Positions 1-51,924 of a DNA stretch of 51,924 bases are shown in pieces. Both the position numbers and the translations under genes were made by a program. The DNA is from Chloroflexota bacterium. Lineage in GTDB: Bacteria > Chloroflexota > Anaerolineae > Anaerolineales > Villigracilaceae. A model generated the notes under the pieces. It ran no database searches. It was not told the DNA's origin and saw only the letters and a list, made by a program, of their open reading frames with translations. The stretch lies in assembly GCA_021824575.1 (NCBI GenBank), contig JAKAKJ010000097.1:1-51924 (forward strand), given 5' to 3'. The stretch's first letter is position 1; every line of letters starts with the position of its first letter.

Positions 1-109
1 CCTGACCGGCAACCGTCAGGGCGTCGATCAGGTCGAACAAAACATCCGCTCGCCTTTTCAGACTTTGGTATACTGCTTTTCGGAACTCGCTGAGAGATTT
101 TTTCTTCAC
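1..109 (-). CDS. Transposase N-terminus (partial, runs off the left edge)
   Basis: On the minus strand an open frame begins after a stop codon at about position 120. The first plausible start is GTG at 109-107, and the frame continues off the window. It encodes about 36 residues rich in Lys and Arg, ending in RRADVLFDLIDALTVAG. From memory this resembles the N-terminus of bacterial DDE transposases that begin with an 'RRADALFEL-DAL' motif. No catalytic residue lies inside the window, and the element's terminal inverted repeat could not be placed in the 130 bp that follow. The family assignment therefore rests on a short N-terminal resemblance. Alternatives are another mobile-element protein or a chance open frame. 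Confidence 0.5.
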   Translation of the reverse strand, partial: MKKKSLSEFRKAVYQSLKRRADVLFDLIDALTVAGQ

Positions 110-214
110 ACAAAAACTTTATCAGCTAGTTCCATTTTTGTTAATGTGCTTCGAACTCTAAACTCAAGTGCAGTATACAGCCCGCCGATTTTACACTCCT
201 TGCACTCACGTGAA

Positions 215-244
215 TCGATAATTGAGCAACCAGTGCGTTATAAT
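215..244 (+). promoter_or_regulatory. Putative promoter of the glycosyltransferase gene
   Basis: A perfect TATAAT lies at 239-244, 11 nt before the ATG at 256. A weak -35 (TCGATA, 4/6) is at 215-220 with an 18-bp spacer. Transcription would start about 5 nt before the start codon, and no Shine-Dalgarno sequence is visible, so the mRNA would be nearly leaderless. The rest of 110-238 shows no gene. Confidence 0.5.
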
Positions 245-255
245 CTCCCCGCTTT

Positions 256-1410
256 ATGAAAATCCTTACTGTTCTAACCTATTACCGACCTCATACATCC
301 GGCTTGACGATCTATGCCGAACGGCTGGCGCGCGCTTTTGTGAAGCGCGGACATCAGGTCACGGTGATGACTACGCAGTACGGCAAGTCACTGCCGCGCG
401 AGGAAATGATGGATGGCGTGAAGGTCTTGCGCGTGCCGGTAGCTTTTCGCTTAAGTAAAGGTGTCATCGCGCCGACTTTTGGCTGGGTCGCTACCAGATT
501 GGTCGCAGAACACGATGTGGTTCAAATGCATCTCCCGCAGTTCGACGCGCCCGGCGTAGCGTTTCGCGGTCGGTTGTTCGGCAAGCCTGCCATCCTGACT
601 TATCACTGCGATATCAAACTGCCCCCTGGATTATTCAATCGCCTTGTTAATCTCGTTGTCCAATGGCAAAACAACATGGCAGCTCTGTTATCGAATCAGA
701 TCGTGACGTACACGCAGGATTACGCCGATCATTCCTCCTATCTCTCGCGTTATAAATTCAAACTGCGGACAATCCTTCCGCCTGTTGAGTTGCCCAAGGC
801 GGATCACACTGCAATCCAATCATTTGCGGAAATGCATCTCGCGGGAAACAAGCCGGTCATCGGCATGGCAGCCCGCTTCGCCGCTGAAAAAGGAGTCGAG
901 GTCCTGCTCGACGCGCTTCCAATCATCTTGAAAAAATATCCAAATGCGCTGGTCTTGTTTGCGGGCACATATCAAAACGTGATGGGCGAACAAGCTTACT
1001 CAGACCGCTTGATGCCGCGTATTCGCGAATATGAGTCTCAAGGTCATTGGAAATTCCTGGGCAATCTCGATCCGACTCAAATGGCTGCATTCTATCCAAA
1101 TCTCGATGTTTTGGCTGTGCCATCTTTGAATTCGACCGAAGCGTTCGGGCTTGTCCAGATCGAAGCGATGATGAACGGTGTCCCGTGTGTCGCCTCGGCG
1201 CTGCCCGGCGTGCGGATGCCTGTGCAAATGCACGGCATGGGACGCGTGGCAAAGATCGGCGATTCGAAAAGTCTGGCAGAATCGATCCTGGAAATTTTGG
1301 GTGAACCGAAAAAATTCTGCGGCGACCCGGCGGCAATTACAAAACAATATGATCCCGATACCGTCGCGGAAGAATATGAAAAATTGTTTGAAGGGTTAAT
1401 GAAAAAATAA
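256..1410 (+). CDS. GT4 family glycosyltransferase
   Basis: This 384-aa cytoplasmic or membrane-associated enzyme probably transfers a sugar from a nucleotide donor to a lipid or glycan acceptor with retention of configuration. The N-terminus (MKILTVLTYYRPHTSG) is the usual first Rossmann strand of GT-B folds in family 4. The C-terminal donor-binding half has the family E-x7-E motif in EAFGLVQIEAMMNGVP (about residues 296-311), and KPVIGMAARFAAEKGVE marks the start of the second Rossmann domain. The length is typical of the family. It is the first gene of an envelope-glycan cluster that continues with two methyltransferases and several membrane glycosyltransferases. Donor and acceptor cannot be told from sequence. 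The ATG is chosen because it follows a TATAAT element directly. Confidence 0.88.
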   Translation: MKILTVLTYYRPHTSGLTIYAERLARAFVKRGHQVTVMTTQYGKSLPREEMMDGVKVLRVPVAFRLSKGVIAPTFGWVATRLVAEHDVVQMHLPQFDAPGVAFRGRLFGKPAILTYHCDIKLPPGLFNRLVNLVVQWQNNMAALLSNQIVTYTQDYADHSSYLSRYKFKLRTILPPVELPKADHTAIQSFAEMHLAGNKPVIGMAARFAAEKGVEVLLDALPIILKKYPNALVLFAGTYQNVMGEQAYSDRLMPRIREYESQGHWKFLGNLDPTQMAAFYPNLDVLAVPSLNSTEAFGLVQIEAMMNGVPCVASALPGVRMPVQMHGMGRVAKIGDSKSLAESILEILGEPKKFCGDPAAITKQYDPDTVAEEYEKLFEGLMKK

Positions 1411-1411
1411 A

Positions 1412-1516
1412 TGTCATTGCGAGTGGCGCTTTAGCGCCGCGTGGCAATCTCATCTAACAATCAATTGAATGTTGCATGCGATTGCCATGTCGGGCTCCGC
1501 CCTCCTCGCAATGACA
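1412..1516. repeat. Palindromic intergenic repeat (GTCATTGCGAG type)
   Basis: Perfect 12-bp terminal inverted repeats, TGTCATTGCGAG at 1412-1423 and CTCGCAATGACA at 1505-1516, enclose further nested pairs: TGGCAATC (1442-1449) with GATTGCCA, and a small GCGCTTTAGCGC hairpin. The element fills the gap between the glycosyltransferase and the methyltransferase and codes for nothing. Repeats with these words are common between genes in Anaerolineae, which I recall but cannot check here. It may act as a hairpin in mRNA or be a non-autonomous mobile element. Confidence 0.75.
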
Positions 1517-1524
1517 AAAGACCT

Positions 1525-2280
1525 ATGAAAGATTTTCTTTTTCTTCAATTACGTGACCTGCCTTATTTCCGTGCTTTTTTGCGCGCGGTTGAATCGACTT
1601 ATTATCAGGATTTGCCATTGCCCGCGCCGGTTTACGATGTCGGCTGCGGCGATGGACATTTTGCCTCGCTGACCTTCGAGCAGAAAATTGATGTCGGTCT
1701 TGATCCGTGGCATGGACCGATTCGCGAAGCCAAAACTCACGGCGCGTATAAATTTCTTGTGGAAGCGGACGCGGCTTATTCGCCTTACCCTTCAAATTAT
1801 TTCGCCAGCGGATTCAGTAATTCGGTGTTGGAACACATTCCGCACATCGACGCGGTTCTGGCCGAGACCGCGCGCGTCCTGAAAAAAGGTGCGCCGTTCT
1901 ATTTTTGTGTGCCGAACACGCGTTATCTTTCCGAGCTTTCGATCTCACGCGTACTTGGCAAAGATTATACGGAATGGTTCCGAAAAATCTCGCGCGTCTC
2001 GCACGCCGATGAGCCGGATGTCTGGCAGAAACGTTTGAAGAACGCGGGTTTTGAACTCGTCCGCTGGTGGCATTATTTTTCGCCCGCCTCGATGCGCGTG
2101 TTAGAATGGGGGCACTATTTTGGCGTCCCATCGGTGGTTGCGCGCGTGCTCACCGGCCGCTGGATTATCGCGCCGACGAAATGGAATCTTTGGCTGACCG
2201 AGCGATATGTAAAGAAGTATGCGTCACCAAAACCGGTAGAGAACGGAACATTTACTTTTTATATTGCGAAAAAACGATAA
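1525..2280 (+). CDS. Class I SAM-dependent methyltransferase
   Basis: A 251-aa predicted cytosolic methyltransferase. SAM-binding motif I is VYDVGCGDGHFAS (about residues 34-46). An acidic loop follows (VGLDPWHGP), and a post-motif segment (FSNSVLEHIPHIDAVLAE) is typical of the Methyltransf_11 family. The start is set at ATG 1525 (MKDFLFLQLRDLPYF). An open frame extends upstream to 1441, but that part is translated palindromic repeat and is not protein-like. The gene lies between two different palindromic repeats, inside a glycan cluster, so the acceptor is probably a sugar or lipid-linked intermediate. The substrate is inferred from context only. Confidence 0.82.
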   Translation: MKDFLFLQLRDLPYFRAFLRAVESTYYQDLPLPAPVYDVGCGDGHFASLTFEQKIDVGLDPWHGPIREAKTHGAYKFLVEADAAYSPYPSNYFASGFSNSVLEHIPHIDAVLAETARVLKKGAPFYFCVPNTRYLSELSISRVLGKDYTEWFRKISRVSHADEPDVWQKRLKNAGFELVRWWHYFSPASMRVLEWGHYFGVPSVVARVLTGRWIIAPTKWNLWLTERYVKKYASPKPVENGTFTFYIAKKR

Positions 2281-2288
2281 CAAAATTA

Positions 2289-2399
2289 TGTCACTCTGAG
2301 GGAGCGATGGTCGAGTAGTGGTCTTCGCATATCGAGACCAGCGACCGAAGAGTCTCGTTTACAAGTTACGCGAGATTCTTCGCTTCGCTCAGAATGACA
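2289..2399. repeat. Palindromic intergenic repeat (GTCATTCTGAG type)
   Basis: The left end TGTCACTCTGAG (2289-2300) and right end CTCAGAATGACA (2388-2399) are inverted with a single mismatch. Inner words (GGTCTTCGC, GACCAGCGACC, CGAGATTCTTCGC) form further imperfect pairs. The element fills the gap between the two methyltransferase genes and ends 13 bp before the next start codon. It belongs to the same general class as the repeat at 1412-1516 but has a different word sequence. Confidence 0.7.
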
Positions 2400-2412
2400 T
2401 GCCAAACAAGAC

Positions 2413-3132
2413 ATGTCCTTCGACGAAAAATATTTTTCCACACACACTTATCAAAACGTTTCCTTTGCAAAGTTCAGCCAGTACTGGTGGTCGAATCGAT
2501 TCTTTGCGACATTGGCGCGCCGCTATGGGCGGCGCGGTTCGCGTCTGCTCGAGATCGGCTCGGGACTCGGCCACCTCGTCGGCCAGTTGGAGGGCGGCTT
2601 CGAAACCTTCGGGTTGGATTTGAATCATTGGGCAGTCGCCCGCTCGAAATCCGAGGCGAAGCGGACTCAATTTCAGACAGCCAGCGCGCAGGAGCTTCCA
2701 TTTGCTGATTCGACTTTTGGAATGGTCGTCATCAAACACATCGTCGAACACTTGCCGGACCCGGCGCGGGCAATCCGCGAAATCAGCCGCGTGCTCGAAC
2801 CAAATGGAATCCTGATCCTCGCCACGCCGAATCTGGATTCGCTTCTCAAGCCTTTGAAGGGCGATCAATGGATTGGTTATCTCGACCCGACGCATATTTC
2901 GTTGAAGCGGCCTGCTGAATGGTTTGAATTGATCCGCAAGGCGAACCTGAGTCCGCTCAAAGTATTTGCGGATGGATTTTGGAACGTGCCGTATATTCCG
3001 CTTGTGCCAAATTCAATTCAAAAATTAATTTTTGGTTCGCTTGGCGGTTTCCAGGCGATAACCAGTTTTGTTTTTCTTCCCGTTCGTTGGGGAGAGAGTA
3101 TTATCGTGATTGCGAGAAAAAATAACGAGTGA
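2413..3132 (+). CDS. Class I SAM-dependent methyltransferase
   Basis: A 239-aa predicted methyltransferase. Motif I reads LLEIGSGLGHLVGQL (about residues 45-59), followed by the acidic-loop segment FGLDLN. The core continues with VIKHIVEHLPDPARAIREIS and GILILATPN, typical of Methyltransf_11/23 enzymes acting on small molecules or glycans. The C-terminal third has hydrophobic segments (for example VPYIPLVPNSIQKLIFGSLG) that may bring the enzyme to the membrane. It lies 5 bp upstream of a membrane glycosyltransferase, consistent with one transcription unit. It is clearly different in sequence from the preceding methyltransferase, so the pair is not a tandem duplication. The substrate is unknown. 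Confidence 0.82.
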   Translation: MSFDEKYFSTHTYQNVSFAKFSQYWWSNRFFATLARRYGRRGSRLLEIGSGLGHLVGQLEGGFETFGLDLNHWAVARSKSEAKRTQFQTASAQELPFADSTFGMVVIKHIVEHLPDPARAIREISRVLEPNGILILATPNLDSLLKPLKGDQWIGYLDPTHISLKRPAEWFELIRKANLSPLKVFADGFWNVPYIPLVPNSIQKLIFGSLGGFQAITSFVFLPVRWGESIIVIARKNNE

Positions 3133-3137
3133 GTTGA

Positions 3138-5300
3138 ATGAGCGACGAATCCCGAATTCCCAAATCCGAATTCCCGCAAGAACCAAGCGTGCTCGATTAT
3201 GTAAAATCAAAACTTTTCTTCTGGCGCGGACAAAGCGTCGAAATTCCCGCGCAGGCTGTGGAGGAAAAAGTCGAGCCGGAGCCGCAGTCACAACCGGCTG
3301 AGGAACCTTCGCCAGCCAAATCATTTCCATGGATTTCGCTCATTGCGTTGGGAATTGCGCTTTTTGCACAGCGTTTGTTCGAGCCGCCGGTTTCTTCGGC
3401 GATACCCGGCATCACTTTTTATGTTGCCGCACTGGGGTTGTTATTGATCGCAGTTCTGCGCGGCGAATGGACTCTGGCCCCGCTGGTTGAGTCAACGGCA
3501 GGCAGTGATCCAATGACGTTTCGCCGCAACGCGTTTTTGATTTCTTTGCCGCTTGCGATTTTTGCATTCTTTCTTTTTAGCGGGAATTTGTTCAACCTGT
3601 TCAATCTGACGATTTGGTTGATCGCGATCGGATTATTCGTCTGGTCATTGTGGATTCCTGATCCAAACAAACTATCGCTGTGGCAGCGCACTCGCAATTT
3701 TCTTGCGCACAAAAACTGGCAGATCAACATCAGCCGCTGGACATTGCTTATTATCGCCGCGGCGGTCATCGTCTTTTTCTTCCGCGTTTATCACATCCAG
3801 CAGACTCCTTCGGAGCCGTTCAGCGATCACGCCGAAAAGATTCTGGACATTTACGATATCCTGCACGGACAACCGCACATCTTCTTTCCGCGCAACACGG
3901 GCCGCGAAGCCATCGGCATGTATTGGATTGTGCTGACCGTTTGGATTTTCAACACTGGCCTGTCATTCCTCACAACCAAAATCGCGACCATCTCGATGGG
4001 GCTGGTCACGCTGCCTTACATTTATTTGCTCGGCAAAGAGATTGCGAACAGGCGCGTCGGCTTGCTGGCTTTCTTCCTCGCCGGGATCGCATACTGGCCG
4101 AATGTCATCTCACGCATTGGCTTGCGTTTTCCGCTTTATCCGCTGTTCGTTGCGCCGATGATGCTTTATTTGATTCGCGGACTTCGCACGGGCGACCGCA
4201 ATCAATTCATTATCGCGGGAATTTTCCTTGGCCTCGGGCTGAACGGTTACACTCCGTATCGCATTGTGCCATTCCTTGTAATTGCTGCGATGATCTTGTT
4301 CGCGCTCCATATTCGATCCAAAACATCGGCCCGCGATGCGCTGGTTTGGCTGACCATTGTCGGCCTGGTTTCACTTTTCATTTTCCTGCCGTTGATGCGA
4401 TATGCCACGGAGAACCCCGAAGGATTTTCATTCCGCGCCTTTTCGCGGCTCGGAGAGGGACAAGCCATTCCCGGCCCGATCCTTCAGGTCTTCTTCTCGA
4501 ATTTGTGGAACGGACTCAAAATGTTCAACTGGGATGACGGCAATATCTGGGTCAATTCGCTGCCGCATCGCCCCGCGCTGGATGTTGTCTCGGGCGCGTT
4601 GTTTTTGATTGGGATCGTTTTGTTGATTGTGCGTTACATCCGAAAGCGCAACTGGCTGGACTTGTTCCTTTTGCTCTCGATCCCGATTCTTTTGATGCCG
4701 TCAATTCTTTCGCTGGCTTTTCCTGACGAGAATCCCGCATTGAATCGCGCGTCCGGCGCATTCGTGCCGGTGTTCATCGTCGTGGCGATGGCGCTCGATG
4801 GTTTCATTGCCGCTTTCGGGTCCAGCAAGAATCGCACAGCTTGGGCAGCGATAATCACTGGCGTGCTGCTGCTTTGGTCGGCTTCGCAAAATTTCGATAT
4901 CGTCTTCCATCAATTCGATACGAATTACCGCCTCGGCGCGTGGAACTCATCGGAGATGGGCGCCGTCATCAAGGAGTTCGGATTGGTCTACGGCGAGACG
5001 GATACGGTTTGGATCGTGCCGTTCCCGTATTGGGTGGACACGCGTCTGCCCGGAGTGTGGGCTGGGATCCCGAACCGTGACTTTGCCATGCCGTTCGACC
5101 AATTGGCAAGCACGACACAAATTTCCGGGCCAAAGTTGTTTATCGTGAAAGCCAGTCTGGATAACCCGGAAGCCAATGACCAGCAAAGTCTCGACGCGTT
5201 AAAGTTGTTGTATCCGCAGGGTACGTTGAGCCTGCATAAATCGCCTGTGCCCGATCATGATTTTTGGATTTATTTTGTGCCCGCGCCAACTACGCCATGA
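3138..5300 (+). CDS. GT-C (GT39-like) membrane glycosyltransferase
   Basis: A 720-aa polytopic membrane protein of the PMT/GT39 type, which transfers a sugar from a polyprenyl-phosphate donor on the outer face of the membrane. An unusual cytosolic N-terminus of about 55 residues, Pro/Glu/Gln-rich, precedes two preliminary membrane segments and then the core. The first large extracytoplasmic loop carries the acidic residue expected of GT-C enzymes in TPSEPFSDHAEKILDIY. It is followed by REAIGMYWI and by the run of transmembrane helices IATISMGLVTLPYIYLLGKE and RVGLLAFFLAGIAYWPNVIS. The last 110 residues form a soluble extracytoplasmic part. The first 15 codons are built from a quasi-repeat of CCGAATTCCC words (3146-3176). 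The acceptor is unknown. Confidence 0.8.
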   Translation: MSDESRIPKSEFPQEPSVLDYVKSKLFFWRGQSVEIPAQAVEEKVEPEPQSQPAEEPSPAKSFPWISLIALGIALFAQRLFEPPVSSAIPGITFYVAALGLLLIAVLRGEWTLAPLVESTAGSDPMTFRRNAFLISLPLAIFAFFLFSGNLFNLFNLTIWLIAIGLFVWSLWIPDPNKLSLWQRTRNFLAHKNWQINISRWTLLIIAAAVIVFFFRVYHIQQTPSEPFSDHAEKILDIYDILHGQPHIFFPRNTGREAIGMYWIVLTVWIFNTGLSFLTTKIATISMGLVTLPYIYLLGKEIANRRVGLLAFFLAGIAYWPNVISRIGLRFPLYPLFVAPMMLYLIRGLRTGDRNQFIIAGIFLGLGLNGYTPYRIVPFLVIAAMILFALHIRSKTSARDALVWLTIVGLVSLFIFLPLMRYATENPEGFSFRAFSRLGEGQAIPGPILQVFFSNLWNGLKMFNWDDGNIWVNSLPHRPALDVVSGALFLIGIVLLIVRYIRKRNWLDLFLLLSIPILLMPSILSLAFPDENPALNRASGAFVPVFIVVAMALDGFIAAFGSSKNRTAWAAIITGVLLLWSASQNFDIVFHQFDTNYRLGAWNSSEMGAVIKEFGLVYGETDTVWIVPFPYWVDTRLPGVWAGIPNRDFAMPFDQLASTTQISGPKLFIVKASLDNPEANDQQSLDALKLLYPQGTLSLHKSPVPDHDFWIYFVPAPTTP
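3146..3176. repeat. In-frame quasi-repeat of CGAATTCCC words
   Basis: The words ATCCCGAATTCCC and ATCCGAATTCCC follow each other and encode ESRIPKSEFP at the N-terminus of the GT39-like protein. It looks like an intergenic low-complexity repeat that has become coding. Confidence 0.5.
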
Positions 5301-5317
5301 TGTTGCAGCCATCCGCT

Positions 5318-5335
5318 AATTCTCACGAATTTTTT
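5318..5335 (+). terminator. Weak terminator-like hairpin
   Basis: AATTC and GAATT form a 5-bp stem around a TCAC loop, followed by four T residues. The stem is AT-rich and short, so termination would be weak. It lies in the 133-bp gap after the GT39-like gene, where nothing else is recognisable. Confidence 0.25.
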
Positions 5336-5433
5336 CAAATAAAGACTTCTGGTTTATGTTGATTGGTGTGATTTCGCAGGCAAAAAATGCACTTAGCACG
5401 GATTAAGTTTTTCATGATAAATTGTTATCCGCT

Positions 5434-8400
5434 ATGACGAACGAAAAACGCGCCTGGGTTTATGACCTTCTTCTGATCCTTGTACTGGCCGTTGGAGCTT
5501 ATTTACGCGTCATCGGTTTGAACTGGGACGATAACCAGCATCTGCATCCTGACGAACGCTTCATGACGATGGTGGAGAGCGCATTGCAAGTCAGGAAATG
5601 TGCGGCCCCGAACACTGCTTTGCAGAATTGTCCTCCCGACCAAGTGCAATGGCTTGGACTGGGCGACTATTTCAACACAGCCACCTCGACGCTCAACCCG
5701 GAGAATCAAGGTTACACGTTTTTCGTTTACGGCGATTTGCCGACAATCGTGGTGCGCTACCTGGCCGAGTGGACCGGGCAGGTTGGCTACGATCAGGTAT
5801 TCCTGGTCGGACGACAAGTCTCCGCCCTCGCAAACCTGCTGACGATCTTATTGCTCTATATCATCGTGGCGCGTTTATATAACCGCCGCGTCGCTTTGCT
5901 GTCCGCCGCATTCTCAGCGCTGGCCGTCTTGCAGATTCAGCAATCGCATTTCTTTACGGTGGATACGTTTGGCATCATGTTCATGTACCTGGCGATTTAT
6001 TTTGCGGTGGAAATCCTCATTCGCCAGAAACCGACCTTCGATGCTCGCTATTTGATGGATGAAGGTCAAGCACCGAACATCGAAGCCCGGATCGCGCACT
6101 ACGTTTCACGTCTTGCCAGAGATCCCTTCTTTCTCTTGAGCCTCGGCTTCGGCGTTGCGCTGGGGATGGCAACGGCCTCCAAGCTGGACGCGGCTCCGCT
6201 CGCGATTGTCCTGCCGGGCGCGTTCCTCGTGCGCTACCTGACCATGGACCGCAAAGCGATGGCCGATGAACATGATCCATCGTCCACTGCCCGCCATCCG
6301 CTGCCCACGGATTACTGGACGCTGATTTTTGTCTACCTGGTTGCCGGCGCGGTTGCTTCGATTGTCTCTTTCCGCGTTTTCATGCCATACGCCTTTCGCG
6401 GACTTGGGCTGAGTCCTTCCTGGATCTCCACCATGCAGCAATTGATCGCCCAATCCAGCGGGGATGCAGACGTTCCGTTCGCGCTGCAATGGGCGCGGCG
6501 CACACACCTTTATTCGTTCACGAATCTGACGGTCTGGGGGCTTGGACTTCCGCTCGGAATTCTCGCGTGGCTGGGCTTCCTGTGGATGGCGTGGCGCATC
6601 TTCAAAGGTGAACTCCGTCACGCGCTGCTGTGGGGCTGGACAGCGATCTTCTTCACGTGGCAGTCGCTGGCTTTCAATCCGACCATGCGCTATCAACTGC
6701 CGATCTATCCACTGCTGGGCATGATGGCGGCGTGGATCGTTTTTGAATTCCCGAAAGTTTACTCATCGCGTAAAGCATATCCCATTATCCGTACTTTCGC
6801 CTACATCATTGGCGGAGTCGTTCTGATTGCAACCGCCGCCTGGGCTTATGCTTTTGTTCAAATTTATACGCGCCCCGTGACACGCGTCGCCGCGACCTAT
6901 TGGATTTATCAACATGTTCCTGCCGCGATCAATCTGCGAATCCAAACCGCGGATGGATCGGTTTATCAACAACCCCTGCCGTTCCCAACCGGCGGGATCA
7001 TTCAGAGTAACGCCCCGTATGACATTCCGTTCACAGCCAACGCCAGCGGCACATTGAACCAGATTTATTTTCCGCATATCGCCGCGAAGGGTGACGCGGT
7101 CTCCCAGACTTTCAGCGTTTCCGTGACGCCTCAAACTGGTTTGGCTCCCGGGCAAGAGCTTGCATCGGCTTCGCTTACCTCGGATTTCGTGCCGTCTTCT
7201 GATCCGCGTGGAAAGGAATTCACACTCCAACTCAACCGCGCGGTGACAATCCAAAAAGGGCAAACGTATCTTCTGCATATTACAACCACCGGCGCGGTGA
7301 CGATGGTCGGCGCGGCGCCGATCAACGAATCAGACTGGGACGATGGCCTGCCTCTGCGCCTCGGCCCGCAAGGTTACGATGGGTACGGCGGTTTGTATCA
7401 GCCCGGACTCAACCTGCAAATTTATTTCGATGACAATGCCGACAAGCTGACGCGTTTTGTCAGCACGTTGAGTCAGGGCGATTACATTTTTATGTCGTCC
7501 AATCGCCAATGGGCTTCGGTGACGCGTCTGCCTGAACGTTATCCATTGACAACCGCATATTACCGCGCGCTCGTGGGCTGCCCGCCGGATAAAGATGTAA
7601 TCTGGTGTTACAACGTTGCCACACCGGGCATGTTCCAGGGACAACTCGGATACAAACTTGTTGCAGTCTTTGAATCGTTCCCAACGTTGAATATTCCTGG
7701 AATTGGGACCTGGCAGATCAACGACCAATCCGCGGAAGAGGCTTTTACAGTTTACGATCATCCGAAGGTGCTGATCTTCCAGAAACAGCCGGACTTCAGC
7801 GCCGCGAAGGTGCAAGCCATACTTGGCGCGGTGGATATCAGCAACGTTGTCCATCTCACGCCCAAGCAGGCCAGCAGTTATAAATCCTTAATGCTTTCGC
7901 CGACCGCGCTTGCCCAACAGCAGGCGGGCGGAACATGGTCGCAGTTGTTCAGCTACAACTGGGTTCAAAATCAATATCCGGTTGTCGGATTGGTTATTTG
8001 GTATCTATTTATTTTCATTCTTGGCGTCATTACGTATCCGATCGTTCGTTTTGCATTTCCGGGTCTGGGCGTTAACGGCTATCCAATTTCGCGCGCGCTG
8101 GGTTTGGTGATCCTCGGTTATCTCGCTTGGCTTGGAGGCTCCGTCGGCGTGCCGTACACGCGGACAACTATCGCCGTGATCTTCATCGTTTTGGCGGGAG
8201 CCGGTTTGGGTCTGGGCTGGATGCGAAGAAAAGAACTGGCCGAAGAATGGAAGTCGCATAAAAAATTCTTCCTGATGATGGAAGGTTTGTTCCTTGCGTT
8301 CTTCCTTTTCGACTTGATGATTCGAATTGGCAATCCCGATCTGTGGCATCCGTCCAAGGGCGGCGAGCGCCCGATGGACTTTTCTTTCTTCGGCGCGATC

Positions 8401-10365
8401 CTGAAAAGCACAACGTTCCCGCCGTATGATCCCTGGTTCGCGGGCGGCTATATCAATTATTACTATTATGGTTTTGTGCTGGTCGCGACGCCGGTGAAAT
8501 TGCTCGGCATCGTTCCGACGATTGCGTACAACTTTATTTTGCCGACTCTTTTTTCGATGGTCGCAATGGGCGCGTTTTGCGTCGGATGGAATTTGCTTGA
8601 GCATCGAAATTCGAATGTCGAAAATCGAACATCACTTTTCGATTCTCGTTTTGTTGCTGGACTGCTTGCCGCGTTACTAATGGTTGTGCTTGGAAATCTT
8701 GGCACGGTGCGGATGTTGTATCAAGGCTTCGAGCGCATGGCCGCGCCGGGCGGAAATATTGATAATGCCAATATTCCTCAGCGTTTGGTCTGGGCGTCGG
8801 AAGGATTCGTCAAATCGCTGACAGGTCAACCGCTTCCTTATGGACAGGGCGATTGGTATTGGGGCCCGAGCCGCATCATCCCGCCGGGACCCGGCAACGA
8901 GATCACCGAATTCCCATTCTTCACGTTCCTTTACAGTGACCTGCACGCGCACATGATGGCGATGCCGCTGGCGCTGCTGGCGCTGGCATGGGCGCTCGCG
9001 GTCATCAAGGCAAAACGTGTTTCCTTATTCCAGCTTTTGATCGGTGCGCTGGTCATTGGCGCGTTATATCCAACCAATCTCTCGGACATTTACACCTATC
9101 TGCCAATCGGGATTGTCGCGGTTGGATATGTCCTCTGGCGTTCGGACGCTTCATCCCGCTGGAAAATCGAACTGCCCGATACCGCCAGGAAATTGATTTT
9201 GATTCTCGGCAGTGCCGTGTTCCTCGCTGTATTCTCGTACGTTTTGTATTGGCCGTATCATGCCGCGTACAGTCAGGGCTACAGCGCACTCGACGCATGG
9301 ACAGCTTCGCATACGCCGATCTGGTCCTACCTGGCGCATTGGGGTGTGTTGCTGTTCATCATTACGTTCTGGCTGGCGTGGGAGACGCACGAGTGGATGG
9401 CGTCCACGCCGGTTTCCTCGCTGAATAAACTGCGCCCGTATCAAATCCTGATCGAGGCCGGCATCGCAGTTTTCCTGGCGGCTTTGTTTTACCTGATGTA
9501 TCGCGAAGTTGAAATTGGCTGGGTGGCATTGCCGCTGGCGGTCTGGGCCGGTTTGCTTATTTTGAGACCGGGTCAACCCGATCTTAAACGATTTGTTTTG
9601 TTCCTGGTTGGCACTTCCATGCTCATCACGATCATGGTTGAAATTGTCGTGGTGCGCGGCGACATCGGCCGCATGAACACGATCTTCAAATTCTATTTGC
9701 AGGCATGGACCATGCTTTCCGTTTCCGCGGGTGCGGCTTTTGTGTGGATGCTGGCTGACGTTCACAAATGGCGTCCGGCCTGGCGTAATATTTTCCAGGG
9801 CGGTGTGACGCTTTTGCTGGCGGGCGCGGCGATGTACACTGTTTCTGCGACAATAGATAAAATCGGCGACCGCATGGCGCCGAACGTTCCGCTCACGCTC
9901 GACAGCATCACATACATGAAGTACGCGCAGTATGCGGACTTCGGCGTGACAATGAATCTGAATCAGGATTATCAAGCCATCCGCTGGATGCAGGACCATG
10001 TTCAGGGTTCGCCGGTCATCGTCGAAGCAAATTGTCCCGAATATCATTGGTGCACGCGCTTCACGATTTACACTGGCCTGCCCGGCGTGGTCGGCTGGAA
10101 CTGGCATGAGCGCCAACAGCGCACGCTGACCCCGCAATTGGTCGAGGATCGCATCGCCCAAATCGCCGGGTTCTATACCACCACCGATCCGCAAGCCGCG
10201 GTCAGCTTCTTGAAAAAATATAACGTTCAATACATCATTGTGGGTCAGTTGGAACGCGCCGAATATCCCGGTCCCGGCCTCAACAAATTCGATCAATACA
10301 ACGGACAGCTTTGGGATTCGGTCTATCGTCAGGGCGAAACGGTCATCTATAAAGTGAATCCATGA
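5434..10365 (+). CDS. Giant GT-C / DUF2298 fusion membrane protein
   Basis: This 1643-aa polytopic protein joins two modules. Residues about 1-500 are a GT39/PMT-like GT-C domain, with the acidic loop motif LHPDERFMTMVESALQ after the first helix. Residues about 500-830 form a large extracytoplasmic part, probably a beta-sandwich (NASGTLNQIYFPHIAAKGD, TYLLHITTTGAVTMVG). From about residue 850 to the end it is a DUF2298 'YYY' protein, with INYYYYGF, ITEFPFFTFLYSDLHAHMMA, GRMNTIFKFYLQAW and GWNWHERQQR. The DUF2298 half aligns by eye with the whole of the separate protein at 11490. The start is ATG 5434; an in-frame TTG lies 12 bp upstream. DUF2298 has no established function that I know of; the pairing suggests handling of lipid-linked sugars. 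Residues about 1057-1072 are encoded by a quasi-repeat. Confidence 0.85.
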   Translation: MTNEKRAWVYDLLLILVLAVGAYLRVIGLNWDDNQHLHPDERFMTMVESALQVRKCAAPNTALQNCPPDQVQWLGLGDYFNTATSTLNPENQGYTFFVYGDLPTIVVRYLAEWTGQVGYDQVFLVGRQVSALANLLTILLLYIIVARLYNRRVALLSAAFSALAVLQIQQSHFFTVDTFGIMFMYLAIYFAVEILIRQKPTFDARYLMDEGQAPNIEARIAHYVSRLARDPFFLLSLGFGVALGMATASKLDAAPLAIVLPGAFLVRYLTMDRKAMADEHDPSSTARHPLPTDYWTLIFVYLVAGAVASIVSFRVFMPYAFRGLGLSPSWISTMQQLIAQSSGDADVPFALQWARRTHLYSFTNLTVWGLGLPLGILAWLGFLWMAWRIFKGELRHALLWGWTAIFFTWQSLAFNPTMRYQLPIYPLLGMMAAWIVFEFPKVYSSRKAYPIIRTFAYIIGGVVLIATAAWAYAFVQIYTRPVTRVAATYWIYQHVPAAINLRIQTADGSVYQQPLPFPTGGIIQSNAPYDIPFTANASGTLNQIYFPHIAAKGDAVSQTFSVSVTPQTGLAPGQELASASLTSDFVPSSDPRGKEFTLQLNRAVTIQKGQTYLLHITTTGAVTMVGAAPINESDWDDGLPLRLGPQGYDGYGGLYQPGLNLQIYFDDNADKLTRFVSTLSQGDYIFMSSNRQWASVTRLPERYPLTTAYYRALVGCPPDKDVIWCYNVATPGMFQGQLGYKLVAVFESFPTLNIPGIGTWQINDQSAEEAFTVYDHPKVLIFQKQPDFSAAKVQAILGAVDISNVVHLTPKQASSYKSLMLSPTALAQQQAGGTWSQLFSYNWVQNQYPVVGLVIWYLFIFILGVITYPIVRFAFPGLGVNGYPISRALGLVILGYLAWLGGSVGVPYTRTTIAVIFIVLAGAGLGLGWMRRKELAEEWKSHKKFFLMMEGLFLAFFLFDLMIRIGNPDLWHPSKGGERPMDFSFFGAILKSTTFPPYDPWFAGGYINYYYYGFVLVATPVKLLGIVPTIAYNFILPTLFSMVAMGAFCVGWNLLEHRNSNVENRTSLFDSRFVAGLLAALLMVVLGNLGTVRMLYQGFERMAAPGGNIDNANIPQRLVWASEGFVKSLTGQPLPYGQGDWYWGPSRIIPPGPGNEITEFPFFTFLYSDLHAHMMAMPLALLALAWALAVIKAKRVSLFQLLIGALVIGALYPTNLSDIYTYLPIGIVAVGYVLWRSDASSRWKIELPDTARKLILILGSAVFLAVFSYVLYWPYHAAYSQGYSALDAWTASHTPIWSYLAHWGVLLFIITFWLAWETHEWMASTPVSSLNKLRPYQILIEAGIAVFLAALFYLMYREVEIGWVALPLAVWAGLLILRPGQPDLKRFVLFLVGTSMLITIMVEIVVVRGDIGRMNTIFKFYLQAWTMLSVSAGAAFVWMLADVHKWRPAWRNIFQGGVTLLLAGAAMYTVSATIDKIGDRMAPNVPLTLDSITYMKYAQYADFGVTMNLNQDYQAIRWMQDHVQGSPVIVEANCPEYHWCTRFTIYTGLPGVVGWNWHERQQRTLTPQLVEDRIAQIAGFYTTTDPQAAVSFLKKYNVQYIIVGQLERAEYPGPGLNKFDQYNGQLWDSVYRQGETVIYKVNP
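8604..8648. repeat. In-frame quasi-repeat of TCGAAA/TTCGAA words
   Basis: ATCGAAATTCGAATG, TCGAAAATCGAACATC and TTCGATTCTCG follow one another, giving a hydrophilic loop HRNSNVENRTSLFDSRF between membrane helices of the fusion protein. The composition is unlike the flanking codons. Confidence 0.5.
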
Positions 10366-10724
10366 ATATCATACACATTACATCTCTCAAAGCCTGGTCC
10401 GACGCGCAGAAAGCCGGAGAATATACCGCGCCGAGCTTGTCCTCCGATGGATTTATTCATTGCTCGACGTCCGCTCAGGTTTTGCCGGTCGCCGAAAAAT
10501 TTTACAAGGGACAAACGGGACTCGTGCTTCTCGTGATTGATCCAGCGCGTCTTTCCTCCGACTTGAAGTGGGAGCCGCCATTTGACGGCGCGCCTCCGAC
10601 AGGAGTTGATTCCGCTGAACTGTTCCCGCATATTTATGGTCCGATCAATCTCGATGCTGTCATCCGCGTCGTGGACTTCGAACCGTCCGCCGATGGAAAG
10701 TTCATCCTGCCCGTGCTGATATGA
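10362..10724 (+). CDS. DUF952 family protein
   Basis: A 120-aa small cytosolic protein of the DUF952 family. Recognisable family segments are the N-terminal IIHITSLKAWSDAQKAGEY, the SLSSDGFIHCSTSAQVLPVA core with its His-Cys pair, and the VIDPARLSSDLKWEPP strand followed by FPHIYGPINLDAVIRV near the end. The family is widespread and its biochemical role is not established. The start codon overlaps the stop of the large membrane gene by 4 bp (ATGA), and its own stop overlaps the next start by 4 bp, so all three are translationally coupled. Its place in a glycan operon may be incidental. Confidence 0.85.
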   Translation: MNIIHITSLKAWSDAQKAGEYTAPSLSSDGFIHCSTSAQVLPVAEKFYKGQTGLVLLVIDPARLSSDLKWEPPFDGAPPTGVDSAELFPHIYGPINLDAVIRVVDFEPSADGKFILPVLI

Positions 10725-11329
10725 ATCCATGCGTCTCGATTCGTCCCGCGCGGCCAGACGACGCGATGATCGCCGCGTCGCTGATGCGCCTCACGATGGG
10801 CCGATCCGCTGATTTGTTTTCGGATGTCGAATCAGGATGGACTTCTGAAAAACTTCTTGCGGCCTTGTTTGCTCATAAAGGCGGACGATTTAGTTGTCAA
10901 GTTGGAACCGTGCTCGAAGTGGATGGCAAAGCAGTCGGTTTGTTGGTTTCGTATCCCGCTTCAAAGATGGCAATGCTTGATCTGGCCGCTGGCCGCAATC
11001 TGCTTTCCGTTCTTGGCATCCGTCCCATGATTCGTTTTGCAAAAAGGATTTCGCCAATGATGAACATCCGCGAAGCGGAACGCGGCGAATATTACATCAG
11101 TAACGTCGGCGTTGCGCCTGAGTTTCAAGGAAATGGTTACGGCGCGCATCTGCTGTCCTTTGCGGAAGAGCAGGCGCGGAAATTTAATTTGAAGAAATGC
11201 TCCCTCATTGTGGATGAACATAATAATGGCGCAATCCGGCTTTATCAACGATCCGGTTACAAGATTATTTTTAGCGGCAAGCTCAACGGCGAAAGCGGTT
11301 ACTATCGAATGGTCAAGGAATTGGCGTGA
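10721..11329 (+). CDS. GNAT family N-acetyltransferase
   Basis: A 202-aa GNAT-fold acyltransferase. The acetyl-CoA binding motif is visible as ISNVGVAPEFQGNGYGAHLL (about residues 126-145), with the Q-x-x-G-x-G/A pattern for pyrophosphate contact. The following helix and the C-terminal LYQRSGYKIIF strand are typical of the fold. The N-terminal part (IRPARPDDAMIAASLMRLTM) is the usual first strand and helix. It is coupled to DUF952 by a 4-bp overlap. The substrate could be an amino sugar, given the neighbours, or an unrelated amine; the sequence does not decide. A palindromic repeat follows the gene. Confidence 0.8.
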   Translation: MNPCVSIRPARPDDAMIAASLMRLTMGRSADLFSDVESGWTSEKLLAALFAHKGGRFSCQVGTVLEVDGKAVGLLVSYPASKMAMLDLAAGRNLLSVLGIRPMIRFAKRISPMMNIREAERGEYYISNVGVAPEFQGNGYGAHLLSFAEEQARKFNLKKCSLIVDEHNNGAIRLYQRSGYKIIFSGKLNGESGYYRMVKELA

Positions 11330-11375
11330 CCGGGCTTTCTCAAAGCCGCACATTGGTCGTGCGCCCGGCAAAATT

Positions 11376-11446
11376 AACCGCGAAGAACGCCAGGAGCGCA
11401 AAGTTTAATGGTTTTTTCTTCGCGGTCTTTGCGAGCTTGGCGGTTC
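11376..11446. repeat. Palindromic intergenic repeat (CCGCGAAGAACGC type)
   Basis: CCGCGAAGAA (11378-11387) and TTCTTCGCGG (11416-11425) form a perfect 10-bp inverted pair inside a longer imperfect palindrome running from AACCGCGAAG to CTTGGCGGTT. The words (GCAAAG, CTTTGCGAGC) match a repeat type common in this phylum, as I recall. The element occupies most of the 160-bp gap between the GNAT gene and the DUF2298 gene. A run of six T after the left arm could also give partial termination. Confidence 0.65.
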
Positions 11447-11489
11447 AAATATGACGCACTGTAAATTGATGGATTCGTAAGGATTTGGC

Positions 11490-13937
11490 GTGAGTTCCAT
11501 TCTTGCGTTTTTTTCGTGGTACATCCTTATCACCCTGCTGGGGTTGCTGACCTTTCCGTTGGTCTATTATTTATTCCCGGCATTGACCGACCGCGGTTAC
11601 AGCCTTTCACGCACCGCGGGCTTGCTGATTTGGGGATATGTCTTCTGGTTGTTCACATCACTTGGATTAACGCAGAACACCGTCGGCGGGATTCTTTTTG
11701 GCTTGTTGATTCTCATTGGGATTAGCATTGCCATTTTCGTAAAGCGGCAATCTGAGATTATCGGCTGGTTGAAATCCAATTTGCGATTGGTTGTCACGGT
11801 TGAAGTTTTATTCTTTGTCGCTTTTGCTTTTCTTGCATTGCTCCGCGCGGGCAACCCCGAATTGGACGGCACAGAACGCCCGATGGAGTTGATGTTCATC
11901 AACGCCATCCTGCGCTCGCCGACATTTCCTCCGCATGATTCGTGGCTTTCAGGTTATGCCATATCCTATTATTACTTTGGTTATGTGATGACGGCCATGC
12001 TTGCCAAGCTGACCGGTCTCATCGGCAGTGTGGCTCACAACCTGATGACCGCGTTGATCTTCGGATTGGCCGCAATTGGCGCGTATGGAATTTTGTATAA
12101 CCTGCTGGCTTTGCTTCCTGACAACCGGCCACAGACCGCAAACAACTCGTCGTCTGCGGCTCGTCGTTTCTCCTTTTTAGGACCGCTATTTTTGTTGCTC
12201 GTCAGCAACCTTGGCGGTTTCCTTGAAGTTCTGCATACGCGCGGCATCTTCTGGAATTCCAATCCGTCCAATTTTTGGACATGGCTTGGGATCCAGGAAT
12301 TGAATCAGCCCCCGGCGCAGCCTTATCAGTGGATCCCGGATCGTTATTTGTGGTGGTGGCGCGCATCACGCGTCATTTCCGATTTTGATCTCACGCATCA
12401 CTTTCAGGAAGTGATTGATGAATTCCCGTTCTTCTCTTTTCTGCTCGGTGATCTTCATCCGCACGTGCTGGCAATTCCATTTAATTTGTTGGCGGTTGCC
12501 ATTGCCTTGAATGTCTTCCTTGGCGGTTGGCGCGGTGAAATTGATTTATTCGGTTACCGGCTGCATATCAGCAAGATTGGATTCTTCGCCGCCGCGTTGA
12601 CGCTGGGCGGACTCGCCTTCCTCAACACATGGGACATCCTCGTCGGCGCGGCGTTGATTGTGGGCGCGTACCTCCTCTTCCGTGTTCATGAGGACGGCTG
12701 GTCGTGGTCGCGTCTCGAGGATGTTTTTGTTCTCGGCGTGCCGCTTGGTTTCTCCGCTTTCATACTTTATCTTCCGTTTTATTTTGGATTTTCATCGCAG
12801 GCGGGAGGCATTCTTCCAAACCTGATCAATCCAACGCGCGGCGCACAGTTATGGGTGATGTTTGCGCCGTTCTTCATCCCGATGCTGGCGTATTTTGTCT
12901 ATCTAATCTTTAAACAGAAACAAGCTGGCAACTGGACTTTGGCAATCGTGTTGGTGATTGGATTTATTATTTTGCTTTGGGTCCTCTCGTGGACAATGGG
13001 CTGGTTTGCCTTCCTGACAAACCCGGATTTTGCTCAAAACTATCTTGCCTCGCAGGGAGTAGCCAATGTCACCGCGTTCTTCAACGCGGCGATGTCGCGC
13101 CGATTCGTTTCCATTGGCGGGTTGCTCACGCTGGTAATTATTCTGGTTCCAGCGGTTGCGTTTCTGGCCACGAACCGCAGACCACAAACTATAAACGAAC
13201 AACCATCGACCATTAATCATCCTCCAGCTTTCATCTTTCTTCTTATTGCACTGGCTTCCATTCTCGTCATCGCTCCCGAATTTGTTTACCTGCGCGACCA
13301 ATTTGGCACGCGCATGAATACGATCTTCAAGTTTTATTATCAGGCATGGCTGTTATGGAGCATCGCCGCCGCGTTTGGGACGGCAGTTCTTCTGCAAAAT
13401 CTGCGCGGTGCATGGGATTGGATCTTCCGCATCGGCCTTGTGGTTTTATTGTTTATGTCCCTGACTTATCCCGCGCTGGCGATTCCAAACAAGACAAATA
13501 ATTTCAATCCGCCGCTCGGCTGGACACTGAACGATTTTACGCGCATTCAGCGATCCAATCCCGATGAAGCCGCGGGGATCGAATGGCTGCGATCCGCGCC
13601 GTATGGCGTCGTGGCTGAAGCAGTTGGCGGAGGTTATACGAGCTATGGACGCATTTCCACGTATACTGGCCTGCCCACCGTGCTGGATTGGTATGACCAT
13701 GAGACGCAATGGCGCGGCACAAGCGCGCCGCAGGGCACGCGCGCGGATGATATCAAACTGCTTTACAGCACATCCAACTGGCAAACGGCCCTCAGCATTT
13801 TGAAACGATATAATATTCGTTACGTGTATATCGGCAATCTCGAACGCTCCACCTATCCGGTTCAGGAAGAAAAATTTCGAAGCAATCTTGTTCAGGTTTT
13901 TAAACAGGGAGCCGTGACGATCTATGAGGTTCCATAA
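11490..13937 (+). CDS. DUF2298 ('YYY') membrane protein
   Basis: An 815-aa polytopic membrane protein consisting of DUF2298 alone. Landmarks in order are GTERPMELMFINAILRSP, AISYYYFGYVMTAMLAKL (the YYY motif), VIDEFPFFSFLLGDLHPHVL, GTRMNTIFKFYYQAW and the extracytoplasmic YTGLPTVLDWYDHETQWRG near the C-terminus. The same landmarks occur in the same order in the C-terminal half of the 5434 protein, so the two are paralogues. The start is GTG 11490 with AAGGA about 7 nt upstream. No catalytic activity has been established for the family to my knowledge; conserved Asp-His and Glu residues in the outer loops would be candidates. Two loops are encoded by low-complexity quasi-repeats. Confidence 0.85.
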   Translation: MSSILAFFSWYILITLLGLLTFPLVYYLFPALTDRGYSLSRTAGLLIWGYVFWLFTSLGLTQNTVGGILFGLLILIGISIAIFVKRQSEIIGWLKSNLRLVVTVEVLFFVAFAFLALLRAGNPELDGTERPMELMFINAILRSPTFPPHDSWLSGYAISYYYFGYVMTAMLAKLTGLIGSVAHNLMTALIFGLAAIGAYGILYNLLALLPDNRPQTANNSSSAARRFSFLGPLFLLLVSNLGGFLEVLHTRGIFWNSNPSNFWTWLGIQELNQPPAQPYQWIPDRYLWWWRASRVISDFDLTHHFQEVIDEFPFFSFLLGDLHPHVLAIPFNLLAVAIALNVFLGGWRGEIDLFGYRLHISKIGFFAAALTLGGLAFLNTWDILVGAALIVGAYLLFRVHEDGWSWSRLEDVFVLGVPLGFSAFILYLPFYFGFSSQAGGILPNLINPTRGAQLWVMFAPFFIPMLAYFVYLIFKQKQAGNWTLAIVLVIGFIILLWVLSWTMGWFAFLTNPDFAQNYLASQGVANVTAFFNAAMSRRFVSIGGLLTLVIILVPAVAFLATNRRPQTINEQPSTINHPPAFIFLLIALASILVIAPEFVYLRDQFGTRMNTIFKFYYQAWLLWSIAAAFGTAVLLQNLRGAWDWIFRIGLVVLLFMSLTYPALAIPNKTNNFNPPLGWTLNDFTRIQRSNPDEAAGIEWLRSAPYGVVAEAVGGGYTSYGRISTYTGLPTVLDWYDHETQWRGTSAPQGTRADDIKLLYSTSNWQTALSILKRYNIRYVYIGNLERSTYPVQEEKFRSNLVQVFKQGAVTIYEVP
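12121..12170. repeat. In-frame quasi-repeat in a DUF2298 loop
   Basis: Words CCACAGACCGCAAAC and CGTCGTCTGCGGC, partly inverted copies of each other, encode NRPQTANNSSSAARRF (about residues 211-227) in a loop between helices. They resemble intergenic repeat words rather than membrane-protein code. Confidence 0.45.
13173..13220. repeat. In-frame quasi-repeat in a DUF2298 loop
   Basis: Words such as ACCGCAGACCACAAAC, AACGAACAACCATCG and ACCATTAATCATCC encode TNRRPQTINEQPSTINHPP (about residues 562-580), a polar loop between two transmembrane helices. The stretch is AT-rich and C-rich on this strand, unlike its surroundings. Confidence 0.5.
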
Positions 13938-13986
13938 ACGCGTTGCTTGCGCCGGGGACGGCGCTTGAACAAAACACTACATCAAG

Positions 13987-13992
13987 TAAAAT
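13987..13992 (+). promoter_or_regulatory. Putative -10 element for a leaderless transcript
   Basis: TAAAAT ends 7 nt before the ATG at 14000, so transcription would begin at or next to the start codon. No Shine-Dalgarno sequence is visible. A GCGCCG-GGGA-CGGCGC hairpin (13949-13964) without a T-tract lies just upstream. Confidence 0.35.
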
Positions 13993-13999
13993 ATAAACA

Positions 14000-15688
14000 A
14001 TGAAATCATTCCGCCGCGAATCCATTTTATACTCCTTGGCTTTTATCCTTGCGCTGACCGTTCGTTTCATCAAACTCGGCGCGATGCCGCTGACCGACGT
14101 CGAAGCGCACTGGGCATTGCAAGCGCTTGGCATCGCACAGGGGGCTCATCCCGCGCTTGGCTCGCAGCCCGCGTATGTTCTCCTGACTTCGATTTTATTT
14201 TTTGCCTACGGCGGCGGGACAAATTTTCTCGCGCGGTTGATTCCCGCATTGACGGGAAGCGCACTGGCCCTTGTCCCTTATTTATTCCGTGAACGACTCA
14301 AACCCCGGCCAAGTTTGATCCTCGCCTTTTTCCTTGCGCTCGACCCGGGCCTGGTTGCGCTATCGCGCCAGGCCGGGAGTCCGATCCTTGCGTTGACGTT
14401 TGTTTTCCTCGCGTGGGGATTCTGGGATCACAGGCATTCGCGTTGGGCTGGAGTCTTTGCAGGCATGGCATTGCTTTCCGGCTCATCGCTGTGGGAAGGT
14501 TTGCTCGGTTTAGGATTAACGTGGTTGATTCGTCAGGGCATGGAACACGGCTCACAAATGGAATCCGCGGAACGTCCGGTTCGAAGCGAATGGTGGAACG
14601 CGTTATGGTTCGGCCTTGGAACGATCATCGTCGTCGGTACATTATTTTTTCTTGCCCCCAACGGATTGAGTGCGTGGCTGTCGTCATTGCCTGAATATCT
14701 GCGCGGCTGGATCCAACCATCTGGCGTATCTTCGGGGATGATGCTGTTCTCGCTGGTTGCATATCAACCGCTGGCCGTGATCCTGGGGTTGATCGCATTA
14801 GCGCGCGGCTGGATTTATCGAAGCCCGCGTGCGGTGCGTTTGAGTTTATGGATGCTGGTGGCTTTGCTGGTGGTGTTGTTTTACCCCGCTCGTCAGGTCA
14901 GCGATCTGGCATGGATGTTGATTCCATTATGGTCGCTGGCCGCATTGGAATTGGCGCGCAACTTGCGGGTCTTTCCAGAAGAGCGCCGCGAAGTGCTGGG
15001 CGTGGTTGCAATGTGTGTGCTGATCCTCGTTTTCATGTGGCTCGATTTTATATCGCTGCTTCAGACGTTCAATGCCGCCGATCAGGCTGCGTTACGCTCA
15101 TGGCTTTTGTTTGGTGCGTTCTTTTTGCTGGTCATCAGCATTTTGTTGGTTGCAGTTGGCTGGTCCATCAGTTCGGCAAAGCTCGGCGCGGTGTGGGGAT
15201 TGGTGGTGGCGGTGGGAATTTATTCGTTCAGCGCGATGACCGGCGCGGCGGGATTGCGTGTTTCGCCCACGGCTGAGATGTGGAATCCGGGAAGCACAGT
15301 GCCTCAGGCCAATCTGTTGTTGAAAACGGTCAGCCAGATGTCCGATTGGAGCGACAAAAATATCGATTCGCAAACCGTGATGATTGACGGGATCAATTCG
15401 CCCGCCTTGCAATGGCTTTTGCGTGAACACAAACTGGATGTGGTGGACGCGTTGGACGCTTCGGCTTCGCCGCCGATCGTTGTTACCGCGAATCAGAATA
15501 ATCCAAAGCTGGCGGCGGGATATCGCGGCCAAAGTTTCGTCTGGCGGCAAACGCCTTTATGGAATCAAGCCCAGTTGATTGACTGGATGAACTGGCTGGC
15601 GTACCGCCGGATGCCGCAAAATTCGGAGACGATCATCGTCTGGGTGCGGGATGATTTGTTCCTCGACTCAGCCACGCCCAAGCCGTGA
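14000..15688 (+). CDS. GT-C (GT39/ArnT-like) membrane glycosyltransferase
   Basis: A 562-aa polytopic membrane protein. After the first helix the extracytoplasmic loop carries the acidic motif PLTDVEAHWALQALGIAQG, placed as in GT-C enzymes where Asp/Glu acts on polyprenyl-phosphate sugars. About ten further hydrophobic segments follow, for example LIPALTGSALALVPYLF, LWMLVALLVVLFYPA and WLLFGAFFLLVISILLVAVG. A soluble C-terminal domain of about 120 residues ends in a beta-rich part. The length fits ArnT/PMT_2 proteins. It is the last gene of the glycan cluster; a strong terminator follows at once. The transferred sugar and the acceptor are unknown. Confidence 0.75.
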   Translation: MKSFRRESILYSLAFILALTVRFIKLGAMPLTDVEAHWALQALGIAQGAHPALGSQPAYVLLTSILFFAYGGGTNFLARLIPALTGSALALVPYLFRERLKPRPSLILAFFLALDPGLVALSRQAGSPILALTFVFLAWGFWDHRHSRWAGVFAGMALLSGSSLWEGLLGLGLTWLIRQGMEHGSQMESAERPVRSEWWNALWFGLGTIIVVGTLFFLAPNGLSAWLSSLPEYLRGWIQPSGVSSGMMLFSLVAYQPLAVILGLIALARGWIYRSPRAVRLSLWMLVALLVVLFYPARQVSDLAWMLIPLWSLAALELARNLRVFPEERREVLGVVAMCVLILVFMWLDFISLLQTFNAADQAALRSWLLFGAFFLLVISILLVAVGWSISSAKLGAVWGLVVAVGIYSFSAMTGAAGLRVSPTAEMWNPGSTVPQANLLLKTVSQMSDWSDKNIDSQTVMIDGINSPALQWLLREHKLDVVDALDASASPPIVVTANQNNPKLAAGYRGQSFVWRQTPLWNQAQLIDWMNWLAYRRMPQNSETIIVWVRDDLFLDSATPKP

Positions 15689-15696
15689 TATAAATG

Positions 15697-15735
15697 GATA
15701 AACGGAGATGAAGGAAAGTCTCCGTTTATCTTTGT
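15697..15735 (+). terminator. Rho-independent terminator of the glycan cluster
   Basis: GATAAACGGAGA (15697-15708) and TCTCCGTTTATC (15719-15730) form a perfect 12-bp stem with a 10-nt loop, followed by TTT. It lies 8 bp after the stop codon of the GT-C gene. Confidence 0.8.
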
Positions 15736-15755
15736 AATACCGGCGGATTCATTCA

Positions 15756-16436
15756 ATGGCAAAACCCCAACCCAATATTATCGCAATTGACGGGCCGGCA
15801 GCGTCGGGCAAATCCACGCTGGGACGGCGGCTGGCAGATTCTCTCGGTTATTTATTCTTCGACACAGGTGTGATGTATCGCGCAGTCACATTATTGGCAC
15901 TTCAACGCGGAATCGATATCCGTGATGAGGCAGCGGTCACTGCCTTGGCCGAAGTGACAACAATTGATGTTTTGCCCGCGTCGAAATTCGATGGGCGCGC
16001 TTACGATGTGATTGTCGAAGGCAAAGATGTCACATGGGAAATCCGCAGTCATGAAGTGGACGCGAATGTTTCGATTGTTTCGGCTTATCGTAATGTTCGC
16101 CGCGCGATGAGCGAACAGCAGCGCCGCATCGGCCAGCGCGGCAGAGTGGTGATGGTTGGACGCGACATCGGCACAGTCGTTTTGCCCGAGGCGGATTTGA
16201 AAATTTATCTCGATGCGTCCGCCGAAGAACGCGCTCACCGCCGCCACGATGAGATCGAAGCGCGCGGCGAAGCGGCAAATTATGATGACGTTCTGACGAA
16301 AGTGATCGAGCGAGACCGGATCGATTCGACGCGCGATGTCGCGCCGCTCAAAGTCGCGCCTGATGCGGTGATCATCGATTCGGACCGCATGGACGCCGAC
16401 GAAGTTTTCGAACGTGCCAGGAAGTTGTGTGAATAA
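15756..16436 (+). CDS. cmk: Cytidylate kinase
   Basis: A 226-aa cytosolic enzyme that phosphorylates CMP and dCMP with ATP in pyrimidine nucleotide salvage and recycling. The P-loop is GPAASGKST (residues 13-21). It is followed by LGYLFFDTGVMYRAVTLLAL, the CMP-binding region with the DTGxMYR signature of the family. Later segments VMVGRDIGTVVLPEADLKIY and EERAHRRHDEI (lid with Arg residues) are also characteristic. Length and architecture are normal. It overlaps the next gene, plsC, an association often seen between cmk and phospholipid or ribosomal genes. The start ATG 15756 comes soon after the upstream terminator. Confidence 0.95.
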   Translation: MAKPQPNIIAIDGPAASGKSTLGRRLADSLGYLFFDTGVMYRAVTLLALQRGIDIRDEAAVTALAEVTTIDVLPASKFDGRAYDVIVEGKDVTWEIRSHEVDANVSIVSAYRNVRRAMSEQQRRIGQRGRVVMVGRDIGTVVLPEADLKIYLDASAEERAHRRHDEIEARGEAANYDDVLTKVIERDRIDSTRDVAPLKVAPDAVIIDSDRMDADEVFERARKLCE

Positions 16437-17121
16437 GCAGGAATACCATCCTTCCGTGCTTCTGAAATTACAGCGCCGGGTGTTGAACACTGCGGCGCGT
16501 TTGATATTTCTGCTGGGCGGGCGGGTCAAAATCAGCGGCCTGGAAAATATTCCGCGCGGACAAGTTTATGTTGTCGCGGCCAATCACATTTCGATTTTTG
16601 ATCCGCCGTTGATCCTGTCGTTTTGGCCTGAAAGTTTGGAAGCCATCGGCGCGACGGATATGTTCCGGCGTCCGGGTTTTGGTCAATTGTTGAAAATGTT
16701 CGGAGCCGTTCCAGTTCATCGCGGCGAATATGATCGCGAATTGCTTGAGACGATTCTGACAATGCTGCGTTCGGGTTACCGGTTGTTGATTGCGCCTGAA
16801 GGCGGCCGCTCGCACACGGTCGCCATGCGGCGCGCCAAGCCGGGAATTGCTTATATTCTCGATGAAGCCAACGCGCCGGTCATACCGGTGGGAATTGTCG
16901 GCACCACCGATGACCTGTTGAAGAAAGGTTTGCGCTTCCAGCGCCCGGAGGTTGAAATCCGCATCGGGAAGCCGATCCGCCTGCCGCTGCTCGAAGGTCG
17001 AGGCGAAGAACGCCGCGAGGCGCGCCAACGCAACGCGGACCTGATCATGAGTCACATCGCCGGGCTTCTCCCATCCGAATATCGAGGCGTTTACGCGGAT
17101 TCCGCGATTTTTCCAGTCTAG
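16429..17121 (+). CDS. plsC: 1-acyl-sn-glycerol-3-phosphate acyltransferase
   Basis: A 230-aa membrane-associated acyltransferase that converts lysophosphatidic acid to phosphatidic acid. The catalytic HX4D motif is NHISIFDPP (His53, Asp58). The second family motif is in LIAPEGGRSHTVAMRRAKPG, and the Pro of VIPVGIVG fits motif IV. An N-terminal hydrophobic stretch (AARLIFLLGGRV) may anchor it. The chosen start is GTG 16429, overlapping the end of cmk by 8 bp; an alternative GTG at 16414 would add five residues. The pair cmk-plsC is probably co-transcribed. Confidence 0.88.
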   Translation: MNKQEYHPSVLLKLQRRVLNTAARLIFLLGGRVKISGLENIPRGQVYVVAANHISIFDPPLILSFWPESLEAIGATDMFRRPGFGQLLKMFGAVPVHRGEYDRELLETILTMLRSGYRLLIAPEGGRSHTVAMRRAKPGIAYILDEANAPVIPVGIVGTTDDLLKKGLRFQRPEVEIRIGKPIRLPLLEGRGEERREARQRNADLIMSHIAGLLPSEYRGVYADSAIFPV

Positions 17122-17192
17122 CAAACGATTCGAATATCAAGCTTTCCATCTTGTAAAGCCGTTGTCATTTAAGTGCTTCTAATAGGTTGGGC

Positions 17193-17198
17193 TATAAT
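17193..17198 (+). promoter_or_regulatory. Putative -10 element of the sensor kinase gene
   Basis: TATAAT lies 12 nt before the ATG at 17211. No good -35 is seen at 16-18 bp (best TTAAGT, 3/6). Transcription would start about 5 nt before the start codon, giving a very short leader. Confidence 0.45.
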
Positions 17199-17210
17199 CA
17201 AAGGGCACTC

Positions 17211-20200
17211 ATGAGTTTCATCTTTACTCTTTTGGCGGGATTTCCTTATCCCATTCTGCCGACGCCGACGGGATGGTTGGTCTGGTTTCTGCTGCTGGGG
17301 TTGATCGTCTTTTTGTTGTATCGCTTGCGTCGAAACCAGCCAGCATGGAAGGCCCGTGAGTGGGGAATTTTTGCCGGCCTGCTGATCGCTGCGACGTTCG
17401 CAAGTTTATTCATCGGGATTCAACTGCCAGCCGGTTCAGCCCTGCCCCTGCCGAATTTTCCATCGGACCACGCGCCCGGTTCTTCGCTGATGCTCTTTTC
17501 CGCGATCCCGTGGATGCTGGCGGGCGGCCTGCTCGGACCGTTGGGCGCGGCGTTGGTCGGCGCGCTCGCGGGACTTTTGCGCGGCGTTTGGGATACTTAT
17601 AACTTTTTCACGCTCCTGGAATTTTCCCTGCTGGGCGTGTTGTTTTCGATCAGCGTTCGCCAGCGATTTCGCACGACTATTTATCAGATCACGCGCCAGC
17701 CAATCGTCAGCGCGCTGATTTTGATTCCGGTTCACGTTATCCTTTATGTGATCGCGGAATTTTTCAGCACGACGGCAGCCGTCCCGGCCGCGGCGCGCTT
17801 GGATTTTGCCATCAGCAACGCAGGCATTTCCGCTCTGGCGTTCAGCGGCGAGATGATCCTCGCAGGAATCGTGGTTCAATTGGCGGCGGCCGTTTTCTCG
17901 TCCGCGTGGGGAGCGAAGCAGCAGCTGCAACCGTCGCCCACAGAACAAAGTCTCGAGACGCGTTTCCTGTTCGGCACCGGCTCGTTCATTATCATCCTGC
18001 TCCTGGTCTTGTTGATCGGAGATTGGATTGTGGCTGGCAACAAAGCCAGCGACATGATTGAGAAGCGATTGAGCAGCACCGCGGAATCCGCCGCGCAGAC
18101 AGTTCCATTTTTCCTCGAAACAGGACAAAACCTGGCCGCGCAGACCGCGGCTGAGCCGCGCCTTTTGCAGGCCACCGACCCGGAACTTTCCGCGATCCTC
18201 GGCCAGCACATGCAGGCCGCGCCGTATTTCGATCAGCTTCTTGTTTTGGATACAGCAACCGGTTCATTATTGGGTGCGTACCCGACATCCGCGCGCCAGG
18301 GATTTTCACTGTATCCGCAGGAAAGCACCGGGATGCAGTTGGCGGCCAGCGGAGTGCTGACCCAAATTTATTCGATTCCATCTCTCACACCGGATGGCTC
18401 CGCGCATGTTTCATTCATGATCGGAATCGTCGGCCCTGCCGGACATGTTCAGCGCGTGTTGATCGGGCGCACAACGCTCTTGACCAATCCTTTAACCCAG
18501 CCATTGATCAAGAGTCTTCAAAGCATCAGCGATTTGAATGGCACAGGAATGCTGCTCGACGAGAATCGCCAGATCATCTATGCATTCTCGAAGACCAGTG
18601 TCCCATCCGCTTATGATGGCCCCGGTGAAGACACGCCGGTCTTTTATTCGTCCACCGCTCCGGACGGCACGCGCCAACTGGTTTATTTCCAGCCGGTCGT
18701 CGCGCGCCCGTGGTCCATCGTAATGACCGTCCCCGCGCAGCAGACGCAGCAACTTGCGCTCGACATTGCCATGCCCTTGTTCATGATGATTATCGTGCTG
18801 GCGGTCATCGCGCTGATCTCTTTGCGATTCGGTTTGCGCGTCATCACACGTTCGCTGCAGAATTTGGCTGTGGAAGCCAACCGCATCGCACAAGGCAAGC
18901 TCGACCATCCGCTTCAGGTAACCGGCGTGGACGAAGTCGGGCAATTGCGGCGCGCCTTCGAGCAGATGCGAATTAGTTTGGCGGCGCGGCTCGATGAGTT
19001 GAATCGTCTGCTGGTGGTGAGTCAGGGCGTGGCATCCAGCCTCGAGATGCAGGACACGGTCAAACCGGTGCTCGAAGCGGTGATGAACACCGGGGCCAAC
19101 GCGGTGCGCGTGGTTTTGCTGCCAGCCATCCTGCCCGAGACGCCCGTCGAATTGCCGACGCGATTTGCAGTCGGCCCGGCAAAGGACGCGTACGCGTATC
19201 TCGATGAACAAATCCTGAACATGGCGCAGCGTCAGGAGCGTATCGTTTTCCCGAATCTTTCCCGGACCCGCGAGCTGACCTTCGACCCGAAGCGTTTGCA
19301 GCCCGGGGCTTTGCTGGCCGTTGCCTTGCGTCACGAGAATCGATATTACGGCGTGGTGTGGGCCGCGTACGAACAGACGCGCAATTTCTCTGAATCGGAT
19401 GTGCGCTTTGTGACGACGCTCGCTGGTCAGGCTGCGCTGGCGGTTGCCAACGCGCGTCTATATTTGAACGTGGAAGTGGCGCGCCGCCAATTGGAAGCGA
19501 TTCTCGATTCGACGCCTGACCCGGTGCTGGTCATTGACCAGCATAATCGTGTCCTGCTGGCGAATCCCGCGGCGGGGCAGTCCCTCGATATTGACGTTTA
19601 TAAAGCAGGCGGGCAATCCATTGAAAAAATTGTCCATCAGAAACCATTGCTCGATTTGCTGCAGGCATCTGGAGAAAAGAAATCGGTCGAAGTAATATTG
19701 CCGGACAGACGAACTTATCTTGCCACGGCGTCGTCGGTGATCGCCGAGGGACACCTCTTTGGAAGAGTCTGCATCTTGCGCGACGTGACCAGTTTCAAGG
19801 AGCTTGACACGATGAAATCCGAGTTCGTCGCCACGGTCAGTCATGACCTGCGTTCGCCGCTGACGTTGATGCGCGGTTACGCCACGATGCTCGAAATGGT
19901 CGGTGAATTGAACGAGCAGCAGCAAAGTTACGTGAAGAAGATCGTGACCGGCGTCGAGAACATGACGCGGCTGGTCAACACGCTGCTTGATTTGGGACGA
20001 ATCGAATTGGGCGTCGGCCTGCAGGTTGAAAATGTGTCGGTGCTGGATATTTTGGAACGCGTGACCAGCGCGCTGCAATTGCAGGCCAGCCAAAAGAATA
20101 TTGTTTTCAATCTTGAGATTCCCAAAGACATGCCGCACGCCATTGAGGCGGATCAGGCCTTATTGCACCAGGCAATATATAATCTTGTCGAGAATGCCAT

Positions 20201-20513
20201 CAAGTACACGCCGGAAAAAGGCAGTGTCACTGTACGAACGCGGACGGAAAAGAATAATTTGATCTTTGAAATTCAGGATAACGGCATCGGCATCGAGCCG
20301 GAGGATATGCCGCGTCTGTTCGAAAAATTCTATCGAGGCAAACAACGCGAAGCGCGTGCCCAGCACGGCTCCGGGCTTGGACTCGCCATTGTCCGTTCGA
20401 TTGCGGAAAGTCACGGCGGGCGCGTCTGGGTGGAGAGTCAGCCTGGAAAGGGCAGCACATTCTATTTGTTGATTCCGCTCACACAGCCGAAGGAAGTCAA
20501 AACTGCGGCCTGA
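17211..20513 (+). CDS. Multidomain membrane sensor histidine kinase
   Basis: A 1100-aa sensor kinase. Residues 1 to about 230 hold six or seven membrane segments, including GGLLGPLGAALVGALAGLLR, which is reminiscent of the LytS-type 5TMR module. A second anchor (about 252-275) and a Cache-like extracytoplasmic sensor (about 280-515) follow, then a third anchor and HAMP (about 518-592), GAF (about 600-755) and PAS (about 765-870, ILDSTPDPVLVIDQHNRVLL). The HisKA domain has the phospho-acceptor His878 in TVSHDLRSPLTLMRGY. The ATPase domain has NAIKYTPEKG, DNGIGIEPEDMPRLFEKFYR and GSGLGLAIVRSIAESHGG. All catalytic boxes are intact. No response regulator is adjacent, so it is orphan here. The true start is ATG 17211; an upstream in-frame TTG overlaps the promoter. 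Confidence 0.9.
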   Translation: MSFIFTLLAGFPYPILPTPTGWLVWFLLLGLIVFLLYRLRRNQPAWKAREWGIFAGLLIAATFASLFIGIQLPAGSALPLPNFPSDHAPGSSLMLFSAIPWMLAGGLLGPLGAALVGALAGLLRGVWDTYNFFTLLEFSLLGVLFSISVRQRFRTTIYQITRQPIVSALILIPVHVILYVIAEFFSTTAAVPAAARLDFAISNAGISALAFSGEMILAGIVVQLAAAVFSSAWGAKQQLQPSPTEQSLETRFLFGTGSFIIILLLVLLIGDWIVAGNKASDMIEKRLSSTAESAAQTVPFFLETGQNLAAQTAAEPRLLQATDPELSAILGQHMQAAPYFDQLLVLDTATGSLLGAYPTSARQGFSLYPQESTGMQLAASGVLTQIYSIPSLTPDGSAHVSFMIGIVGPAGHVQRVLIGRTTLLTNPLTQPLIKSLQSISDLNGTGMLLDENRQIIYAFSKTSVPSAYDGPGEDTPVFYSSTAPDGTRQLVYFQPVVARPWSIVMTVPAQQTQQLALDIAMPLFMMIIVLAVIALISLRFGLRVITRSLQNLAVEANRIAQGKLDHPLQVTGVDEVGQLRRAFEQMRISLAARLDELNRLLVVSQGVASSLEMQDTVKPVLEAVMNTGANAVRVVLLPAILPETPVELPTRFAVGPAKDAYAYLDEQILNMAQRQERIVFPNLSRTRELTFDPKRLQPGALLAVALRHENRYYGVVWAAYEQTRNFSESDVRFVTTLAGQAALAVANARLYLNVEVARRQLEAILDSTPDPVLVIDQHNRVLLANPAAGQSLDIDVYKAGGQSIEKIVHQKPLLDLLQASGEKKSVEVILPDRRTYLATASSVIAEGHLFGRVCILRDVTSFKELDTMKSEFVATVSHDLRSPLTLMRGYATMLEMVGELNEQQQSYVKKIVTGVENMTRLVNTLLDLGRIELGVGLQVENVSVLDILERVTSALQLQASQKNIVFNLEIPKDMPHAIEADQALLHQAIYNLVENAIKYTPEKGSVTVRTRTEKNNLIFEIQDNGIGIEPEDMPRLFEKFYRGKQREARAQHGSGLGLAIVRSIAESHGGRVWVESQPGKGSTFYLLIPLTQPKEVKTAA

Positions 20514-20585
20514 GTTCGGAGCGCCGCGGCGTTCTGTCAAAAGCAATCGTGGTATGATTGCCACCTTGTCTAAAGGGAAGTTGCC

Positions 20586-21701
20586 ATGAATGAGAGAATG
20601 CAAATACATAGCCCCTCCAGCGTCGGTCTTGATGCGCTGCGCGAAGAACATCGGCAGGAACAGGCATTGTTCAACGCGCAGCCGCCGATTGTTCAACGCT
20701 TTCTCGAGACGCAGGCGAGGCAAATCGCGGAGGCCTACGTTGAGCGCGCATACAGCCTCCGCTTTACTTTGCCCGACCGCGTTGTTTGCAAAGCGGACGG
20801 CATCGCACAACCCGCCCCGGTTCCGCAGTCCCAACGCGAACAACACATTGGCACATTGATGGATCGGGTAGCCGGACGGGATGTCCATATGCTATTGCGC
20901 CAACGGCTGGCCGAGCTGGATCAATCCAGCGATCCAGCCATCGTCGCAAGCTCGAGTGTGATTCGCTATTCCACGGCCGCACACATGATCTATAACATGC
21001 TGCCATCGGGGCGGCGCGTGAATTATGTCGCGGCTGAAGATGAAGATATCCCAACGATTCCCGCGAGCGATGGAATGGAACCTGCGTCTGCGATCACCGC
21101 GACCACGGATGCGATTGCGGAGGAAGGCGGAGCCGAAGAGGGGCGCGGCAATCTGCTTGTCCCGTATGTTCCGGCAGCGCGTAGATTTTATCTTCCTCAA
21201 TGGGTCGCGTTCGATGACGAGGATAAGTTGCTGGTCAATTCGGTGAGCGAGGCTGAAGCGCACATCAAATCCATGCAGCAATTCATGAACGTGTTGTTTG
21301 CCGCGCGATCGCTGGCTCCGTACATGGTCGCGGATGATGAATATGAGATCAAACGTTTTGGAATGCTCGGCCAGTTGATCAATCAAGGGCGCGCACTGGC
21401 GCGTTACATGACCACCGACATTATTCAAACGGTCAAAGCGCGTGCCGAGGCGCAAAGTTTGAATCGTGGTCTGAGCCTGCGCCTGCCTTATTTTGACGAT
21501 CAGGACCTTGCCGTTGAGAATCACAATTTTGTGGTTATCCCTGCCGGACGCATCATGTTCGTTCCGGCCTTTGTGGTGCGCGCTGCCCGGGAAGAACAGG
21601 CAAAGGTTGCACAGGATACGCGTTTCAGTTCTTCCACGCGTAAACACTTGCTGAACGAACTCCAAATGCTGGAAGGAGCTTTCGAGGCTTCCGAAGATTA
21701 G
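20586..21701 (+). CDS. Unrecognised protein at the head of a K+ transport cluster
   Basis: A 371-aa protein I do not recognise. It has no signal peptide and no clear membrane helix. The N-terminal 130 residues are mostly helical and charged (LREEHRQEQALFNAQPPIVQ, RFLETQARQIAEAYVERAYS). A disordered acidic linker at about 135-180 (AAEDEDIPTIPASDGMEP) separates it from a second half with LVPYVPAARRFYLPQWVAF, several helices, and a hydrophobic stretch near the end (NFVVIPAGRIMFVPAFVVRA). The gene is preceded by AAAGGGAAG, 6 bp before the ATG. It ends 20 bp before the KimA-like K+ importer gene, so it is likely co-transcribed with it and may be an accessory or regulatory partner. That role is inference. 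Confidence 0.7.
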   Translation: MNERMQIHSPSSVGLDALREEHRQEQALFNAQPPIVQRFLETQARQIAEAYVERAYSLRFTLPDRVVCKADGIAQPAPVPQSQREQHIGTLMDRVAGRDVHMLLRQRLAELDQSSDPAIVASSSVIRYSTAAHMIYNMLPSGRRVNYVAAEDEDIPTIPASDGMEPASAITATTDAIAEEGGAEEGRGNLLVPYVPAARRFYLPQWVAFDDEDKLLVNSVSEAEAHIKSMQQFMNVLFAARSLAPYMVADDEYEIKRFGMLGQLINQGRALARYMTTDIIQTVKARAEAQSLNRGLSLRLPYFDDQDLAVENHNFVVIPAGRIMFVPAFVVRAAREEQAKVAQDTRFSSSTRKHLLNELQMLEGAFEASED

Positions 21702-21721
21702 TTTTCCCCTCGGGTAGGAAA

Positions 21722-23569
21722 ATGTTGTTCTCCATTGGTTTGTTGTTGGTCATCATCTATGTGTCTTTCAAGATCGCGCCGGTTGAGAAGGCGGAGCACG
21801 CGCACATCCATGGCGCAGGGCAGATCGGTTTGCTGGCTGCGCTGGCGCTTTTCGGCGTGGACTACTTTACTTCATATTACTATGCCACGGGCGAGTTGAT
21901 GAGTGCCCTGCATCCGTATGGCCTGCAGGATAAAGCCTGGATCGTTGTCCTCATCATTGCTTTTACGAATGCTGTGTTTGGATTCCTGTACATGTATTCG
22001 CTGGGAATTTTCAACGAGGGCGGCGGATCGTACACAGCTTCCATGCGTTATCTTTCGCCAGGAATCAGTCTTGTTGTGGCCGTTGTATTGATCCAGGATT
22101 ATATTTTTACAATTGTGGTGTCCAGCCTTTCAGGCGTGGACCAATTGCTTTCCATCGTCAATGCGTATGGCATGTACTGGCTATGGCGTTTTCTCCTGGC
22201 GGCATTGCTGGCCGCGATCACTTGGTATCTGACCATCCGCGGACGCGGTGAGTCTGCCCGCGTGGTATTCACCGGTCTCGGCATCTTTGGCCTTTTGACA
22301 CTTGTGATGGCGATTGGTTTGTTTATTGCCAAATTTAAAGGCGTCCCTCCTGTGCCTTATACGGAACCTGTTCAGCCTGCGACGATATGGCAGGCCGCGT
22401 ACCACATGTTGACTGCTTCCATGAAAGGGTTGGTGGCTTTAACCGGTTTGGAAGCGATGTCCAACGGCATCCAGTTTGTGATTAACGAAGATGCAGGGAT
22501 CGTCAAGTGGGGGAAGAAACATTTGCCTAAATTGCGGGGCTTATGGAACTTCTACAGCGGCAAAGCAGGGATCGGACGTTTTGTTCAAACTTCTTTTTTG
22601 TTCTATGGCGGCGTCACAACGGCTTTGCTGGCTTACTTTGCCGCGCACTTCAATGTCTTTGATGGGACGCTGGGACGATCATTGGTTGCCAATCTGTCAT
22701 ATATTGGTTTTACGCAAATTCCTGGCGGAGAAATATTGTATTGGGTGTATCAGGCTCTGGCAGTTGGCCTATTGGCTGCCGCATCCATGACGGCTTTTCA
22801 GGATTTGCAAGCCACTGCCTGGCGCGATGTTGCGATTGGCGAGATTCCCGAGATTGTGGTCTATCGAAATCCACAGGGAACTTTTACGCGCTCGGTAACG
22901 GCCGGTTTCATTGTTGCTGTAGTGATTCAATTTTTGGTTCGCGCCAATACGAGCGCCGCAGTCCCGTATTATGGGATTGGCGTTTTCATGCCGATCATGA
23001 TGATGGGTTTTGCCATTCGCAAACATATCCTTGAAACTTTCAAAGGCGCCGCGCGCAAATGGGGAGCTTTGGCCGCCGGATTTGCAGGTGTGCTTTCCGG
23101 GGTTGTCTTTATCGGCCAGATCGCTGGCAAATGGACGGAAGGCGGATGGGTGGTGCTTATTTCATTTACAGTTTTGGTGATCGCGGCCAACGCGCTTTTG
23201 ATTTCCCCTCGAGGATACCGCGCACCCACGCAAATCCACCGGATCGTGCGCGAGAAAGCCCGCGTTCAGGGTTCGATGGCTTCCATCGTCGAGTGGCAAT
23301 CTCTCAAAATGCAGGAGTATCGCCATTCGATGCGCGGGCGGATCTTGGCAGGCATAAGCCAGTTCTTCGAAATATTCGGCGTGCGTCGTCCGTTGCGCTA
23401 CGAGCCGGAACCTATTCCAGCTGGCGATTATGACGATGCTTTGCACGTGGACCGCCCCGATGCCCCATCGCTTCTTGAACAATATCTCGAAAGCAAACCG
23501 CGTCAACCCAAAGTGGGCGGCACGCCAAAAGAAACAGCCACCGGGAACGAAGAAGGCCGCGAAGAATAA
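21722..23569 (+). CDS. KimA-like APC-superfamily potassium importer
   Basis: A 615-aa polytopic permease, predicted to import K+ with protons. By eye it aligns with Bacillus subtilis KimA (YdaO). The seven K+-contact residues I recall for KimA (D36, Y43, T121, S125, T230, E233, Y377) all have counterparts here: D47 and Y54 in GVDYFTSYYYATGE, T130 and S134 in DYIFTIVVSS, T241 and E244 in LTGLEAMSN, Y417 in PYYGIGVFMP. Unlike KimA there is an extra N-terminal helix, and the cytosolic tail of about 110 residues does not look like a universal-stress domain. The neighbours are a P-type cation ATPase and two RCK proteins, which supports K+ as substrate. A general amino-acid permease is the main alternative. 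A hairpin terminator follows 5 bp after the stop. Confidence 0.78.
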   Translation: MLFSIGLLLVIIYVSFKIAPVEKAEHAHIHGAGQIGLLAALALFGVDYFTSYYYATGELMSALHPYGLQDKAWIVVLIIAFTNAVFGFLYMYSLGIFNEGGGSYTASMRYLSPGISLVVAVVLIQDYIFTIVVSSLSGVDQLLSIVNAYGMYWLWRFLLAALLAAITWYLTIRGRGESARVVFTGLGIFGLLTLVMAIGLFIAKFKGVPPVPYTEPVQPATIWQAAYHMLTASMKGLVALTGLEAMSNGIQFVINEDAGIVKWGKKHLPKLRGLWNFYSGKAGIGRFVQTSFLFYGGVTTALLAYFAAHFNVFDGTLGRSLVANLSYIGFTQIPGGEILYWVYQALAVGLLAAASMTAFQDLQATAWRDVAIGEIPEIVVYRNPQGTFTRSVTAGFIVAVVIQFLVRANTSAAVPYYGIGVFMPIMMMGFAIRKHILETFKGAARKWGALAAGFAGVLSGVVFIGQIAGKWTEGGWVVLISFTVLVIAANALLISPRGYRAPTQIHRIVREKARVQGSMASIVEWQSLKMQEYRHSMRGRILAGISQFFEIFGVRRPLRYEPEPIPAGDYDDALHVDRPDAPSLLEQYLESKPRQPKVGGTPKETATGNEEGREE

Positions 23570-23574
23570 GTTTG

Positions 23575-23611
23575 AACGGGAGACCAGTTTGGAATTACGT
23601 CTCCCGTTTTT
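23575..23611 (+). terminator. Hairpin with T-tract abutting the ATPase start codon
   Basis: AACGGGAGAC (23575-23584) and GTCTCCCGTT (23599-23608) form a perfect 10-bp stem with a 14-nt loop, followed by TTT and then at once ATG 23612. It has the form of a rho-independent terminator. Because the next gene starts at the end of its T-tract, it may instead attenuate or separate expression of the pump from the importer. Confidence 0.7.
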
Positions 23612-26425
23612 ATGCAACCAATGAGTACGACTCCGATTTACAGCTTGCGCGCCGCCGATGTTTACAAGGCCCTCGAAACTTCGCCCGAGGGTCTATCCAG
23701 TTCAGAAGCTGAATCGCGGCGTTCGTTATACGGTTCCAATCTGATCTCCGAACAAAAACAAATTTCAATATTGGAAAGATTGGCCGGCCAGCTTGTTCAT
23801 CCGCTGGCGCTGGTCTTGATTGCTGCGGGCGCGCTCATGTTCTTTTCCGGCGATCTGATTTTGGGAATCGTCATCTGGATTCTCGTACTGGCCAATCTTG
23901 GATTTTCATTCTGGCGCGAATATCGCGCGGAACAGGCGATTGAAAAACTGCGGCAAATCCTTCCGGCATATGCCCGCGTCATTCGGGACGGGGAGGATGT
24001 TCACTTGCCTGCGAGTGAGCTTGTCCCCGGCGACGTTTTGATTCTGGCTGAAGGCGATAACATTTCGGCGGATGCGCGCGTGGTGGAGGAATTTGGGCTG
24101 CGCACCAATAACGCCACGCTGACGGGCGAAGCGGTTCCCGCGCGCAAAACATCCGATCCTTCGCTTCCAAGCGGGATGAGTGATCTGGAACGTCCCAATT
24201 TGATTTTTGCCGGCACCTCGGTCGCATCTGGTACGGGGCGCGCGGTGGTTTATGCCACCGGCATGTTGACCCAGTTCGGGCGCATCGCACAGTTGACGCA
24301 GACTGTCAAAGAAGAGCCGACGCCGTTTCAAATCGAGCTATCCCGCCTTAGCCGCCGGACGACCATGATCGCTCTGGGCATTGGAGCTGTTGTTGCCGTG
24401 GTTGGTTTTTTCCAATTGCGCATGAGTTATCAGGCGCTGATCTTTCTCACACTGGGAATCATCGTAGCGGCCATCCCGGAAGGTTTGCAGGCCACGCTAA
24501 CGCTCTCGATGGCGATGGCCGTTCAACGTCTCGCACAGAGAAACGTGCTGGCGAAGAAACTGTCCATCGTGGAGACGTTGGGTTCCGTCTCGGTCATCTG
24601 CACTGATAAAAGCGGGACGCTGACTCAAAACCAAATGACTGTGCGCGAAATTTGGGTGGCGCGCCAGCGTATCAAAGTGTCTGGCGTGGGATATGAACCA
24701 AGGGGCGACTTTTCGCCATCCCCGTTTGACCAGCCTTATAAAGAAGATTGGATGCAATTGTTGCAAGCCGCGTTTTTCTGCAACAATGCGCGCATCAATC
24801 CGCCTTCGCCCGAACATCCGCATTGGACGAGTTTGGGCGACCAAACCGAGGCGGCGATGAAAGTTGCCGCGTTGAAGGCGGGCTTGAAGGAAGATGAATC
24901 GGTGAACACGTGTCCGCGCATTCACGAAATCCCATTCGATGCGCGCCGGAAACGCATGACCACAATCCATCGTTTAGCGGATCACGAAGTGGCTTTTGCC
25001 AAAGGTGCGCCGCGCGAAGTTCTTCAGCTTTGTTCGAAAATTTCGATCAATGGAAATATTGTTCCGTTGGATAATGCCCTGCGCGCCGAAATTCTTGCGG
25101 CCCACGATGATTATGCGCGCGGTGCGCTGCGCGTGCTGGCTTTGGCGCGCCGCGATCTGCCTCTGCGCTCCGGCCCGTACACCGTCGAGAACGTGGAACG
25201 CGATCTAACGTTCCTCGGTTTGATGGCGATGATGGACCCGCCGCGTCCCGAGGTGGAAGAAGCAATTCAAGTTTGCCGCCAGGCTGGCATCCGCTTGGCG
25301 ATGATTACCGGTGATTATGGCTTGACGGCTGAATCCATTGCACGGCGCGTTGGCATGATCACCACGCCAAACCCCGTTATTCTGACAGGTGCAGAACTCG
25401 AAGCCATGAATGATGCGGAATTGCAATCGCTTCTAAAACAGGACGTCATTTTTGCGCGCATGGCGCCCGAACATAAACTGCGGCTGGTTTCTGCGTTCCA
25501 GTCGCGCGGCGATGTGGTTGCAGTAACCGGCGACGGCGTGAATGACGCGCCCGCGCTTCGCAAAGCGGATGTCGGAGTCTCGATGGGCATGATCGGCACG
25601 GATGTTGCCAAGGAAGCCGCGGATATTATTTTGACAACCGACAATTTTGGCGCCATCATTGCCGCCATCGAGGAGGGCCGCGCGGTATTTGATAACATTC
25701 GAAAATTCATCACTTATATTTTTTCGAGCAACATTCCAGAAATCCTCCCATTTATTGTGACTGCTTCCGTTCCGACCATCCCGGCTGCACTGACCGTCCG
25801 GCAAATTTTGGCAGTTGACCTCGGCACCGACCTTTTTCCCGCTCTTGCGCTTGGCATGGAAAATCCTGAACCGGATGTGATGCAGCGCAAACCCCGCCCG
25901 CGCAATAAGCCTTTGCTGGACCGCGGTGTGATTGGACGCGCTCTTTGGCTGGGTTCCATCGAAGCTGCGCTTTGTTACACTGGTTTCTTCGCGGTCTATT
26001 TGTTCTCGGGCAATGCCGCGATTCTGCAAATTCCCTTGCTGGCTTCGATTGCAGTGCCTCCAGCTTTGAGTTTCATCCTGGGCCCCGAGCAAGTTTACGG
26101 AGTTGCCATCACGGTATTTCATGCCGGAGTGGTCATGTCCCAAGTTGGCAACGCGTTCGCCTGCCGGTCTTCGAAGATCCGAAGCTCGCACCTGGGATGG
26201 TTCAAGAATCGATATTTGCTGTTGGGCGTTCTGATCGAAGTTGTCGGCATTCTTTTGCTGATCTACGTGCCTGTTCTCGCGCACGCGTTCAATCATGTCC
26301 CGTTGCCGCCGCGTTACTGGCTGGGGTTCCTTCTGTATCCGCTCGTGCTATACTCGCTGGAGTGGATACGTAAAGCAATTGGCCGTCGCATGGATCGTAT
26401 CCGCGGTGATCAACCGCCCGGATAA
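23612..26425 (+). CDS. P2C-like (Na+,K+-ATPase type) cation-transporting P-type ATPase
   Basis: A 937-aa P-type ATPase that pumps cations at the cost of ATP. It has an N-terminal cation_ATPase_N domain, an actuator with LTGEAVPAR, phosphorylated Asp332 in DKSGTLTQNQMTV (Ser where most have Thr), FAKGAPREV for nucleotide binding, and the hinge GDGVNDAPALRKADVGVSMG. The ion-site helices match Na+,K+-ATPase, not Ca2+ pumps. M4 is AAIPEGLQATLT (E290), M5 is SSNIPEILPF (S706, N707, E710, same spacing as S775/N776/E779), and M6 is DLGTDLFPAL (D736, D740, as D804/D808). The C-terminal part NRYLLLGVLIEVVGILLLIY also fits. Start at ATG 23612 or 23621; neither has a clear Shine-Dalgarno. No beta subunit is encoded nearby. 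Ion specificity is inferred. Confidence 0.85.
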   Translation: MQPMSTTPIYSLRAADVYKALETSPEGLSSSEAESRRSLYGSNLISEQKQISILERLAGQLVHPLALVLIAAGALMFFSGDLILGIVIWILVLANLGFSFWREYRAEQAIEKLRQILPAYARVIRDGEDVHLPASELVPGDVLILAEGDNISADARVVEEFGLRTNNATLTGEAVPARKTSDPSLPSGMSDLERPNLIFAGTSVASGTGRAVVYATGMLTQFGRIAQLTQTVKEEPTPFQIELSRLSRRTTMIALGIGAVVAVVGFFQLRMSYQALIFLTLGIIVAAIPEGLQATLTLSMAMAVQRLAQRNVLAKKLSIVETLGSVSVICTDKSGTLTQNQMTVREIWVARQRIKVSGVGYEPRGDFSPSPFDQPYKEDWMQLLQAAFFCNNARINPPSPEHPHWTSLGDQTEAAMKVAALKAGLKEDESVNTCPRIHEIPFDARRKRMTTIHRLADHEVAFAKGAPREVLQLCSKISINGNIVPLDNALRAEILAAHDDYARGALRVLALARRDLPLRSGPYTVENVERDLTFLGLMAMMDPPRPEVEEAIQVCRQAGIRLAMITGDYGLTAESIARRVGMITTPNPVILTGAELEAMNDAELQSLLKQDVIFARMAPEHKLRLVSAFQSRGDVVAVTGDGVNDAPALRKADVGVSMGMIGTDVAKEAADIILTTDNFGAIIAAIEEGRAVFDNIRKFITYIFSSNIPEILPFIVTASVPTIPAALTVRQILAVDLGTDLFPALALGMENPEPDVMQRKPRPRNKPLLDRGVIGRALWLGSIEAALCYTGFFAVYLFSGNAAILQIPLLASIAVPPALSFILGPEQVYGVAITVFHAGVVMSQVGNAFACRSSKIRSSHLGWFKNRYLLLGVLIEVVGILLLIYVPVLAHAFNHVPLPPRYWLGFLLYPLVLYSLEWIRKAIGRRMDRIRGDQPPG

Positions 26426-26446
26426 CTTGGAGAGGAGGTGCGTAAT

Positions 26447-27106
26447 ATGAGAGTCATAGTGATGGGGTGTGGGCGCGTTGGGCTTCAGGTGAGTCAGATA
26501 CTGGTGAGCCAGGGCCATGATGTGACTGTGATTGATCACGATGCCAATGCCATTGCCAAGCTTGGCCCGAACTTCAAAGGAAAAGTTGTGCGCGGACTTG
26601 GCTTTGATCGAGATGTCTTAACAGAGGCGGGTGTCGAAAGGGCGGAGGCGTTTGTAGCCGCCAGTTCCTCTGATAATGCCAACATCGTTGCGGCACGGAT
26701 TGCGCGCAAAATATTTCAAGTGCCGCGCGTGGTGGCGCGTCTTTATGATCCGCTGCGCGCCGAAATCTACCAGCGGCTGGGGCTGATCACGGTCTCGACC
26801 ACGAATTGGGGAGCGGAGCGAATCTGCGAAGTGGTTACGCACACCGACCTGGATGTGATTTATACATTTGGCCGCGGCGAAGCCTCGCTGGTTGTGATCG
26901 AAGCGCCGCCGCAATTGGCCGGGCGCACCGTGAATCACTTGAATGTTCCGGGCGAAATCTCGGTGGTAAGCATCGTCCGCGACGGCCAGGCTTTCATCCC
27001 GGTGACCGGGTCGGCGTTCCAGGATGGCGACCGCGTTTACCTGACCGTGGTTTCCTCCGCGATGGAACGGCTCGAGCAGATGATTGGAATGGAAGGGAGG
27101 ATGTAG
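26447..27106 (+). CDS. TrkA-type RCK (KTN) potassium channel/transporter regulator
   Basis: A 219-aa cytosolic regulator. The N-terminal RCK_N Rossmann domain has the dinucleotide motif MGCGRVGLQVSQIL, the acidic strand end TVIDHDANAIAKL, and the conserved FVAASSSDNANIVAARIA. The C-terminal RCK_C domain (about 135-210) has GEISVVSIVRDGQAFIPV and FQDGDRVYLTV. Such proteins bind NAD(H) or ATP/ADP, and sometimes c-di-AMP, and gate Trk/Ktr K+ uptake. The start is ATG 26447, 8 nt after a strong AGGAGG (26433-26438); a GTG at 26438 lies inside that Shine-Dalgarno and is rejected. It directly follows the P-type ATPase gene. No TrkH/KtrB pore subunit occurs in the window, so its partner is unknown. 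Confidence 0.88.
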   Translation: MRVIVMGCGRVGLQVSQILVSQGHDVTVIDHDANAIAKLGPNFKGKVVRGLGFDRDVLTEAGVERAEAFVAASSSDNANIVAARIARKIFQVPRVVARLYDPLRAEIYQRLGLITVSTTNWGAERICEVVTHTDLDVIYTFGRGEASLVVIEAPPQLAGRTVNHLNVPGEISVVSIVRDGQAFIPVTGSAFQDGDRVYLTVVSSAMERLEQMIGMEGRM

Positions 27107-27108
27107 CC

Positions 27109-27813
27109 ATGATTGTTATAGTCGTTGGCGGCGGAAATACCGGCTCTTACCTTGCCCAAGTCTTGCTGGATGCCGGGCATCAAGTCAAAGTGATTGAAGA
27201 GCGCGCGGCTCTGCTCGAAAAGTTGAAGCAGGAGTTGCCCGCGGAAGCAATTGTTGAAGGCGATGGCAGTTCGCCGACTGTTCTGGAAAAGGCAGGCGTT
27301 TTGCAAGCCAACGCCCTTGCCGCCGTGACCGGCTCGGACGATACCAATCTGGTCATCACCTCGCTGGCGCGTTTCGAGTTCAATGTCCCGCGCGTGATTG
27401 CGCGTGTCAACAATCCAAAGAATGCCTGGTTGTTTAACGCGGAAATGGGCGTGGATGTGTTTCTCAATCAGGCCGAGATTCTCGCACAGCTGGTTGCGGA
27501 GGAAATGTCGCTGGGCGACATGATGACGCTGCTCAAACTTCGCCGCGGCAACTATTCTGTTGTCGAGGAAAAGATTCCGCCGGGCGCCAAAGGCATCGGC
27601 ATGGCGCTGAAAGATATCCGATTCGAAGAGCAATGCGTCATCGCCGCCATCATTCGCGACGGCAAAATGACCTTACCGCGCGGCGAAAGCATTTTCCAGG
27701 AAGGCGATGAGATAGTGGCAATAGCCAGTCCGGAAGGCGCAAAAATGCTGGCCGAATTGCTGGCGCACCCGGTGTATCCGAAACGCGAGCCAAAGGATAA
27801 ACCGCCGATCTAA
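27109..27813 (+). CDS. Second TrkA-type RCK protein
   Basis: A 234-aa paralogue of the preceding protein. RCK_N carries VGGGNTGSYLAQVLLDAGHQ and AVTGSDDTNLVITSLARFEF; RCK_C carries QCVIAAIIRDGKMTLPRGES and FQEGDEIVAIA. The start is ATG 27109, 2 bp after the previous stop, with GGGAGG (27095-27100) as ribosome site lying inside the end of the upstream gene. The close spacing implies co-translation, and the pair may form a hetero-oligomeric gating ring, as paired RCK proteins can. Sequence between the two is clearly divergent, so the duplication is old. Confidence 0.87.
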   Translation: MIVIVVGGGNTGSYLAQVLLDAGHQVKVIEERAALLEKLKQELPAEAIVEGDGSSPTVLEKAGVLQANALAAVTGSDDTNLVITSLARFEFNVPRVIARVNNPKNAWLFNAEMGVDVFLNQAEILAQLVAEEMSLGDMMTLLKLRRGNYSVVEEKIPPGAKGIGMALKDIRFEEQCVIAAIIRDGKMTLPRGESIFQEGDEIVAIASPEGAKMLAELLAHPVYPKREPKDKPPI

Positions 27814-27815
27814 AA

Positions 27816-27845
27816 TTGACCGAATCCAAATCTTTACGGTATAAT
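27816..27845 (+). promoter_or_regulatory. Sigma-70-type promoter of the rpmH operon
   Basis: TTGACC (27816-27821, 5/6) and TATAAT (27840-27845, 6/6) are separated by 18 bp. The -10 lies at the centre of a perfect palindrome, ACGGTAT-A-ATACCGT (27836-27850). Transcription would start about 90 nt before rpmH, leaving a real leader with GTGAGGAACG ahead of the ATG. Confidence 0.75.
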
Positions 27846-27940
27846 ACCGTGCTTCTCTAACTCGACAGCCGGTTCCCAAAACAGAATTCGCCATCCCAAT
27901 GGAACTTGCAATCATCAATAGTAAGTGAGGAACGATTATC

Positions 27941-28111
27941 ATGACCAAGCGAACTTATCAACCCAAGATCCGCCGCCGCGTGCGCGTGCACGGATTTCGC
28001 GCACGCATGGCAACTGCCGATGGGCGCGCGGTTCTAAAGCGGCGCCGCCTGCGCGGACGCTACAAGCTGACCGTCAAGTCGAACGAGCACGTGAAGCGGA
28101 CTCGCTGGTAA
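27941..28111 (+). CDS. rpmH: 50S ribosomal protein L34
   Basis: A 56-aa highly basic ribosomal protein of the large subunit. The family core is clear: [20 protein letters not shown] followed by [20 protein letters not shown]. After the usual end, a tail [16 protein letters not shown] extends the protein about 10 residues beyond the 44-46 aa that are common. The ATG has GTGAGGAAC upstream. It begins the conserved rpmH-rnpA-yidD-yidC-khpB order and has its own strong promoter. Confidence 0.95.
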
Positions 28112-28163
28112 ATCTTGAGCGGTGTGACGAAATACGCAGACTTCCTTTCCCAACGAGGTACGG

Positions 28164-28514
28164 GTGCAGCGCAAATTCCGCCTGACCCGGTCGGAAGATT
28201 TCAAGCGGGTGCGGCGATTTGGCAAGTCTTATGCCCACCCGCTTGTCGTGTTGATAGCTCAGACGAATGACGAAGCCCAACTGCGCGTTGGCGTGGCCGC
28301 AGGTCGGACGGTGGGAACGGCTGTGAAACGGAACCGCGCCAAACGTCTGATGCGCGAAGCGATGCGGAGTCTCATCCCCAACATCGCCCCCGGCTGGGAC
28401 TTGATCCTGATCGCTCGTCCCGCGCTTTTATCTTCCACTTTGACCGAAATCCGCGAAACCCTGCTGACGCTTTTGCGCCGCGCCGAACTGGTTTCCCCGA
28501 CTGATGCAACCTGA
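28164..28514 (+). CDS. rnpA: Ribonuclease P protein component
   Basis: A 116-aa basic protein that assists the RNase P RNA in maturing the 5' ends of tRNAs. The signature is the RNR region AGRTVGTAVKRNRAKRLMRE (about residues 46-65), with the N-terminal FRLTRSEDFKRVRRFGKS typical of the family. The start is GTG 28164, preceded by ACGAGGTACGG. It lies 52 bp after rpmH and overlaps yidD by 11 bp. Length is normal. Confidence 0.93.
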   Translation: MQRKFRLTRSEDFKRVRRFGKSYAHPLVVLIAQTNDEAQLRVGVAAGRTVGTAVKRNRAKRLMREAMRSLIPNIAPGWDLILIARPALLSSTLTEIRETLLTLLRRAELVSPTDAT

Positions 28515-28797
28515 ATTCTATTTGCCGCACGAATATCCAAACGAGCCGCGTCTGCGGGATTTGCCGCGTACGCCTAAGAATTTACTTCGCATTCCGCTGC
28601 TGGCTTTGATTCGCCTATATCAAATGACTTTGTCACATGCCATGCCTGAAGGCACGTGCCGGTTTTATCCGTCGTGTTCTCATTATGGTTATCAGGCAAT
28701 CTATAAGCACGGCGCATTCAAAGGTTCGTTCATGGCGGCTTGGCGCGTGCTTCGTTGTAATCCGTTTAATCCCGGGGGATACGACCCCGTTCCATAG
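28504..28797 (+). CDS. yidD: Membrane protein insertion efficiency factor YidD
   Basis: A 97-aa small protein that assists membrane protein insertion together with YidC. The family core is LLALIRLYQMTLSHAMPEG, then CRFYPSCSHYGYQAIYKHG with the paired Cys, and WRVLRCNPFNPGGYDPVP at the end. The N-terminal 25 residues (MQPEFYLPHEYPNEP and following) are an extension that is not part of the core. It overlaps rnpA by 11 bp, as expected for this locus. Confidence 0.93.
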   Translation: MQPEFYLPHEYPNEPRLRDLPRTPKNLLRIPLLALIRLYQMTLSHAMPEGTCRFYPSCSHYGYQAIYKHGAFKGSFMAAWRVLRCNPFNPGGYDPVP

Positions 28798-28814
28798 GAG
28801 TTTGAATTCTTTCG

Positions 28815-29885
28815 ATGAAACGTTTCGCATTGATCTTGTTTGTTTTACTTGGCGCAGTTCTTTTGAGCGCGTGTTCTGCTTCTGCCCAAAGTGTAAGCTG
28901 GCCCGGCTTGTCCGCGGATGCCAATAACGCCTATCTTGCCAAGGGCCAGTTTGTGTATGCCGTTCGACTAAGCGATGGCGCAAAAGTCTGGCAGTATCCG
29001 GCTTCGGGAGGCTCACAAATCTTCGATGCCAATCCCGTTCTCACACCGGATGGACAATTGCTGGCTGCAAGCGCGGGAAGCGATAATGGCTTGTACAGCA
29101 TTGATCCGGCCACCGGAAAAGACAAATGGAGCGCGCCTTTTACCGCGCCGGATCATTGGGTTGCCGCACCGCTGGTGCTTCAAGACACGATTTATGCGGC
29201 CAACAATAATGGAATCCTTTATGCGCTCAAACTTGCCACAGGCGAGAAGCTATGGTCTTTGCCGCTGGGTCATTCGCTGTGGGGCACGCCAGCCACGGAT
29301 GGCAAACTGATCTTCGTCCCATCGCTGGATCATTTCCTTTATGCGGTGGATCCGCAGGCGCAGAAGATCGCATGGAAAGTTGACCTCGGCGGCGCGGCGG
29401 CTGGCTCGCCTGTTGTCAGCACAGATGGAAAGACCGTCTATGTGAGTTCGTCTGCGAAGAAGTTGTTCGCGCTGGATGCAACGACCGGCTCGATCCAATG
29501 GACGGCGAACACCACCAATTGGGTTTGGAACGCGCCCGCTCTCAGCGGCGATACGCTTTTCGCTTCTGACATCAGCGGCAATGTTTACTCCATTGGCACG
29601 GTCAACGGAAAGAATGCCTGGCCGGTGGTCCAGCCGGATGGGCCGATCACGGGAAGTCCGCTTGCAATCCAAAACGGGGTGGCAGTCGCGACCGAATCCG
29701 GTTTCATTTATGCGTTTGACGCTCACGGCGCTCCGTTGTGGAACATCAGCGTCGGCGGAAACATATATACGTCACCAATCGCATCCGGTAATCTGATTCT
29801 CGTTGCGCCGTTGAATGCTGATTTTATGCTTGCCGGCGTGTCCAATGATGGCAAGCAGATTCTTTGGAAGTTTACAGGCAAGTAA
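28815..29885 (+). CDS. PQQ-repeat (BamB-like) beta-propeller lipoprotein
   Basis: A 356-aa predicted lipoprotein. The signal peptide ends in the lipobox LLSAC with Cys20, so it should be anchored on the outer face of the membrane. The rest is a series of PQQ-like blades, with repeated patterns such as VYAVRLSDGAKVWQYPASGG, LYSIDPATGKDKWSAPF, LYALKLATGEKLWSLPLG, LYAVDPQAQKIAWKVDLGG and LFALDATTGSIQWTANTT, consistent with a seven- or eight-bladed propeller. BamB works in outer-membrane assembly in diderm bacteria, but Chloroflexota generally lack that system, so another scaffold role is likely. Its place between yidD and yidC suggests a link to membrane protein insertion, which is inference. 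Confidence 0.85.
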   Translation: MKRFALILFVLLGAVLLSACSASAQSVSWPGLSADANNAYLAKGQFVYAVRLSDGAKVWQYPASGGSQIFDANPVLTPDGQLLAASAGSDNGLYSIDPATGKDKWSAPFTAPDHWVAAPLVLQDTIYAANNNGILYALKLATGEKLWSLPLGHSLWGTPATDGKLIFVPSLDHFLYAVDPQAQKIAWKVDLGGAAAGSPVVSTDGKTVYVSSSAKKLFALDATTGSIQWTANTTNWVWNAPALSGDTLFASDISGNVYSIGTVNGKNAWPVVQPDGPITGSPLAIQNGVAVATESGFIYAFDAHGAPLWNISVGGNIYTSPIASGNLILVAPLNADFMLAGVSNDGKQILWKFTGK

Positions 29886-29896
29886 AGGAAGCACCT

Positions 29897-30715
29897 ATGG
29901 GAGCTATCTGGGATCAATTTATCACTCTGTTTACCAATGTCCTGCTCTTGATTTATAACTTTCTTGGACATGGCGAGAACGCGTTTGGCGTTGCCATTAT
30001 TTTGTTTACAATCCTGATCCGCGCAATCACCTGGCCGCTCAATGCCCAGCAGTTGAAAGGCGCCAAGGCCATGCAGGATTTGCAGAACGATAAAGAGTGG
30101 CAGGACATTCAGAAAAAATATGCAAAAGACCGCGAGAAACTGGCGCAGGAACAAATGCGGATTTACAAGGACCGCGGCATCAACCCGTTTGCATCCTGCC
30201 TGCCGACGCTGATCCAGTTTCCGATCATCATCGGCTTGTATCAAAGCATCATCCGCGCGCTGGCTGCGTCTCCGCTTGGACTGCTTCAGTTGGCGCGCAG
30301 TGTATATCCATTCATGAACATTGCGGCGCTGGTCCCGCTCAACAGCAAATTCCTGTGGATGGACCTTGGCCGTCCTGAGGGCATTCCGTTTCCGGGCGGG
30401 TTCACGCTTTCATTTTTGCCTTACGGCTTTCCAACACTGGCAATCATCGTGGCGCTGACAACCTATCTTCAGACCAAACTGACGATGCCGCCATCCACCA
30501 ATCCCGGCGACCAGACTGCGGCCATGAACAGCATGATGAGCATCTACATGCCATTGTTTCTTGGCTGGCTGGTGCTCAATTACGCTTCGGGGCTGGCGGT
30601 TTATTTTGTCACCAGCAATGTGCTTGGCATCGTTCAATACGCCATGATGGGACGCGTCAACTGGCGCAATGTTTTGCCGGGCGGCGGAAAACCTGCTCCA
30701 GCAAAGAAGAAATAG
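29897..30715 (+). CDS. yidC: Membrane protein insertase YidC/Oxa1
   Basis: A 272-aa insertase of the short (Oxa1/SpoIIIJ-like) type without the large periplasmic domain. The first core helix carries the conserved Arg in ILFTILIRAITWPLNAQQ. A cytosolic hairpin follows (AMQDLQNDKEWQDIQKKYAK), then ASCLPTLIQFPIIIGLYQSI, and later helices include LVLNYASGLAVYFVTSN. The C-terminus is basic (GKPAPAKKK), as in ribosome-contacting YidC forms. The start is ATG 29897 with AAAGGAAG upstream; an upstream in-frame TTG lies within the preceding gene. It catalyses insertion and folding of membrane proteins, alone or with SecYEG. Confidence 0.93.
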   Translation: MGAIWDQFITLFTNVLLLIYNFLGHGENAFGVAIILFTILIRAITWPLNAQQLKGAKAMQDLQNDKEWQDIQKKYAKDREKLAQEQMRIYKDRGINPFASCLPTLIQFPIIIGLYQSIIRALAASPLGLLQLARSVYPFMNIAALVPLNSKFLWMDLGRPEGIPFPGGFTLSFLPYGFPTLAIIVALTTYLQTKLTMPPSTNPGDQTAAMNSMMSIYMPLFLGWLVLNYASGLAVYFVTSNVLGIVQYAMMGRVNWRNVLPGGGKPAPAKKK

Positions 30716-30731
30716 ATTCAGGGAGGCCTCC

Positions 30732-31592
30732 ATGACTGAACGGACGACGTTGGAAATTATTGCTCCAACTGTGGAAGAAGCATTGGCTCAGGGATTGGCA
30801 CAACTTGGTTTGCCTGCGGAGGCGGTGTCGGTCGAAGTGCTGGATGCCGGAAACAAAGGTCTCTTTGGATTGGGCGGACGTCAGGTGCGCGTGCGATTAA
30901 CGGTGAACGCTCCTGGCGAGGAACCAGCCAAGCCGGCCGCACCCGCTTCGAGCGCCGCCCCGAGCCGCCGCGCTGCGATCGAAGGGAGTGTTGTCGAAAC
31001 CGCGCCGAAGGGTCCAACTAAAGAAACGGCTCCCGTTTCGAAGGCGGAACCTGTCAAGAAGCCTGAACCCGTCAAGAAAGCAGAGTCTGCCAAAAAAGCG
31101 GAGTCGCCATCCATCCCGGATGGGCATGATCCGGTCCTCGATAAAGCTGAAGCTGTTATTTCAAAACTGCTTTTCCAAATGGGATTGCAGGCGCAGGTTT
31201 CGGCCCATTACGGCGAAGCGCGCGAAGATCGCCGACCGATCATGGTGGATATTCGCGGCGGAGACCTGGGCGTTTTGATTGGCCGGCGCGGCGAAACGTT
31301 GAATGCGTTCCAGTATGTCGCGTCATTGATGGTTGGCAAAGAGACAAATCAATTTGCTCAATTGATCGTGGACGTGGAAGGCCACCGCGACCGCCGCGAG
31401 CGCCAACTGCGACAGCTTGCGCGGCGCATGGCCGAGCAGGTGACCAAATCGGGCCGCAAGCTGACGCTCGAACCGATGACCGCCGCCGAACGCCGCATCA
31501 TCCACATGGAATTGAGGGATCATCCGGCGGTGACGACACAGAGCACCGGCGAAGAACCGCATCGCAAAGTCACAATTTTGCCGAAAGAATAG
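30732..31592 (+). CDS. khpB: Jag/KhpB RNA-binding protein
   Basis: A 286-aa cytosolic RNA-binding protein. The N-terminal Jag_N domain (about 1-55) has LEIIAPTVEEALAQGLAQLG and GNKGLFGLGGRQVRVRL. A low-complexity linker of Ala/Pro and Lys-Pro-Glu-type repeats follows (about 62-130, for example PVKKPEPVKKAESAKKAES). The KH domain has the GxxG loop in GVLIGRRGETLNAFQYVASL, and the R3H domain ends the protein (GHRDRRERQLRQLARRMAEQ, with LEPMTAAERRIIHMEL). The start ATG 30732 has GGGAGG upstream. It normally follows yidC, as here, and a terminator closes the operon. KhpB acts with KhpA in some bacteria in RNA regulation of cell division and envelope growth. Confidence 0.92.
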   Translation: MTERTTLEIIAPTVEEALAQGLAQLGLPAEAVSVEVLDAGNKGLFGLGGRQVRVRLTVNAPGEEPAKPAAPASSAAPSRRAAIEGSVVETAPKGPTKETAPVSKAEPVKKPEPVKKAESAKKAESPSIPDGHDPVLDKAEAVISKLLFQMGLQAQVSAHYGEAREDRRPIMVDIRGGDLGVLIGRRGETLNAFQYVASLMVGKETNQFAQLIVDVEGHRDRRERQLRQLARRMAEQVTKSGRKLTLEPMTAAERRIIHMELRDHPAVTTQSTGEEPHRKVTILPKE

Positions 31593-31614
31593 CCATAGAT
31601 TTGCATGATTTATG

Positions 31615-31660
31615 AAAGACGAGAGACCAAAATGATAGGTTTTTCGTCTTTTTTCTTTTT
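31615..31660 (+). terminator. Terminator after khpB
   Basis: AAAGACGA (31615-31622) and TCGTCTTT (31644-31651) pair, with an inner ACC/GGT pairing, and a T-rich run (TTTCTTTTT) follows. Downstream copies of GGAAAGACGAAAGA words (31661-31690) show that the area is repeat-derived. Confidence 0.6.
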
Positions 31661-31685
31661 GGAAAGGAGGAAAGACGAAAGAAGA

Positions 31686-31714
31686 AAGACATCGTATTTT
31701 TCTCACGGTATAAT
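31686..31714 (+). promoter_or_regulatory. Promoter giving a leaderless PfkB-kinase mRNA
   Basis: AAGACA (31686-31691, 4/6) and TATAAT (31709-31714, 6/6) are 17 bp apart. Only 6 nt separate the -10 from ATG 31721, so transcription should begin at the start codon itself. There is no room for a Shine-Dalgarno. Confidence 0.65.
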
Positions 31715-31720
31715 CTGTTC

Positions 31721-32569
31721 ATGTTTGACCTCGCGCATCTTGAGCCTGTGGATTATCTGGTCATCGGCCATGTGACAGAAGACGTCACGCCCGCCGGTCC
31801 GCGGCCTGGAGGCACAGCGACGTTTTCATCGCTGACCGCGCGTGCGCTGGGGTTGCGTGTGGGCATCGTTACGGCGGTGAGCGACGAAACCTCATTGAAA
31901 GTTTTGGATGGGGGTTTGGTTGTAAACATTCCTTCGCAACACACAACAACATTTGAAAATATTTATGCAGATGATGGGCGAAGGCAAATCCTTCACCATC
32001 AAGCCGCGCGGATTTCGCTTGGAAGCGTGCCCGAAGTTTGGCGCAAGGCATCCATTATTCATCTCGGCCCGGTCGCGCAGGAAATCATTGGCGAGTTGCC
32101 AAAGGATTTTTCCGATTCGATGATTGGCATCACGCCTCAAGGCTGGATGCGAACATGGAATCGAGATGGTCGCGTTACACCCTGCAAATGGGAATCGTCA
32201 GAAACTTTATTGCCGCAAGCAGGCGCAGTGGTTATCAGCCGCGAAGATGTTGGCGGCGACGAGGAATTGATCGAAGAGATGGCGCGTCAAACGCGCATTT
32301 TGGCGGTGACCGAATCTTCTGCGGGTTCCGTGCTTTATTGGAACGGTGACCGCCGCCGCTTCCGCGCGCCCGAGATCGAAGAAGTGGACGCGACTGGCGC
32401 GGGTGATATTTATGCCGCGGCATTCTTTATCCGCCTGCAGTCCACGCATGACCCGTGGGAAGCGGCGCGCTTTGCGACACAACTCGCAGCGCGTTCCGTC
32501 ACGCGCGTCGGATTGAACGGTATCCCGACCCAGGCTGAAATCGAAGAATGCCTTGTGGAGGTTTTCTAG
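31721..32569 (+). CDS. PfkB family carbohydrate kinase
   Basis: A 282-aa ribokinase-fold kinase. The N-terminus has YLVIGHVTEDVTPAG and the glycine-rich RPGGTATFSSLTARALG, where PfkB enzymes bind the sugar. The C-terminal signature is VDATGAGDIYAAAFFIRL, with the catalytic Asp in the DATGAGD motif. The protein is somewhat shorter than typical fructokinases (about 300-320 aa), and the lid region is reduced. The substrate (sugar, nucleoside or other) cannot be assigned. Its stop codon shares one base with the parA start, so it is translationally coupled to the partition genes, an unusual neighbour. Confidence 0.83.
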   Translation: MFDLAHLEPVDYLVIGHVTEDVTPAGPRPGGTATFSSLTARALGLRVGIVTAVSDETSLKVLDGGLVVNIPSQHTTTFENIYADDGRRQILHHQAARISLGSVPEVWRKASIIHLGPVAQEIIGELPKDFSDSMIGITPQGWMRTWNRDGRVTPCKWESSETLLPQAGAVVISREDVGGDEELIEEMARQTRILAVTESSAGSVLYWNGDRRRFRAPEIEEVDATGAGDIYAAAFFIRLQSTHDPWEAARFATQLAARSVTRVGLNGIPTQAEIEECLVEVF

Positions 32570-33351
32570 TGACTCGCATTTATACGCTGGTCAATCAAAA
32601 GGGCGGTGTGGGCAAGACGACCACCGCCATCAACCTCGGCGCGTACCTCGCACAATTTGATCAACGCGTATTGGTTGTTGATCTCGATCCGCAGGCCAAT
32701 GCAACTTCCTGTGTTGGCGTTGATAAAGCCACTGTCACTGGCGGAACGTATGAGGCTTTGCTTGGCGGCGCGGCATTGCCATTCGTGCTTCTGAATGAAC
32801 GCCTGAAACTTTCGCTTTTGCCCTCGTCTCCTTCGCTGGCGGGCGCGGAAGTGGAACTGGTCGAAGAACTGGCGCGCGAGACGCGGCTCAAGAAAGCGCT
32901 CGAACCATTGATTGATCGTTATGATTACATTTTGATTGACTGCCCGCCTTCCCTGGGCCTGCTGACCATCAATGGATTGGTTGCCGCGCGGGATGGTGTG
33001 CTGGTTCCCGTTCAATGCGAATATCTCGCGCTGGAGGGACTCGGACAACTCACGCAGACGATCCAGCGTGTCCGCTCGGCTCTTTTCCCGGAATTGAAGG
33101 TGCGCGGTGTGATCCTGACGATGTTCGACCCCCGGACGAATCTCGCGACGGATGTCGTGAAGGAAGTGAACCGTCATTTTCCGGGACAGGTTTTTAAATC
33201 CATCGTACCGCGCAGCGTGCGTCTGGCTGAAGCGCCCTCGTACGGACTTCCCATTTCGGTTTATGCGCCCTCGTCAGTGGGTGCGCAGGCGTATGAAGCA
33301 TTGACCAAAGAATTGCTCAAGGGTGACGGTGTAAGGATTCATAATCAATAA
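32569..33351 (+). CDS. parA: Chromosome partitioning ATPase ParA/Soj
   Basis: A 260-aa ParA-family ATPase that binds DNA as an ATP dimer and moves ParB-parS complexes in chromosome segregation. The deviant Walker A motif is QKGGVGKTTTAINLG (KGGVGKTT, residues 11-18). Walker A' is VLVVDLDPQANAT, and Walker B is YDYILIDCPPSLGLLTINGL. The length fits Soj-type proteins without an N-terminal HTH. The start is GTG 32569, in a TAGTG overlap with the upstream gene. parB follows after a perfect hairpin repeat. Confidence 0.94.
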   Translation: MTRIYTLVNQKGGVGKTTTAINLGAYLAQFDQRVLVVDLDPQANATSCVGVDKATVTGGTYEALLGGAALPFVLLNERLKLSLLPSSPSLAGAEVELVEELARETRLKKALEPLIDRYDYILIDCPPSLGLLTINGLVAARDGVLVPVQCEYLALEGLGQLTQTIQRVRSALFPELKVRGVILTMFDPRTNLATDVVKEVNRHFPGQVFKSIVPRSVRLAEAPSYGLPISVYAPSSVGAQAYEALTKELLKGDGVRIHNQ

Positions 33352-33354
33352 AAA

Positions 33355-33387
33355 TTGTAGGGGCGGAGCAACGCTCCGCCCCTACAA
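33355..33387. repeat. Perfect hairpin repeat between parA and parB
   Basis: TTGTAGGGGCGGAGC (33355-33369) and GCTCCGCCCCTACAA (33373-33387) form a perfect 15-bp stem with a 3-nt AAC loop. The TTGTAGGGGCG words are those of an interspersed repeat I recall from this phylum. It starts 3 bp after the parA stop and ends before AAGGAGCC, the parB ribosome site. The lack of a T-tract argues against simple termination. Confidence 0.75.
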
Positions 33388-33404
33388 ATTATTAAGGAGC
33401 CAAT

Positions 33405-34250
33405 ATGCCTCCACGTTCAGGACTCGGAAAAGGACTCGATGCGCTCATCCCCGGCGGATCATCGGCGGTAGTCGAAGGCGGCGTGACACAGGTGGCGGTG
33501 GATTCGATTCAACGCAATCCGCGTCAGCCGCGCCAATCGTTCCAGGAAAGTGAACTGGATGAATTGGCGGCGTCCATTCGCGAACATGGCGTGATCCAGC
33601 CATTGATTGTTTCCCCGGCTTCGAATGGAATTTATACGCTCATTGCAGGCGAACGACGCTGGCAGGCCGCGCGCCGCGCGGGATTGAGAACCGTTCCGGT
33701 TGTCATCCGCAGCGCCAGCGACCAGCAATTGCTGGAATTGGCTTTGATCGAAAACGTCCAGCGTGCAGACTTGAACGCCATCGAAGAAGCCGAGGCGTTC
33801 CAGCATCTCGTCAAAGAATTCGGGCTTTCGCATGAGAAAGTTGCGGCGAGCGTCGGCAAAAGCCGCGTGGCGGTAACAAATACCATTCGCCTGCTTGATG
33901 CATCGTCCGCGGTCAAACAGGCTTTGGTGGATGGAAAAATTTCCGAAGGCCATGCGCGCGCACTGCTCGCGCTCTCATCTGCGAAGGCGCAGGAAGCCGC
34001 GCTGCGTTCGGTTGTCAATCTCGATTTGAGCGTTCGTCAGGCTGAGGCGTTGGCGCGAAAACTTGGGGGGCAGAAACCCGCGTCGAAAAGGAAGCCGGCT
34101 CGGAATCCAAATGTGAGCGACATCGAGCGTCGTCTGCGTGCCAGCCTCGGAACAAAAGTCGCGTTGAAACATGGCAAAAAGGGCGGCACAGTCACCATCC
34201 ATTATTATTCCGATGAAGAACTCGATGCGCTGCTCGAAAAACTTTTATGA
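33405..34250 (+). CDS. parB: Chromosome partitioning protein ParB
   Basis: A 281-aa DNA-binding CTPase clamp that loads at parS. The N-terminus GLGKGLDALIPGG is the ParA-stimulating end. The N-domain has NPRQPRQSF and the CTP-binding GERRWQAARRAG, followed by LALIENVQRADLNAIEEAEA. The HTH lies around LSHEKVAASVGKSRVAVTNT, and ISEGHARALLAL is also typical. The C-terminal dimerisation domain ends with HYYSDEELDALLEKLL. AAGGAG precedes the ATG by 6 nt. No convincing parS was found in the window. The stop overlaps the next gene by 4 bp. Confidence 0.94.
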   Translation: MPPRSGLGKGLDALIPGGSSAVVEGGVTQVAVDSIQRNPRQPRQSFQESELDELAASIREHGVIQPLIVSPASNGIYTLIAGERRWQAARRAGLRTVPVVIRSASDQQLLELALIENVQRADLNAIEEAEAFQHLVKEFGLSHEKVAASVGKSRVAVTNTIRLLDASSAVKQALVDGKISEGHARALLALSSAKAQEAALRSVVNLDLSVRQAEALARKLGGQKPASKRKPARNPNVSDIERRLRASLGTKVALKHGKKGGTVTIHYYSDEELDALLEKLL

Positions 34251-35824
34251 AGATTCTTTACAACGTAAAAATTTATACGTTCGATCCATCACAACCGACT
34301 GCGTCAGTCATCGCAATGGATCATGGCGAAGTCATCGCGGTTGGCGGCGATGAACTTTTGCGCGAATTCGACCACGCTGAAAAGGAGGATTTGCATGGCC
34401 GCGTGGTCCTGCCCGGCCTCACCGATGCACATTTGCATCTTCAACATTATTCACTCAGCTTGCAAAAAATTGATTGCGAGACCGATACGCTGGACGAATG
34501 CCTGCAACGCGTGAAAGCGCGCGTGCAGAAAGCCGAACCCGGCGAATGGATTTTGGGTCACGGTTGGAATCAAAACGTGTGGGGTGGCTGGCCGGATTTA
34601 TCTGCACTCAATCAAATCGCGCCGAACAATCCTGTTTATCTGACGGCGAAATCATTACATGCTGGATGGGCAAATTCCGCCGCGTTGAAATTGGCGGACA
34701 TCACCGCTTCTTCACCGGACCCGGTCAACGGCCAGCTTCAACGCAACTCACGCGGCGCCTTGACCGGAGTCCTGCTCGAGTCTGCGATGGAGTTGATCAA
34801 CCGCGTTCTTCCTGCGCCGACGGTTGATGAAATTGCATCAGCCATCGAAAAAGCCCAGCCGATTTTGTGGAAAATGGGATTGACCGGAGTTCACGATTTT
34901 GACCGCCGCGATTCGTTCACGGCTTTACAAATTTTGCATTTGCAAAACAAGTTGAAGCTGCGCGTGACGAAAAATCTTCCCGTTGATTTGCTCGACCACG
35001 CATTCGAGCTTGGACTCCGCTCTGGCTTCGGCAACGATTGGCTTCGCATTGGTTCCGTCAAAGCTTTCATGGACGGCGCACTCGGCCCGCGCACCGCGGC
35101 GATGTTCCAGCCGTACGAAGGTGAACCGGAAAACAAAGGCATTCTCAACATGGACGGCGAACAGCTTTTTGAATATGGCCGTCATGCCGCGGATGTTGGA
35201 CTTGGCATGACCGTCCATGCCATTGGCGACCGAGCCAACCACGAAGTATTGGATGCATATCAACAGTTGCGCGCTTATGAAACGGAAAAAGGTTTGCCGC
35301 ATTTGCGCCATCGCATCGAGCATGTGCAAGTTCTTCATCCCGACGATGCAGCGCGGCTGGCAAAGTTAAATGTGATCGCGTCCATGCAGCCCATCCATGC
35401 CACATCAGACATGTTGATGGCCGACAAATATTGGGGAGCGCGTTCGTCGCTGGCTTATGCCTGGCGGACGCAACTTGATGCGGGCGCGCACTTGGCTTTT
35501 GGCTCGGACGCGCCGGTCGAATCGCCGAATCCGTTTTGGGGAATCCACGCGGCGGTCACGCGTCGACGCGCAGACGGCTCGCCGAATCCCGATGGCTGGC
35601 ATCCCGAACAGCGACTCACGATGCAGGAAGCAATCGAAGGATTCACAACCGGCGCGGCCTATGCCGCGTACGCGGAAAACCGTCAGGGCAAATTGGCTCC
35701 GGGCTTCCTCGCCGATCTGATTGTCCTGGAAAGGGACCCGTTCAAAACCGATCCGCAGGAAGTGAAAGATTTTCAATCTTCTGCTACAATGGTCGGTGGG
35801 GAGTGGGTTTATATCCGGCATTGA
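34247..35824 (+). CDS. Amidohydrolase family metal-dependent hydrolase (YtcJ-like)
   Basis: A 525-aa amidohydrolase-superfamily protein of the YtcJ/amidohydro_3 type. The N-terminal metal-binding motif is VVLPGLTDAHLHLQHY, and the family's GHGWNQNVWGGWPDLSALNQ segment follows. Later metal and active-site segments are MTVHAIGDRANHEVLDAY, LRHRIEHVQVLHPDD and LAFGSDAPVESPNP. The C-terminal part ends with the beta-sandwich strand LAPGFLADLIVLERDPF. Enzymes of this type hydrolyse amide or similar bonds, and the substrate is rarely known. It starts inside the parB stop (ATGA), so translation is coupled, although no functional link with partitioning is evident. Confidence 0.88.
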   Translation: MKILYNVKIYTFDPSQPTASVIAMDHGEVIAVGGDELLREFDHAEKEDLHGRVVLPGLTDAHLHLQHYSLSLQKIDCETDTLDECLQRVKARVQKAEPGEWILGHGWNQNVWGGWPDLSALNQIAPNNPVYLTAKSLHAGWANSAALKLADITASSPDPVNGQLQRNSRGALTGVLLESAMELINRVLPAPTVDEIASAIEKAQPILWKMGLTGVHDFDRRDSFTALQILHLQNKLKLRVTKNLPVDLLDHAFELGLRSGFGNDWLRIGSVKAFMDGALGPRTAAMFQPYEGEPENKGILNMDGEQLFEYGRHAADVGLGMTVHAIGDRANHEVLDAYQQLRAYETEKGLPHLRHRIEHVQVLHPDDAARLAKLNVIASMQPIHATSDMLMADKYWGARSSLAYAWRTQLDAGAHLAFGSDAPVESPNPFWGIHAAVTRRRADGSPNPDGWHPEQRLTMQEAIEGFTTGAAYAAYAENRQGKLAPGFLADLIVLERDPFKTDPQEVKDFQSSATMVGGEWVYIRH

Positions 35825-35871
35825 TGGATTATGTTTGGTTGAGGTTAGCCACAGCTTTAGGAGATTGACTT

Positions 35872-36924
35872 ATGTCGAGTACTTTGCCATCGTTCCAGCT
35901 GACCCCTGAGATGCTCGTGCCCAGACTTGGAGAAGCGTTGGTGCGCAGCGGGCATATTTCTGAATTGGATTTGCAAAAAGCGCTGGCGTATCAGCAGGAA
36001 AAGATCGCAGAAGGGAAAACCTATTTGCTCGGCCAGGCACTTCTGGATTTGAAACTTCTCGAACGTTCCACGCTGGATCAGGCGATTACTGAACAGATCA
36101 TCCAACTGCGCTCGGCGCTGCAGGCTGCTAACCGCAATCTTGAACAGCGCGTTCAGGAGCGGACATCCGAATTGCAGGAAGCGCTCGAACGGCTTTCAGA
36201 ACTCAGCCAGATGAAGGCCAATTTTGTCGCCAATATTTCCCATGAATTACGCACGCCGCTGACTCATATCAAAGGCTATCTTGAATTGATGGTGACCGAA
36301 TCGCTGGGGCCGCTTACCCCGGAGCAACGCCACGCATTGCAAGTGAGCCAGAGATCATCCGATCGTTTGGAGAATTTGATCGAGGATTTGATCATGTTCT
36401 CGCTGGCCTCGCGCGGCGAAATGAGCATGAAGCAGGATGCGTTCGATATTCGCCGTCTCGCCAACTTGTCGGCCAAGTCTGCCACTCAGAAGGCGGATGA
36501 ACGCGGCGTGACGGTGCATGTCCTTGCTGACGAGAATCTGCCTCTCGTCCAGGGCGACTCGGAGAAGATCGGCTGGATATTGAATCAGCTGCTCGATAAC
36601 GCAGTCAAATTTACGCCGTCTGGCGGGCGTATCATTGTCAGTTTGAAGGAAGAGGGTGCAAACCTGGTGATGGTTTCGGTGGCAGATACCGGCATCGGCA
36701 TCCCGCCAAACCGTTTGAATGAAATTTTTGAACCATTCCACCAACTCGATGGTTCGTCCACGCGCAAAGCGGGCGGCACGGGCCTCGGGCTTTCGCTGGT
36801 GCGCCAAATTGTTGAGGCGCACGGCTCATTGCTCGATGTGAATTCCATCGAAGGCCGCGGCACCACATTCAAATTCCCGCTTTTGGCCGTGACGAAAGAC
36901 GAGAAGCAGAAACATTCCGCATAA
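35872..36924 (+). CDS. Soluble histidine kinase with MshEN-like N-terminus
   Basis: A 350-aa cytosolic histidine kinase without membrane segments. Residues 18-41 (RLGEALVRSGHISELDLQKA and on to Gln41) match the 24-residue MshEN motif of c-di-GMP-binding domains. Residues 52-75 (starting LLGQALLDLKLLERSTLDQA) are a second copy with Arg replaced by Leu and the central Gly by Lys, after a 10-residue spacer. A coiled coil (about 77-113) leads to HisKA with His124 in NISHELRTPLTHIKGY. The ATPase domain has LDNAVKFTPSGG, DTGIGIPPNRLNEIFEPFHQ and GTGLGLSLVRQIVEAHG. TTTAGGAG precedes the ATG. It starts a block of two kinases, a response regulator and Tad-type ATPases. Confidence 0.87.
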   Translation: MSSTLPSFQLTPEMLVPRLGEALVRSGHISELDLQKALAYQQEKIAEGKTYLLGQALLDLKLLERSTLDQAITEQIIQLRSALQAANRNLEQRVQERTSELQEALERLSELSQMKANFVANISHELRTPLTHIKGYLELMVTESLGPLTPEQRHALQVSQRSSDRLENLIEDLIMFSLASRGEMSMKQDAFDIRRLANLSAKSATQKADERGVTVHVLADENLPLVQGDSEKIGWILNQLLDNAVKFTPSGGRIIVSLKEEGANLVMVSVADTGIGIPPNRLNEIFEPFHQLDGSSTRKAGGTGLGLSLVRQIVEAHGSLLDVNSIEGRGTTFKFPLLAVTKDEKQKHSA

Positions 36925-36933
36925 ACATAGATT

Positions 36934-38121
36934 ATGTCGGTTGATCCGCAGACGCTCGATTACTTATATACCATCCTGCAAGCCGTGAACGCAAAAGCCG
37001 ATTGGAAGGCTGCGCTGGATACGCTGCTGGCTTCTTTGCGCGAAGAATTTGTGTACGACAACGTGGCCCTCTATTTGCTGGACTCCAGTGGCGGGCTGGA
37101 TATTGTCTATGCGCGCGCAGTGGGACGCGGCAAACACGCCGAGGCGGATGTCAGTTGGGGCGAGGGAATTGCCGTGGAAGTCGTTACCAACAGGGAAATG
37201 ATTGTGCGCGAGCCGGGTCCGAGTTCGCGTACGGACCGGCTTGGTTTTCCCTACCTGATTGGCCTGCCGCTGTTCACCGCCGGACGGTTGAGCGGCGCGT
37301 TGGTTTTTGTCCGGTTCGGCGGGCCAGCCTATACCACGGTCCACGTTCGCATGGCGGCATTGATCGCAACCGCCGCCGCATCCCTGTTGGCAGCCAAAGC
37401 GTTGCAGGAGGCGCGTGCCAACCTGGAATCCGTGCAAAAGCAAATGCGCCTGCAGGACGATTTTGTTTCCACGATTTCACATGAGCTTCGCACCCCGCTA
37501 GGCTTTATCAAAGGCTACAGCACCAGCCTGCTGCGCGAAGACACCAAATGGGATGAGAAGACCCAGCGCGAATTCCTGGCAATCATTGACGACGAGGCTG
37601 ACCGCTTGACTCGTCTCATCGAGAATATGCTCGAGTCAGCGCGCTTGCAGACGAAGACTCTCCAGTTTAAATTCCAGCCGTTGAGACTGGATGCGTTGAT
37701 CCGCGATGTCACCACGCGGCTTCGCACGCATCACGGCGACTTGCAGGTGAATCTTGATTTTGAGAATGTCCCACCCATCCTGGGCGATGGAGTGCGGCTG
37801 GCGCAGGTTTTTGAGAACCTGTTCAGCAATGCTGTGAAATATGCCCCTGATTCGCCTGTCTCGATCAGCATCCGCCGCACCGCCAGAACTTTGAAGGTGA
37901 CCTTTTCGGATCGCGGTCCCGGCATCCCGGAAGATTATCTTCCGTTCCTTTTTGAACGTTTTTATCGCGTCCCTGGACAAGCTACGGTCACCGGCACCGG
38001 TCTGGGATTGTACATTTGCAAACAGATAATCCTCGCACATCATGGTAAGATTTGGGCAGAGTCCGTTTTGGACGAAGGCACCACTTTCTTTATCGAACTG
38101 CCCATCGAACCTGCTTTGTGA
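36934..38121 (+). CDS. Soluble GAF-domain histidine kinase
   Basis: A 395-aa cytosolic kinase. Residues about 10-160 form a GAF sensor (YDNVALYLLDSSGGLDIVYA, FPYLIGLPLFTAGRLSGALV). A short coiled coil follows, then HisKA with His183 in TISHELRTPLGFIKGYSTS. The HATPase domain has SNAVKYAPDSPVS, FSDRGPGIPEDYLPFLFERF and GTGLGLYICKQIILAHHGK. All catalytic boxes are intact. It begins 9 bp after the previous kinase and ends 25 bp before an OmpR-type response regulator, its most likely partner. The ligand of the GAF domain is not evident. Confidence 0.9.
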   Translation: MSVDPQTLDYLYTILQAVNAKADWKAALDTLLASLREEFVYDNVALYLLDSSGGLDIVYARAVGRGKHAEADVSWGEGIAVEVVTNREMIVREPGPSSRTDRLGFPYLIGLPLFTAGRLSGALVFVRFGGPAYTTVHVRMAALIATAAASLLAAKALQEARANLESVQKQMRLQDDFVSTISHELRTPLGFIKGYSTSLLREDTKWDEKTQREFLAIIDDEADRLTRLIENMLESARLQTKTLQFKFQPLRLDALIRDVTTRLRTHHGDLQVNLDFENVPPILGDGVRLAQVFENLFSNAVKYAPDSPVSISIRRTARTLKVTFSDRGPGIPEDYLPFLFERFYRVPGQATVTGTGLGLYICKQIILAHHGKIWAESVLDEGTTFFIELPIEPAL

Positions 38122-38146
38122 TCCGGTTTCTTTTGAAGGAGGCATC

Positions 38147-38842
38147 ATGTCCAAAAAGATATTGATCGTGGATGACGAACCTCGTTACCTCCGCTTGCTG
38201 GAGGCCAATCTTAAGACAGAGGGGTATACAGTGCTGACTGCGTCGGATGGCATCCAGGCAGTGGACACATTTTCCGCCCAGCCTGTTGATTTGATCCTGC
38301 TGGATATCATGATGCCTCGGCTGGACGGCTTCGGGACCTGCCAGCGCATACGCGAGTTTTCCAACGTTCCAATCATCATGCTGACGGCTAAAGGCGAGGA
38401 GCAGGATCGCGTCAAAGGCCTGGACTTGGGAGCCGACGATTACCTCGTCAAGCCTTTTTCGGCGACTGAACTTTTGGCGCGCGTGCGCGCTGTTCTTCGC
38501 CGCGCGCAGCCTCCCACAGAACAGGGACAGGAACGCTTCTTCACACACAGTAACCTAAAGATTGATTTTGCGCGCGCTGAGGTCTGGAAGGATGAACAGC
38601 CCGTTTCGCTGTCCGCCACAGAATACCGGCTGCTTCTGCAATTTGCCCACAACATCGGCACGATTTTGACCTCCGAGGATTTGTTGACCAGTGTGTGGGG
38701 ACCTGAATATAAACTGGACAAGGAAATCCTGTGGGTGAGCATCGCCCGCCTGAGACAGAAATTGGAAGCCGATCCGCACAACCCACATCACATTGTCACG
38801 CGTTCAGGGCTTGGATATTTGATGCCGCCGCTCGAAGCCTGA
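38147..38842 (+). CDS. OmpR/PhoB-type response regulator
   Basis: A 231-aa DNA-binding response regulator. The receiver domain (1 to about 120) has the acidic pair in ILIVDDEPRYLRLLEANL, phospho-acceptor Asp53 in LILLDIMMPRLDG, and Lys in DDYLVKPFSATELLARVRAV. The C-terminal winged helix (about 135-228) has LSATEYRLLLQFAHNIGTIL and WVSIARLRQKLEADP, ending in VTRSGLGYLM. The start ATG 38147 has GAAGGAGG upstream. It is probably phosphorylated by one or both of the preceding kinases. Targets may include the adjacent CpaE/CpaF genes. Confidence 0.92.
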   Translation: MSKKILIVDDEPRYLRLLEANLKTEGYTVLTASDGIQAVDTFSAQPVDLILLDIMMPRLDGFGTCQRIREFSNVPIIMLTAKGEEQDRVKGLDLGADDYLVKPFSATELLARVRAVLRRAQPPTEQGQERFFTHSNLKIDFARAEVWKDEQPVSLSATEYRLLLQFAHNIGTILTSEDLLTSVWGPEYKLDKEILWVSIARLRQKLEADPHNPHHIVTRSGLGYLMPPLEA

Positions 38843-38849
38843 GTGATTT

Positions 38850-40001
38850 ATGGCCGGGAAGAATGTTCTTGTTATTGATGCGGATGCTGCGAGTCTCAGT
38901 TATGTCTCGGCGGCTCTGCACAAAGCGGGTTATCAAGTTCTGCGGGCCGGCTCGGGTAGGGAAGGTTTGGTCGCCGCCTGGCGGGATCATCCCGATGTCA
39001 TTGTGATGGATCCCGTAACGGCCGATTTGAAGGGCGAGGATTTTGCCGTTCGTTTGCGATCCGACGCGCGCACATCCAAAACACCGTTGATTGCACTCAG
39101 CAGTGATCCGCTGCATTCTCGCGCCCGCGCCTGTCTCGACGCAGGCTTCAAGGAATATCTGGTGAAGACGGGAGAAGCCATTCCTGTTCTGGTGGAAATG
39201 ATTGGGCGGCTGACCGGCGCACCCGTTTCGGCGGCAAAAGATGGCGGGCTGTTGATCGTTTTTCTGAGCGCCAAGGGTGGAACAGGTACTTCGTCCTTGT
39301 GTGCCAATATTGCCATGAATGTTGCCGTCAACCAGCCGGAGGCGCGCATCGCGGTTGTGGACATGGTATTGCCAATCGGCTCGATTGCGGAAATCGTTGG
39401 CTACGAGGGCGATCAAAACCTGGTCATGATTGCCGAAATGCCTTCTTCCGAAATGACACCTGATTTCTTCCGCAAGAGCCTGACCGAAATGAGCGCCTGG
39501 CATTTCCATTTGCTGGCGGGTTCGCCAGACCCCGAAAGCGGGAACCAGCTCAACGTCGGGAAGATCGGTGATATTGTCCATTCGTTGAGGCTCGGCTATG
39601 ATTTCGTCTTTCTTGATCTTGGACGTTCGCTCTCACGCATCAGCCTGCCGTTGATCGAAAATGCCGATCTGGTGGCGATGATCGTAAGCACCGATTTGAG
39701 TACGGTCACACTTACGAAAACGGTCTGGGATTATTTGAAGACCAAGGGCTTGCAGGCCTCGTCTGTTTTCACAATTTTGAATCGCGCTGTAGGCCTGGAA
39801 GGATTGACCAAAGCGGAAGCGGAAAAGATCATTGGCGTTGATATCAAAACCGCCATGCCTTATCTCGGCGGAAATTTTGCGCTGGCAAACAATCAACACC
39901 AGCCGATCACAACCAAATTCCCGAACGATACGGCATCCATTGTCTTGAAAGATACATCCCGTCAAATGGCAGAACTCGCGAGGCATTTGCGTTCGCTATA
40001 A
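38850..40001 (+). CDS. cpaE: CpaE/TadZ-like pilus assembly ATPase with receiver domain
   Basis: A 383-aa protein of the CpaE/TadZ type. The N-terminal receiver-like domain (about 1-125) has VLVIDADAASLSYVSAAL and Asp54 in VIVMDPVTADL, but the fold's switch residues are only partly conserved. The ParA-like domain starts at about 135 with a deviant Walker A, FLSAKGGTGTSSLCANIA, which keeps the second Lys position only as Thr, an atypical site. Walker A'-like AVVDMVLPIGSIAEIVGYEG and B-like YDFVFLDLGRSLSRISLP follow. CpaE/TadZ marks the cell pole for Tad (Flp) pilus assembly. Here it follows a response regulator and precedes a 95-aa protein and CpaF. Confidence 0.83.
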   Translation: MAGKNVLVIDADAASLSYVSAALHKAGYQVLRAGSGREGLVAAWRDHPDVIVMDPVTADLKGEDFAVRLRSDARTSKTPLIALSSDPLHSRARACLDAGFKEYLVKTGEAIPVLVEMIGRLTGAPVSAAKDGGLLIVFLSAKGGTGTSSLCANIAMNVAVNQPEARIAVVDMVLPIGSIAEIVGYEGDQNLVMIAEMPSSEMTPDFFRKSLTEMSAWHFHLLAGSPDPESGNQLNVGKIGDIVHSLRLGYDFVFLDLGRSLSRISLPLIENADLVAMIVSTDLSTVTLTKTVWDYLKTKGLQASSVFTILNRAVGLEGLTKAEAEKIIGVDIKTAMPYLGGNFALANNQHQPITTKFPNDTASIVLKDTSRQMAELARHLRSL

Positions 40002-40021
40002 ATACAAAGCAGAGGCATTCC

Positions 40022-40309
40022 ATGACGATCGAATACGACGAAAAAGGAAAGTTCTTTACCGATGTGGTAACCAAGATTGCGGTGCACACCACCGTCCAGA
40101 CAACAAGCCAGTTGGTGCGCGGCAAAGTCCACGTGCGGCAAGGCGAGCGTTTAAAGGACGAACTGGATCGCGATGAACTTTTCCTTGCAATGACCGAGGC
40201 GGTTATTCTGGGAACGGATGGCCAGGTTTTGTTCACAGCCCCCTTCCTGGCGGTGCGCCGCACTCAAATTGTGTGGGTCATGCCGGACGAAGAAGAGTCG
40301 AAGGAATAA
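40022..40309 (+). CDS. Small conserved-looking protein between cpaE and cpaF
   Basis: A 95-aa cytosolic protein that I do not recognise with certainty. It is beta-rich in pattern: VVTKIAVHTTVQTTSQLVRG, HVRQGERLKDELDRDELFLA, then VILGTDGQVLFTAPFLAVRR and TQIVWVMPDEEESKE. It has no signal peptide, membrane helix or Cys. The gene sits 20 bp after cpaE and 6 bp before cpaF, so it is surely co-transcribed with the pilus ATPases and may be an adaptor or regulator of them. That role is inference from position only. Confidence 0.72.
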   Translation: MTIEYDEKGKFFTDVVTKIAVHTTVQTTSQLVRGKVHVRQGERLKDELDRDELFLAMTEAVILGTDGQVLFTAPFLAVRRTQIVWVMPDEEESKE

Positions 40310-40315
40310 ACATTC

Positions 40316-41641
40316 ATGGCCCAGCCTGCCTCGTCAACTTCTGCGCGTTTTTCCTCCTCTGATCTTGCCAAGTTGAAACGTTTTCTGATTGACGCGCTTT
40401 CGCGCGGGATCGAGAGCGAAGGGATCGCATTCGACCAGCGCGCAACTTTTATCAAGCAGCATTTGAAAAGTGTTTTTGAACAGGCGCGCGTGAGTCTTCC
40501 CGATGATATCCAGCGCGCCGTTTTTCAGGATGTATTGAACGACATGCTGGGTTATGGCCCGATCCAGCCGCTGCTCGACGACCCGGATGTCAGCGAGGTA
40601 ATGGTCAACGGGCCAAAGAAAGTCTATGTCGAAAAGAAGGGACAACTGACGCGTACCAACGTGACGTTCGACGACGACGCACACGTTCTTCGGATCATTG
40701 ATCGCATCATTCTGCCCCTTGGCCGGCGCGTGGACCCTGACAGCCCCACCGTTGACGCGCGCCTGCCCGACGGCTCGCGCGTCAATGCGGTTGTCCAGCC
40801 GGTCGCGATTGACGGGCCTTCGATCACCATCCGAAAATTCCGCAAGGACAAACTCCAGATTGCCCAGCTTGTTGAATACGGTTCGCTCACGCAGAGCATG
40901 GCCGAGTTCCTGCGGGCTTGCGTGATGGCGCGTTTGAACATCGTCATTTCGGGCGGGACCGGTTCGGGCAAGACCACGCTGCTTAACGTGCTGTCCGGCT
41001 TCATTCCAGAAAACGAGCGCATCCTCACCATCGAAGACGCGGCGGAGTTGCAGCTTCAGCAGGATCATGTATTGCGACTCGAAACCAAACCGGCCAATGT
41101 GGACGGCGGCGGCGCAACGACCATCCGTGACCTTGTCCGCAACTCGCTGCGTATGCGTCCCGACAGGATCGTGGTTGGCGAGTGCCGCGGTGGCGAAGCG
41201 CTCGATATGCTGCAAGCGATGAACACCGGCCACGACGGCTCGCTGACCACGCTCCATGCCAATTCCCCGCGTGACGCGTTATCGCGCCTCGAGACGCTCG
41301 TGCTGATGGCTGGCATGGATTTGCCGATCAAAGTGGTTCGCCAGCAGATTTCATCTGCGGTGGATCTCATCGTTCAGCAAACACGGCTCAAAGATGGAGC
41401 GCGCAAAGTTACGGCTGTCACCGAAGTTGCCGGCATGGAAGGCGATACCATCGTTCTGACCGATGTGTTCAAGTTCGAGCAAACCGGAATTGGCGAAGGC
41501 GGCAAAGTGCTTGGCGAATTAAAAGCCACCGGCATCCGGCCGATGTTCTCGTCGCGTTTGGAAGCCGCCGGTTACAAGCTCGGCGCGGAAATCTTTGGCA
41601 CCTCGATTGCAGATAGATTGAACAGCCGCCAGCATCGTTAA
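40316..41641 (+). CDS. cpaF: CpaF/TadA-type secretion ATPase
   Basis: A 441-aa hexameric secretion ATPase that drives Tad (Flp) pilus or related type IV filament assembly. The N-terminal domain has LGYGPIQPLLDDPDVSEVMV and the typical RLPDGSRVNAVVQPVAIDGP. Walker A is ISGGTGSGKTTLLNVLSGF (about residues 208-226). The Asp box ILTIEDAAELQLQQDHVLRL and Walker B RPDRIVVGECRGGEALDMLQ follow. The His box is GSLTTLHANSPRDALSRLET. All catalytic motifs are intact. TadB/TadC and pilin genes, which usually follow, are absent; the next gene is a regulator after a 226-bp gap. Confidence 0.93.
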   Translation: MAQPASSTSARFSSSDLAKLKRFLIDALSRGIESEGIAFDQRATFIKQHLKSVFEQARVSLPDDIQRAVFQDVLNDMLGYGPIQPLLDDPDVSEVMVNGPKKVYVEKKGQLTRTNVTFDDDAHVLRIIDRIILPLGRRVDPDSPTVDARLPDGSRVNAVVQPVAIDGPSITIRKFRKDKLQIAQLVEYGSLTQSMAEFLRACVMARLNIVISGGTGSGKTTLLNVLSGFIPENERILTIEDAAELQLQQDHVLRLETKPANVDGGGATTIRDLVRNSLRMRPDRIVVGECRGGEALDMLQAMNTGHDGSLTTLHANSPRDALSRLETLVLMAGMDLPIKVVRQQISSAVDLIVQQTRLKDGARKVTAVTEVAGMEGDTIVLTDVFKFEQTGIGEGGKVLGELKATGIRPMFSSRLEAAGYKLGAEIFGTSIADRLNSRQHR

Positions 41642-41675
41642 AAATCAGGGAGTTTCCTTGCTCAAAAGATATGTC

Positions 41676-41719
41676 GCGGGTCATGCTTACGAATCCTCGA
41701 AGAGAAAAGCGTGACCTGC
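41676..41719 (+). other. Long hairpin after cpaF
   Basis: GCGGGTCATGCTT (41676-41688) and AAGCGTGACCTGC (41707-41719) can pair over 13 bp with two G-U wobbles and an 18-nt loop. No T-tract follows. It could be a structured 3' end or an RNA-processing site. The rest of the 226-bp gap holds a -10 element and nothing else I recognise. Confidence 0.4.
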
Positions 41720-41843
41720 TCGCATCTCCCGTACATTGAATGTATTCGCGTCACTCTTTGGTTGTAAAATTCGTGTTAAACATCTCCCTTATAACTGCTT
41801 TCAAATGAGATAACTGCCTGCGAGGTTTATCTGTAACACGCAG

Positions 41844-41849
41844 TATAAT
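41844..41849 (+). promoter_or_regulatory. Putative -10 element of the double-HTH regulator gene
   Basis: TATAAT lies 18 nt before ATG 41868, with GAGG (41859-41862) between them as a ribosome site. No clear -35 was found at 16-18 bp. Confidence 0.45.
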
Positions 41850-41867
41850 TCAGCCAACGAGGATTGC

Positions 41868-42545
41868 ATGGACACTCGCTCTCAGATCACACTTCGCACC
41901 AAAAAATTAGGCGTCCTGATCCGGGATGCCCGCCTCGCCGCGCGCCGGAACATTGATGAATGCGCGAAAGCCATCGGCGTGACGAAAGGCGTATTCCGTT
42001 CTTATGAAGAGGGAAATCGCGCGCCCTCACTCCCCGAACTTGAAACGCTTGTGTATTATTTGAAACTTCCAATGGATCATTTCTGGGGCAAATCGTCCAT
42101 TTCCGACGACGCGCCGCCGACCGAACCGCTCGACCTGCCGCGCCTCGTCGAAGTGCGCCAGCGCATGATTGGTGCGCTGCTTCGCCAGGAACGCAATCAT
42201 GCCAGTCTTTCGATCAAAGCGCTGACTCAGGAAACCGGCATTAGCGGCGCGCGCATCAAGGCGTATGAACTTGGCGAACGCCCGATTCCATTGCCCGAAC
42301 TCGAAGCTTTGCTCACCGCGCTGGGCGGACGGATTGACACCTTCTTCGACCAGAGCGGGCCGATCGGCCAATGGATGAATGACCAGGATGCCGTCAAACA
42401 ATTTCTCGAGCTGCCCAAGGAATTGCAGGGCTTTGTCTGCCAGCCAGTCAACCGCCCATACCTTGAACTGGCAATGAAACTCAGTTCCATGTCCACCGAC
42501 AAACTTCGTTCGGTGGCTGAAGGATTGCTCGATATTACGCTGTAA
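41868..42545 (+). CDS. Transcriptional regulator with two XRE-type HTH domains
   Basis: A 225-aa cytosolic protein with two Cro/CI-type helix-turn-helix domains in tandem. The first (about 13-68) reads LGVLIRDARLAARRNIDECA, then GVTKGVFRSYEEGNRAPSLP. The second (about 98-150) reads IGALLRQERNHASLSIKALT, then TGISGARIKAYELGERPIPL. Both include the ELE-x-LL/VYYL end of the fold. A C-terminal helical region of about 70 residues follows (FLELPKELQGFVCQPVNRPY), unlike known ligand domains. It has its own promoter and probably controls the TPR/GNAT/hydrolase genes that follow. Confidence 0.85.
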   Translation: MDTRSQITLRTKKLGVLIRDARLAARRNIDECAKAIGVTKGVFRSYEEGNRAPSLPELETLVYYLKLPMDHFWGKSSISDDAPPTEPLDLPRLVEVRQRMIGALLRQERNHASLSIKALTQETGISGARIKAYELGERPIPLPELEALLTALGGRIDTFFDQSGPIGQWMNDQDAVKQFLELPKELQGFVCQPVNRPYLELAMKLSSMSTDKLRSVAEGLLDITL

Positions 42546-42571
42546 ATTCTTGCGCGGCGGGAAAAATTTTC

Positions 42572-43102
42572 ATGACCACAGATTCTGAACCCCAAAAATT
42601 AGCCGAAGATGGAAAGCTGGCTTTTGAAGCTGGCAATTACGAATCCGCCGCAGGCGCGTTCGAGAACGCGGCAAAAGGCTACGCTTCACTCGATGACCGC
42701 ATCAACGAAGCTGAAATGAAAAATAACCTGAGCGTCACGCTTTTAAAATTGGGAAAACCACAGGAAGCATTCGACGCGGCCGCTGGAACCGACGCCGTGT
42801 TTGCGGAAGCGAAAGATCTTAAACGCCAGGGAATGGCGGTGGGCAACCAGGCTTCCGCGCTCGAGGCTCTTAAACGTTTTGATGAGGCTCTGGCCGCCTA
42901 CGAAAAATCAGCTCAAATCTTTGCTGACGCGCATGAAGGCGACCTGCGCTCCATGGTGCTCAAATCTGCGGCAGGCATCCGACTCAAACGCGGCAAGGTT
43001 ACCGACTCAGCCATCAAGATGATCGGCTCGCTCGAAGCGAAAGACAAACCGTCCATCTTCGAACGCATTCTCAAATTTTTCCTTCGTCTTGTAGTGCGAT
43101 GA
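42572..43102 (+). CDS. TPR-repeat protein
   Basis: A 176-aa cytosolic protein made mainly of tetratricopeptide repeats. The first is AEDGKLAFEAGNYESAAGAF, the second EAEMKNNLSVTLLKLGKPQE, the third GMAVGNQASALEALKRFDEA and the fourth DLRSMVLKSAAGIRLKRGKV. The C-terminus is an amphipathic or weakly hydrophobic helix (SIFERILKFFLRLVVR) that could bind membrane. TPR proteins act as binding scaffolds; no partner is evident. The gene begins 26 bp after the regulator and overlaps the next gene by 4 bp (ATGA). Confidence 0.82.
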   Translation: MTTDSEPQKLAEDGKLAFEAGNYESAAGAFENAAKGYASLDDRINEAEMKNNLSVTLLKLGKPQEAFDAAAGTDAVFAEAKDLKRQGMAVGNQASALEALKRFDEALAAYEKSAQIFADAHEGDLRSMVLKSAAGIRLKRGKVTDSAIKMIGSLEAKDKPSIFERILKFFLRLVVR

Positions 43103-43974
43103 GCCCGACTCACCCTCCGGCGCTCAAGGCTGGTCAGCGAGTCCGCCCGGCGGTCTCCACCGATTACCAACAAATTTCCGACCTGATTTTTTTCGAGGGA
43201 CACGTTCATCGTCACCTCGATTGGCGTACGCCGCTCGACTGGCTGGGTCATTCGCCGTATTGGGCGCTCGAAGAAAATGGACGCGTTGCTGCCGCCTTGG
43301 CCTGCCCGCCGGACCCGGATTCGATTGCCTGGCTCCGGCTTTTCGTCCACGCCTCGCGTCTTTCCGGACCCGAAGCCTGGTTGCCGTTATGGGCGGCAGC
43401 GCGCAGCGAACTGGAGGGGCGCGGCCGCGTCATTGCGGCGGCCATTGCCATGGAACGCTGGATGGATTCGCTTTTGACCGCGAGCGGATTTGCTTTGGCC
43501 CATCACATTGTCATGCTCGAATGGACCAACCAGCCTGTCACGCGTTATTCGATTCCCGCAGGGTACAGCATCCGCACCATGACGCCCGATGATTTGCCGC
43601 GCGTTGTCGAAGTGGATACCGCGGCTTTTGATTTGCTCTGGCAAAATTCATTGCCGGCACTAAGCAAGGCTTTTTCGCAGGCAGTTTATGCTTCGGTCGC
43701 GGAAAACGCGTCGGGCATGGTCGGATACCAGTTGTCAACATGGAGTCCGCTTGGGGCGCACCTCGCACGGCTTGCCGTCCGGCCCGAATCGCAAGGCCAT
43801 GGCCTCGGCGCGGTATTGGTCAATGACTTGATCGTCCGCATGCAAAATAACGGCGCGGCGCAAATCACTGTCAACACGCAGGGGAACAACAATGCCTCGC
43901 TGGCATTGTATCAGAGGCTCGGTTTTCGCCGCACGGGAGAGCAATATCCGGTTTATACGATTCAGGTGGAGTGA
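43099..43974 (+). CDS. GNAT family N-acetyltransferase (double GNAT fold)
   Basis: A 291-aa protein. The C-terminal half (about 150-291) is a standard GNAT domain, with YSIRTMTPDDLPRVVEVDTA and the acetyl-CoA motif LAVRPESQGHGLGAVLVNDL, ending in LALYQRLGFRRTGEQYP. The N-terminal half (about 15-145) looks like a degenerate GNAT domain without a clear acetyl-CoA loop (VRPAVSTDYQQISDLIFF). The substrate is unknown. It is coupled to the TPR gene by ATGA, and its stop overlaps a possible 29-codon ORF by one base. Confidence 0.82.
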   Translation: MSPTHPPALKAGQRVRPAVSTDYQQISDLIFFEGHVHRHLDWRTPLDWLGHSPYWALEENGRVAAALACPPDPDSIAWLRLFVHASRLSGPEAWLPLWAAARSELEGRGRVIAAAIAMERWMDSLLTASGFALAHHIVMLEWTNQPVTRYSIPAGYSIRTMTPDDLPRVVEVDTAAFDLLWQNSLPALSKAFSQAVYASVAENASGMVGYQLSTWSPLGAHLARLAVRPESQGHGLGAVLVNDLIVRMQNNGAAQITVNTQGNNNASLALYQRLGFRRTGEQYPVYTIQVE

Positions 43975-44063
43975 TGACGGCTCAACAACGTAACGCGGTT
44001 GTTGTCATCATGTTGGTGATGCAGACGATTGCAGATTCAAAATTGCTGTGGGAGGCACGATGA
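43974..44063 (+). CDS. Possible 29-aa coupled small ORF
   Basis: A 29-codon frame begins at the TGATG junction after the GNAT gene and ends in the ATGA junction with the hydrolase gene. Its product (starting MTAQQRNAVVVIMLVMQTIA) has a short hydrophobic centre. The tight overlap at both ends fits translational coupling, but at this length it may be chance. If not translated, the 85-bp gap only carries GGGAGG, the hydrolase ribosome site. Confidence 0.3.
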   Translation: MTAQQRNAVVVIMLVMQTIADSKLLWEAR

Positions 44064-44896
44064 AAACGTTCGAATCGAGTTGGCAGAACAAAGACGGCAT
44101 CAAGTTTTATGAGTTTGGCTGGGAACCTGACGCAAAACCGAAAGCCGTTGTTGGGCTCGTTCACGGGCACGGCGAGCATGTGGGACGCTATGCCCACGTG
44201 GGCGAGGCCTTTGCCAAGGCGGGCTATGCCCTTGTTGGTTTTGACGCACGCGGACATGGAAAAACCAGCGGCCCGCGCGGTCATACGCCATCGTACGATG
44301 CGTTAATGGATGACATTGCTGATTTCCTCGCGCAAATGCAAACGCGCTATCCCGGCCTGCCGCGTTTTTTGTATGGTCACAGCATGGGCGGGAATGAGGT
44401 CATCAACTTTGCGCTGCGCCGCAAAGCGGATTTGGTTGGTGTGATCTCCACGGGCCCGTGGCTGAAGCTGGCGTTCGAGCCGCCCGCCATGCAGGTCGCG
44501 CTGGGACGCATGATGAACAACGTCGCACCGGGATTCACTCAAAAGTCCGGGTTGGACACGGCCGCGCTTTCGCACGATCCGAATGTGGTGAACGCGTATA
44601 ACAGCGATCCTTTGGTTCACAATAAAATTTCGGCGCGCTTGTTCGTCGCGGTATACGAATCCGGGTTGTGGGCACTCGACCACGCCGCGGAGTTTCCGCT
44701 CCCTCTGCTGCTCATGCACGGAGCCGCTGATAAGATCACGTCGGCAGCAGCCAGCCGGCAATTTGCGGAGCGCGGCGGAAAAAACGTCACTTGGCGCGCA
44801 TGGGACGGTCTCTATCACGAAATCCACAATGAGCCGGAAAAAGCTGAAGTCATCAAAGTGATGATTGACTGGATGGATGCGCGTTTAAAGAAATAA
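44060..44896 (+). CDS. Alpha/beta hydrolase (monoacylglycerol lipase type)
   Basis: A 278-aa serine hydrolase of the Hydrolase_4/lysophospholipase family. The oxyanion region is VGLVHGHGEHVGRYAHVGEA, the family motif VGFDARGHGKTSGPRGH follows, and the nucleophile is Ser108 in YGHSMGGNEVINFAL. The remaining triad residues are probably Asp in LLMHGAADKITSAAAS and His in WDGLYHEIHNEPEK. There is no signal peptide, so it acts in the cytosol. Likely substrates are mono- or lysoglycerolipids. The ATG 44060 has GGGAGG 6 nt upstream; a GTG at 44048 overlaps that site and is rejected. Confidence 0.88.
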   Translation: MKTFESSWQNKDGIKFYEFGWEPDAKPKAVVGLVHGHGEHVGRYAHVGEAFAKAGYALVGFDARGHGKTSGPRGHTPSYDALMDDIADFLAQMQTRYPGLPRFLYGHSMGGNEVINFALRRKADLVGVISTGPWLKLAFEPPAMQVALGRMMNNVAPGFTQKSGLDTAALSHDPNVVNAYNSDPLVHNKISARLFVAVYESGLWALDHAAEFPLPLLLMHGAADKITSAAASRQFAERGGKNVTWRAWDGLYHEIHNEPEKAEVIKVMIDWMDARLKK

Positions 44897-44943
44897 GATT
44901 TTGAATTTATATGGAAGTTGCGACAATATAACAAGGAGATTCG

Positions 44944-45741
44944 ATGAGTAAAAAAGACCGGGAAGGCATGAGCAAGCGTCAGGAATTCCGTGAGAAGCGC
45001 CGACGCGCCGAACAGCGCAACCGCTTGATCTGGATTGGCTTGATTGTTGTCGGTGCGGTATTGGTTGCATTCTTTTTGATCTATCCGCAGATCAAACCTG
45101 TTGCGGCGATCCAGCCTGCGGCGACGGAAACGCGCCTCAATGTAAACCGCAATTCGGCGGGTGACCCGAATGCGCCCGTCAAGCTTGTGGAATTCTCTGA
45201 CTACCAATGCCCTTATTGCAAACAGTATTGGCAGAACACTGAGCCGCAGATCATTGAAACTTATGTAAACACGGGCAAGGTGTATTATACAGATCGTTCG
45301 GCGGGCAATTTTATCAGTGACAACGCCAACAAGGCCAATGGCGGGAATGATACCGAATCGCAGGATTCGGCAATGGCCGCGCTTTGTGCTGCTGACCAGA
45401 ACAAGTATTGGCAGATGCACGATGCGCTTTTTACCAATGTGCTTGGTGAGGTGGATGGAATCTCCTTTACGCCGCGGCGCTTGCAGGCGATTGCCCAAAG
45501 CATCGGGTTGGATATGAACGCCTATAATTCCTGTTTCGACAGCCATAAATATTTGAGCCAGGTGAATCAGGATTTGAAGGATGCAGACGCCGCAGGTATG
45601 CAGGGCACGCCGTTCTTTGTCATCAGTTACATTCCAAAAGGCCAGACGCAGCCGGTCACAACCACGCTGGATGGCGCACAGCCGTTCAGCGTTTTCCAAC
45701 AGACGCTCGATCAGGCTTTAAAGGCGGCGGGCGCGCAATAA
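44944..45741 (+). CDS. DsbA-like thioredoxin-fold protein, copy 1
   Basis: A 265-aa membrane-anchored oxidoreductase. A basic cytosolic N-terminus (SKRQEFREKRRRAEQRN) is followed by one transmembrane helix (LIWIGLIVVGAVLVAFFLIY, about 28-47). The extracytoplasmic DsbA/Thioredoxin_4 domain has the active site CPYC (Cys89, Cys92) in EFSDYQCPYCKQYW and the cis-Pro segment MQGTPFFVISYI. Further Cys residues are in AMAALCAADQNKYW and AYNSCFDSHKYL. It probably forms or shuffles disulfides in exported proteins. AAGGAG precedes the ATG by 7 nt. The following gene is a close paralogue. Confidence 0.88.
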   Translation: MSKKDREGMSKRQEFREKRRRAEQRNRLIWIGLIVVGAVLVAFFLIYPQIKPVAAIQPAATETRLNVNRNSAGDPNAPVKLVEFSDYQCPYCKQYWQNTEPQIIETYVNTGKVYYTDRSAGNFISDNANKANGGNDTESQDSAMAALCAADQNKYWQMHDALFTNVLGEVDGISFTPRRLQAIAQSIGLDMNAYNSCFDSHKYLSQVNQDLKDADAAGMQGTPFFVISYIPKGQTQPVTTTLDGAQPFSVFQQTLDQALKAAGAQ

Positions 45742-45757
45742 CTGTGCTGTCTTGGAT

Positions 45758-45792
45758 AAAAAGGGATGCGGAAAAGCCCGCATCCCTTTTTT
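45758..45792 (+). terminator. Rho-independent terminator between the DsbA-like copies
   Basis: AAAAGGGATGCGG and CCGCATCCCTTTT form a near-perfect stem around AAAAGC, with a run of six T in total. It lies 17 bp after the stop codon of copy 1. Confidence 0.85.
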
Positions 45793-45902
45793 GATTCGCG
45801 GCCCGCATAAATAGAATATAAGACTTTATGCCGCGTTCTGGACAAAAGGCTTTGAACATGGGAAAATCTCCCGCCAAGACCCAAACATTATGAGGTGAAC
45901 GA

Positions 45903-46697
45903 ATGAGCAGAAAAGACCGGGAAGGTATGAGCAAACGTCAGGAATTTCGCGAGAAACGACGGCGCGCCGAACAGCGCAGCCGCCTGGTTTGGATTGGTTT
46001 GATTGTGATCGGCGCGTTGCTGGTGGCATTCTTCCTGATCTATCCGCAGGTCAAGCCAATCGCAGCGATCCAGCCTGCGACGCCGGAGGCGCGTCCGAAT
46101 GTGAACCGAAATTCCACCGGCGACCCGAATGCCCCCGTCAAGCTGGTGGAATTCTCCGATTTTCAATGTCCTTATTGCAAACAATACTGGCAGGATACCG
46201 AGGCTCAAATTATCAATGCGTACGTCAAAACGGACAAAGTGTATTACACCGACCGTTCTGCGGGTAACTGGGTGAGCGGCAACATTGCCGCCGGGGGTGG
46301 GCCAGCAGGCACCGAATCGCAGGATTCGGCAATGGCGGCGTATTGCGCGGCAGACCAGAACAAGTATTGGCAAATGCACGACGCGCTCTTTACCAATGTG
46401 ATTGGCGAAGACGCCGGTTCGTTCACGCCGCGGCGCTTGCAGGCGATTGCCCAAAGCATCGGCTTGGATATGAACGCCTATAATTCCTGTTTCAACAGCC
46501 AGAAATATTTGAACCAGGTGAATCAGGATTATCAGGACGCGTTGACCGCAAAGATCACTGGCACGCCGTTCTTTGTCATCAGTTACATCCCCAAAGGTCA
46601 AACGCAGCCAGTCACGACCACACTGGACGGCGCGCAGCCGTTCAGCGTTTTCCAGCAGACGCTCGATCAGGCTTTAAAGGCGGCGGGCGCGCAATAA
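45903..46697 (+). CDS. DsbA-like thioredoxin-fold protein, copy 2
   Basis: A 264-aa paralogue of the preceding protein with the same layout: basic N-terminus, one transmembrane helix (LVWIGLIVIGALLVAFFLIY), then a DsbA-like domain with CPYC in EFSDFQCPYCKQYW and the cis-Pro segment ITGTPFFVISYI. The two proteins are nearly identical over most of the length. They differ mainly in the loop before ESQDSAMAA (GNIAAGGGPAGT here, DNANKANGGNDT in copy 1). GAGGTGAA precedes the ATG. The 160-bp gap and terminator mean it probably has its own promoter, but none is clear. Confidence 0.88.
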   Translation: MSRKDREGMSKRQEFREKRRRAEQRSRLVWIGLIVIGALLVAFFLIYPQVKPIAAIQPATPEARPNVNRNSTGDPNAPVKLVEFSDFQCPYCKQYWQDTEAQIINAYVKTDKVYYTDRSAGNWVSGNIAAGGGPAGTESQDSAMAAYCAADQNKYWQMHDALFTNVIGEDAGSFTPRRLQAIAQSIGLDMNAYNSCFNSQKYLNQVNQDYQDALTAKITGTPFFVISYIPKGQTQPVTTTLDGAQPFSVFQQTLDQALKAAGAQ

Positions 46698-46708
46698 ATT
46701 GATTTGAT

Positions 46709-46740
46709 AAAAAAGACGCGGCTCATGGCCGCGCCTTTTC
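46709..46740 (+). terminator. Terminator after the second DsbA-like gene
   Basis: CGCGGC (46717-46722) and GCCGCG (46728-46733) form the core stem, extended by AAAAG/CTTTT with one mismatch. It lies between convergent genes and the A/T runs on both sides could make it work in either direction. Confidence 0.7.
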
Positions 46741-46827
46741 GTTTGACAACATGATTGTCACCAATTTATTTGGACGTGGATTTGCGCTGATAAAAATCCG
46801 CGTTCCCCAAATCACGCGATTCTGAAA

Positions 46828-47553
46828 TCACCTTCCAAACAAAGACAAAATCCAAACGGTCAGCGGCGCCATGACCAGCGCGGGCAGGAAATTTCCGGCG
46901 CGGATTTTTTTGATCTCGAGCAGACTGCTGACCGCGAGTCCCATCAAGATGACGCCGCCCGCGGCGGTCATCTCGTTCATCATGGACTGTGTGACGATCG
47001 CGTTCAATTGAGCCGCCAGCAGGCTGATGCCGCCTTGGTAAATCAGGATCATCAGTGATGAGAATAATACGCCCACACCAAGCGAGGATGCAAAAGCCAG
47101 CGATGCAAATCCATCCAGAACGGATTTGACGGCCAGCAGTTTGTAGTCACCGGTCAAACCGTCCTGGATCGAGCCGAGGATGGCCAGCGGCCCGATGCAA
47201 AAGAGCAGGGAGGATGTCAGGAATCCGCGCACGAATTTGCTCGACGCGTTCCCATCACCTGCTTCGGATGAATTGTCGCTTTTAGAAAATCGTTTTTCGA
47301 GATTTTGTCCAAGTGCTTCCAATCGGTCTTCGATCTTCCACCATTCGCCCAACAATGCGCCGATCAAAAGCGCGCCCAACACGATCAGCGAGTTTTCGGT
47401 TTTGAGAAACATTTGGAGGCCAATGGCTGCGACGAATAATCCCATGCCGGCCACAACGGTGGCTTTCAAGCGTTCGGGCACGCGCGCACCAAAAATCAAT
47501 CCAAGTATTCCGCCAAGCAATATGGCTCCAGTATTGAGAAAAGTACCAGTCAC
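46828..47553 (-). CDS. DUF554 family membrane protein
   Basis: A 241-aa polytopic membrane protein of the DUF554 (YdfK-like) family. The N-terminus is typical: GTFLNTGAILLGGILGLIFG, followed by KATVVAGMGLFVAAIGLQMF and IVLGALLIGALLGEWWKIED. A cytosolic loop (about 82-107, rich in Ser and charged residues) leads to FLTSSLLFCIGPLAILGSIQ and DGLTGDYKLLAVKSVLDGFA, then three more helices. The family is thought to transport small solutes but no substrate is established. The start is GTG 47553 with GGAGA upstream. It runs convergently with the DsbA-like genes and probably follows pduO in a transcript. Confidence 0.88.
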   Translation of the reverse strand: MTGTFLNTGAILLGGILGLIFGARVPERLKATVVAGMGLFVAAIGLQMFLKTENSLIVLGALLIGALLGEWWKIEDRLEALGQNLEKRFSKSDNSSEAGDGNASSKFVRGFLTSSLLFCIGPLAILGSIQDGLTGDYKLLAVKSVLDGFASLAFASSLGVGVLFSSLMILIYQGGISLLAAQLNAIVTQSMMNEMTAAGGVILMGLAVSSLLEIKKIRAGNFLPALVMAPLTVWILSLFGR

Positions 47554-47574
47554 AGATTCTCCAAAAATTTATTA

Positions 47575-47623
47575 AACACAAATATACAGAAAAGAACTTT
47601 GCACACTTTGCGTCTTTTGTGTT
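47575..47623. repeat. Repeat-derived hairpin overlapping the pduO stop codon
   Basis: AACACAAA (47575-47582) and TTTGTGTT (47616-47623) pair perfectly around TTTGCACACTTTGCG words, which resemble the repeat at 11376-11446. Its right end includes two bases of the stop codon of the minus-strand adenosyltransferase gene. Confidence 0.5.
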
Positions 47624-48164
47624 AAGGCTCTTTTGCTTTTGTAGTTTCTTTGCCCGCCGTTTGATTTTCTATTAATTCCAAAACAAACAACAGCGAAGAC
47701 AAACGATTGAGGTATTGCTGTAAAGCGGGATTTGTGATTTCCTTCGCGTCGAAAAGCTCGACCACGCGCCGCTCCGCCCGGCGGACAACGGCGCGCGCCA
47801 GCGACAATGCCGCGCCGGGCGCGGTATCTCCCGGTATGATGAAATCTTTTGGCATCTCGACGGTTTTGCTCAATGCGTCGGTTTCTTTTTCGAGCCATTC
47901 GATGCGCTTTGCATCGAAGTGGAATTGGTTTGCGTTTTCGGGCAAAGCTCCCACCTCGGCCATGAGCCGGTATAAGTCCCGCTGCGCTTCGAGCAGGAGC
48001 GGCCCGCAGCGCGGATCACGCGTCGAAACGCGCGCCACGCCCAGCGCCGCGGACGATTCGTCCAAGGTTCCCAGCGCTTCGATGCGGGCATGATATTTTG
48101 CCACGCGTCCCTCACCGAGCAATCCGGTCGTGCCATCATCGCCTTTGCGAGTGTAGAAAGACAT
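47622..48164 (-). CDS. pduO: PduO-type ATP:cob(I)alamin adenosyltransferase
   Basis: A 180-aa cytosolic enzyme that transfers the adenosyl group of ATP to cob(I)alamin to make coenzyme B12. The N-terminal ATP site is FYTRKGDDGTTGLLGEGRV. The helical core has IEALGTLDESSAALGVAR, PGDTAPGAALSLARAVVRRA with the adjacent ERR, and LNRLSSLLFVLE near the end, all in the family order. Length fits. The start ATG 48164 is only 6 nt after a minus-strand TATAAT, so the mRNA should be leaderless. It diverges from the cyclase gene across a 28-bp gap. Confidence 0.93.
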   Translation of the reverse strand: MSFYTRKGDDGTTGLLGEGRVAKYHARIEALGTLDESSAALGVARVSTRDPRCGPLLLEAQRDLYRLMAEVGALPENANQFHFDAKRIEWLEKETDALSKTVEMPKDFIIPGDTAPGAALSLARAVVRRAERRVVELFDAKEITNPALQQYLNRLSSLLFVLELIENQTAGKETTKAKEP

Positions 48165-48170
48165 GGCTGG

Positions 48171-48178
48171 ATTATAAT
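48171..48178. promoter_or_regulatory. Shared palindromic -10 element of divergent promoters
   Basis: ATTATAAT reads TATAAT on the plus strand (48173-48178) and also TATAAT on the minus strand (48176-48171). On the minus strand the -35 would be TTTGCA (48199-48194, 4/6) with a 17-bp spacer, inside the start of the cyclase gene. On the plus strand AGGAGA lies between the -10 and ATG 48193. Polymerase can hardly use both directions at once. Confidence 0.6.
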
Positions 48179-48192
48179 TTCACAGGAGAGAG

Positions 48193-50967
48193 ATGCAAAC
48201 CCCACCTGAACGAAATTGGTTATTACATGCGCCAGTGATTTTTATTGCCGCCGTCGCTTTGTTGTTGCTGGTATTGACTCCATTTTGGGCCGCGCGATGG
48301 TATCAAACGCCGTTTCTCGGAATGGTGCTGGAACCGAATAACGTTGTCAGCCAGCTTAGCGGATCGAATTGGCCGGCGCGCAATAGCGGTGTGATCTTTG
48401 CGGACCGGCTTTTGACTTTGAACGGTCAGCCTTTGAACAGCGCGGACGCAGTGGAGTCGTTCTTGCGGCAAAATGGAACGAAGCCGGTGCAGGTTTCGGT
48501 TTCACGCCGCTCTGGCGGAATTTTTCAATTTACGATTACGCCGCTGGCCCATCCGCCGTTCAGCGATTTGTTGACCTTCTTCATCATTCCATATCTCGTC
48601 AGTCTGGCGTTTTTGGGAATCGGAATCTGGACCTACACATTACGCAGCGACCTGCGCGCCAGCCGCGTCCTGTTGATGTTTACATCGGGGCTGAGCATCC
48701 TGACCTCCGGGTTTCTCGACATGGATACGACCCGGCACGTGGTCCTGTTGTGGGCGTTGGCACTCGGTGCGACCGGCGCAAGCCTGGCGCATCTTTCACT
48801 GGTATTTCCGCAGCCGATGCGCTTTGTTCTGAAATGGCAGCGTCTGCGTTTCGTGCCGTGGCTGATTTTCTTCCTGCTCGCGATTCCCACCACGCTGGCT
48901 ATTGTCCGCCCGTCTGATCCATATTTTTATATCAACACGTGGCAGTGGGGCTATTTGTTCATTACGCTGGCGGTGATTCTTTTTCTTGGCACGCTGATCT
49001 ACCGCGTCTTCAAGAGCGATCTTCCTTTTGTCCGCCAGCAAAGCCGCATCATCATCTTTGGCGCGATCATCGCTTTCATGCCTTCGCTGTACTACATCGC
49101 ACCGCTGGCCTTTGGAATCTTCACGCAGTTCTACGCCTGGCTGATCTTTCCCGCGCTCGTGATCTTTCCGCTGTCCATCACGTACGCCATCCTTCGTTAT
49201 CGCCTTCTCGATGTGGACCGCTTTTTCTCGCGGGCGCTGGCGTATATCATTGCCGTCGGCGCGGCGATGATTGTTTTTTATGGCTTGCTGGCGCTTTTTA
49301 CCATTATCCTTCAGCAGGCTGTGCGTGCGAGCGATCCGCTGGTGATTGTGGCATATCTGATTTTGCTGGTCATTGGCTTCAATCCATTGCGCGAATTGAT
49401 CCAGCATGGCATTGACCGTCTCTTCTATCGCTCACCCGCCGATTACCGCCGCGCCCTCTCCAGCCTTTCGCGCAGTCTCGTCATCACGCCCGATCTCACG
49501 CAGACCCTTCATACGCTCGAAGAGCAGATCACGCAGGCGCTCTCGCCGGAGAAGTTCATCATTTACCTTTACAACGATGATCTTGGACAATATTTCCCGC
49601 ACGCCACACGCGAAGATTCCGCACCTGCGTATGAAATCGAAAATCCGTTAATTCATCTGCTCGCTTCCTCCCGGACGCCGATCTGGATTCCGTCAAACGG
49701 ACCTTTGCCAGCGCCTTTGCAGGATTCCGCTAATTCCTATAGACGATTGATGGGATTCACTTTTGTGCCGCTTCATTATGAAGGAAAGATGATCGGATTC
49801 ATGTCGCTTGGGCCGCGCCGCTCCGGTGATCTTTATACGAGCGATGATTTGGATTTCCTCGCGGCGGTCGCGGCGCAATCCACGCTGGCGTTAGAGAACG
49901 CGCGTCTATTTGCAAACCTGCGGCGCACGCTCGACCAGACGATGGAGATGAAGAATCTCATGGACGATATTTTTTCGTCCGTGGCGGCGGGAATTATCAC
50001 CACCGATTTGAAGCGACGCATCACATTGTTGAATCGCGCCGCGGAAAATATCCTCGGCGTGCCGGTGAAAAAAGCCATCGGCAAAACGCTGGCAAAAGGC
50101 GTCCCCGGGTTTGGCGAAGAGATGTCCAACGTGGCGGCGAACACGTTCAAAAAGGGAGAATCCGTTCTCAGTACCGAGCTAAGCCAAAAAGTCCCGGAGC
50201 GAGGCGATTTGTATTTGCGTCTGTCGGTCTCTCCGTTGCGCGACGCACATCTCAGTACAAAAGGAGCGACGTTCGTCTTCGAAGATTTGACTGAACAGCG
50301 CAAAGTCGAGGCGGAACGCGAACGCATCCGCCGGACGTTTGGGCGCGTGGTCGCGCCGCGCGTCCGCGACCGATTGCTGGCGGACCCGGGCAATCTTGAA
50401 TTGGATGGCGTCAAACAAATCGTGACGATTCTCTTTGCTGACCTGAACGGCTTTACACCGTACAGCGAAAAGCATGACCCTGAAACAACATTCAGCGTGC
50501 TCAATGAATATCTTTCATTGGCGGCGCAGGCCATCCTTGAGCAGGAAGGCACGCTCGACAAATTCATGGGCGACGCGGTGCTTGCGATCTGGAACAGTCC
50601 CGATCAGCAGGAAGATCATGCGCTGCGCGCGGCGTGCGCGGCGTGCGACATTATTCAGCGTTCCATCGAGGCGCACAGCCGCTTTAAAGATCCTGAACAA
50701 CACATGACATTTCGCATCGGGATTACGACTGGCCCGGCGATTGTCGGCAATGTGGGCACCGCGGAATTGTTCAATTACACGGCCATCGGCGATGTGGTCA
50801 ATCTGGCGCAGCGATTGCAGTCTTCTGCCAAGCGCGGACAGATTTTGATTCACAAATCAACCTATGACATTATTGCGGATCGCGTGAACGCCATTCCACT
50901 TGCGCCGATCATGGTCAAGGGCCGCGAACAGGCGGCGGAAATCTACGAACTCAAAGGATTGAAATAA
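48193..50967 (+). CDS. Membrane-bound class III adenylate cyclase with GAF and PAS domains
   Basis: A 924-aa cyclase that should make cAMP from ATP. After a first transmembrane helix comes an extracytoplasmic PDZ-like region (about 45-115, LLTLNGQPLNSADAVESFLR). About eight to ten further helices follow (about 115-400), of the kind seen in sensor kinases with 7TM input. A GAF domain (about 420-570) and a PAS domain (about 580-690, IFSSVAAGIITTDLKRRITL) lead to the catalytic domain (about 725-905). Metal-binding Asp750 is in LFADLNGFTPYSE and Asp794 in DKFMGDAVLAIWNSP. The ATP-type Lys of DKFMGD and the YTAIGDVVNLAQRLQ segment with the transition-state residues are intact. The next gene begins immediately after the stop. 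Confidence 0.9.
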   Translation: MQTPPERNWLLHAPVIFIAAVALLLLVLTPFWAARWYQTPFLGMVLEPNNVVSQLSGSNWPARNSGVIFADRLLTLNGQPLNSADAVESFLRQNGTKPVQVSVSRRSGGIFQFTITPLAHPPFSDLLTFFIIPYLVSLAFLGIGIWTYTLRSDLRASRVLLMFTSGLSILTSGFLDMDTTRHVVLLWALALGATGASLAHLSLVFPQPMRFVLKWQRLRFVPWLIFFLLAIPTTLAIVRPSDPYFYINTWQWGYLFITLAVILFLGTLIYRVFKSDLPFVRQQSRIIIFGAIIAFMPSLYYIAPLAFGIFTQFYAWLIFPALVIFPLSITYAILRYRLLDVDRFFSRALAYIIAVGAAMIVFYGLLALFTIILQQAVRASDPLVIVAYLILLVIGFNPLRELIQHGIDRLFYRSPADYRRALSSLSRSLVITPDLTQTLHTLEEQITQALSPEKFIIYLYNDDLGQYFPHATREDSAPAYEIENPLIHLLASSRTPIWIPSNGPLPAPLQDSANSYRRLMGFTFVPLHYEGKMIGFMSLGPRRSGDLYTSDDLDFLAAVAAQSTLALENARLFANLRRTLDQTMEMKNLMDDIFSSVAAGIITTDLKRRITLLNRAAENILGVPVKKAIGKTLAKGVPGFGEEMSNVAANTFKKGESVLSTELSQKVPERGDLYLRLSVSPLRDAHLSTKGATFVFEDLTEQRKVEAERERIRRTFGRVVAPRVRDRLLADPGNLELDGVKQIVTILFADLNGFTPYSEKHDPETTFSVLNEYLSLAAQAILEQEGTLDKFMGDAVLAIWNSPDQQEDHALRAACAACDIIQRSIEAHSRFKDPEQHMTFRIGITTGPAIVGNVGTAELFNYTAIGDVVNLAQRLQSSAKRGQILIHKSTYDIIADRVNAIPLAPIMVKGREQAAEIYELKGLK

Positions 50968-51615
50968 ATGCTGCGACGCATTCACGCTGAATTGCTGCGA
51001 AGTGCGGTGGGCTCGGAGTTTAGTCCACGCGCGCTCGATGAGATCATTGCCGCCAGCGTGAAGCAGGACGCGTTTTGGACGGGTCAGATCGGCCATGATG
51101 AGTATCATTTCGACAATAATGCTTTTGACAAATCCCGCGCCTTTATTGAAGATCAACGCGCTTTGATTGCTCCCGCTTTGGAAAACGGCGATGTCGAAAC
51201 GGCATGGCGCGCGTTTGGAAAGCTGACTCACACCGCACAGGATTTTTATTCGCACAGCAATTACGTGGATTTATGGCTGTCCTTCCAGTCGGATGGGTTG
51301 AAACCGGCGCCATCCGAAATTGATCCGCTGGATGATGTGTTAGTCTCTAGTCCGACATTGCGCTCCGGCAAGATTTATTATCCGCTGGAAGCGCTGGCCT
51401 TTGTTCCTGTGCTGAAAAAATTGGTCATCCCATTATTGCCGCGCGATTCGCACGCGTGGATGAACTTGGATTCCGCCGGACGCGGCCCGTTGTTCGAATA
51501 CGCGTTCAGCGCCGCGATCAAACGGACGTGTTATGAGTTCGATGTTACGACTCGAAACTTTTCCCCCGGCTTGCTGGCCTTGTTCCGCGATCTTTCATCC
51601 GATCATGCCGCGTAA
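50968..51615 (+). CDS. HET-C / zinc phospholipase C-like protein
   Basis: A 215-aa protein with the core of the HET-C family, which is related to the zinc-dependent phospholipase C/alpha-toxin fold. The hallmark is FGKLTHTAQDFYSHSNYVDL (about residues 83-102), with His88, Asp92 and His96 placed as metal ligands. The upstream segment IGHDEYHFDNNAF supplies further His and Asp. There is no signal peptide, so a secreted lipase seems unlikely; an intracellular phosphodiesterase or lipid-binding role is possible. The ATG follows the cyclase stop codon directly, and the gene end overlaps the next start by 11 bp, so the three are probably one transcript. Confidence 0.75.
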   Translation: MLRRIHAELLRSAVGSEFSPRALDEIIAASVKQDAFWTGQIGHDEYHFDNNAFDKSRAFIEDQRALIAPALENGDVETAWRAFGKLTHTAQDFYSHSNYVDLWLSFQSDGLKPAPSEIDPLDDVLVSSPTLRSGKIYYPLEALAFVPVLKKLVIPLLPRDSHAWMNLDSAGRGPLFEYAFSAAIKRTCYEFDVTTRNFSPGLLALFRDLSSDHAA

Positions 51616-51924
51616 AAAAACAAAAACGTCCTCGTTTGGTTCGCCGGGCCGCGCCGGTCACGATGCCTCGGCCTTTTATTCCATGCGCCTGTATGACGAC
51701 CAGCCGCGATCCGCGGACTTGGATTATCACGAAAATCCGATTCCCGCTGAAAAGCTGGATACGGTTTTCAACACATCTTCCGAATCAATGAACGAACTTC
51801 CGGATTGCTCCGTGCATTTGATGGTCACGTCGCCGCCATACAACGTGGGCAAGGATTACGATGAAGATTTGTCGCTGGAGGAATATCTTGCTTTCCTGAA
51901 ACGCGTCTGGGCGGAAACGTATCG
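51605..51924 (+). CDS. DNA methyltransferase, N-terminal part (cut by window end)
   Basis: The first 106 codons of a gene that continues past the window. The N-terminus is basic (MPRKKTKTSSFGSPGRAG), followed by FNTSSESMNELPDCSVHLMV and the catalytic motif TSPPYNVGKDYDED, then LEEYLAFLKRVWAETY. The TSPPY motif is the catalytic loop of N4-cytosine or N6-adenine methyltransferases of the beta group (D21-like), so the target-recognition part and AdoMet motif should follow. Whether a restriction enzyme lies next to it cannot be seen. The start ATG 51605 overlaps the end of the HET-C-like gene by 11 bp. Confidence 0.82.
   Translation, partial: MPRKKTKTSSFGSPGRAGHDASAFYSMRLYDDQPRSADLDYHENPIPAEKLDTVFNTSSESMNELPDCSVHLMVTSPPYNVGKDYDEDLSLEEYLAFLKRVWAETY

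Follow-up and report, generated by a model that had tools for sequence, protein, structure and literature searches.

KimA of Bacillus subtilis (PDB 6s3k, 8b70, 8b71) is a KUP-family K+/H+ symporter with a cytosolic, c-di-AMP-binding domain (residues 462-606); the K+ and H+ roles of its residues are described in PMC6994465. Two tandem, separate RCK proteins make up the two-subunit TrkA of Thermotoga maritima (TM1088A/B), which, according to PMC4380455, operates with the TrkH protein TM1089, TM1088A being assigned to the TrkA_N family only. CeoB/CeoC of Mycobacterium tuberculosis are presented, in PMC4553272 and PMC6375644, as a Trk system of two TrkA proteins; the words TrkH and TrkG are absent from the main text of both papers. 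Archaeal gene products resembling the Na+,K+-ATPase are termed functionally uncharacterised in a 2023 review (PMC10654040). In the open-access literature, with most subscription journals outside the search, no description was found either of the five-gene cassette reported here or of KimA accompanied by an RCK pair.

The cassette is located in a window of 51,924 nucleotides, the whole stretch of Chloroflexota DNA that was analysed (contig JAKAKJ010000097.1). As an earlier note on this DNA had proposed, five ORFs are all present, head to tail, on the + strand. They encode a 371-aa protein with no family match (ORF371, 20586..21701), a KUP/KimA-type carrier core devoid of the KimA cytosolic c-di-AMP domain (KimA2, 21722..23569), a P2-type ATPase with a Na+,K+-ATPase-like cation site (23612..26425) and two RCK proteins, RCK1 (26447..27106) and RCK2 (27109..27813). 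Start codons were refined from ribosome-site spacing. The predicted start of RCK1 is most likely the ATG at 26447 rather than the GTG at 26438, because the latter overlaps an AGGAGG-type site; for RCK2 the ATG at 27109 was selected, and a 335-aa ORF beginning at 26806 was discarded as an over-extension. Between RCK2 and rpmH, a promoter-like TTGACC-18-TATAAT sequence (27816..27845, + strand), identified by consensus match only (11/12), suggests the end of a putative cassette transcription unit; 8 such promoter-like sites occur in the region, compared with an expectation of 5.3 from shuffles. GC contents range from 0.52 to 0.57 across the cassette, on both sides of the window mean of 0.539, and recent acquisition of foreign DNA is not supported by composition. 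A c-di-AMP riboswitch was not seen, since Rfam gave no match in the window and three tRNAs alone in the 8 loci searched out of the 79 described below.

Related loci were chosen on the basis of ORF371, by retaining the best 79 of 115 matches; 53 of them contain enough sequence to be assessed. All 79 are labelled as Chloroflexota, save one entered as 'uncultured bacterium'. The order ORF371-KimA2-P2 ATPase-RCK1-RCK2 recurs in 41 of the 53 assessable loci, which excludes a chance neighbourhood and bears out the expectation that the arrangement is conserved in relatives. The distribution of the single families was evaluated in a separate survey of 101 genomes, comprising the window genome and 100 relatives.

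By sequence, the sole solved relative of KimA2 is B. subtilis KimA (E 6.6e-14; 2.8e-22 when a profile is used), which is also its best fold match (E 2e-12). The transmembrane cores of the two proteins are homologous, and the KimA residues D36, Y43, D117, T121, S125, E233 and Y377, which include those of the K+ site and of proton coupling (D36, Y43, T121, Y377 and E233), are kept in 80/80 KimA2 sequences. In contrast to KimA, the usual KimA2, of about 600 aa, has no cytosolic c-di-AMP domain, ends in a conserved tail peculiar to it (residues about 500-590) and is usually preceded by ORF371. The alignment of the window protein to KimA stops within the transmembrane part; the cytosolic domain was detected in 3/51 KimA2 copies, all in genomes without an ORF371 match, and in 0/82 copies of a second, partly overlapping set. 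Moreover, Arg337 of KimA is replaced by Glu in 80/80 KimA2 sequences (Glu377 in the window protein). From its sequence KimA2 is a carrier of the KUP type, although the missing domain and this substitution mean that, strictly speaking, it is no orthologue of KimA. Sequence, fold and profile matches against the PDB thus group it with KimA and not with amino-acid permeases.

The first protein of the cassette had been reported as unrecognised, and so it proved: ORF371 has no match in Pfam, NCBIfam, PHROGs or PDB sequences, a profile search of the latter yielding a single chance-level match (E 0.35). An AlphaFold2 model (pLDDT 86, pTM 0.83) gave, taken whole, nothing at E<=0.001 when compared by Foldseek with PDB and BFVD; the best VIA-align match (Z 5.0 over 114 residues, rmsd 7.0) is below the telling level of that tool. 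ORF371 looks like a soluble protein, and its distribution follows that of KimA2. All 31 ORF371 genomes of the survey also have KimA2, and none of the 101 contains ORF371 without it. KimA2 occurs without ORF371 in 4/35 genomes, or in 5/36 if a KimA2 fragment in one further genome (G038) is counted: in three of them the KimA cytosolic domain is fused to KimA2, and the other two are truncated where a contig stops. ORF371 is found just upstream of KimA2 in 40/51 and 71/82 copies of the two partly overlapping sets, where 6/51 and 4/82 copies, respectively, have neither an adjoining ORF371 nor a fused domain.

The pump belongs to the E1-E2 ATPase family. Cation-site positions were read from an alignment to the pig alpha-1 subunit, and equivalents of E327, Y771, S775, N776, E779, D804, D808 and Q923 are present in 51/51 pumps. 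Six of these, E327, S775, N776, E779, D804 and D808, are residues of cation sites I and II, and this set is complete in 51/51 pumps. Site III is matched in part, with Q923 in 51/51 pumps, D926 changed to Asn in 50/51 and E954 kept in 44/51; the phosphorylation motif is DKSGT instead of DKTGT in 51/51 (Asp332 in the window protein). A profile of the pump family scores best with the Na+,K+-ATPase (695 bits, against 662 for LMCA1, 626 for SERCA and 613 for SPCA). For the window pump alone, a PMR1-type Ca2+ model (588 bits) exceeds the curated P2C model TIGR01106, for which its 549 bits fall short of the cut-off of 946. On this sequence evidence the family fits the Na+,K+-ATPase alpha subunit better than Ca2+ pumps, and its separation from the latter is upheld by both the family profile and the cation-site residues. 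The label 'P2C-type', used in the earlier note, holds for the cation site; it does not extend to the curated model or to the position of Asp926. The beta-subunit domain PF00287 has no match in the genome, in a search that also matched none of the control genomes.

RCK1 and RCK2 each consist of a TrkA_N and a TrkA_C domain with intact GxGxxG motifs, from which sensing of nucleotides by the pair, as previously proposed, appears likely. As in T. maritima, the two proteins are separate and tandem; RCK2 is closer to TM1088B (E 1.7e-26) than to TM1088A (4e-13), while RCK1 is about equally close to both and, unlike TM1088A, has TrkA_C. CeoB/CeoC resemble the pair by description, as two TrkA-type proteins. 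Presumably, a KimA-like gene, Rv2690c, adjoins their genes. The usual partner of such pairs is missing: in contrast with T. maritima, neither a TrkH/KtrB subunit (PF02386) nor an Ion_trans_2 channel (PF07885) was found in the window genome, which is 98.2% complete, by searches that were each positive in 11/14 control genomes. Within the survey, PF02386 was detected in 13 genomes, RCK2 in 65 and both in 7, so that 58/65 RCK2 genomes have no match to a Trk/Ktr membrane subunit. A KimA-family gene is a frequent neighbour, 65/73 RCK2 copies lying less than 6.5 kb downstream of one. In 37/73 the preceding KimA-family gene is not KimA2, and 19 stretches of this type (18 of the 37, plus one from genome G005) have the composition KimA-RCK1-RCK2, with no pump. 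The trees of RCK1 and RCK2, obtained by a quick search, divide by partner type (SH-aLRT 100 and 97), RCK1 from pump-bearing cassettes forming a separate clade, and three genomes with both systems retain two RCK sets. The link between KimA and RCKs is not universal, because none of the five plasmid-borne KimAs examined, out of 103 records, lies beside an RCK pair. A single NAD-binding K+ protein is encoded on the other strand near the KimA of a Priestia plasmid.

The view of the cassette as a cluster of unusual composition can be kept in part. ORF371, the stripped KimA2 and the pump are new, whereas KimA-RCK1-RCK2 is common in relatives. In other members of the window's genus, an ordinary KimA-RCK1-RCK2 operon occupies the same site, beside cmk-plsC-kinase and rpmH-rnpA-yidC, with the same RCK order; there KimA is full-length, ORF371 and the pump are absent and the RCKs belong to the other clade. 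Both window RCKs fall in the cassette clade. A history in which three new genes were inserted and the resident RCK genes were kept was rejected on these grounds, and exchange of the whole block at this site is, judging from the trees, most likely. The gene upstream of the cassette, 17187..20513 on the + strand, encodes a sensor histidine kinase (HAMP, GAF, PAS, HisKA, HATPase_c, with a weak N-terminal 5TMR-type match). It is a frequent upstream neighbour of KimA/RCK genes at this site and a possible regulator, outside the cassette proper.

Relations to the Kdp system (KdpFABC with KdpDE) were also observed. Among the 67 loci with at least 3 kb of upstream sequence, within the best 79 of 115, KdpD-like and KdpE-like genes are both found within 3.5 kb upstream in 32, and at least one of them in 40. 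A second KimA2 of the window genome, one of the 6/51 copies with neither ORF371 nor fused domain, is located between kdpE and kdpD, beside kdpABC; in this cluster KdpA, KdpB and KdpC score above their curated cut-offs, while KdpD and KdpE are best matches below theirs. The cassette itself differs from Kdp in its transport proteins, and its pump is not a KdpB (25% identity). Taken with the KimA-type K+/H+ residues and the Na+,K+-type site of the pump, this paralogue sustains the proposal that the known parts of the cassette point to K+ or Na+.

The reading that we favour, and consider probable, is that the five genes form one module for K+/Na+ homeostasis, in which the RCK pair and ORF371 control the KUP-type carrier and perhaps the pump. 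We infer the directions of transport, the substrates, the gating by RCKs and the role of ORF371 as follows. KimA2 would import K+ together with H+ by the mechanism of KimA, K+ being bound at D47, T130 and Y417 and the proton at E244 (window numbering). The pump would expel Na+ at the expense of ATP and probably take up K+ in return. The two RCK proteins may assemble into a two-subunit ring of the TrkA type, which would sense nucleotides and gate KimA2, as the genome gave no Trk/Ktr channel on which the pair could act; the pump could be a further target. ORF371 would be a cytosolic partner replacing the c-di-AMP-binding domain lost by KimA2, and in many relatives the upstream KdpD/KdpE-like pair may activate the module under K+ limitation.

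Alternatively, the genes may be merely co-regulated, as separate devices that meet a common stress (low K+, high Na+) and form no physical complex, the RCKs acting on some other transporter. The Kdp-type regulators upstream of many copies would suit such an arrangement, as would the modular variants of the cassette, and candidate targets exist in two long TrkA_C-bearing ORFs elsewhere in the window genome. Those two proteins, however, have a TrkA_C domain of their own, and neither the tight association between ORF371 and KimA2 nor the division of the RCKs into two partner-specific clades is expected from mere co-regulation, which we regard as rather unlikely.

It is similarly improbable that the pump, and not the carrier, is the partner of the RCK pair and of ORF371, in a regulated complex of the Na+,K+-ATPase type with which KimA2 would be simply co-expressed. 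A role of the RCKs or of ORF371 at the pump is conceivable because, among the best 79 of 115 loci, 4 of the 53 assessable ones have the order ORF371-ATPase-RCK1-RCK2, without KimA2 in between; in the same set ORF371 directly precedes the ATPase in 6/75 loci, and one locus (L178) has a second ORF371 copy before the ATPase. The separate clade of RCK1 from pump-bearing cassettes is in line with this view. Against it, ORF371-KimA2 pairs devoid of pump and RCKs, with Kdp-like regulators nearby, account for 7/53 loci of this set, ORF371 was never encountered without KimA2 in the survey, and half of the RCK2 copies follow an ordinary KimA-family gene, in many cases in stretches free of any pump.

That a permease for amino acids, a pump for Ca2+ and a pair of Trk regulators lie side by side without a common function seems very improbable: AA_permease_2 matches 7/45 KimA2 members, and the window pump has its best PDB match in LMCA1, a Ca2+ pump of Listeria (489 vs 485 bits), but the KimA2 profile finds KimA alone in the PDB, the K+ residues are kept, the pump family has the Na+,K+ cation site and the best Na+,K+-ATPase score, and the gene order is conserved.

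Within the favoured reading of a single homeostasis module, a more specific form is proposed tentatively, and we hold it for possible rather than probable: an RCK ring would gate a LeuT-fold carrier of the KUP family, with ORF371 as a detachable replacement of the c-di-AMP domain, in one operon with a bacterial pump of the Na+,K+-ATPase type. To our knowledge, two-subunit RCK rings have so far been known on the channel-type proteins TrkH/KtrB. The frequency of RCK2 genomes without a Trk/Ktr match (58/65), together with that of RCK2 copies following a KimA-family gene (65/73), suggests that RCK proteins are able to act on KUP carriers, and other TrkA pairs may do likewise. ORF371 defines a well-conserved family without library match, and Foldseek detects nothing in the PDB that significantly resembles its confidently predicted structure. 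The pump, as a bacterial relative that has the Na+,K+ cation site and is contained in a conserved K+ operon, comes with natural partners with which to test it. If true, the multi-part arrangement proposed here would provide a functional setting for a prokaryotic Na+,K+-ATPase-like pump, and a general answer for TrkA pairs in genomes without TrkH.

The window corresponds to contig C87 of a 3.64-Mb genome, estimated to be 98.2% complete. The five cassette genes are all found on the plus strand, in the order ORF371 (20586-21701), KimA2 (21722-23569), P2-type ATPase (23612-26425), RCK1 (26447-27106) and RCK2 (27109-27813), with intergenic gaps of 2-42 bases, and are bounded 5' by a sensor kinase (17187-20513) and on the other side by rpmH-rnpA. 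A promoter-like site 3' of RCK2 (27816-27845, a consensus match only) would fit a separate transcription unit beginning at rpmH. Since rpmH, rnpA and YidC-like, Jag-like and ParA-like genes, as read from sequence and translations, adjoin the cassette (27941-33351), its position is probably near the replication origin.

The genome collection was scanned with an ORF371 alignment, and 79 loci were obtained from the best 80 of 115 matches; by title (three group names were checked) all belong to Chloroflexota or its groups, bar one 'uncultured bacterium'. Within these best 80 of 115 matches, the gene directly 3' of ORF371 is KimA2 in 68/75 cases, the ATPase in 6 and another ORF371 in one. Cassette completeness was assessed in the 53 loci, from the same best 80 of 115, having at least 6.5 kb downstream: KimA2, ATPase, RCK1 and RCK2 are all found in 41, in that order in 41/41, while 7 have only KimA2 beside ORF371, 4 have ATPase-RCK1-RCK2 without an intervening KimA2, and one contains an inserted second ORF371.

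Upstream regulators were counted in the 67 loci with 3 kb upstream, again among the best 80 of 115 ORF371 matches. A KdpD-like kinase and a KdpE-like regulator, labels which denote best tblastn hits, are both found within 3.5 kb in 32/67 loci, and at least one of them in 40/67; in the three loci checked against NCBIfam (L057, L078, L096) KdpD and KdpE are the best hits, below their own cut-offs. The kinase upstream of the window cassette is of another type than KdpD, its best model being PnpS, below cut-off.

No Pfam or NCBIfam model matched the window KimA2, and AA_permease_2 was matched by 7/45 family members. A PDB search revealed KimA as the sole solved relative by sequence (E 6.6e-14; 2.8e-22 with the family profile); KimA is also the top fold match (E 2e-12, TM about 0.6) of the AlphaFold2 model (pLDDT 78, pTM 0.78), with amino-acid transporters ranking behind. 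The roles of KimA residues D36, Y43, D117, T121, S125, T230, E233 and Y377 have been worked out, according to excerpts of PMC6994465. In the 80 KimA2 proteins from loci of the best 80 of 115 ORF371 matches, seven of these are present in 80/80, and the T230 position is T or S. In KimA, residues 462-606 make up a cytosolic domain that binds c-di-AMP, and Arg337 is in contact with it (excerpts of PMC10284832), whereas in KimA2 the domain is mostly missing (detected in 3/51 and 0/82 copies, two partly overlapping sets) and Glu takes the place of Arg337 in 80/80 proteins (best 80 of 115 ORF371 matches). Of 39 KimA-type proteins of relatives, 33 have Arg at this position, 5 have Lys and one has Gly. 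A KimA encoded on a plasmid of Leptolinea sp. HRD-7 (Anaerolineae; L210, AP024711.1), 65% identical to the chromosomal KimA of locus L109, is annotated as an amino acid permease and has no RCK neighbours.

Searches of Pfam, NCBIfam, PHROGs and the PDB gave no match for ORF371. It looks soluble, with helices and a few strands; its model is confident (pLDDT 86, pTM 0.83), and found no Foldseek match in PDB or BFVD at E<=0.001. ORF371 is present in 6 genomes of a 400-genome Chloroflexota sample, and in 31 of the 101-genome set (the window's own and 100 relatives), all 31 of which carry KimA2. KimA2 is found in 35 of the 101, or 36 if G038, in which a contig begins with a KimA2 fragment, is included. 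ORF371 was not found in five of these 36: in G038; in G078, where KimA2 starts 220 bases from a contig end; and in G002, G005 and G028, whose KimA2 has the cytosolic domain of KimA fused to it (the two read are 749-751 aa long). ORF371 might thus act in trans in place of the lost cis-acting domain. Two observations count against this: the fused-domain cases are only three, two of them in one genus, and some KimA2 copies have neither ORF371 nor fused domain (6/51 and 4/82, partly overlapping sets). These copies include the paralogue in the window's own genome, placed in the order kdpA-kdpB-DUF4118 protein-kdpC-kdpE-KimA2-kdpD, with the DUF4118 protein at L057:6793-7542.

Fused-domain KimA2 genes lie at L097:8495-10744, L098:8569-10824 and L099 from about 9210, in genomes with no ORF371 match; the place expected for ORF371 is taken in L097 by a 244-aa protein whose C-terminal part is hydrophobic. 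Matches to the C-terminal part of ORF371 only, with about 100-115 residues aligned in open frames of 148-160 aa, were found at G040:C253:8470-8784 and 10930-11241 and at G100:C44:4126-4470. Because they directly precede KimA2 genes, the C-terminal half of ORF371 may be the part binding KimA2.

Pump residues were read off an alignment to pig Na+,K+-ATPase, whose cation site is formed by E327, Y771, S775, N776, E779, D804, T807, D808, Q923, D926 and E954. T807 is present in 50/51 homologues, E954 in 44/51, and the others in 51/51, except for D926, replaced by Asn in 50/51. As a single sequence, the window pump scores nearly the same against the Ca2+ pump LMCA1 (489 bits) and against Na+,K+-ATPase (485), and the NCBIfam models for PMR1-type Ca2+ (588), Na/H,K-type (549) and SERCA-type (524) pumps all score below their own cut-offs. 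A family profile built from the window protein and 39 of the 51 available (40 members in all) ranks Na+,K+-ATPase (695 bits) above LMCA1 (662), SERCA (626) and SPCA (613). The phosphorylation motif is DKSGT, instead of DKTGT, in 51/51 pumps, and TGES in the A domain is mostly replaced by TGEA. In the portions of the open-access literature covered, the motif DKSGT led only to work on designing a vaccine against A. baumannii and on a protein of Giardia.

RCK1 and RCK2 both contain TrkA_N and TrkA_C; in each, the glycine motif is intact and the second strand is followed by an acidic residue. RCK2 is similar to Thermotoga TM1088B, and RCK1 to TM1088A and TM1088B about equally. According to excerpts of PMC4380455, TM1088A and TM1088B form an octameric ring working with the TrkH protein TM1089, whereas searches of the window's genome found no TrkH/KtrB, Ion_trans_2 channel or PF02705-type Kup; a diadenylate cyclase is present. 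Among the 101 genomes, TrkH occurs in 13, RCK2 (E<=1e-30) in 65 and both in 7. When 73 RCK2 copies were located, 28 lay downstream of KimA2 and 37 of another KimA-family gene (within 6.5 kb, same strand); these figures exclude the remaining 8, among which the copy in G005 follows two KimAs and that in G071 follows ORF371 and the pump.

In relatives, a full-length KimA gene precedes RCK1 and RCK2 at the same site (cmk-plsC-kinase ... rpmH-rnpA-yidC). Four such loci were found: L108 and L109 show both flanks, L104 shows only the one with cmk-plsC-kinase, and L112 shows both but lacks the kinase. The L109 KimA matches the PDB KimA over nearly its whole length (E 2.7e-134). Of 20 further stretches fetched, 18 were chosen since RCK2 adjoined a KimA-type gene, so that the KimA-RCK linkage is by selection; 19 contain KimA-RCK1-RCK2 without the pump, with RnpA visible downstream in 10, and the twentieth, from G071, contains ORF371-ATPase-RCK1-RCK2. 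The sensor kinase, of about 1100 aa, is upstream in 14/19, and may regulate whichever K+ operon occupies the site. Within the window's genus, the site holds KimA in G002 and G005 and the cassette in G000, G001 and G003. RCK1 (52 rows) and RCK2 (48 rows) trees, built by a quick search without bootstrap and with some long branches flagged, each split into a cassette-type and a KimA-type clade (SH-aLRT 100 and 97); the window groups with the former, and the loci of fused-domain KimA2 with the latter. In G011, G018 and G061 both systems are present, each with its own RCK type. From the separate clades and these double cases, it is most likely that the whole block was swapped in one piece, and each RCK pair appears dedicated to the genes beside it.

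What the analysis shows directly is the gene order, the co-occurrence, the conserved residues, the absence of any channel hit and the distinct RCK clades. As for the ions moved, their direction, the gating and the role of ORF371, we infer a scheme in which KimA2 would bring in K+ together with H+, the pump would extrude Na+, probably against K+, and the RCK ring and ORF371 would set carrier activity by nucleotide state. Its main weakness is that RCKs and ORF371 accompany the pump alone in some loci, and ORF371 accompanies KimA2 alone in others, so that each partner could serve either transporter. In the portions of the open-access literature covered, no account was found of the cassette or ORF371, nor of RCK proteins associated with a KUP carrier. 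The individual transporters belong to known kinds. As far as found, what is new lies in the combination, in the stripped carrier and in ORF371.
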